A stretch of 30,248 bases of DNA from a virus. Shown here one piece after another: positions 1-30,248 of this stretch. Numbering within the stretch: position 1 is the first letter of the stretch; each line of letters opens with the position of its first letter. Below the pieces are notes generated by a model, which saw only the letters and a list, made by a program, of their open reading frames with translations, searched no databases and was not told the origin of the DNA. The translations under genes and the position numbers were made by a program. The stretch is taken from positions 1-30,248 of IMG/VR virus record IMGVR_UViG_3300030106_002014; one strand, given 5' to 3'.

Positions 1-495
1 TCTCAATTAGGTTATGAACAAGGCAAGCTAGCTGAACTTAAAACAGCACAGCAAATGCAAGAAACTGCGGAAAAAGAAAAACCCGCAGAACAACCAATTC
101 AACAACCTACTCAACCTACTGTCAGAGATCCTAAAGCGGAAGCATGGGCAGAGAAAAATGAGTGGTTTGGTAAAGATAATGCTATGACTTACACAGCTTT
201 TGATTTACACAGGAAACTAACAGAAGAAGAGGGTATGGACCCTCAATCTGACGAATATTATGCGGAAGTTGATAAAAGAATAAGACTTGAATTTCCCCAT
301 AAATTTGATACATCTGTTGAAGATAAAACTACTAGTAAACCTACACAAACTGTTGCATCTGCAACGCGTAGTGCAAAGACTGGTAGCAACAATAAAACTG
401 TGAGACTCACTTCCTCACAGGTCGCAATAGCGAGAAAATTAAGAGTGCCATTAGAAGAGTATGCGAAACAACTTATGAACACGAAGGAGGAATAG
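1..495 (+). CDS. Scaffolding-like head assembly protein, 5' truncated by window edge
   Basis: The frame is open from base 1, so the gene starts left of the window; the Met codon at 55 is internal, not a convincing start. The visible 164 residues are hydrophilic: a Q/K/E/P-rich stretch, then a conserved-looking block around WAEKNEWFGKDNAMTYTAFD and EEEGMDPQS, then a basic S/T/K-rich linker and a short helical C-terminus. Marine phage proteins with this block lie just upstream of the capsid gene and are usually taken to be capsid scaffolds. Position (two genes before the major capsid protein), charge and low complexity fit a scaffold that directs procapsid assembly and leaves the mature head. 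The function is inferred from context and remembered family resemblance; no catalytic motif is visible. Confidence 0.6.
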   Translation, partial: SQLGYEQGKLAELKTAQQMQETAEKEKPAEQPIQQPTQPTVRDPKAEAWAEKNEWFGKDNAMTYTAFDLHRKLTEEEGMDPQSDEYYAEVDKRIRLEFPHKFDTSVEDKTTSKPTQTVASATRSAKTGSNNKTVRLTSSQVAIARKLRVPLEEYAKQLMNTKEE

Positions 496-499
496 GCAT

Positions 500-991
500 A
501 TGGAAAAAGAAAACCAAACTCGTGCGAGCCAAAGTAAAAGTGATTCTACAAAAGTAAAATCACAAGCAGCAACGGTAAAACCAAAAACTGCGCCCAAACC
601 TTGGACTCCACCATCATTCTTAGATACGCCCAACGCGCCAGAAGGATTTAGACACAGATGGGTCAGGGTAGAAGTCAGAGGATTCGTGGATACGAAAAAC
701 ATACAAGGACGCTTAAGATCCGGGTATGAGTTAGTAAGAGCCGATGAATATCCAGAAGATGACTTCCCAACAATCGGAGAAGGCAAATACGCAGGGGTGA
801 TCGGGCATGGCGGCCTAGTGCTGACTAGGGTACCGGAAGAGATCGCAAGGTCGAGAGAAGAGTATTATAGAAAACAATCTCAAGACCAACAAACAGCAAT
901 TGATAACGATCTTATGAAGGAGCAGCATAAGGGTATGCCTATCGATATTGATAGACAAACTCGTACAACCTTCGGTGGCAAGAAGAGTTAA
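500..991 (+). CDS. Conserved head-module protein of unknown function
   Basis: A 163-residue protein with a strong Shine-Dalgarno sequence (AAGGAGG at 484-490) nine bases before the ATG. After a basic, disordered-looking N-terminus (residues 1-35) comes a compact domain with WTPPSFLDTPNAPEGFRHRW and later YELVRADEYPEDDFP. I recognise this as a family regularly found between scaffold and capsid genes of uncultured marine phages, but no function is known to me. The C-terminus is charged (KEQHKG, DRQTRTTFGGKKS) with no membrane segment or signal peptide. It may be a head assembly factor or minor head protein; that is inference from position only. Confidence 0.65.
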   Translation: MEKENQTRASQSKSDSTKVKSQAATVKPKTAPKPWTPPSFLDTPNAPEGFRHRWVRVEVRGFVDTKNIQGRLRSGYELVRADEYPEDDFPTIGEGKYAGVIGHGGLVLTRVPEEIARSREEYYRKQSQDQQTAIDNDLMKEQHKGMPIDIDRQTRTTFGGKKS

Positions 992-1029
992 AAATTTTTA
1001 ACAAATCAACCCAGCGAATAACATAAACC

Positions 1030-1058
1030 GTACTGGAGGCCTTTTCGGAGGCAGGTAC
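1030..1058 (+). other. Possible stem-loop in leader of the decoration-like gene
   Basis: The 83-base gap before the gene at 1075 holds an imperfect hairpin: an outer GTAC/GTAC stem at both ends and an inner stem GCCTT/GGAGGC with internal mismatches. No U-run follows, so it is not a classical terminator. It could stabilise or mark a processed mRNA 5' end just before the AAGGAG at 1061-1066. Weak evidence. Confidence 0.3.
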
Positions 1059-1074
1059 ATAAGGAGAAACGACT

Positions 1075-1647
1075 ATGGCTAACGCGTCAACAACTGGGTT
1101 CGGTTTTAGACCCATTAAAAAAGTTGGTCAGAATTATAATAACGAAGGGTTGAGTGAGTACTCAATTGCAGCTTCATCTGCTTTAATTTCGCACGCAGCA
1201 ATGGTGCAATTAACAGCTAACGGTGTAGTGCTTGCTTCTGGTGATACAGATGCAAACAATTTAGGTGTACTCAACGGCGTTTTTTATACTGATGCTGACA
1301 CTAATAAACCAACGTTTGCAAACTTTTCAAAAGCAAGTAACACTGCTACTGATATTGTTGCATTCGTAAATGACGATCCTACAAATGTCTATGAAGTAAT
1401 GTCTGCGGACACTGCTTTCAACCAAAATGAGGTTGGACACTGTGCGGATCAAGTAGGTGATGTAGGGGTTACTCCGTTGTTTATTTCGAAATCAAAAATT
1501 TCGGCAACAACGGCTGCTTCTATAGCACAATTAAAAATCCTAGGGGTTTCCAGAGATCCTGATCATTCTGATACAACTGCTGAGGGCTTTGCTCTTAGAG
1601 TTATCATCAATGAACACGTCTTAGGAAACAACGTGGCAGGTATATAA
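1075..1647 (+). CDS. Probable head decoration/stabilisation protein
   Basis: A 190-residue protein starting at ATG with AAGGAG nine bases upstream. It is rich in A, T, S, N and V, has no membrane segment, and reads as a beta-rich structural protein. It begins ANASTTGFGFRPIKKVG and contains LGVLNGVFYTD and the C-terminal LGVSRDPDHSDTT, a pattern I associate with the gene directly before Mu gpT-like capsid genes in marine phages. Position directly before the major capsid protein, with its own strong ribosome site, suggests a high-copy virion component. Decoration is the best guess; a minor capsid protein is equally possible. Confidence 0.55.
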   Translation: MANASTTGFGFRPIKKVGQNYNNEGLSEYSIAASSALISHAAMVQLTANGVVLASGDTDANNLGVLNGVFYTDADTNKPTFANFSKASNTATDIVAFVNDDPTNVYEVMSADTAFNQNEVGHCADQVGDVGVTPLFISKSKISATTAASIAQLKILGVSRDPDHSDTTAEGFALRVIINEHVLGNNVAGI

Positions 1648-1661
1648 GGAGGTTATAAACT

Positions 1662-2570
1662 ATGGCTATATCACGTAATCAACTAGTTAAAGAACTAGAG
1701 CCAGGTTTGAACGCCTTGTTCGGCCTGGAATACAAACAGTATGAAAATCAGCACGCTGAGATTTATACTACTGAGACATCTGACAGAGCTTTCGAAGAGG
1801 AAGTTATGTTATCAGGATTTGCTCAAGCACAAGTGAAACCAGAAGGTTCAGCTGTTACTTACGAGAACGCTCAAGAAACTTTCACAGCTAGATACACTAA
1901 CGAGACAATTGCTCTCGCTTTTGCTATCACTGAGGAAGCTATTGAAGACAACTTGTACGACAGACTGGCTTCTAGATACACAAAAGCTTTAGCAAGATCT
2001 ATGGCTCAGACTAAACAAGTAAAAGCAGTGGCTCCATTAAACAATGGTTTACCATCTGGTTCATTCACATCAGGTGACGGTGTAACTTTATTCAACACTT
2101 CTCACCCAACTGTGGCTGGAACTTTCAGTAACACATTGTCAACTGCAGCAGACTTAAACGAAACTTCATTAGAGCAAGCAATGATTGACATTGCAGCGCT
2201 AACTGATGAAAGAGGTTTAAAAATTGCAGCTAAAGCTACTAAGATGATCATTCCATCGCAACTACAATTCACAGCTGAAAGACTTATGGCTTCTGCTGGT
2301 AGAGTTGGAACTGCTGATAATGATATCAACGCAATAAGAAGCATGGGGATGATTCCTCAAGGCTACTCTGTTAACAATTTCTTAACAGATACAGATGCGT
2401 TCTACATTATCACAGACGTGCCAAATGGTATGAAACATTTCGAAAGATCTCCATTGACTACTAAAATGGAAGGTGACTTCGATACTGGTAACGTAAGATA
2501 CAAAGCTAGAGAAAGATACGTCTTCGGCGTTTCTGACCCTAGAGGTATTTTTGCATCACCAGGTGCTTAA
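1662..2570 (+). CDS. Major capsid protein (Mu gpT-like, HK97 fold expected)
   Basis: A 302-residue protein, normal length for an HK97-fold shell subunit lacking a large N-terminal delta domain. It resembles the Mu gpT-like major head family: an N-terminal arm (SRNQLVKELEPGLNALFG), an E-loop-like region with EEEVMLSGFAQAQ, a helical spine with ITEEAIEDNLYDRLASRYTK, FNTSHPTVAG, and a C-terminal part with ARERYVFGVSDPRG. It forms the icosahedral shell. The ribosome site GGAGG (1648-1652) lies in the loop of a small AU stem (TATAA 1643-1647 / TTATA 1653-1657), which could keep it exposed. Codon use looks more regular and less AT-extreme than in flanking small genes, as is common in highly expressed capsid genes. 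Confidence 0.88.
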   Translation: MAISRNQLVKELEPGLNALFGLEYKQYENQHAEIYTTETSDRAFEEEVMLSGFAQAQVKPEGSAVTYENAQETFTARYTNETIALAFAITEEAIEDNLYDRLASRYTKALARSMAQTKQVKAVAPLNNGLPSGSFTSGDGVTLFNTSHPTVAGTFSNTLSTAADLNETSLEQAMIDIAALTDERGLKIAAKATKMIIPSQLQFTAERLMASAGRVGTADNDINAIRSMGMIPQGYSVNNFLTDTDAFYIITDVPNGMKHFERSPLTTKMEGDFDTGNVRYKARERYVFGVSDPRGIFASPGA

Positions 2571-2580
2571 TAAGTAATTT

Positions 2581-2607
2581 TTGTGGCGGGACACAGTCTC
2601 GCCACAA
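2581..2607 (+). terminator. Strong hairpin directly after the capsid gene
   Basis: A 12-bp stem (2581-2592 with 2596-2607) with one G-T wobble and a three-base loop ACA, about ten bases after the capsid stop codon. Phages often place a partial terminator or mRNA-stabilising hairpin here to raise capsid over downstream products. It is followed by ATTAAGA rather than a T-run, so it may act as an RNA 3'-end stabiliser or a leaky terminator rather than a strong intrinsic one. Confidence 0.6.
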
Positions 2608-2627
2608 TTAAGACATAGAAAGGAAAA

Positions 2628-2906
2628 ATGTCCCCTAAACAATTCAGAGTACAAATTTATGCATATCGATACCATGCAGATTTTGTTATAGAAAGCCTTG
2701 ATGGCCCATTAGATATAGAAAATGCCATAGTTGACAAACTAGGAAATGGTGATATAAAATGGGAGTATCTTGGAGAAATGAATGATCCCAAGATAAACAG
2801 AATAACCTATGAGGAGGTTATGAATGGAGGAGATGATGCAACATCTACAGGATCTTTATCAGAAGAAAAGAGGTCTGGATCTTCAATGGGAGCAGGAGCA
2901 TCTTAA
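2628..2906 (+). CDS. Small conserved phage protein, 3' end overlaps next gene
   Basis: A 92-residue protein with AGGAAA ahead of the ATG. The first about 65 residues look like one folded alpha/beta unit: KQFRVQIYAYRYHADFVIES, then a helix LDIENAIVDKLG, then IKWEYLGEM and RITYEEVMNGG. The last about 25 residues are low-complexity (G, S, T, D) and lie in the overlap with the gene at 2824. So the C-terminal tail may exist mainly because the DNA also encodes the next protein. I recognise the type from marine phage late regions but know no function. No metal site or membrane segment is visible. Confidence 0.65.
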   Translation: MSPKQFRVQIYAYRYHADFVIESLDGPLDIENAIVDKLGNGDIKWEYLGEMNDPKINRITYEEVMNGGDDATSTGSLSEEKRSGSSMGAGAS

Positions 2907-3051
2907 AGAGGGTAGATATACTCTCGATATGGTTAAAATTGACAGAAAAGTCAGAGAAGTTTTAAACCATATAAAACTTGCAGAAGCTAGAAAAGAGCAT
3001 TTGCAAAATAAAATTGAGGAATCTGCACCCCAAGTTTCAGTAGCTACTTAA
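2824..3051 (+). CDS. Small coiled-coil protein overlapping the previous gene
   Basis: A 75-residue, strongly helical, charged protein (MEEMMQHLQDLYQKKRG; VREVLNHIKLAEARKEHLQN) likely to form a coiled coil over most of its length. The start has GGAGG at 2813-2817, six bases upstream and inside the preceding gene, whose reading frame continues for 83 bases into this one. The ribosome site, start and helical periodicity argue that it is expressed. Possible roles are a small head-completion or assembly chaperone; nothing in the sequence decides this. Confidence 0.55.
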   Translation: MEEMMQHLQDLYQKKRGLDLQWEQEHLKEGRYTLDMVKIDRKVREVLNHIKLAEARKEHLQNKIEESAPQVSVAT

Positions 3052-3217
3052 TAAAAAGCTACATCGTTGGAAAAATCCAATCCACATTATAGGCCCTCTT
3101 GCGCTCTACTCAAATCTAGTATACAAACAATTTACTATACAAATTATTAATATTTCACATAGACGCGTATAGTCGACGGCCAAGAGACTATGTGATCTAA
3201 ACTTGGAGGATATAATT
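3052..3217 (+). promoter_or_regulatory. Leader with inverted repeat and AT-rich direct repeats
   Basis: The longest gene-free stretch in the late region. It contains a small hairpin (TTGGA 3067-3071 / TCCAA 3076-3080), two TATACAAA-like elements about 16 bases apart (3120 and 3136) in very AT-rich DNA, and a perfect 8-base inverted repeat TCACATAG (3155-3162) / CTATGTGA (3188-3195) around a 25-base, more GC-rich spacer with ACGCGT and GTCGAC. GGAGGA at 3205-3210 serves the gene at 3218. This may be a late promoter region with a structured 5' leader or operator. A -35 box TTGCGC at 3099 is only 15 bases from TATACA at 3120, so the promoter call is weak. Confidence 0.4.
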
Positions 3218-3754
3218 ATGGCAAACACTACGTTTCAAGGACCGGTAACATCCAAATCAGGATTTATCACAACAGGTCCGGCTAATGTTGTAGACGCTGA
3301 TTCAAGCGTATCATTAACAGTTGCTACTCACTCGGGTAGAATTGTACACAATGATGCGGCAGGAGCAGTGACTTACACATTACCAGCAACAAATGCAAAC
3401 TCTGATTCTGCAGTAGCAGGACCAGGTGCTGATCTAAACAACCTAAGTAATGTCGGTGCAAAATTTGAAATCTTTTCTTCGATCACAAAGACTGGAGATA
3501 TGGTTATTCAAGTTGCAAACGCAACAGACGTTATGATTGGAAGTTCATTATTTATTGATGATTCTTCTGATAACGTTGTCGGTTTTGAGACAGCTTCAAC
3601 ATCTGACACTATTACTTTAAACGGTAGTACAACAGGTGGTGTAACATTTGCAAAAATAGAATGTACTGTACTTGCTTCAGGTAAATGGAAAGTTGATGTG
3701 ATTTCAGGATGTACTGGAACACCAGCAACTCCGTTTAGCGCGGCAGTAAGTTAA
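3218..3754 (+). CDS. Small beta-rich virion structural protein
   Basis: A 178-residue protein. I chose ATG 3218 over TTG 3203 because GGAGGA at 3205-3210 sits seven bases before the ATG and would be inside the longer form. The sequence is A/T/S/G/V-rich with alternating hydrophobic strands (SGFITTGPANVV, GRIVHNDAAGAVTYTLPAT, AKFEIFSSITKTGDMVIQVA, GKWKVDVISGCTGTP) and no membrane segment. The stretch from thymine-like GRIVHNDAAGAVTYTLP to the C-terminus resembles beta domains of phage fibre and decoration proteins. Its own leader and downstream terminator suggest separate, high-level expression. Candidate decoration or short-fibre protein. Confidence 0.55.
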   Translation: MANTTFQGPVTSKSGFITTGPANVVDADSSVSLTVATHSGRIVHNDAAGAVTYTLPATNANSDSAVAGPGADLNNLSNVGAKFEIFSSITKTGDMVIQVANATDVMIGSSLFIDDSSDNVVGFETASTSDTITLNGSTTGGVTFAKIECTVLASGKWKVDVISGCTGTPATPFSAAVS

Positions 3755-3763
3755 TAAATAATT

Positions 3764-3788
3764 AAAGTGCTCCTTCGGGAGCACTTTT
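3764..3788 (+). terminator. Rho-independent terminator with cUUCGg tetraloop
   Basis: A perfect 10-bp stem (3764-3773 / 3778-3787, core GTGCTCC/GGAGCAC) closed by a UUCG loop with C-G closing pair, an unusually stable RNA tetraloop, followed by TTTTAT. It lies nine bases after the stop of the previous gene, and the next gene's AAGGAG begins only a few bases later. It should therefore reduce, or separate, expression of the following tail genes. Confidence 0.88.
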
Positions 3789-3803
3789 ATAAGGAGAATA
3801 ATA

Positions 3804-4121
3804 ATGGCAGCAAAAACTGACATACAAGCAACGAGATCTGATGCAGCTGCAGGCGCAACTGCAATAGTAGCTCCACCAGTAAGATTAAGAGGTATAATTA
3901 TTGCCTCTGATGGCGGTGGTGCAGGTGTTTTGGAACTTACAACAACATCAAACTCAGGATCAACTTTATTTCTTGCAGACGTCCCAACAGGTGATGTAAT
4001 TAATTTTAACTTTCCTGAGGATGGGATTTTATTTCCAAAAGGAATTTTTTGTAAGACTAAAACAAATATCGCTGCTTATACTTTATTGACAGACAAATTT
4101 TCTGGTCCAAATCTAAGCTAG
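3804..4121 (+). CDS. Small structural protein of unknown role
   Basis: A 105-residue protein with AAGGAG ten bases before the ATG and directly behind the terminator. Beta-rich pattern: VRLRGIIIASDGGGAGVLEL, TLFLADVPTGDVINFNFPEDG, GIFCKTKTNIAAYTLL. This alternation and the turn-rich composition are typical of small virion proteins that trimerise or decorate. No catalytic residues, signal peptide or membrane helix. It is followed after nine bases by the gp4-like adaptor gene, so a head-tail connector accessory role is possible but unproven. Confidence 0.5.
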   Translation: MAAKTDIQATRSDAAAGATAIVAPPVRLRGIIIASDGGGAGVLELTTTSNSGSTLFLADVPTGDVINFNFPEDGILFPKGIFCKTKTNIAAYTLLTDKFSGPNLS

Positions 4122-4130
4122 GGGGTCTGA

Positions 4131-5075
4131 GTGGCTAATGTTACTTCGAGTTCTTATGTTTTTGATAAGAACCTAAGCATTGATGAGATAATTGAAGATG
4201 CGTACGAACGTATCGGTATGCAAGGAGTCTCTGGCTATCAGTTAAAGACAGCTAAGAGATCCTTGAATATTTTATTTTCTGAATGGGGAAATAGAGGTCT
4301 TCATTTTTGGGAAGTAAAAAATCAAAACGTAAAATTAGTTAGTGGTCAAGCTGTGTACACTTTCTTTAGATCACCTTCTGATGGTGCCTCTGAGGGAATA
4401 CCAACTACTATATCATCAAGTATTAATTCAAGTGTAACTACAGTTCCCGTTGCATCTGTTACAGGAATGCCAACTATAGGCGGAACAATTACTATAAACA
4501 GTGAACAAATTTCCTACACAGGAATATCAAGTTTAAATTTAACAGGATGCACTAGAGGAGTAAACGGCAGCACCGCAGCTTCTCACACTTCTGGAGATGC
4601 AGTTACCCAGTTCCCTAATGGAATGACAGACATACAAGAAGCAAATTATAGAATAGCTTCTACAAATGTTGACACTCCAATGACAAAAATAAGTAGATCT
4701 CAATATCAAGGTTTTTCTAATAAAACAGATACAGGTACACCCACACAATATTGGGTTCAAAGATTTATAGATAAAGTTACAATGACTTTGTATTTAACCC
4801 CTGGTGCTTCTCAAGCAGGTAATTTTATTAACTTCTATTATACAAAAAGAATTGATGACGTAGGTGCATATACAAATGCAACAGACGTTCCATATAGATT
4901 TGTGCCGTGTATGATTTCCGGTCTAGCTTATTATTTATCAATTAAGTATGCCCCTCAAAGAGTGCAATCATTAAAAATGTTGTACGAAGATGAATTATTA
5001 AGAGCTGAAGATGAAGATGGTTCTTCTAACTCTACTTATATATCACCTAAAATATATTACCCAGGTATTGGTTAA
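4131..5075 (+). CDS. P22 gp4-like tail accessory / head-tail adaptor
   Basis: A 314-residue protein starting at GTG (GGGGG five bases upstream, just after the previous stop). The N-terminal helical part (residues about 15-60; SIDEIIEDAYERIGMQG, KTAKRSLNILFSEWGNRGL) is the signature I associate with P22 gp4-like adaptors that join the portal ring to the tail. Residues about 92-158 are an inserted beta domain (TINSEQISYTG, LTGCTRGVNGSTAASH) also found in two other proteins of this window. The C-terminal part returns to the adaptor fold (YWVQRFIDKVTMTLYLTP, SGLAYYLSIKYAPQRV). It overlaps the next gene in TAATG. The adaptor assignment is good but based on recalled family features. Confidence 0.65.
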   Translation: MANVTSSSYVFDKNLSIDEIIEDAYERIGMQGVSGYQLKTAKRSLNILFSEWGNRGLHFWEVKNQNVKLVSGQAVYTFFRSPSDGASEGIPTTISSSINSSVTTVPVASVTGMPTIGGTITINSEQISYTGISSLNLTGCTRGVNGSTAASHTSGDAVTQFPNGMTDIQEANYRIASTNVDTPMTKISRSQYQGFSNKTDTGTPTQYWVQRFIDKVTMTLYLTPGASQAGNFINFYYTKRIDDVGAYTNATDVPYRFVPCMISGLAYYLSIKYAPQRVQSLKMLYEDELLRAEDEDGSSNSTYISPKIYYPGIG

Positions 5076-5899
5076 TGGCTGTTTTTTCACAAGGTAAATA
5101 TGCTTTAGCTATTTCTGATAGATCAGGCATGGCTTTTCCGTATAACGAAATGGTTAGAGAATGGAATGGTGCCCTGGTCCATGTTTCAGAATACGAGCCT
5201 AAGCAACCACAATTAGATCCTACACCTACAAGTGCAGACCCTCAAGCTTTACAAAGAGCAAGACCTGCAAGAACAGAATTTAATACACAAGATTTTTTAC
5301 CGTTTGATCCTTTTGAAACTGACTCAAGCACAACTTTAACAATTTCTTTTCCGTTTAGTAGATTAGAAGTTGATGATGTATTGAGGTTTGAAGGTGTTAA
5401 AGAATCTGTCGGAGGTGTTTCAATAGCCAACTTAGAATTACAAACAACTCTAAGTGCGAATATAACTAGCTCGGCAACAACTATATCTTTAACTGATGGG
5501 TCTAATTTTCCAAGTTCTGGATTTATCATGATACAAAAAGTTTTGACATCTGATGATACATCAAATCCTTTAGAAGTTGGAATGTTTCAAAATGAGATTA
5601 TTGAATACACAGGAAGATCTAGTAATGATTTAACTGGATGCACTCGTGGAACTTCTGCTAAATATAGAGGATACACACCACCGTCTACAACTGCGGGCAG
5701 CCATGATTCCGGGGCCAAAGTATTTGGTTCTTTCAAGGTTGCTTCTTTAGTAGAAACAAGTTATGTTAACGATGCTAACACTACGGTTACAGAAAAAAAT
5801 AGTTTTACTGTGACCCTACCAAGTGCAGCAACGAGTACAGTAACAAGAGGAGGAGGATTTAATTGCGTTGTTAGTCCTCTTAACGTAGAGAGTTTATAA
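5075..5899 (+). CDS. Virion protein with inserted repeat domain
   Basis: A 274-residue protein starting within the stop of the upstream gene (TAATG), so translation is probably coupled. The N-terminus (GKYALAISDRSGMAFPYNEM, REWNGALV, YEPKQPQLDP) resembles a conserved phage virion segment that, in relatives I recall, carries paired cysteines like a zinc ribbon; here the cysteine positions are Ser. Residues about 124-216 hold the inserted domain seen in the gp4-like and gp10-like proteins (TTISLTDGSNFPSSGFIMIQ, NEIIEYTG, LTGCTRG, AGSHDSGAKV), here with longer loops. The C-terminus is beta-rich. Likely a connector or tail component; exact role unknown. Confidence 0.55.
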   Translation: MAVFSQGKYALAISDRSGMAFPYNEMVREWNGALVHVSEYEPKQPQLDPTPTSADPQALQRARPARTEFNTQDFLPFDPFETDSSTTLTISFPFSRLEVDDVLRFEGVKESVGGVSIANLELQTTLSANITSSATTISLTDGSNFPSSGFIMIQKVLTSDDTSNPLEVGMFQNEIIEYTGRSSNDLTGCTRGTSAKYRGYTPPSTTAGSHDSGAKVFGSFKVASLVETSYVNDANTTVTEKNSFTVTLPSAATSTVTRGGGFNCVVSPLNVESL

Positions 5900-6642
5900 T
5901 GTCAGGATTAAGTGCATCAGGATTAAAAACACAGATTAGAAGCTACACAGAAGTAGACGATACAGTTTTAACGGACGCTGTATTAGAGAATATTATTTTA
6001 AACGCTCAACAAAGAATTATGATGGACCTGCCTATCGATGCAGATAGACATGTTCAAGAAGGTACTTTAGTTGCTAACGATAATACCATCAATGCACCTG
6101 CAGGATGTTTATTTATCAGAGGAATAGAAGTATTTAATTCAACAGCTAATACAGAAGGCAATGGATCTTGGTTAGAAAAGAAAGATCAATCTTATTTGTC
6201 TGAGTTTACTGATAGAAAATTTGGCCCTTCTGGCGAAATACAGGCCCCTACAGACACAACAAACTCTGTTACAGGGTTTCCTAAGTATTATGCTATGTTT
6301 GGAGGAGCTACGGGGCTTACAGACACTACTTCTGGAGGTATGTACTTTGCTCCTACACCAGATCAAAACTATAAATTTAGAGTATATTACAATAAAGTTC
6401 CTGTATTATTAGAAGGTACTAATACTAACTACATAAGTTTAAATTTTCCACAAGGTCTGCTATATTGCTGCTTGGCAGAAGCTTATGGATTTTTAAAAGG
6501 TCCAACAGATATGTTGACATTATATGAACAAAAGTATAGAAATGCAGTACAACAGTTTGCAGGAATGCAGATTGGTAGACGAAGAAGAGACGATTACACT
6601 GACGGAACTGTTAGAATTAAAGTCCCTTCCCCGTCACCGTAA
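5899..6642 (+). CDS. Probable head-tail connector / tail tubular A-like protein
   Basis: A 247-residue protein coupled to the upstream gene by TAATG. The N-terminal helices (LKTQIRSYTEVDDTVL, ENIILNAQQRIMMDLPIDAD) and C-terminal helical block (GLLYCCLAEAYGFLKGPTDM, YEQKYRNAVQQFAGMQIGRR) flank a central beta region with tryptophan and aromatic residues. This helix-beta-helix layout and size are typical of phage adaptor and tail tubular A-type gatekeepers that form a dodecameric ring below the portal. The very basic segment GRRRRDDY near the end may face DNA or a partner ring. Family assignment is by pattern and position between neck and tail genes. Confidence 0.55.
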   Translation: MSGLSASGLKTQIRSYTEVDDTVLTDAVLENIILNAQQRIMMDLPIDADRHVQEGTLVANDNTINAPAGCLFIRGIEVFNSTANTEGNGSWLEKKDQSYLSEFTDRKFGPSGEIQAPTDTTNSVTGFPKYYAMFGGATGLTDTTSGGMYFAPTPDQNYKFRVYYNKVPVLLEGTNTNYISLNFPQGLLYCCLAEAYGFLKGPTDMLTLYEQKYRNAVQQFAGMQIGRRRRDDYTDGTVRIKVPSPSP

Positions 6643-6657
6643 TAAGGAGAAAAAATT

Positions 6658-7098
6658 ATGGCAATAACATCGGCAATTTGTAATAGTTTCAAAAACGAGC
6701 TGTTGACAGCTACGCACAATTTTACAGCATCAACTGGTAACAGTTTTAAAATAGCTCTGTATACTAGTTCTGCAACTTTAGGTGCTAGTACAACGGCTTA
6801 CACAACTTCAAATGAAATCACAAATTCTTCAGGTAGCGCTTACACAGCCGCAGGAAAAGCTTTGACTAACATCACTCCATCTTTAGATGGATCAACAGCT
6901 TGTGTTGACTTTGATGACGTAAGTTTTACTTCAGCTTCTTTTACAGCTAACGGATGCTTGATCTACAATGATACAGCAACTGGAGATCCTGCAGTTTGTG
7001 CTGTTGCATTTGGTGGAGACAAAACAGTTTCTTCTGGAACTTTCACAATCCAATTCCCAGCTAAAGCAGCTACAACAGCTATAGTTAGAATAGCATAA
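6658..7098 (+). CDS. Conserved small tail/structural protein
   Basis: A 146-residue protein with AAGGAG ten bases upstream. It begins with a helix (AICNSFKNELLTATHNF) and then alternates strands: FKIALYTSSATLGASTTAY, VDFDDVSFTSASFTANGCLI, VAFGGDKTVSSGTFTIQFP, ending TAIVRIA. This pattern (FKIALYTSSATLG; ANGCLIYND) is very common in phages of many hosts directly upstream of tail-fibre genes and is usually annotated only as a structural protein. Its 3' end forms one arm of a hairpin that pairs with the start codon of the next gene. Function within the tail is unknown. Confidence 0.65.
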   Translation: MAITSAICNSFKNELLTATHNFTASTGNSFKIALYTSSATLGASTTAYTTSNEITNSSGSAYTAAGKALTNITPSLDGSTACVDFDDVSFTSASFTANGCLIYNDTATGDPAVCAVAFGGDKTVSSGTFTIQFPAKAATTAIVRIA

Positions 7099-7115
7099 GG
7101 AGGTAAATCCTTATG
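7094..7115 (+). promoter_or_regulatory. Hairpin pairing the start codon of the repeat protein gene
   Basis: Perfect 8-bp stem CATAAGGA (7094-7101) / TCCTTATG (7108-7115) with loop GGTAAA. The right arm contains the whole ATG (7113-7115) and the left arm contains part of the AGGAGG ribosome site and the upstream stop TAA (7096-7098). A ribosome finishing the upstream gene would melt it, so it should make translation of the downstream gene depend on the upstream one. Confidence 0.6.
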
Positions 7116-8132
7116 GCATCTATCTGGGGTGGAGATAGTCCTTCAGTAGCCTGGGGAGAAAACTCCTGGCAATCAAACACTGTTTCAATTTCTTTAACAG
7201 CACCGTCCGCATCAACAACTTCAGTTGGTTCTATAACAGCCTTTAACCAAAACGGTTGGGGTGGAGCTCAATGGGGTAATGATGGTTGGGGTGTAAACTA
7301 TTCTGTTGCTTTAACAGGTTTACAAGCAACATCTGCATTAGGAACACCGCTTGCTGAAGAATTTTTAGATGTTCCTTTAACTGCACCTACTGGTTTAACC
7401 TCTTCATTAGGATCTTTAACTTTAGATTTAACTTCATTTGCAGCTTTAACAGCACCAAGTCAAATGACTTCTGAAGTTGGAAGTTTTGATAATGCTGGAA
7501 CACTAGTCGGTTGGGGTAGAAATGGTTGGGGCGAAGAACCTTATGGAGATTCATTTAATAAACTAGTTCAACCTACAGGAATTAGCGCAACAGCAAGTGT
7601 TGGAGCGATAGCGCCTGCTGACGTGGTTGGATTAACGGGAGTATCATCGACAGCGAGTGTCGGATCTATTAATTTACAATTTACGTATTCTTTAGATGGA
7701 CAATCGGCTACAGCAAGTGTTGGATCTATCGTACCTGAAATAGGTGTTCCATTAACAGGAGTATCATCAACAGCAAGTGTCGGAGCAATTGTACCTGAGA
7801 TAGGTGTTCCATTAACAGGAGTGTCAGCAACTGCATCTATTGGTGACATAACCGTAACAGAAGTATTAATAGTTAGAATTGGTCAAGATGGTGTAGATAC
7901 ACCAGCTATTTTAACTTCTTCAGTTGGAGCTATTATTCCAGAAATAGGTGTACCAATAACAGGAATAGCAGCAACTTCAGCAGTGGGTGCAATAGCACCT
8001 GAAGACGTAATGGGATTAACAGGTTTAGAAGCAACTTCAGAAATAGGTACAGATGGCTTTGGAACCATAGCATATAAAGATATTGACATTACAGGTAATA
8101 CATCGTACACAGACATAAATCATGCTGCTTAA
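7113..8132 (+). CDS. Tail protein with twelve short beta repeats
   Basis: A 339-residue protein. The N-terminal third has Trp/Gly-rich motifs (SIWGGDSPSVAWGENSW, GWGGAQWGNDGWG, GWGRNGWGEEPYG). Around and after them is a tandem motif of the form L-T-G/A-x-x-(S/A)-T-(A/S)-x-(V/I/L)-G-x-(I/L), for which I count about twelve copies. Several are spaced 20 residues apart (PEIGVPLTGVSSTASVGAIV), others by 15-45 residues. Such Gly/Trp plus repeat proteins occur in tail-fibre regions of marine phages. A shaft or spacer in a tail fibre or spike is the likely role; beta folding is inferred from the strand/turn pattern. There are no cysteines. Its start is occluded by a hairpin. Confidence 0.6.
   Translation: MASIWGGDSPSVAWGENSWQSNTVSISLTAPSASTTSVGSITAFNQNGWGGAQWGNDGWGVNYSVALTGLQATSALGTPLAEEFLDVPLTAPTGLTSSLGSLTLDLTSFAALTAPSQMTSEVGSFDNAGTLVGWGRNGWGEEPYGDSFNKLVQPTGISATASVGAIAPADVVGLTGVSSTASVGSINLQFTYSLDGQSATASVGSIVPEIGVPLTGVSSTASVGAIVPEIGVPLTGVSATASIGDITVTEVLIVRIGQDGVDTPAILTSSVGAIIPEIGVPITGIAATSAVGAIAPEDVMGLTGLEATSEIGTDGFGTIAYKDIDITGNTSYTDINHAA
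7566..8050 (+). repeat. Coding tandem repeats in the tail protein gene
   Basis: Near-identical DNA units of 60 bases occur at about 7730 and 7790 (both starting GTACCTGA-ATAGGTGTTCC with one base changed), with related copies at about 7580, 7640, 7700, 7935 and 7995. The reading frame is kept through all copies. The high DNA identity of the two central units, against more diverged outer ones, points to recent expansion or gene-conversion-like exchange. Confidence 0.7.
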
Positions 8133-8152
8133 TTGATTAAGGAGAAAATAAT

Positions 8153-9445
8153 ATGGCATCAACATTTACAGCGCTTGGCGTAGAATTAATGGCAACCGGT
8201 GAAAATGCCGGAACTTGGGGAACTAAAACTAATACCAATTTAAATATTATTGAACAGATATCTGGTGGTTTTACACAGCAATCAATTGCTGGTGGTGCAC
8301 AAACAACTACTTTATCGGTATCTGATGGATCAACTGGTGCTACTCTTGCACACAGAATGATAGAATTCACTGGTTCAATCACAGGAAATCAGGTTGTAAC
8401 AATACCTTTAGACGTTCAAACATTTTATTTTTTAAGAAACTCAACTTCAGGTGCGTACACTGTACAGTTTAAATATGTATCTGGATCTGGAGATACCTTT
8501 ACTTTTTCAACTACAGACAAAGGTGATCAATTAATTTTTGCATCAGCTAACGATGGGACTAATCCTGATATAATTACTTTAAGCTTTGGTGATGTTACAT
8601 TAACAGGCACTGAAACCTTAACAAATAAAACTTTAACTTCACCGGCAATCGGAACATCTATTTTAGATACTAACGGAAACGAACTAGCTTTACTTACAGC
8701 TACAAGTTCAGCAGTAAACGAATTTACAATCGCAAACGCAGCAACAGGTAATGGACCTACTTTTTCATCTACTGGTGGGGACACAAATATTGATATTAAT
8801 ATAACGCCAAAAGGAACTGGAGACGTGGTTCTTGCAGGTGACACTGTAAAAGTTGGAGACTCAGGGGCAGCAGCTGTCCTAACTTCAAACGGTGCAGGAG
8901 CACTTACAGTAACAACTGGCGGTACAGAAAATTTAGTTTTAAGCACTAACAGCGGAACTAACTCAGGGACAGTTACTATTACAGACGCAGCTAATCAAAA
9001 CATTATAGCGGCACCTAACGGATATGGTAATTTTGAAATATCTGGCTTAGGTAAAATTGATGCTGTTATGGAAACAGCAACTATTGCTGCAACAGGAACT
9101 ACTGGAACAGTAAACTATGATGTTCTTACTCAAGCAGTTCTTTACCATACTTCAAACGCAGCAGGAAACTTTACAGTAAATTTTAGAGGCGACGGTTCAA
9201 ATACTTTAAACGTAATTATGGATACAGGAGAATCAGTTACGGCTGCATTCTTAGTAACCCAAGGTGGTACTGCTTACTACAATAACGCAGTTACAATTGA
9301 CGGATCAAGTATAACACCAGAATGGCAAGGTGGTTCAGCGCCTACTGGAGGAAATACTAACTCAGTTGACGTGTATCAGTACACAATTATCAAAACTGGG
9401 GACGCGTCGTTTACAGCGTTTGCGTCACAAACGCAGTTTGCGTAA
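8153..9445 (+). CDS. Tail fibre-like protein
   Basis: A 430-residue protein with AAGGAG before the ATG. The N-terminus (STFTALGVELMATGENAGTW, then GTKTNTNLNIIEQ) is the module I associate with fibre and spike proteins of marine phages and probably anchors it to the tail. The middle is T/S/G/N-rich with the common LTGTETLTNKTLTSPAIGTS and DTNIDINITPKGTGDVVLAG motifs, seen in many phage fibres before receptor-binding ends. The C-terminal about 130 residues (from KIDAVMETATIAATG) look like a different, more globular beta domain and may contact the receptor. No chaperone domain or catalytic motif is visible. Confidence 0.7.
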   Translation: MASTFTALGVELMATGENAGTWGTKTNTNLNIIEQISGGFTQQSIAGGAQTTTLSVSDGSTGATLAHRMIEFTGSITGNQVVTIPLDVQTFYFLRNSTSGAYTVQFKYVSGSGDTFTFSTTDKGDQLIFASANDGTNPDIITLSFGDVTLTGTETLTNKTLTSPAIGTSILDTNGNELALLTATSSAVNEFTIANAATGNGPTFSSTGGDTNIDINITPKGTGDVVLAGDTVKVGDSGAAAVLTSNGAGALTVTTGGTENLVLSTNSGTNSGTVTITDAANQNIIAAPNGYGNFEISGLGKIDAVMETATIAATGTTGTVNYDVLTQAVLYHTSNAAGNFTVNFRGDGSNTLNVIMDTGESVTAAFLVTQGGTAYYNNAVTIDGSSITPEWQGGSAPTGGNTNSVDVYQYTIIKTGDASFTAFASQTQFA

Positions 9446-9515
9446 GGGTAATTTCGGGTTATGGGATTCTTATTCCAAACTGGATTCAGAGGAGTTAAAA
9501 AGGAATAGAAATTAT

Positions 9516-9977
9516 ATGTTATACTGTGCAGCAAAAATAGATGAAAATAATGTAGTTACAGATACTATTGTTGTGGATGATACAAATATTAGAAACAATA
9601 ATGGAAATTTGGACGACGATATTTGTACAACTTTTTGCAATGAAATAAGACAGACAACTGGCAACTGGAAGTGGGCAGGAATGTATCAAGAAGATCAAGC
9701 TTACGTAAGAAAAATAGAACCTGGTATTGGAGACAATTGGGATCCAGGATCTAATAAATTTTATCAAAAAAAACCACATGCTTCGTGGGTTTTGGACTCT
9801 GATTTAAATTGGCAGCCACCGGTCCCTAGACCAAATAATACTACAAAATGGATTTGGAGTGAGGATACACAGGCATGGGAATTACCAGAACAACCATTTG
9901 AAGTAAGTACAAATTATTATGACGAGACTCCGGGAGATCCGGACAACGACAACTACATAGGGAGGGCAGAAGACTAA
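9516..9977 (+). CDS. Conserved tail-region protein, cyanophage-like family
   Basis: A 153-residue protein. I chose ATG 9516 (AAGGA at 9500-9504) because the longer open frame would overlap the fibre gene in a different frame and encode an R/K-rich, unlike-protein extension. Pattern: CAAKIDENNVVTDTIVVDD, GNWKWAGMYQ, RKIEPGIGDNWDPGSNKFY, KPHASWVLDSDLNWQPPVPR, TKWIWSEDTQAWE. This order of motifs matches a small protein common beside tail-fibre genes of marine T4-like and other phages, function unknown to me. The acidic C-terminus runs directly into the glycine-rich protein gene (1-base overlap), so the two are probably made together. Confidence 0.6.
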   Translation: MLYCAAKIDENNVVTDTIVVDDTNIRNNNGNLDDDICTTFCNEIRQTTGNWKWAGMYQEDQAYVRKIEPGIGDNWDPGSNKFYQKKPHASWVLDSDLNWQPPVPRPNNTTKWIWSEDTQAWELPEQPFEVSTNYYDETPGDPDNDNYIGRAED

Positions 9978-10852
9978 TGCCATTATTAGGATCAAGAGGT
10001 GCAGCAGCAGCAAGAGGCTTCGGTTTTGGAGGTGGAGCTGAAGATTTTATGGAAGCTACAGGTGGATCAGTAGCTACTTCAGGAAATTTTAAAATACACA
10101 CATTTACATCATCAGCTAACTTTGTAGTAGATGTAGAATACACAAATCCAAGTGAATACCCTGTTCAAGTTTTAATCGTAGCCGGCGGTGGCGGCGGTGG
10201 AGATGGCGGCGGAAACGGCGGCGCAGGTGGTGCTGGCGGGTATCTCGAAGGAACATTTACAAATTTAACAGCAGGTTCATATCCTGCTTCTATTGGAAAT
10301 GGCGGAAATACAAACAACAGTGGAAACGGTAGCGGTCAAGCTGGATCTAACTCTACATTCAACGGTGCAACTGCTAATGGCGGTGGATCCGGTGGCGGAG
10401 GTTCTCAGTCGGGAGGAGTAGGCGGAACAGGTGGCTCTGGCGGCGGAGGAGCTCGAGGTGGCGGCGGAAGTGCTAACCAAGGTAACTCTAACGGATTAAC
10501 TGGATACGGAAACAGCGGTGGCGCTGGTTCGCACAACACATGCTCAGGCGGTGGCGGCGGAGCAGGCTCTGGTGGTCAAGGTTCAAGTGGCGGAAACGGC
10601 GGTAACGGAAGATCGTGGCCTGGAAATTCTACAACTTACGCTGGAGGTGGCGGAGGCTCACGTCAATCAGGACCTGGTCCTGGAACCGGAGGAAACGGTG
10701 GCGGAGGCCCTGGTTCTCCTGGAATCGGTGGAACACCTGATAGTGGAACAAACGGATTAGGCGGTGGAGCAGGCGGTGCCTGTGACTCAGGCCCAGGTTC
10801 TACTGGTGGTTCTGGTGTAGTAATTGTTAAGTATCAATTCCAAGCAGGTTAA
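9977..10852 (+). CDS. Glycine-rich tail-tip / adhesin-like protein
   Basis: A 291-residue protein with runs of Gly over residues about 68-280. It begins, after a short linker, with the typical strand FKIHTFTSSANFVVDVEY and YPVQVLIVAGGGGGG and ends GGSGVVIVKYQF; these two edges define the widespread phage glycine-rich domain. Similar poly-Gly stretches form stacked polyglycine-II sandwiches in phage tail-tip adhesins such as the Salmonella phage S16 gp38; similarity here is by composition only. It contains two Cys (near CSGGGG and ACDSG) and short GPGPG and SPGIG stretches. It is the last gene before the oxygenase array, which makes it a candidate target. Codons use GGC/GGT/GGA heavily, making a GC-rich island. 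Confidence 0.7.
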   Translation: MPLLGSRGAAAARGFGFGGGAEDFMEATGGSVATSGNFKIHTFTSSANFVVDVEYTNPSEYPVQVLIVAGGGGGGDGGGNGGAGGAGGYLEGTFTNLTAGSYPASIGNGGNTNNSGNGSGQAGSNSTFNGATANGGGSGGGGSQSGGVGGTGGSGGGGARGGGGSANQGNSNGLTGYGNSGGAGSHNTCSGGGGGAGSGGQGSSGGNGGNGRSWPGNSTTYAGGGGGSRQSGPGPGTGGNGGGGPGSPGIGGTPDSGTNGLGGGAGGACDSGPGSTGGSGVVIVKYQFQAG

Positions 10853-10889
10853 TATTGCATCTCATAGCTCTTTCTGGTAGAAGGGGCGT

Positions 10890-11678
10890 ATGAAAGACAA
10901 AAAGTATTTTAGCATTAATGTCGTTGATGAATTTTTCGAAGACCCTAAAAAGGTTGTAAACTTTGCAAACACTTTAAAGTTTAAAGAAGGTCCATATGGT
11001 CGTTGGCCAGGTGTAAGATCAGATGCATTACATGAAGTAGACTATAAGTTTTTTATCTCTGTTTTATCTAAAATATTTTCTTTGTCTTTTGACTACAAGC
11101 ATCACAATGTAAATTGGGATAACGTAGAAATGTATTTTCAAAAAACATATCCGTATGATGATAAAAATAAAGATAGTATTGTTAATAAAGGTCTTGTTCA
11201 TGCAGATGGAGATTATCCTTTAGTTGGTTTAATATATCTAACAGAGGGTGCTGATATTGAATCAGGTACTTCTATAGTAGAACCAATAAAAAAATACACA
11301 GAAGCACAAGCTAAAAAAGAATCAGATGTATTTACCAAAAGAAAGATTAAGTTTTATAAAAAATTAAAAGATGAAGTAACTAAAAAAGATTTAGATAATT
11401 ATGGTAAATTAGTTAAGGACTGTAATTCTAAGTTTTATGAAAAATTAAAGGTTAATAATATTTTTAACAGAGCTTTGTTGTATAACGGAAACGACTACCA
11501 TAAAGCTAATTCTTTTTTTACAGGAAAAAAAGAAAGACTAACATTAGTGTTCTTTGTTAAAAACGTACAGTCTACAGGGTTTTTTCCCTTACAGAGACTA
11601 GACGCTAATGCAACTATTTTAGATTATGATAGCAATAAAAAAGAAAGCTATAAAAAAACAAACAATACAAAACATTGA
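10890..11678 (+). CDS. 2OG-Fe(II) oxygenase-like protein, array member 1
   Basis: A 262-residue protein starting the oxygenase series, with AGAAGGGG before the ATG. It has the jelly-roll iron site pattern: H104-x-D106 (GLVHADGDYPLVGLIYL), distal H204 (NGNDYHKANSF) and R216 (GKKERLTLVFFV) as candidate 2-oxoglutarate anchor. A lysine-rich helical insertion (about residues 133-190) separates the two halves. The overall look is close to the DUF6445-type oxygenase-like family. It probably hydroxylates an unknown substrate using O2, Fe(II) and 2-oxoglutarate in the host cytoplasm. Its last 53 bases overlap the next gene in another frame. No sign of decay. Confidence 0.7.
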   Translation: MKDKKYFSINVVDEFFEDPKKVVNFANTLKFKEGPYGRWPGVRSDALHEVDYKFFISVLSKIFSLSFDYKHHNVNWDNVEMYFQKTYPYDDKNKDSIVNKGLVHADGDYPLVGLIYLTEGADIESGTSIVEPIKKYTEAQAKKESDVFTKRKIKFYKKLKDEVTKKDLDNYGKLVKDCNSKFYEKLKVNNIFNRALLYNGNDYHKANSFFTGKKERLTLVFFVKNVQSTGFFPLQRLDANATILDYDSNKKESYKKTNNTKH

Positions 11679-12171
11679 AGATATAGTATCTTCTTCTTTG
11701 TTTTATTGGAATCTCTACGAAGAAACTAGAGAAGGTAATGTAGCACTAAATAAAAAATATAAAACTGAGGATACACATCAATTAGTGCATCCTGTTTTTA
11801 AAGTAAACCAACAAAAAACTAGCCCTTATTATCCTGCTTTTTTAAATCTGTTTCAAGAAATAATTAATAGCACAGTAAAAAGAGATGTCATATTACTGAG
11901 GATGAAAGTTAATTTATTATTTAAATCAAACAAAAAAATAATAAACCCTTTTCATATTGATGATAAGTTAGACAAAAATTATTTTTCAATGATATACTAT
12001 GTAAATAACTCTGATGGAGATACTGTAATATATGATAATAAAAAACTAGTTAGAGTTAAACCCGAAGCAGGAAAGATTTTAATGTTTGATGGATCGTTAT
12101 ACCATGCTTCTAGTAGACCAACTAAAAATAAACTTAGAAAGGTAGTAAATATAAATTTTAAATATGCTTAA
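11626..12171 (+). CDS. 2OG-Fe(II) oxygenase-like protein, array member 2
   Basis: A 181-residue protein. Iron site: H110-x-D112 (NPFHIDDKLDKN), strand FSMIYYVNNSDGDT, then GKILMFDGSLYH with H160 and R171 (KLRKVVNINF). The order HxD, IYYVN, G-x-hydrophobic-F-DG-x-x-x-H and R is classic for P4H/cyanophage-type 2OG dioxygenases. I chose ATG 11626, giving a 53-base overlap with member 1, because no later ATG precedes the conserved N-terminal helix; both frames are lysine-rich there. The substrate is unknown. Its stop overlaps the next start by 8 bases. Confidence 0.78.
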   Translation: MIAIKKKAIKKQTIQNIEDIVSSSLFYWNLYEETREGNVALNKKYKTEDTHQLVHPVFKVNQQKTSPYYPAFLNLFQEIINSTVKRDVILLRMKVNLLFKSNKKIINPFHIDDKLDKNYFSMIYYVNNSDGDTVIYDNKKLVRVKPEAGKILMFDGSLYHASSRPTKNKLRKVVNINFKYA

Positions 12172-12778
12172 ATTAGACTCAGGTTTACCCGAACTAGAAA
12201 TTAATTCTTGGTTTCCAACATTAATAGGTGTTAGTTTTTATAAGAACCATAACAAAGAAGCGCCAGGTATTATAAAACACTTAGACTCACAAAAAAAGTA
12301 TTGTAGTAAATCCATAGGACAATCTAGTTTTTATTTACACAGTTGCCACAAAGATAAAAAATTAAAAAATTTAAATAAATGGATACAAGATAGAGTTAAT
12401 GACTATACAAAATTTAATGGTTTTCCAAAAAAATGTAAACCCGTTGAGTCATGGTTTCATTGGTATAAAGAAAATAATTTAGCTGATGCACACGTTCATT
12501 TGGGTAGAACTATATCCACTATATATTATTTGCAAAGTGACCCAGATGATTCAAGAGTAATATTTCATTCACCTCTTCCGGTGGACATGGCTAATCCTTT
12601 TGACACTACAGCTAATGATAGTAAAGAAAGACACAAAAAAGATCATACGCACACAGAGTGTTTTTATAAACCTATTGAAGGAATGCTGTTAATATTCAGG
12701 TCTTATTTATGGCACAAAGTAGAGTTAAAAAATAACAAATTAAAAGATAGAATTATAATTAGTTGGGATTTAAAATAA
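12164..12778 (+). CDS. 2OG-Fe(II) oxygenase-like protein (TIGR02466 type), array member 3
   Basis: A 204-residue protein. It starts LEINSWFPTLIGVSFY, typical of the putative 2OG-Fe(II) oxygenases grouped as TIGR02466. Candidate metal residues are H110-x-H112 (ADAHVHLGRTISTIYYL) in place of the usual HxD, then distal H184 (RSYLWHKVEL) and R196 (DRIIISWDL). A His/Asp-rich insertion (residues about 140-168, with KERHKKDHTHTE) might give extra metal binding. The short gap to the next gene is a 1-base TAATG overlap. Enzymatic activity is inferred from the fold pattern only. Confidence 0.7.
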   Translation: MLKLDSGLPELEINSWFPTLIGVSFYKNHNKEAPGIIKHLDSQKKYCSKSIGQSSFYLHSCHKDKKLKNLNKWIQDRVNDYTKFNGFPKKCKPVESWFHWYKENNLADAHVHLGRTISTIYYLQSDPDDSRVIFHSPLPVDMANPFDTTANDSKERHKKDHTHTECFYKPIEGMLLIFRSYLWHKVELKNNKLKDRIIISWDLK

Positions 12779-13365
12779 TGTTTGTTAGGACATCATATTG
12801 GTATTTTAAGAATGCAGTAGATAATTTTTTTATTAACTCTTTAAATGAAGCCGTTAAAAAACAAGAAACTATACGAGGCAAGATAGACGGCAAAAAAGTT
12901 GACAGTAAAAGACGCGAGTCTGATGTTAAGTTTATATCTGAGCAATGGATCTACGATGCATTACTACCATATATAAGAACAGCCAATCAATCTGCAAAAT
13001 GGAATTATGATTTTGATTATTGTGAGGCGGCTCAATACACTATTTATAAAAAGGGCCAACACTATGGTTGGCATACAGATATGGCTGATGATCCTTATGA
13101 CACAGAGGATATAAGTTTTAAAGGTAAGGTTAGAAAATTAAGTTGCACATTATTATTAAACGACACTAAGGAATATAAAGGTGGAAGTTTTGAATTTGAT
13201 CTTAGAAATACAAGAGACAAAGAAAACATTGTCAAAGTAAAAGAACTTGAAAACAAGGGGGATCTAATAGTTTTCCCATCTCATCTTTGGCACAGAGTAA
13301 AACCTGTTACTTCTGGCAAAAGATTAAGTCTAGTAGTTTGGTTTATAGGGCCACCATTTAAATGA
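12778..13365 (+). CDS. 2OG-Fe(II) oxygenase, PKHD/PiuC-like, array member 4
   Basis: The clearest member: 195 residues with GQHYGWHTDM (H99, D101), LSCTLLLNDTKEYKGGSFEF and DLIVFPSHLWHRVKPVTSGK (H172, then R182) followed by RLSLVVWFIGP. This matches the PKHD-type hydroxylase pattern (PiuC-like, prolyl 4-hydroxylase superfamily). I chose ATG 12778, which overlaps the upstream stop as TAATG, over an in-frame TTG at 12763 that would extend into the previous gene. It should be catalytically competent by its residues. Typical relatives hydroxylate Pro or related residues or small molecules; the substrate here is unknown. Confidence 0.88.
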   Translation: MFVRTSYWYFKNAVDNFFINSLNEAVKKQETIRGKIDGKKVDSKRRESDVKFISEQWIYDALLPYIRTANQSAKWNYDFDYCEAAQYTIYKKGQHYGWHTDMADDPYDTEDISFKGKVRKLSCTLLLNDTKEYKGGSFEFDLRNTRDKENIVKVKELENKGDLIVFPSHLWHRVKPVTSGKRLSLVVWFIGPPFK

Positions 13366-13961
13366 GTTTTAAAAAACAAAAATATTTAGTTATTAAAAAT
13401 GCTGTGCCCAGGATGATAGCAGACTACTCTTATCATTATCTGTTATTAAAAAGATCTGTTTTTTATAAGATGGATACTTTAAAACATTTTGGGGATTATG
13501 GTGACCCCATGGTGCCAAATAGTTATTGTCATTACGCCGACATATTAATGGAAACATTATTAGTTGAGATGCTTCCTTTGATGAAGAAAAAAACTAAACT
13601 TGATTTAATACCTACTTACACTTATTGTAGGATTTATAAAAAAGGTGATGAATTAAAAAGACATAAAGATAGACCAAGTTGTGCGGTATCAACAACTTTA
13701 AATCTAGGTGGTGATCCGTGGCCTATATATTTAGAACCTTCTGGTAAGAAGAACATGAAAGGAATTAAGATAGATTTAAAACCAGGTGATATGTTAATCT
13801 ATGATGGTTGTGCATTAGAGCATTGGAGAAAACCTTTTAAAGGAAGAACATGTGCTCAGGTTTTTTTACATTACAATACATCGAACGATGAAAAAAATAA
13901 ATTTGATAGTAGACCAATGTTAGGACTACCTTTGGAGTTTCAAAATGCCAAGACCAAGTAA
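13362..13961 (+). CDS. 2OG-Fe(II) oxygenase, prolyl-hydroxylase-like, array member 5
   Basis: A 199-residue protein beginning KYLVIKNAVPRMIADY, a typical N-terminal helix of phage 2OG hydroxylases. Catalytic pattern: TYCRIYKKGDELKRHKDRPS with H101-x-D103, then TTLNLGGDPWPIYLEP, then GDMLIYDGCALEHWRKPF with H154, then R162 (GRTCAQVFLHY). These are all residues needed for Fe(II) and 2-oxoglutarate binding. It resembles prolyl 4-hydroxylase-like proteins of marine cyanophages and algal viruses. It starts in an ATGA overlap with member 4 (4 bases) and overlaps member 6 by 17 bases. Confidence 0.85.
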   Translation: MSFKKQKYLVIKNAVPRMIADYSYHYLLLKRSVFYKMDTLKHFGDYGDPMVPNSYCHYADILMETLLVEMLPLMKKKTKLDLIPTYTYCRIYKKGDELKRHKDRPSCAVSTTLNLGGDPWPIYLEPSGKKNMKGIKIDLKPGDMLIYDGCALEHWRKPFKGRTCAQVFLHYNTSNDEKNKFDSRPMLGLPLEFQNAKTK

Positions 13962-14607
13962 ACCTAGAAATCTAGCAAATAAACCAAAACATAAACATGA
14001 ACCTCTAGAAGCTCATGTTGGTCCTCACTTTATGGTTGCAACATTTAGAGGGCAGTACAAAGGGATATCTGACGAACTAGATATTAGAAACACGGACTAT
14101 TATAAAAAGAAAGGTGGTCAAACAATTAACTTACATAAAGATCCATACTTTAAAGACTTAATTAAAAAAATAAAAATATCTGTACTTTATGTTGCAGAGC
14201 ATTGGTACAAAGTTATTCCTGGGTACAAAGTAGACGTTGTTTCCCTATGGGTCAATTCAAATGAAAAAGGTATGAACCACCCACCCCATAATCATATGAA
14301 TACTTTTTTAAGTGGTACACTATTTTTAGATGGTGATGGCACAGACTATCCACCTATAAAATTTATAAGACCCTATCCTCAACCAAACCTACCTATTATT
14401 AAACAGTATAATCAAATTAATAGTAATGTATGTCATTTCGCTTGTGTGAAAGATAACTTTATAATATTTCCTTCATACTTTTTTCATTACGTAGACACCA
14501 ATCAAAATAAAAAACCCCGTATATCTATTTCTTTTGATACAGTATTACGCGGTAAGTACGGTGAGATAACTAATCAAGGTGAGACTGTGGGACAGTTTAA
14601 ACTTTAA
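13945..14607 (+). CDS. 2OG-Fe(II) oxygenase-like protein (TIGR02466 type), array member 6
   Basis: A 220-residue protein. After a basic, probably unstructured N-terminus (residues 1-20) it has VDVVSLWVNSNEKGMNHPPH followed by NHMNTFLSGTLFL, giving H112, H115 and H117 as the iron-site region, then FIIFPSYFFHYV with H181 and R192 (KKPRISISFD). The order is that of 2OG-FeII_Oxy_5/TIGR02466 proteins, in which H-x-H precedes the SG-x-x-Y/F-L strand. It starts 17 bases inside member 5 and joins member 7 by a 1-base TAATG overlap. Substrate unknown. Confidence 0.75.
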   Translation: MPRPSKPRNLANKPKHKHEPLEAHVGPHFMVATFRGQYKGISDELDIRNTDYYKKKGGQTINLHKDPYFKDLIKKIKISVLYVAEHWYKVIPGYKVDVVSLWVNSNEKGMNHPPHNHMNTFLSGTLFLDGDGTDYPPIKFIRPYPQPNLPIIKQYNQINSNVCHFACVKDNFIIFPSYFFHYVDTNQNKKPRISISFDTVLRGKYGEITNQGETVGQFKL

Positions 14608-15110
14608 TGTGGATACATACTTTTAAAAAACACCCTGAGATAAAAGAACATCTTTTAAAATTAATTTCTAACATACCACCAACACGTGTTGAAGAAGCGG
14701 GTGATACTATAAACCACTCTGATTTCTATTTACCTAAAAGTTTTGAAAGAGAATACCTAGAGTATTTTTATCATAACCTTAAAGATCACATGGCTATGTT
14801 ATGTGACTTATTTAAATCTAGGACTTGGAGTATAAAATCTGGATGGTTTCAACAGTATATAAAAGGCGATTCTCATAACTACCATAATCACGGAGAGTCT
14901 CAGTTTGCAGGAGTATATTATCTAGAGCTTCCTAACAAGTCTATGACTACTGAGTTTTTAGATGGCACTAGTGTAGATGCTAAAGAGGGGGATATTATTA
15001 TATTTCCTTCCTATAAATATCACCGGTCTAAAAAGAATACTTCCAAAAAGCGTAAAACTGTGATAGCTTTCAACTGTTCCTTTGATGTTTGGAACGGTAA
15101 TAAGGGCTAG
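14607..15110 (+). CDS. 2OG-Fe(II) oxygenase-like protein (TIGR02466 type), array member 7
   Basis: A 167-residue protein, the shortest in the series but with a complete core: GWFQQYIKGDSHNYHNHGES with H90, H93 and H95, strand QFAGVYYLELPN, then EGDIIIFPSYKYHRSKK with H139, and R149 in the basic run before TVIAFNCSFD. Same subfamily as members 3 and 6 and as the - strand gene at 27206-27730, but the sequences are clearly diverged rather than recent duplicates. It is the last array gene; the next ORF (gp10-like) follows after 34 bases. Confidence 0.75.
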   Translation: MWIHTFKKHPEIKEHLLKLISNIPPTRVEEAGDTINHSDFYLPKSFEREYLEYFYHNLKDHMAMLCDLFKSRTWSIKSGWFQQYIKGDSHNYHNHGESQFAGVYYLELPNKSMTTEFLDGTSVDAKEGDIIIFPSYKYHRSKKNTSKKRKTVIAFNCSFDVWNGNKG

Positions 15111-15144
15111 ATTTTAAGTAAATCTCAATATATAACCAATTATT

Positions 15145-17322
15145 ATGCTACAAAAACTAGGTTTTTTACCAGGATTCAATAAACAAGTTACTGAGACCGG
15201 GGCCGAGGGTCAATGGTTTGATGGTGACAATGTTCGTTTTAGATATGGCACACCAGAAAAGATAGGTGGCTGGGAGCAGTTAGGTGAGAATAAACTAACA
15301 GGAGCGGCAAGAGCCATCCACCAATTTGAGAATAATAACAGTCTTAAGTATTCTGCCATAGGCACAAACAAAATTTTATACGTTTATGCAGGTGGTCAAT
15401 TTTACGATATTCATCCTATTAGAGCCACATTAACTGGAGCTAATTTTACCAGCACAGCTTCATCAACAACCGTTACTGTAACATGTTCTAGTGACCACGG
15501 ATTATTAGAAGATGATATTGTTTTATTCGATAGCGTAACAGGGTTGAGTGGATCTACATTTACCAATGCAACTTTTGAAGATGTAAAATTTATGGTTGCC
15601 TCAATTCCTAGTTCAACCACTTTTACTATTACAATGGCCACAGCAGAAGCAGGAACTCCTGTAACTAACGGAGGATCTGCATCAGTGCTTTGTTATTATA
15701 GTGTGGGTCCATCGCAACAACTTGGTGGATTTGGATGGGGAGCAGGTAACTGGAGCGGTCAAACCAGCGGAGCAGCAACTACCACTCTTGCTTCGGCGTT
15801 AACGAATACCACTGACACAACTGTTGTATTAACAAGCAGTTCAGCTTTTCCAGCATCTGGAGAAATTAGAATTGGTACTGAGGATATAAGTTATACATCA
15901 AACAACACGGCTACAAATACTTTGAGCGGAGGAGCCAGAGGTGTCAACGGAACAACCGCAGCAACACACAGCTCAAGTGTTACAGTCACAAATATTTCTG
16001 ACTTTGTTGCATGGGGAGAAGCTTCAACAGCGCAAGATTTTACTATTGATCCTGGACTATGGGTTTTAGATAACTTTGGTCAAAAACTAATAGCACTTAT
16101 TTATAATGGTCCTTGTTTTGAATGGGACGGAGCTCCAACAAATGCTGTTAACGTTAGAGCAACTTTATTACCAAATGCTCCAACTGCATCAAGACATATG
16201 TTGGTATCTACACCAGATAGACACTTAGTGTTTTTTGGAACAGAGACACAGGTGGCTGCGAGTCAGACACAGGACGATATGTTTATTAGATTCTCTGATC
16301 AAGAAAGTATTGATCAAACAAATTCTTATACTGTAACTGCAAACAATACTGCGGGTACACAAAGACTGGCCGATGGATCAAGGATCATGGGAGCGATTAA
16401 AGGTAGAGACGCTATCTATGTTTGGACCGACACAGCTTTATTCTTAATGAAGTTTGTAGGCGCACCTTTTACTTTTGCATTTGAACAGATAGGCACAAAC
16501 TGTGGACTGATTGGTAAGAATGCATGCGTTGAAATAGATGGTGTAGCTTATTGGATGTCAGAGAATGGTTTCTTTACTTATGATGGACAATTAAAATCAT
16601 TACCTTGTTTGGTAGAAGATTTTGTATATGACGATATTAATACTGTAGGAAGAGATCTTATTAATGCAGGATTAAATAATTTGTTTGGAGAAATCAATTG
16701 GTTCTACGCTTCAGCAAACTCTAACATAGTAGATAAAGTTGTAACTTATAATTATTTAGATTCTACAGGTAAAAGACCTATCTGGACAACCGGAACATTG
16801 GCTAGAACAGCGTGGGTAGACTCTGCTTTATTTGGTAAACCACATGCAACTTTTTATGATTCATCTAGCAATAGTTCTTATGATGTTGTCGGTAACACTG
16901 ACGGCTGCACAATATACTATGAACACGAAACAGGGACCGATCAAGTTAACGCTGGTGGTGCTGTTACAGCTTTGATAGCAAATATATCTTCAGGAGACTT
17001 TGATATTACACAAAGAAGTCAACGAGGACAGAGCGTAGGAATGCCTGACTTAAGAGGAGATGGAGAGTTTATAATGAGAATTAGTAGGTTTATACCTGAT
17101 TTTATAGATCAGACAGGAACAACAGCAATTAAATTTAAGACAAGAATTTACCCAAATAGCACACAAGTTACAAATAGTTTTAATTGTACTTCCTCTACGA
17201 CTAAAAAAGATGTAAGAGTAAGGGCTAGACAAATTGCATTAGAAGTTGCAAACACGGGCGCTAATGAAGACTGGAAATTAGGGACGTTTAGATTAGACAT
17301 ACATCCAGGAGGTAGAAGGTAA
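15145..17322 (+). CDS. P22 gp10-like tail / DNA-stabilisation protein
   Basis: A 725-residue protein. The N-terminus (LGFLPGFNKQVTETGAEGQW, DGDNVRFRYGTPEKIGGWEQ) is a pattern I associate with large phage tail-tube or P22 gp10-like hub/stabilisation proteins in marine phages; gp10 sits below the gp4 adaptor ring. Beta-propeller-like repeats are hinted by HMLVSTPDRHLVFFG, RDAIYVWTDTALFLMKFVG and GVAYWMSENGFFTYDG. It carries two inserted beta domains: residues about 95-185, and residues about 213-282, which match the insert in the gp4-like protein (SGEIRIGTEDISYTS, ARGVNGTTAATH). It overlaps the next gene by one base. Placed after the oxygenase array rather than beside gp4. Confidence 0.65.
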   Translation: MLQKLGFLPGFNKQVTETGAEGQWFDGDNVRFRYGTPEKIGGWEQLGENKLTGAARAIHQFENNNSLKYSAIGTNKILYVYAGGQFYDIHPIRATLTGANFTSTASSTTVTVTCSSDHGLLEDDIVLFDSVTGLSGSTFTNATFEDVKFMVASIPSSTTFTITMATAEAGTPVTNGGSASVLCYYSVGPSQQLGGFGWGAGNWSGQTSGAATTTLASALTNTTDTTVVLTSSSAFPASGEIRIGTEDISYTSNNTATNTLSGGARGVNGTTAATHSSSVTVTNISDFVAWGEASTAQDFTIDPGLWVLDNFGQKLIALIYNGPCFEWDGAPTNAVNVRATLLPNAPTASRHMLVSTPDRHLVFFGTETQVAASQTQDDMFIRFSDQESIDQTNSYTVTANNTAGTQRLADGSRIMGAIKGRDAIYVWTDTALFLMKFVGAPFTFAFEQIGTNCGLIGKNACVEIDGVAYWMSENGFFTYDGQLKSLPCLVEDFVYDDINTVGRDLINAGLNNLFGEINWFYASANSNIVDKVVTYNYLDSTGKRPIWTTGTLARTAWVDSALFGKPHATFYDSSSNSSYDVVGNTDGCTIYYEHETGTDQVNAGGAVTALIANISSGDFDITQRSQRGQSVGMPDLRGDGEFIMRISRFIPDFIDQTGTTAIKFKTRIYPNSTQVTNSFNCTSSTTKKDVRVRARQIALEVANTGANEDWKLGTFRLDIHPGGRR

Positions 17323-18503
17323 TGTCGGTAGATAAAAAAATTAATTATGAAATGCAAGGCAAAGAAAAGCCAGCAAAAAATTATTTAGGTAAACAAAAAA
17401 CTGTAACAGTACCTGTTAAATGGAAGTCAAACCCTAAAGCTCCCGCAACAGAACTAGCTTATATTACTAAAGCTGAAAAAGATTTATTAGTTAAAAAAGA
17501 TATACACGGATCTTTGAAGAAAGGCCCTAACACAGGTCCTTCTGGAGTCATGTCTTTAGACTCACAGGGAGACTATACTCAAGATCGAAGCGCTAAAGGA
17601 ATACAAAGAGACAGTAGTATTGATCCAAGAGAAAGAGATCAAAGAGAACAACAGATGAAAGATCTATTAACAGGTAATGTTACTAAAGGTCAAACGGTTG
17701 AGAAAGGTCCTAGAACAAGACAATACTCAAATCTTCCAGAAATTATGAAAGTTAAACAAGATGATGGAACTTATAAAAATACTTACATAGGTTCTGCTTA
17801 CAAATCTTATGGCACACCAACTTTTTTAGGAAACTTATTTAGTAGAGGTGCTCCAGGTTACAGAGGTATAAAAGGATTATCTGCTTTTGGCACACCTACC
17901 TTTACACCTTATGAAACTGACGGAGAAGTAGGACCAGACGGAACAACAGGTTATTTTACAGATGATCAAGACTTTGCAGAAATGAGACCTGCAATTCCAA
18001 GTTTTGGAATATTAGGACTTTTAAGCAACCTAGCAAAAAGATTTAGAAAACCAAAAGACATGTCTAGATTTAATGATCTACAATTAGTTGATGGAGAGTT
18101 AGTAGATAACCCTGATAATAATATAGTTTTACCAGATAGTGTTAAAAATAGAAGTATGGTAATTAGTAATCCTTTTGACAAACCTTTTAGCACATTTCTT
18201 CCTAACGCAGGTTCAAAACGAGTAAATACAATAGATGCAAATAAGATTATAGTTCCAGAAAAAAAACCAAATCGAAGTTTAGATATATTTGATGAGTATG
18301 ATTATGGAAAACTTCCACCTCTCAGTGTAAATGCAGCTGATGGTTTTGTAAATGACGGTATAACAAACACCGATGCGTTTACCAATGCTAATTTTAATTA
18401 TTTTATGGATGATTATACTAATCAATTAGAACAAGGTGAGCCTATAAGTACTGATGAACAGATATTTCTTGATAATGAAATTTTTAAACAAAGGTATCCA
18501 TAA
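17322..18503 (+). CDS. Conserved late protein, possible internal virion component
   Basis: A 393-residue protein that starts in the upstream stop (TAATG). The N-terminal block (KNYLGKQKTVTVPVKWKSNP, TELAYITKAEKDLLVKKDIH, KKGPNTGPSGVMSLDSQGDY) is highly characteristic of uncultured marine phages in this genome position. The remainder is hydrophilic with little predicted order, rich in G, P, D and N, and includes AKRFRKPKDMSRF. No signal peptide or membrane helix. It resides at the start of a run of probable internal/ejection proteins, which suggests packaging inside the virion, but I know no function. Confidence 0.6.
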   Translation: MSVDKKINYEMQGKEKPAKNYLGKQKTVTVPVKWKSNPKAPATELAYITKAEKDLLVKKDIHGSLKKGPNTGPSGVMSLDSQGDYTQDRSAKGIQRDSSIDPRERDQREQQMKDLLTGNVTKGQTVEKGPRTRQYSNLPEIMKVKQDDGTYKNTYIGSAYKSYGTPTFLGNLFSRGAPGYRGIKGLSAFGTPTFTPYETDGEVGPDGTTGYFTDDQDFAEMRPAIPSFGILGLLSNLAKRFRKPKDMSRFNDLQLVDGELVDNPDNNIVLPDSVKNRSMVISNPFDKPFSTFLPNAGSKRVNTIDANKIIVPEKKPNRSLDIFDEYDYGKLPPLSVNAADGFVNDGITNTDAFTNANFNYFMDDYTNQLEQGEPISTDEQIFLDNEIFKQRYP

Positions 18504-18670
18504 TGGCAAAGATAGCACAATCATTTACAAGAGGTAGCGAAGAGTACGACAGAAGAACTTTTGATTCTTTAATCAGGGATCTAGATGGCGTTGTCACAAA
18601 ATTAAATACTTCTTTTCAAGAGGAAGTAAAACAAGAAATAGAAGCAAAAACTTTCTTCTTGGAGGGATAG
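18503..18670 (+). CDS. Small 55-residue late protein
   Basis: Starts ATG in the TAATG overlap with the upstream stop and ends TAG at 18668-18670, where the GTG of the next gene begins; the tight packing on both sides argues that it is real. The sequence (MAKIAQSFTRGSEEYDRRTF, DSLIRDLDGVVTKLN, EEVKQEIEAKTFFLEG) is a charged, mostly helical mini-protein, probably a short coiled coil. Function unknown; it may be a tail or core assembly factor. Confidence 0.6.
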   Translation: MAKIAQSFTRGSEEYDRRTFDSLIRDLDGVVTKLNTSFQEEVKQEIEAKTFFLEG

Positions 18671-19029
18671 TGGCTGTAGTAAATGAGTTTAAATTTTTTG
18701 GTGTAGATGACGTTACATCATCAGCTGCACAAACTATGTTTGGCACAAGCACTGTTGCTGGTGTGGCTACACAAAACCCATTAATTAACGAAACGTACAT
18801 AGTTAAGTCATTGAAAGTAACGTCTGCAGGCACGCCCACCGTTACTGTCACAAATAACTCTATAACAACAATAAAAACAGCAGCTCTTACAGCTAATGTT
18901 ACACAGGAATTATTAACCCAACCGTTAATAGTAGAAGGGAACACAACTTTAACAGTAACTTCAAGCACCACAGATTCCTTCGATGTGGCCATAAGTTATT
19001 TAAACATTAAAAAGGAAAGATTAGACTAA
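18670..19029 (+). CDS. Small beta-rich structural protein
   Basis: A 119-residue protein starting at GTG that overlaps the previous stop (TAGTG), with GGAGGG just upstream. The strand pattern (YIVKSLKVTSAGTPTVTVTN, LTANVTQELLTQPLIVEG, TTLTVTSSTTDSFDVAISYL) suggests a single beta-sandwich domain, like small tail or decoration proteins; it has similar composition to the protein at 3804. No catalytic motif. Likely a virion component. Confidence 0.55.
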   Translation: MAVVNEFKFFGVDDVTSSAAQTMFGTSTVAGVATQNPLINETYIVKSLKVTSAGTPTVTVTNNSITTIKTAALTANVTQELLTQPLIVEGNTTLTVTSSTTDSFDVAISYLNIKKERLD

Positions 19030-19199
19030 TGGAAATATTAAAACCAGCAAAAGTAGAAGAAACCTACAGACATAAGAAAACAGGTGAAGTTTTTAAAGAA
19101 AGAAAAGACTGGCTAGCTAAGGGTTATAAGCCAGAGGAGATGGCTCAGGACGTAAATGTTATCATGCCTCCTCTTGATTTACTTAGTAAAACAAAGTAA
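19029..19199 (+). CDS. Small 56-residue late protein
   Basis: Starts in the TAATG overlap after the previous gene and ends at 19199, 22 bases before the next ORF. Sequence: short basic helix (VEETYRHKKTGEVFKERKDW) and then LAKGYKPEEMAQDVNVIMPP LDLL-type tail. It looks like a small folded or partner-binding protein; the motif YRHKKTGEVFKERKDWLAKG is compact enough to be conserved. Function unknown. Confidence 0.55.
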   Translation: MEILKPAKVEETYRHKKTGEVFKERKDWLAKGYKPEEMAQDVNVIMPPLDLLSKTK

Positions 19200-19221
19200 A
19201 ACGATAGATTAAGGTAAAAAT

Positions 19222-20340
19222 ATGGCGATATCAAACATGCAACAACCACAACAAATACAGGGCGGAATAGGGTCTTTAGGAGACCCAAGACAGCGTTACT
19301 TTCTAGGTAAGCTTGTAAAAAAAGCTAAACGTGCTGTTAAAAAAGTTGTTAAAAGTCCTTTAGGTAAACTAGCTTTACTTGGTGGTGGTGCTTATTTAGC
19401 AGGAGGTGCACTAGGTGGCGGTGGCGGTCTAGGTAATTTTGCTAAATTGTTTGCAAAGACTAAAGGTTTATTTGATCAAGGTAATTTACTTGCACCATTA
19501 GTTAGAAATCCTGAAACAGGGGCTTTTAGTTTAGGCAGAGCCGCTCTTACAGGTTTAGGTGCTGCAGGAATAGCTGCACCTTTTTTAATGGGTGGTGGTG
19601 ATGAGGAAGAAGAACAAGTTGTAGAACAAATAGATCCAGTAGCAATCAGACAAAGAGTGCAAGATTTCTATAAATTAAATCAAACACCTGAAGAATCAGG
19701 TTTGTATTTTATGCCTCGTAAACAATTTGTTCAACGTAACTTTTACGCTGCACAAGGTGGATTAGCAGAGGATGATGATGACGAAGAATTTGCTAGAACA
19801 ACTGCCGGACTTTCTAGAAGACAAAAACCAACACTTTTAAATATGGGTGGTGGTGCAGGTCAAGCACAAGCAGAACAAATGCTTATGATGGAATATGTTA
19901 AATATAAAAATCAGGGCGGAGACATGTCTTTTGAACAATTTGTAAAAGCAGTAATGCAAAGAGGTCAGCCTTCTGGTGCAGGTATGGAACAACCAAGAGC
20001 CATGGCTCAAGAAGGTGGGATCATGGATACAGAAGAAGCAGAGATGATTGACATGGGTGGCATGGAAAAAGATTACAGAAACACAGGTGGCTTTGTTGAG
20101 ATGGGAGAAAAAGAATTAGCAGATGATGTGCCAGCTAGATTAAGTAAAAATGAATTTGTATTTACAGCAGATGCTGTTAGAAACGCTGGAGGCGGAGACA
20201 TAGACAAAGGCGCAGAAGTTATGGAAAATTTAATGAACAACTTAGAAGCCGGTGGTGAAGTCTCAGAAGACTCACAAGGTTTAGAAGGGGCTCAAAGAAT
20301 GTATGAACAACAACAAATGTTACAATCAAGGATGATATAA
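19222..20340 (+). CDS. Probable internal virion / ejection protein
   Basis: A 372-residue protein. Basic N-terminus (GKLVKKAKRAVKKVVKSPLG) followed by two hydrophobic Gly/Ala segments (LALLGGGAYLAGGALGGGGG; ALTGLGAAGIAAPFLMGGG), then an acidic hydrophilic region with EDDDDEE. The C-terminal block FVEMGEKELADDVPARLSKN and EFVFTADAVRNAGGGDIDKG is typical of marine phage late proteins. The amphipathic, membrane-active N-terminus fits a protein ejected into the host envelope. It overlaps the next gene by one base. Role inferred. Confidence 0.55.
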   Translation: MAISNMQQPQQIQGGIGSLGDPRQRYFLGKLVKKAKRAVKKVVKSPLGKLALLGGGAYLAGGALGGGGGLGNFAKLFAKTKGLFDQGNLLAPLVRNPETGAFSLGRAALTGLGAAGIAAPFLMGGGDEEEEQVVEQIDPVAIRQRVQDFYKLNQTPEESGLYFMPRKQFVQRNFYAAQGGLAEDDDDEEFARTTAGLSRRQKPTLLNMGGGAGQAQAEQMLMMEYVKYKNQGGDMSFEQFVKAVMQRGQPSGAGMEQPRAMAQEGGIMDTEEAEMIDMGGMEKDYRNTGGFVEMGEKELADDVPARLSKNEFVFTADAVRNAGGGDIDKGAEVMENLMNNLEAGGEVSEDSQGLEGAQRMYEQQQMLQSRMI

Positions 20341-21242
20341 TGGCAGTACCTGAATATTTAGAAGATCTTACAAAGGATTATGCAACACAGGCCGCGGCCA
20401 CGTTTCAAACTCCTCTTGCTCCTGAAACATTTACAGGAAGACAATTTATTGCTGGTGAAGATCCACTACAAACAAGAGCCATCACAATGGCTCAACAAGG
20501 TGTTGGGTCTTATCAACCATTTTTAACAGCAGCACAGCAACAACAAGCTACAGCCGCTGGACAATTAGGTCAAGCTGCAGGAACCATTGGTGGACTGGGT
20601 GCATTAACCGGGCCTCAAGCTTTTCAACAGTTTATGTCGCCTTACCAACAACAAGTTATTGATACTACTTTAGCAGAATTTGATAGACAAGGTGCATCAG
20701 GTGCACAAGCTATTAGAGATGCTGCTGTTGCATCAGGTAATTTTGGTGGCGGAAGAGAAGGTGCACAATTAGGAGAGTTTCAGTCTGGTAGATTAGCAGA
20801 CAGAGCAGCATTACAGGCACAATTATTACAAGCAGGATTTGGTCAAGCTCAACAAGCAGCACAACAAAATTTTCAAAACGTCGGCAGTATTGCAAATGCA
20901 CAATCTGGTTTAGCAGGTGCGTTTGGTAATCAAGCACAAGCACAATTAGGTTTAGGAAACTTTTCAAGAACAGGTATGGGTCAAGACATTTCTGCATTAG
21001 GGTCACTTGGTGCATTAAGACAAGGATTAGATCAATCTCAACTAGCAGCTGATCAACAACAAGCTAGAGCTATGGCAACAGAACCATACGGAAGATTGAC
21101 ACAATTTGGAAATGTTTTAACTGGCCTTGGTGGAGGTGTTTCTGGTCAACAATATGCAGAGGCTCCACAAACAAGTCCTTTCCAAACAGCACTTAGCACA
21201 GCGTTAGGTATTGGTGGATTGTACGGAAAAATATTTGGGTAA
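20340..21242 (+). CDS. Ala/Gln-rich internal virion protein
   Basis: A 300-residue protein overlapping the preceding stop (TAATG). It is extremely rich in Ala and Gln (QQATAAGQLGQAAGTIGGLG; AQQAAQQNFQNVGSIANAQS), predicted long helices with Gly breaks. Such Q/A-rich proteins after tail genes are characteristic of podovirus internal core/ejection proteins (T7 gp14 and P22 ejection proteins are analogous in composition and place, not proven homologues). The N-terminal EYLEDLTKDYATQAAATFQT and the central ASGNFGGGREGAQLGEFQSG look conserved. No signal peptide. Confidence 0.6.
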   Translation: MAVPEYLEDLTKDYATQAAATFQTPLAPETFTGRQFIAGEDPLQTRAITMAQQGVGSYQPFLTAAQQQQATAAGQLGQAAGTIGGLGALTGPQAFQQFMSPYQQQVIDTTLAEFDRQGASGAQAIRDAAVASGNFGGGREGAQLGEFQSGRLADRAALQAQLLQAGFGQAQQAAQQNFQNVGSIANAQSGLAGAFGNQAQAQLGLGNFSRTGMGQDISALGSLGALRQGLDQSQLAADQQQARAMATEPYGRLTQFGNVLTGLGGGVSGQQYAEAPQTSPFQTALSTALGIGGLYGKIFG

Positions 21243-21244
21243 TC

Positions 21245-21436
21245 ATGGCTAAATCTAAAACTAAAAAAACATCTCTTAAAGATAACCTTATGTTTAAAGC
21301 GGCTAATTTAGGTGGAACCGGATACGGTCTTTTTGAACTACTATCTCATATGGGTGCTTTTAAAGATGGTGGTAGAGTTAGAGGATGTGGTGTAGCCAAA
21401 AGAGGATTTGGTAAAGCAATGAAGAGGAAGAAATGA
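21245..21436 (+). CDS. Small basic Gly-rich protein
   Basis: A 63-residue protein with basic ends (MAKSKTKKTSLKDNL; GVAKRGFGKAMKRKK) and a central GGTGYGLFELLSHMGAFKDG. It is a marker-type mini-protein I recall from marine phage ejection-protein clusters (FKDGGRVRGCGVAKRGFGKA). The basic C-terminus could bind DNA. Its stop overlaps the next start (ATGA). Function unknown. Confidence 0.55.
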   Translation: MAKSKTKKTSLKDNLMFKAANLGGTGYGLFELLSHMGAFKDGGRVRGCGVAKRGFGKAMKRKK

Positions 21437-22644
21437 AACCATTAAATAGACCAATGTTTAAAATGGGAGGACCTATTAAAGAAGGTATTATGTCAGGTAT
21501 ACAAGAACCTAGACAAGGATATCAAAGAGGTAAGATTGTTTCTAGTATATTAAGTAAAATTCCTGGAGGACAAAAAATTATATCTGGAACTAAAGATATT
21601 ATACCAAAAACAATAAATAAAATTAAAAATTTTTATAAGACTCCACCGTCTACAAGTAAAGATTTAGTTATATATAATGCAAAAGAAGCTGCAAAGAGAA
21701 ACCCTGCTTTTTTAACTAACAGATATTTATTTGAAAAAGGTATTAAACCTGTAGCCGGAGGTATTTATAAAACAGGTAAAGCTATTTTACCATACACAGG
21801 GGTTGGAACTATTGCAGCCGGTGGTGGGTTAGGTGTCTACAACATGTTGAAAGGCCCTCCAAAGGTGGACGACGATGGAGTATCTGAAATAAACAAACTT
21901 AAGGCAGCAATCGGTATGCCAGAAAATTTAACAATTCGTCAAGATATGTCAACAGCTGAGAATATAGCTGATAAACTAAATGAAGATGCTACTAAAACTG
22001 CAGAAGAATTAAGAAAAGAAAAAATACAAAGATACAGAGACATCATGGATATTAAAGGCATGAACAAAGATGCTGCATACAATTCTTTGATTGCAGCTAG
22101 TCAAGCTATCTCTGGGTCTGGTGATTTCAAAGGTGATATTAAATCTGGTAAATTAATTAATGATATTATTCAAGCAACTAGTAAACAATTTGATAAACCA
22201 TCTGATATGAAAAAAGCAATCGATACTCTTATACTTAAAGGTGAAATTGAAAAAGACATTGCTTCAGGAAAACCAAGTCCACTTGAAGCACAGATTAACA
22301 CTGTATCTGAAAATTTAAAAGTAGATAAAGAGACTGCAACTAAAATGGTATTGAAACAACCAACTGATTTAAGATCACAAATAACAGAGGATGCAGCTCT
22401 AATGAAATCAATTCCAACTCACGACATCATAGCTAATGCAGCTAAAAAACAAATTCCTGGCGCTATAGTTTTATACAGTGACCTTGAAATCAAAGAAAAA
22501 TTTGGAGATAATATGGGTGCTGAAGAAATAGTTAGAACAGAAGATGCGTTTAAGAAAGCAGCAGACCCTAGTGGAGTATACATCATTGGAAAAGAAATTG
22601 TTGTTGTAGATAAACAAGGCGAACCAACTAAAATATATCCGTAA
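21433..22644 (+). CDS. Internal virion protein candidate
   Basis: A 403-residue protein starting in the ATGA overlap. The N-terminus (LNRPMFKMGGPIKEGIMSGI, PRQGYQRGK) is a common marine phage signature; a central hydrophobic patch (LPYTGVGTIAAGGGLGVY) follows. The C-terminal half is helical, lysine-rich and soluble, with DIMDIKGMNKDAAYNSLIAA and GEIEKDIASGKPSP. Ordering with a hydrophobic patch and flanking basic helices matches the neighbouring ejection-type proteins. Exact role unknown. Confidence 0.55.
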   Translation: MKPLNRPMFKMGGPIKEGIMSGIQEPRQGYQRGKIVSSILSKIPGGQKIISGTKDIIPKTINKIKNFYKTPPSTSKDLVIYNAKEAAKRNPAFLTNRYLFEKGIKPVAGGIYKTGKAILPYTGVGTIAAGGGLGVYNMLKGPPKVDDDGVSEINKLKAAIGMPENLTIRQDMSTAENIADKLNEDATKTAEELRKEKIQRYRDIMDIKGMNKDAAYNSLIAASQAISGSGDFKGDIKSGKLINDIIQATSKQFDKPSDMKKAIDTLILKGEIEKDIASGKPSPLEAQINTVSENLKVDKETATKMVLKQPTDLRSQITEDAALMKSIPTHDIIANAAKKQIPGAIVLYSDLEIKEKFGDNMGAEEIVRTEDAFKKAADPSGVYIIGKEIVVVDKQGEPTKIYP

Positions 22645-22650
22645 TGAACC

Positions 22651-25600
22651 ATGGCAATACAAAGATCAGACTTATTCTCTACGGACGATTATCGAATTAG
22701 TAGAGGAAATAAAATTGGAACAATAGAATCTATGCTATCAGGTGTAGCGTCAGGTTTAATTGCCATACCAAAAGGTTTCTTTTCTTTGGGTGCAAGTCTC
22801 ATGGACCTTGGTGTCAACAGTGGTAAAGCTGCACAAGTAGAGGCATTCTTTGATGACCTTACAGAATTTGATGAGAAAGCAGAAGCAACAGCTGCTGGTA
22901 AAATTACAGAAGCATTAATAAATATAGGTATACCAGGTGGTATTGCATTTAAAAGTGCATCAGGTTTATCTAAAGCAGCTATGCTTGCAGGTAGAAATAA
23001 TAAGTATGTAAAAATGACAAACCCTGGTTTAATTAAAGGGGCCGACGAAGCACTAGAACTTACAGCTGCAGGTAAAGGCAGACAATTTATAGCTGGTGCG
23101 TTAGGTGGTGGTGTAGCAGAAGGTGTGTTTGTTGGTGATGCGGAAAAGATAGGTACATTTGGAGATCTAATAGGTGGACCTACAGAAATAAATAGAACCA
23201 CAGATAATGATGCAGCCACAGAAATATTAAACAGAGTTAAGTTTGGTACAGAGGGGGCACTATTTACAGGGATACTTGGTGGTGCGGGCACTGTTATTAA
23301 AAAAATAACAAACAGAAACAAACAATTAGATACCGCTAACTCTAGCATAGATAGGTGGATAGATAAAGTAGCATCTAAATTTAGAGCTCGTAGTGCTACG
23401 ACCCAAGAATTTTTTGACATACAACGAGGAACAATCGGTGCACAAGCAGCTGATGCAAACGTAGCTAGAAACTTATCTAGAAATTTAGATGTTAATATAG
23501 ATAAATTATTTCCACCCATGCGTACATTATTTAATAAACAATTTGGAAAGGATAGATCTGATTTTTTATCTGATGTAAACGATGCTTTATTATCTGGTGA
23601 GGCTAGATTAGGTGATGATGGTATTGCAAATTTTGGAGCTATGGATGATGCTGCAGTTAAAAAAGTTAAAGACAGTATAAAAAAATTTGCACCTGATGCG
23701 GCCACGGCAAAACAATTAGAAGAACAAATTCTTGGTGGATTAAACACCATGAGAGACAAATGGTCTGAGTTGTTTTCTATGTTAGGAGGAAAAATAGATA
23801 CTGGAGATTTATCAGAATTTAAAAGATTGTTTGGTAATAAATTTAAAAATTATCTTGGTTCCACTTACGACATTTTTCAAAATAAAAGTATTTTACCATG
23901 GATGAAATACAAACCTTCTGCTCAATTAATAGAAAAAGCTAAAGTATTATTTAAACAAAGTGCAGACGAGGCCGGAAAACCAATTTCAGATTTAGAAGCA
24001 GAACAGATTGTTTCAGGTATTATAAATAATCCCATACTACCTAAAGGTTTAAGAATGGATAGACCCTCTGATGCATTATTTAAAATTCCAGATTTTTTTG
24101 TAAACAGAACTGTATTAGATGAAGCTGTTACAAGGTCTAATGAAAACATAATTTCTATTGCAGACTTAGCTAGAAAAGAAGATATTAAATTATTTAATGA
24201 TTTGTTTGGTAAACAAAAAAATCCTATGCAAACTATGATCGGCGGCATGGCTAAACTATCTTTAATTACAAGACGTAACTTATTCTATGATGATCTTATA
24301 AAAAAGAATGACGAAGTAGTTGCTAATTTTAATGCTGCTACAGATAAAAGAGCTGTTGCTCAACCTATGTTCGCTAGATCAGAGGCAGAAGCAAGAGCAT
24401 TTTTTGGAACTGATTATAAAAGAATAGAAATAATTGATCCAGCGCAAAGATTAAATGTTAATATTGCTTCGGGTGCAAGTAATCCTTTTGGAGATATTAA
24501 AGTTCCTTACTACGCAAGACCGGGTGTTGCAGATGCTTTAGCAGAAACCAGTTTAGTTACTCAAACAAGTGGAACGTTAGGAAGACTCTATGAAAGTTTA
24601 GTATTATACCCTAAAGCCACATCACAAATTGCTAAAACAATTTTATCACCTGTTACACATTTAAGAAACTTTGTTAGTGCTGGGGCTTTTGCTGCAGCAA
24701 ACGGTATTTTACCGGCAGCAGATCCCGCTGCTATTAAACAAGCATATCAAGCATTACAAACAGGATTAAAAGGTACAAGACAACAAAACGATTTGTATCA
24801 AGAATTATTAAAATTAGGTGTTGTAAATTCTAACGTAAGACTTGGAGACTTATCTAGATTGTTAGAAGATGTAAACTTTGGTGAAACTATGACATCTGAT
24901 AAAGGTATGAGATTATTATTAAAACCATTGTCTAAATTAAAATCTGTATCACAAGACTTGTACACAGCTGAGGATGACTTTTGGAAGATATATTCATGGG
25001 CCATAGAAAAAAATAGAATAGAAAAATCTTTTGAAAAGATAGGTGTAACAAGAGGACAATTTTTTAAACGTAATGGTGTTGATGTAAGACTTGATGAAAA
25101 TTTTTTAAAACAAGAAGCAGCTGACATCGTAAGAAATAATATACCTAACTACGATTATGTATCTGATTTTGTAAAAGGTCTAAGAAAATTACCTATTGGT
25201 AACTTTGTATCGTTTCCAGCAGAGATAGCTAGAACAGGTACAAATATTGTTAGACGTGCACTCAGAGAAATAAACGAAGAAATTACTTTGCCTAATGGAC
25301 AAACTTTCAAACCCTTTGAAGGCATCGGATATACTAGATTATTTGGTTTTACTACCACGGTTGCAGCTGTACCAGTGGCCACAACAGCAGCTTTCCAGGC
25401 CATATACGACGTCACAGACGAGGAAAGAGAGGCCATTCGTAGGTTTGTAGCCCAATGGTCTAAAAACTCTACGATACTGCCTATAAAACAAAATGATGGT
25501 AGTTTTAAGTACGTAGATTTTAGTCATGCTAATGCATACGATACATTAATAAGACCCCTACAAACTGTAATTAATTCTGTTCAAGACGGCAGAAGAGACG

Positions 25601-26565
25601 AGGATGGTATCATGGATGATTTTCTTAAAGGGGTATTTGAAGCAACAAAAGAATTTGGCCAACCATTTATATCAGAATCTATTTGGACTGAAGCTGCATT
25701 AGATATTATAGCTAGAGGTGGTAGAACAAGAGAAGGTTTTCAAATATTTAGTGATCAGGATACTGATGGAGACAAGGCTAGTAAAATATTTGCACACTTA
25801 GTAAAAGCACAAATGCCTTTTTCAGTAGACCAATTAAAAAGATTAGACAGATCTATTAAGGATGTAGATGTAATTACTAAAGGTAAGTTTGATGAGTATG
25901 GTCAGGACTATGAGTTTGGTGATGAGTTTGCTGGTTTGTTTGGTTTTAGAGCTGTCAACGTTAATCCTGAAAGAGCCATGAACTTTAAAGTTGCAAACTT
26001 TCAAAGGGGTGTAAGGGATTCAAGAAGTTTGTTTACTAGAACTGCATTAAAAGGTGGACCGATAGAACCAGTAGAAATTGTAGACGCATATATAAATGCT
26101 AATCGTGCAATGTTTGATGTTAAAAAAGAATTAAAAGGTGACATGGATGCTGCAAGATTATTAAATATATCTGATGAAGGTTTTGCTAGAGCACTAGACA
26201 GAGTTTCAAACATAGAACAAAGTGCAATCGACAATAATATTTTTAGACCATACGTTTTATCTTTAGAGGTACAACGAGCGATGGCAGAAAACGCTGCTAG
26301 AATTGGAGTAGCAAATCCTTATGATATTGCAGCAGAAGCCATAGCAGATTTACAAGGACAATTTTCTGAACTTAATTTAACACTACCTGAGTTCCCTGTA
26401 TTTGCAAACCCATTACAACCTATTATGCGAGACACACCGTTAGGACCAACAACACTTAATTTACCTACAATTAATACAGATCTTGTTAGTAGTCAGGTGC
26501 AGGGGTCTAATTTTAACAACTTGACAACAGAACAAAAATTATCAATATTGTTTCCAAATGACTAA
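22651..26565 (+). CDS. Giant internal virion/ejection protein (1304 aa)
   Basis: By far the largest protein in the window. The N-terminal about 220 residues carry Gly/Ala hydrophobic segments (VASGLIAIPKGFFSLGASLM, AAMLAGRNN, FIAGALGGGVAEGVFVG) that could insert into a membrane. The long middle is alpha-helical and soluble, with a conserved-looking ILSPVTHLRNFVSAGAFAAA that recalls large polyvalent-protein-type phage proteins. Near residue 1035 is an Asp-rich loop D-Q-D-T-D-G-D that looks like a degenerate calcium-binding loop without the usual final Glu. Position last in the structural run, before lysis genes, fits the big ejectosome protein. No lysozyme motif recognised. Function inferred. 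Confidence 0.55.
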   Translation: MAIQRSDLFSTDDYRISRGNKIGTIESMLSGVASGLIAIPKGFFSLGASLMDLGVNSGKAAQVEAFFDDLTEFDEKAEATAAGKITEALINIGIPGGIAFKSASGLSKAAMLAGRNNKYVKMTNPGLIKGADEALELTAAGKGRQFIAGALGGGVAEGVFVGDAEKIGTFGDLIGGPTEINRTTDNDAATEILNRVKFGTEGALFTGILGGAGTVIKKITNRNKQLDTANSSIDRWIDKVASKFRARSATTQEFFDIQRGTIGAQAADANVARNLSRNLDVNIDKLFPPMRTLFNKQFGKDRSDFLSDVNDALLSGEARLGDDGIANFGAMDDAAVKKVKDSIKKFAPDAATAKQLEEQILGGLNTMRDKWSELFSMLGGKIDTGDLSEFKRLFGNKFKNYLGSTYDIFQNKSILPWMKYKPSAQLIEKAKVLFKQSADEAGKPISDLEAEQIVSGIINNPILPKGLRMDRPSDALFKIPDFFVNRTVLDEAVTRSNENIISIADLARKEDIKLFNDLFGKQKNPMQTMIGGMAKLSLITRRNLFYDDLIKKNDEVVANFNAATDKRAVAQPMFARSEAEARAFFGTDYKRIEIIDPAQRLNVNIASGASNPFGDIKVPYYARPGVADALAETSLVTQTSGTLGRLYESLVLYPKATSQIAKTILSPVTHLRNFVSAGAFAAANGILPAADPAAIKQAYQALQTGLKGTRQQNDLYQELLKLGVVNSNVRLGDLSRLLEDVNFGETMTSDKGMRLLLKPLSKLKSVSQDLYTAEDDFWKIYSWAIEKNRIEKSFEKIGVTRGQFFKRNGVDVRLDENFLKQEAADIVRNNIPNYDYVSDFVKGLRKLPIGNFVSFPAEIARTGTNIVRRALREINEEITLPNGQTFKPFEGIGYTRLFGFTTTVAAVPVATTAAFQAIYDVTDEEREAIRRFVAQWSKNSTILPIKQNDGSFKYVDFSHANAYDTLIRPLQTVINSVQDGRRDEDGIMDDFLKGVFEATKEFGQPFISESIWTEAALDIIARGGRTREGFQIFSDQDTDGDKASKIFAHLVKAQMPFSVDQLKRLDRSIKDVDVITKGKFDEYGQDYEFGDEFAGLFGFRAVNVNPERAMNFKVANFQRGVRDSRSLFTRTALKGGPIEPVEIVDAYINANRAMFDVKKELKGDMDAARLLNISDEGFARALDRVSNIEQSAIDNNIFRPYVLSLEVQRAMAENAARIGVANPYDIAAEAIADLQGQFSELNLTLPEFPVFANPLQPIMRDTPLGPTTLNLPTINTDLVSSQVQGSNFNNLTTEQKLSILFPND

Positions 26566-26746
26566 AAACGCATTACAAAAAATTGAAGAACATGAAAAGC
26601 TATGCAGAATAATGCAGAAGCAAACGCATGATAAAATACATAAGATAGAAGATCAAATAAATCGTATAGAAAGTATTTTATTAGTATGTACTGGTGCTTT
26701 AATTACCGGCATGGGGTACATTATATTTAGTTTGGTATTACAATAA
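26558..26746 (+). CDS. XhlA-like membrane lysis protein
   Basis: A 62-residue protein overlapping the upstream gene by 8 bases. Residues 1-40 form a charged helix/coiled coil (LQKIEEHEKLCRIMQKQTHD, IHKIEDQINRIESIL) and residues about 41-62 form a single hydrophobic helix (LLVCTGALITGMGYIIFSLV). This order is that of the hemolysin XhlA type phage proteins that work with endolysins. Placement directly before the peptidase gene supports a holin or accessory lysis role. It overlaps that gene by one base. Confidence 0.6.
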   Translation: MTKNALQKIEEHEKLCRIMQKQTHDKIHKIEDQINRIESILLVCTGALITGMGYIIFSLVLQ

Positions 26747-27222
26747 TGAATTTGAGTCGTAACTTCAGCTTGTTAGAGCTGACTAAATCAGACACAGCTA
26801 TCAGGCGCGGCATTGACAATGAACCCAACGCTGATCAAGTAGACAAATTAAAAGAGTTGTGTGAAAATATTTTACAACCCGTTCGGGACCACTTCGGCAG
26901 AGTTAAGGTGACCAGCGGATTTCGTTCACCAGAATTATGTGCTGCAATTGGCAGCTCTGCAAATTCACAGCACGCCAAAGCCGAGGCCGCAGACTTCGAA
27001 TGTCCTGGAGTTGACAACGCTGAGCTTGCTGACTGGATACATAGAGAACTTCCTTATGATCAACTTATCTGCGAGTTCTACACTCCCGGAGAACCCAACT
27101 CGGGATGGATTCATTGCAGTTACATACCTGAAGGTAGACGCGCATCATATCTATGGGCGTATAAGTCTGAGGGAAAAACTAAATACAAGCCTGTATTAGG
27201 ATCAGCTAAAGACCTAATTTAA
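26746..27222 (+). CDS. M15-type peptidase endolysin
   Basis: A 158-residue, single-domain enzyme of normal length for M15_3-type phage peptidases. Zinc motif SQHAKAEAADFE with H76 and D83, and distal WIHCSY with H123; conserved VTSGFRSPELCAAIGSS before it. It should cleave the L-Ala-D-Glu or D-Ala cross-link class of bonds in peptidoglycan during lysis. No signal peptide, so export would depend on the upstream membrane protein or another holin. Its 3' end overlaps the - strand oxygenase gene by 17 bases. Confidence 0.82.
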   Translation: MNLSRNFSLLELTKSDTAIRRGIDNEPNADQVDKLKELCENILQPVRDHFGRVKVTSGFRSPELCAAIGSSANSQHAKAEAADFECPGVDNAELADWIHRELPYDQLICEFYTPGEPNSGWIHCSYIPEGRRASYLWAYKSEGKTKYKPVLGSAKDLI

Positions 27223-27730
27223 AATCAAAAGATATAATTCTTTTTTTAAACTTAAGTAAGTTAGGTTCTGTATAGTGATATAAAAATTGTGGTATGATAA
27301 CAATGTCACCCTCATTTACTGACGGTCTAAACAATCTAGACTTATCATTATCATCATTCCATGGTTGGATATAGGTAGTAGGAGGAGAATCTTTGTGCAT
27401 ATCTAAGTATAGGATACCACAATAACCTCTAGAGCCATGATTGTGGGGGGCATGATAGTCTCCTTTTTTATAAGTAACTGACCACGCACCATACAGATCT
27501 ATAAAATCATCATGCTTTCTTCTAACTATTTTAAGTTCGTCTTTAAAAATTTCTTTAAACTCTTTACAAAAACCATCTTTAAATCTGCTAGTAGAAAAGT
27601 TTTGTTGTCTTACCTCTGGATATTTTTTTAAAACTTTTTTAATTTTTTCTTTTTTATTTTTAAAATCAGAACACTCAATCTTTAAAAAATCTATTTTAAA
27701 AATAGGTTCTACGTAAAATTTTATATCCAT
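27206..27730 (-). CDS. 2OG-Fe(II) oxygenase-like protein (TIGR02466 type), eighth copy
   Basis: A 174-residue protein on the opposite strand with the same core as array members 3, 6 and 7: YKKGDYHAPHNHGSRGYCGI with H93, H96 and H98, strand ILYLDMHKD, then EGDIVIIPQFLYHYTEP with H152, and R164 (KKRIISFDF). It lies downstream of, and overlaps by 10 bases, the helicase gene, so the two are probably co-transcribed from the promoter near 29.2 kb. It is remote from the array by position and strand, so its timing probably differs. Converges with, and overlaps by 17 bases, the endolysin gene. Substrate unknown. Confidence 0.75.
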   Translation of the reverse strand: MDIKFYVEPIFKIDFLKIECSDFKNKKEKIKKVLKKYPEVRQQNFSTSRFKDGFCKEFKEIFKDELKIVRRKHDDFIDLYGAWSVTYKKGDYHAPHNHGSRGYCGILYLDMHKDSPPTTYIQPWNDDNDKSRLFRPSVNEGDIVIIPQFLYHYTEPNLLKFKKRIISFDFKLGL

Positions 27731-29154
27731 TCTTTTAACTCCTCTCCCATTATTTGAGTTGCTATATTAACTTTCTTACGTAAAGCTTTTACTATCCTAG
27801 TATCTACTGTATCTTCACAAATAATATCTATGTATGTCATAGGCTTTTCTTGTCCGATACGATCTATCCTAGCCTCTGATTGCTGTCTTTTCTCCAGGTC
27901 ATAACCATTAGAATAATATATCATTGTTGATGCAGCCGTAAGTGTAATACCGTAACCACCAGTCTGAGTCGTGCCTATAAAAAAACGAACCGGGGACCGG
28001 GGATCTTGGAATTTTTGTATGTTATCTTGTCTGTCTTCTTGTGGTGTCAGACCATAGTAATCTACAAAACTATTTTCGCCATATTTTTTAACTATCTCCT
28101 GGATAATCCTATGGACATCTCTTTGAAAGTGGGCCCAGATAACAACTTTACCCTCTATCTCATCTAATACATCCATCAATTCTGTTAATCTATTAGTAGG
28201 AATTTCTACCAGAGTGCCGTCGTCAGCTGTAAAGTTACCACAAGTTATCTGTTGTAGTCTCATTAACTGAGTTAATACTGTTGCCGTAGTCATAAGCTTA
28301 CCATTAAAACTAGTTGCAGCTAGTCTACTCATTTCTTTATATGTTTTTAATTGATCTGGTGTAAGCGTGACTGTTCTTTTCATAAAAGTTTTTCTAGGTA
28401 AATCTAAACACTCATCTTTTAAAACTCTGTAAGAAAAAGGTTTTAGTTTTTCTGACAGCTCTTCTAGATTTCTATAACCAGTAACTATTTGAACAGACCT
28501 GCCACTAAAGTTTGCAGTCTTCATGACTGCATATCTAGTTCTAAAAGAATAGTAAGAGTCGTGGCCCAACAGACCGGGGCACAGGAATTCACATTGTTTG
28601 TATAAATCTAAAGGTGATTTAGTTACAGGAGATCCTGTAAGTATTCTATTATATTTAGTTGCCAAACCTAGTTTACAAATATTTTTTGTACGTTTTGCGT
28701 CTGGGTTTTTTATAGTTGTAGACTCATCGATAGCCATCATAGCTCTGTGAGAAAATAAAAATTTTGTTGCAAAGTCTACACCTTTTTGAGTCGACAATGC
28801 TTCAACATTCATCACGAGTATGTGTAAATCTTCACCTGTTTCAAACAAACTATCTAATGCAGCAGTTTGTTTTTTTGTAATTAACGGTTGCCACAAAACT
28901 GTTTTATGTTCTATGTGGTCTACCAGGTGTGCAGGTATTTCGCCTTCATACCAATTTTTTACTACACCTTTTGGTGCCACAATTAGGACACCATTTATTT
29001 TACCATTATCATAAAGCATAGATATATTATCTATTAATACTTTTGATTTACCGGTACCCATTTCCATAAAGTATGCAAAATAGGGTTTGTCCCAAGACAT
29101 CTCTAATGCCTTTATTTGATGAGCGTAGGGCTCTGTCTTAAATTTATATTTCAT
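27721..29154 (-). CDS. SNF2-type superfamily 2 helicase
   Basis: A 477-residue protein with compact phage SNF2/DEAD-box helicase features: Q-like AHQIKALEMSW, motif I EMGTGKS (31-37), motif II DEST (143-146), motif III TGSP (173-176), a second RecA-like half with GYGITLTAASTMIYYS and motif VI QSEARIDRIGQEKP with R429 and R432. All key residues are intact. Such proteins are ATP-driven DNA translocases and helicases in early/replication modules of marine phages. It lacks extra DNA-binding domains, so it may act with a partner. It has only a weak AAGAAG ribosome site. It probably works in replication, recombination or transcription control; the oxygenase gene follows in the same operon. Confidence 0.85.
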   Translation of the reverse strand: MKYKFKTEPYAHQIKALEMSWDKPYFAYFMEMGTGKSKVLIDNISMLYDNGKINGVLIVAPKGVVKNWYEGEIPAHLVDHIEHKTVLWQPLITKKQTAALDSLFETGEDLHILVMNVEALSTQKGVDFATKFLFSHRAMMAIDESTTIKNPDAKRTKNICKLGLATKYNRILTGSPVTKSPLDLYKQCEFLCPGLLGHDSYYSFRTRYAVMKTANFSGRSVQIVTGYRNLEELSEKLKPFSYRVLKDECLDLPRKTFMKRTVTLTPDQLKTYKEMSRLAATSFNGKLMTTATVLTQLMRLQQITCGNFTADDGTLVEIPTNRLTELMDVLDEIEGKVVIWAHFQRDVHRIIQEIVKKYGENSFVDYYGLTPQEDRQDNIQKFQDPRSPVRFFIGTTQTGGYGITLTAASTMIYYSNGYDLEKRQQSEARIDRIGQEKPMTYIDIICEDTVDTRIVKALRKKVNIATQIMGEELKEWI

Positions 29155-29172
29155 AATTTTTCTTCTTTCTGG

Positions 29173-29200
29173 TTGACAAGTATATAGAACATCCTATATT
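29173..29200 (+). promoter_or_regulatory. Sigma70-like promoter, rightward
   Basis: TTGACA (29173-29178, perfect -35), 16-base spacer, TATATT (29195-29200, five of six -10 bases). Predicted start of RNA is about 29206-29208, just before ATG 29209, so the first message would be leaderless. It shares its DNA with the leftward promoter. Confidence 0.72.
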
Positions 29201-29209
29201 GTTTGTCAA
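29181..29209 (-). promoter_or_regulatory. Sigma70-like promoter, leftward, overlapping the rightward one
   Basis: On the - strand: TTGACA (complement of 29204-29209), 17-base spacer, TATATA (29181-29186). Predicted RNA start near 29174 gives a leader of about 20 bases for the helicase gene. Both promoters lie in an extended imperfect palindrome, about 29162-29226, whose arms also share a CTTTCT/AGAAAG element. Confidence 0.72.
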
Positions 29210-29571
29210 TGTTAGAAAGAAAGAAGATAGTACATGTTATACAAGAATTGCCTGGTACAAGAGCAGGTGCACCAAAAATAAATATTATGAGTGCTAAAGA
29301 GTATGGAGATTTAAAATTTTTACTTCCAGAATTTTCACAAATAATATTTTCTCCTGGACCATTAGTTTTTAAATTAAGAAAACTTTTAAAAGATTATACT
29401 CCAGAAGATTATCTTTTGTTAACCGGTGATCCAGCAATAATTGGTATTGCGTGTTCTATTGTTTCTGATATTACAAATGGTAAATTCAATCTATTAAAAT
29501 GGGACAGACAAGAGAGAGTCTATTATCCCATTAGAATAAATTTATACGAGAAAGGAGAGATTAATGATTGA
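29209..29571 (+). CDS. Conserved phage protein of unknown function
   Basis: 120 residues from ATG 29209; an in-frame TTG at 29203 would add two residues but lies within the leftward -35 region. There is no ribosome site, in line with a leaderless message. Motifs: VHVIQELPGTRAGAPKINIM, LPEFSQIIFSPGPLVFKLRK, DYLLLTGDPAIIGIACSIVS and KFNLLKWDRQERVYYPIRIN. The motif set (EFSQI-FSPGPLVFKL, LTGDPAIIG, KWDRQERVYYP) is widespread in marine phages at the start of this strand switch, with no function known to me. It may be a small regulator or DNA-metabolism protein. Confidence 0.7.
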   Translation: MLERKKIVHVIQELPGTRAGAPKINIMSAKEYGDLKFLLPEFSQIIFSPGPLVFKLRKLLKDYTPEDYLLLTGDPAIIGIACSIVSDITNGKFNLLKWDRQERVYYPIRINLYEKGEIND

Positions 29572-30112
29572 TTTTGAACAAGACCAACGAGAAGAATTAG
29601 ATGGTGCAAACGATGCAAATAAACTATCTGATCAAGTTGTAAAACTACAGCAACTAGAAAATGAGTTGCTAACAAAAGAAGAAGAACTAAAAGAATTAAA
29701 AAGAAAAGTAGACTTAGTATCTGGTGAGGTAATACCGACCATGATGCAAGAGATGAATATTTCTACATTGAAGTTAGCAGACGGAACTTCAGTAGAGGTA
29801 AAACCAGTCTACGGTGCTTCTATTCCTAAAGCAAAACAGGAAGAAGCATACACATGGCTTCGAGAAAACGGCCTAGGTGATTTGATTAAAAATGAAATCA
29901 CTGTTGCCTTTGGTCGTGACGAAGATAACAAGGCACAGCAATATGCTGTCCTTGCGCAAGGTCAAGGGTACCAGCCTGTCCAGAAACTCAAGGTTGAGCC
30001 TATGACACTTAAAGCATTGGTCAGAGAGCGTCTAGAGTCTGGACAAGAGATGCCCTCTGATCTTTTTAATATGTTCACGGGCAACAGAACAAAAATAACA
30101 AGGAGCAAATAA
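29564..30112 (+). CDS. Conserved phage protein with coiled coil, unknown function
   Basis: A 182-residue protein overlapping the previous gene by 8 bases, with AAAGGAG about six bases before the ATG. Residues about 20-50 are a charged coiled coil (KLQQLENELLTKEEELKELK). The rest has conserved-looking GASIPKAKQEEAYTWLRENG, LGDLIKNEITVAFGRDEDNK and KVEPMTLKALVRERLESGQE. These motifs accompany DNA-metabolism genes in marine phages. A DNA-binding or replisome accessory role is plausible but not shown. Confidence 0.65.
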   Translation: MIDFEQDQREELDGANDANKLSDQVVKLQQLENELLTKEEELKELKRKVDLVSGEVIPTMMQEMNISTLKLADGTSVEVKPVYGASIPKAKQEEAYTWLRENGLGDLIKNEITVAFGRDEDNKAQQYAVLAQGQGYQPVQKLKVEPMTLKALVRERLESGQEMPSDLFNMFTGNRTKITRSK

Positions 30113-30114
30113 AC

Positions 30115-30248
30115 ATGAACCAAGTAGCAGAGAAAAAGACTGCAGGACTTCCTTCAAATATGTTTGAAGAAGATGCAGCAAAAGGTTTGGGTGCAATAGG
30201 TCAAGAAGATCTAGCCCTTCCTTTTCTAAAAATCCTTGGACAACTTTC
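30115..30248 (+). CDS. Conserved early-module protein, 3' truncated by window edge
   Basis: Starts at ATG 30115 with AAGGAG at 30100-30105 and stays open to the window end (44 full codons). The visible N-terminus (AEKKTAGLPSNMFEEDAAKG, GQEDLALPFLKILGQ) matches the start of a family often found in marine phages near recombination and replication genes. The rest lies outside the window, so no function is claimed. Confidence 0.6.
   Translation, partial: MNQVAEKKTAGLPSNMFEEDAAKGLGAIGQEDLALPFLKILGQL

What the first reader, a model, noticed from the sequence alone, without database searches (positions are those of the whole stretch)
10890..15110. Seven consecutive, mutually divergent 2OG-Fe(II) oxygenase-like genes inside a phage tail region
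All seven ORFs in a row carry the iron-site and arginine pattern of 2-oxoglutarate oxygenases and are joined by overlaps of 53, 8, 1, 4, 17 and 1 bases. The proteins differ in length (167-262 aa), in subfamily and in sequence, so this is not a recent tandem duplication. Single or paired 2OG oxygenases are common in marine phages; seven in one series looks like an assembled enzyme set, for example stepwise modification of one target or parallel modification of many. This is the strongest candidate for an undescribed system.
Basis: partly seen in the sequence, partly recalled or inferred. Interest (0 to 1): 0.88.

Follow-up and report, generated by a model that had tools for sequence, protein, structure and literature searches.

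The report
Seven-oxygenase cassette swapped with phage adhesin
This ocean virus of bacteria carries seven different iron-dependent oxygen-inserting enzymes in a row, and the whole row is traded between distantly related viruses together with the virus's glycine-rich attachment protein, which suggests the enzymes chemically finish that protein or its target, although no substrate has been shown.

Summary
In detail: seven consecutive overlapping ORFs (10890-15110) are divergent double-stranded beta-helix iron oxygenases. Correction: O3, O6 and O7 (PF13759) have HxH..H, not HxD..H, and O5 lacks the usual distal Arg. O5's family is annotated 'ferrochelatase' in many phages, but its model (pLDDT 95) matches prolyl hydroxylases.

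The run is neither unique nor an assembly artefact. The same genes in the same order occur in five other contigs (one lacking O7), at 55-96% protein identity, although the adjacent core gene is only 39-54% identical. A reciprocal relative (core 91% identical) has an unrelated array at that place. The exchanged unit is about 6.1 kb: the end of a fibre gene, a small protein (TFA), a glycine-rich adhesin (GR) and the seven oxygenases. Across 51 modules the oxygenase set tracks TFA and GR, not the adjacent core gene. Such arrays (2-11 genes, sometimes with halogenase, carbamoyltransferase or sulfotransferase) occur in pelagiphages and cyanophages.

Best reading: a tailoring set cognate to an exchangeable adhesin, probably modifying it after translation. 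Module linkage is shown; the substrate is inferred. Multi-copy phage 2OG oxygenases are published; I found no published description of the adhesin-linked cassette. New variant of a known kind.

The parts
10890..11678 (+). O1: DUF6445-like 2OG oxygenase, 262 aa; H104xD106, H204, R216 invariant
   Evidence: model pLDDT 82, Foldseek top PHD2 1.4e-5
11626..12171 (+). O2: FlmC/phrog_274-like 2OG oxygenase, 181 aa; H110xD112, H160, R171
12164..12778 (+). O3: PF13759/TIGR02466 oxygenase, 204 aa; H110xH112, H184, R196 (three-His site)
12778..13365 (+). O4: PF13640, PiuC/PKHD-like 2OG oxygenase, 195 aa from ATG; H99xD101, H172, R182
13362..13961 (+). O5: 2OG oxygenase of the family mis-named 'ferrochelatase' (phrog_2954), 199 aa; H101xD103, H154 invariant
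13945..14607 (+). O6: PF13759 oxygenase, 220 aa; H115xH117, H181
14607..15110 (+). O7: PF13759-like oxygenase, 167 aa; H93xH95, H139
9977..10852 (+). GR: glycine-rich adhesin/fibre protein (PF21722, phrog_2295), 37% Gly; co-varies with the array; candidate substrate
9516..9977 (+). TFA: small fibre-associated protein (phrog_7759); co-varies most strongly with the array; function unknown
9068..9445 (+). C-terminal domain (about 125 aa, phrog_5906) of fibre gene 8153-9445; left edge of the exchanged unit lies at its start
9068..15110 (+). Exchangeable cassette: fibre C-terminus, TFA, GR and O1-O7
   Evidence: reciprocal homology blocks in L005 and L421-L426; gene order
15145..17322 (+). P22 gp10-like DNA stabilization protein (STAB), core gene bordering the cassette; not part of it
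27206..27730 (-). Eighth PF13759 oxygenase, outside the cassette, beside a helicase gene

Best explanation
The seven oxygenases are the tailoring half of an exchangeable adsorption cassette in HTVC023P-type pelagiphages and relatives. They are probably made late with the fibre genes, use Fe(II), O2 and (for the HxD members at least) 2-oxoglutarate, and hydroxylate or otherwise oxidise side chains of the co-encoded glycine-rich adhesin (GR) and/or its small partner (TFA). Each enzyme would act on its own residue or motif, so an adhesin type needs its matching enzyme set and the two travel together. In some relatives halogenase, carbamoyltransferase or sulfotransferase genes extend the chemistry. 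Shown: enzyme folds or motifs, order-conserved cassette, co-variation with TFA and GR, en-bloc exchange between divergent phages. Inferred: late expression, enzymatic activity, that the substrate is the adhesin, and that the result alters adsorption.
For: Identical order TFA-GR-O1..O7 in L421, L422 (with two extra oxygenases), L423 (one extra) and L426, and in L425 without O7; proteins 55-96% identical while STAB is 39-54% where present. The reciprocal relative L005 shares the backbone on both sides (77-86% DNA; STAB 91% aa) but has an unrelated array. In 51 modules, oxygenase-set similarity tracks TFA (partial rho 0.40, p=0.0005) and GR (0.28, p=0.0005) but not adjacent STAB (-0.08). The last oxygenase, a median 71 bp from STAB, tracks TFA (0.35) and not STAB (-0.09). 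GR/TFA lie upstream in 27 of 29 O5-seeded loci with 4 kb of sequence there. The same neighbours occur on other backbones: HTVC033P, HTVC008M, P-RSM4, S-SSM5, S-CAM8. Closest solved folds of O5 and O1 are protein-acting prolyl hydroxylases, among others. O3 and O7 versus L017: dN 0.13 and 0.26 against dS 1.34 and 1.09, i.e. purifying selection.
Against: No substrate, activity or expression data. En-bloc transfer alone could give the co-variation without any chemical coupling. Gly-Pro context in GR shows no collagen-like P-G enrichment (observed 329, expected 374). GR residues do not clearly differ with halogenase presence. The fibre C-terminal domain, also inside the unit, does not track the oxygenase set. 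In HTVC008M many PF13759-type genes are scattered genome-wide (16 phrog_81 matches), so not all act on this adhesin. Many GR/TFA pairs in other phages have no oxygenases. About 1 in 5 arrays with full context had no recognised fibre gene within three genes (10 of 52).
Confidence: 0.5

Rival explanations
1. The enzymes modify the host surface (polysaccharide, lipid or receptor protein) that the linked adhesin recognises, for example to stop re-adsorption or superinfection. The array would match the adhesin because both match one receptor.
For: Co-variation with the adhesin is equally expected. Carbamoyl- and sulfotransferases in sister arrays often act on sugars (established knowledge). Sugar-acting 2OG enzymes (HygX, EvdO1) are also among O5's structural neighbours. 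PMC7824862 proposes capsule decoration for a jumbo-cyanophage cluster.
Against: No glycan-building genes in this cassette. Position among virion genes suggests late expression, after which surface remodelling has little time. Aromatic halogenases do not fit sugars.
Confidence: 0.2
2. Auxiliary metabolism: the oxygenases draw down 2-oxoglutarate or otherwise reprogram host N/C metabolism or iron use, as proposed for cyanophages.
For: Proposed in PMC3037559; iron and 2OG links discussed in PMC12753301 and PMC9599517.
Against: Does not explain seven non-orthologous enzymes with invariant order, nor tracking of an adhesin rather than the core genome, nor near-absence elsewhere in the group (0.06 per 10 kb). 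The 'ferrochelatase partner' used to link iron is itself a 2OG oxygenase.
Confidence: 0.08
3. The array makes or decorates a small secondary metabolite (halogenated, hydroxylated).
For: PMC7824862 proposes this for a cyanophage cluster with halogenase, carbamoyltransferases and 2OG enzymes; such enzymes occur in sister arrays here.
Against: No scaffold-building enzyme in the window cassette, and most arrays lack halogenase, carbamoyl- and sulfotransferase. The constant partners are an adhesin and TFA.
Confidence: 0.08
4. The cassette is a passive hitch-hiker: a recombination hot spot between conserved fibre and STAB sequences exchanges whatever lies between, with no functional tie between adhesin and enzymes.
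For: Both edges lie at conserved sequence (fibre C-terminus and STAB start). En-bloc swaps produce co-variation by themselves.
Against: Gene content is overwhelmingly one enzyme superfamily, order is kept over 40% protein divergence, genes show purifying selection, and the adhesin-oxygenase neighbourhood recurs on unrelated backbones with other flanks, even with the array between GR and TFA or on the opposite strand.
Confidence: 0.1
5. DNA repair or DNA base modification (AlkB/TET-like).
For: Older proposal for cyanophage 2OG genes near uvsX/Y/W (cited in PMC9146016); some PHROG names say 'endonuclease'.
Against: No AlkB or TET/JBP family hit was listed for any of the seven (a weak 2OG-FeII_Oxy_2 match of O4, E 0.08, is below its cut-off); they sit in a fibre cassette, not in the replication region.
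Confidence: 0.03

Closest known systems
2OG-Fe(II) oxygenase clusters of HTVC023P-type pelagiphages (PMC9599517)
   Same: Same phage group; several non-orthologous 2OG oxygenases co-located, next to genes named 'ferrochelatase'.
   Different: That paper calls them not adjacent, treats 'ferrochelatase' as a heme-type partner and judged phylogeny unsuitable. Here seven are adjacent and overlapping, the 'ferrochelatase' is a 2OG oxygenase, and the unit includes an adhesin and moves as a cassette.
Cyanophage Syn9 gp40-gp60 region and other cyanomyovirus arrays (NC_008296, P-RSM4, S-SSM5, S-CAM8)
   Same: Runs of the same families (O1-, O2-, O4-, O5-, O6-like) next to glycine-rich fibre genes, with halogenase or carbamoyltransferase.
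   Different: Different backbone (T4-like), different gene order; many members annotated as minor coat protein, endonuclease V, ferrochelatase.
Jumbo cyanophage S-SSM6a ten-gene cluster (PMC7824862)
   Same: 2OG enzymes with halogenase and carbamoyltransferase, as in sister arrays.
   Different: Contains methylases and HAD phosphatases and was read as a secondary-metabolite or capsule system; this cassette has only oxygenases plus adhesin genes.
Bacterial and viral prolyl-4-hydroxylases (P. putida P4H on EF-Tu, PHD2, PBCV-1 vCPH)
   Same: Fold and HxD..H site of O5 and O1.
   Different: 12-18% identity; substrate unknown; O3, O6 and O7 have HxH..H.
PF13759/TIGR02466 proteins of known structure (3bvc, 2rg4)
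   Same: Family of O3, O6, O7; HxH motif also in 3bvc.
   Different: Those are uncharacterised chromosomal proteins.
Exchangeable tail-fibre/chaperone cassettes of phages (from general knowledge, not tested)
   Same: Receptor-binding module swapped as a block.
   Different: Here the block carries seven enzymes.

Membership tests
2OG-Fe(II) oxygenase superfamily | Double-stranded beta-helix fold | tested here: met
   O5: pLDDT 95, Z 17.5 to SnoN, 17.2 to P4H, Foldseek E 1.5e-8; O1: Foldseek 1.4e-5 to PHD2. O2, O3, O4, O6, O7 only by sequence profile.
2OG-Fe(II) oxygenase superfamily | HxD/E...H facial triad | tested here: inconclusive
   Met in O1, O2, O4, O5; O3, O6 and O7 have HxH...H instead, fixed in 91/91 and 81/81 relatives of O3 and O6.
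2OG-Fe(II) oxygenase superfamily | Basic residue anchoring the 2OG carboxylate after the distal His | tested here: inconclusive
   O1 R216, O2 R171 (56/60), O3 R196 (88/91), O4 R/K182, O6 R192 (56/81), O7 K/R150; O5 has no conserved Arg there (R90 and R156 are invariant).
2OG-Fe(II) oxygenase superfamily | Fe(II)- and 2OG-dependent turnover | not testable with these tools
   Needs purified enzyme.
Ferrochelatase (annotation of the O5 family) | Ferrochelatase profile or fold | tested here: not met
   No Pfam hit at E<=1 and no PDB sequence relative; the whole chain aligns with 2OG oxygenases instead.
HTVC023P-type pelagiphage (host group) | Homologous structural backbone | tested here: met
   STAB 44-46% identical to HTVC023P, HTVC027P and 023Pt_psg01; similar gene order. 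The record is a 30 kb fragment; the host itself is inferred.
Adhesin-modifying PTM system | Enzymes co-encoded and co-inherited with the substrate | tested here: met
   (for GR and TFA as candidate substrates).
Adhesin-modifying PTM system | Modified residues on the adhesin | not testable with these tools
   Needs virion mass spectrometry.

The most novel reading that the evidence does not exclude
Marine phages carry a combinatorial post-translational modification system for their receptor-binding proteins: swappable sets of up to about eleven oxygenases, plus halogenases, carbamoyl- and sulfotransferases, install a set-specific pattern of modified residues on a glycine-rich adhesin, giving chemical diversity of the adsorption surface that the adhesin gene alone does not encode.
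Probability: 0.35. Interest if true: 0.88.

Novelty: new variant of a known kind. Interest (0 to 1): 0.64.

Why it matters
2OG oxygenases are among the commonest auxiliary genes of marine phages and no function has been tested; one survey says so outright (PMC9602691). Published ideas are DNA repair, 2OG draw-down, iron use, secondary metabolites. The linkage found here gives a sharp, testable candidate substrate: the adjacent adhesin. [quoted passage not shown] It would also give a physiological setting for phage halogenases such as VirX1 of Syn10 (PMC8407142). The mis-annotation of 2OG enzymes as ferrochelatase, endonuclease V and minor coat protein hides how long these runs are.

Tried and rejected
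Recent tandem duplication: rejected, self-BLAST about 25% at best. Mis-assembly: rejected, same order in five other contigs. Ferrochelatase function of O5: rejected. Collagen-like target: array-linked GR proteins are richer in Pro (cluster medians 6.1% vs 3.3%, p=0.012, only 5 clusters in the low group), but P-G is not enriched, so no specific hydroxylation motif is claimed. Halogenase versus aromatic content of GR: no clear signal (W p=0.13, Y p=0.07). Fibre C-terminal domain as co-varying partner: no signal. Structural relative of TFA: none by sequence in the PDB. Meaning of 'FlmC': no paper found. Transcription class of the HTVC027P array: not stated in the main text. A search for literature linking phage 2OG enzymes to fibre modification found none in the held library.
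Full report
Observation. The seven ORFs and their overlaps are exactly as described. O4 most likely starts at ATG 12778, which gives the reported one-base overlap with O3. The window is a complete IMG/VR record of 30,248 bases. Its DNA stabilization protein (15145-17322) is 44-46% identical to those of Pelagibacter phages HTVC023P and HTVC027P and of phage 023Pt_psg01, so it belongs to or near the HTVC023P-type pelagiphages.

Identity of each protein. Pfam, NCBIfam and PHROG profiles give PF13640 for O4 and weakly for O2, PF13759 for O3, O6 and O7, DUF6445 for O1 and only phrog_2954 for O5. Profile-profile comparison links O1-O2, O2-O3/O6/O7 and O4-O7 at 96-98% probability; O5 stands apart. 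I therefore folded O5 from 30 relatives: pLDDT 95, and the closest solved structures are P. putida prolyl-4-hydroxylase, PHD2, SnoN, HygX and EvdO1. O1 (pLDDT 82) is closest to PHD2. Active sites: O1, O2, O4 and O5 have conserved HxD...H; O3 and O6 have HxH...H without exception in 91 and 81 sequences, and O7 has it in most. The same HxH is visible in the solved but uncharacterised relative 3bvc. So a three-histidine site is likely for three of the seven, and 2OG use by these is not assured.

Mis-annotation. The O5 family is found in 154 phage records and is widely labelled ferrochelatase. PMC9599517 built a 'ferrochelatase partner' idea on this label. The fold and the motif show it is another 2OG oxygenase. 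In cyanophage Syn9 members of this run are called minor coat protein, endonuclease V and ferrochelatase; profile hits show an uninterrupted run of eight oxygenases there.

The array is a recurrent feature. In contigs fetched around the stabilization gene, the space between fibre genes and that gene holds 0-10 oxygenases. Over all loci there are 108 distinct arrays with two to eleven members, 19 of them with seven or more. Some also hold a flavin halogenase (PF04820, E 1e-107), a carbamoyltransferase (PF16861, E 1e-43) or a sulfotransferase (PF13469, E 2e-11). A family related to the oxygenases but without the His motif (CL3) is also a regular member. Oxygenase density is 5.13 per 10 kb in O5-seeded loci and 0.06 per 10 kb around a helicase of the same phage group.

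Cassette. A search with O1 found six contigs. In L421 the order TFA, GR, O1 to O7 is identical, with protein identities of 78-96%, but the next gene, STAB, is only about 50% identical. L422, L423 and L426 keep all seven (L422 with two extra oxygenases, L423 with one); L425 lacks O7; L424 is cut short. At DNA level the shared block begins at 9065-9071 in four contigs, at the start of the C-terminal phrog_5906 domain of the fibre gene, and ends at 15094-15282 in the contigs that keep O7. Reciprocally, L005 shares the backbone from 4614 to 9028 and again from 15128 on (STAB 91% identical), but between them only a 50-base match; its four oxygenases and halogenase are different genes. L017 (STAB 89%, GR 73%) keeps O3, O4, O6 and O7. 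This is a cassette exchange and it rules out mis-assembly.

Co-variation. In 51 modules with TFA, array and STAB, oxygenase-set similarity follows TFA (partial Spearman 0.40, Mantel p=0.0005) and GR (0.28, p=0.0005), and not STAB (-0.08). The oxygenase nearest STAB (median 71 bp) follows TFA as well as the oxygenase nearest TFA does (0.35 and 0.34), and neither follows STAB. O5 sequences alone follow TFA at 0.48. The whole fibre gene and its C-terminal domain do not co-vary. The GR/TFA neighbourhood is also found beside arrays in HTVC033P, in the T4-like pelagiphage HTVC008M (array on the opposite strand) and in cyanophages P-RSM4, S-SSM5 and S-CAM8, where two oxygenases and a carbamoyltransferase lie between GR and TFA. 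GR/TFA pairs without oxygenases also exist, so the enzymes are optional partners.

Mechanism. From this I infer that the array is cognate to the adhesin. The simplest chemical reading is post-translational oxidation of GR and/or TFA, with one enzyme per motif. The structural neighbours of O5 and O1 include protein prolyl hydroxylases, but also sugar- and metabolite-acting enzymes, so the fold does not decide the substrate. A search for collagen-like P-G motifs in GR was negative. Modification of the receptor that the adhesin recognises predicts the same co-variation and is the main rival. Purely passive linkage is less likely, because the content is one superfamily, the order is kept and selection is purifying, but co-variation alone does not exclude it.

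Relation to the literature. Multi-copy 2OG oxygenases in marine phages are well known (PMC3037559, PMC9602691, PMC9599517). PMC7824862 describes a jumbo-cyanophage cluster with halogenase, carbamoyltransferase and 2OG enzymes and reads it as secondary metabolism or capsule decoration. PMC12774648 notes widespread EGLN3-like phage proteins. I found no paper in the held library that ties these arrays to an adhesin cassette or shows a substrate; subscription papers and preprints are not covered. VirX1, the halogenase of Syn10, has a large open active site and broad acceptance of unnatural substrates (PMC8407142).

Verdict. The feature is real, heritable and widespread. The enzyme kinds are known; the adhesin-linked cassette behaviour is the new part. 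Interest 0.64.

Noticed in passing
window 27206-27730 (-): Eighth PF13759 oxygenase outside the cassette, overlapping the 3' end of the helicase gene 27721-29154.
   Followed up: partly
phages collection, 154 records, phrog_2954: 'Ferrochelatase' label on a 2OG oxygenase family; likewise 'endonuclease V' (phrog_274, O2) and 'minor coat protein' (phrog_1644, O1).
   Followed up: yes
L047:5154-5669, L010, L082:4823-5326, L084:3536-4039 and others (CL3): Conserved array member related to 2OG oxygenases at profile level but without the metal histidines: a probable pseudo-oxygenase. L198:7667-8188 still has HDH..H.
   Followed up: partly
L036:5725-8722, L004-L006 and L013 8414-9661, L055:573-1376: Flavin halogenase, carbamoyltransferase and sulfotransferase genes inside sister oxygenase arrays.
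   Followed up: partly
HTVC008M (KC465899): 16 phrog_81 matches scattered over the 147 kb genome, so in this phage most such genes are not in the adhesin island.
   Followed up: no
L051:5195-5578 family (CL0, about 105-127 aa): Small uncharacterised protein often located at the end of arrays.
   Followed up: no
window about 7375-8035: Internal repeats in the structural gene 7113-8132, seen as multiple offset BLAST matches to L017 and L005.
   Followed up: no
window 4131-5899: Two structural ORFs match the stabilization-protein profile (E about 1e-20), perhaps a shared domain.
   Followed up: no
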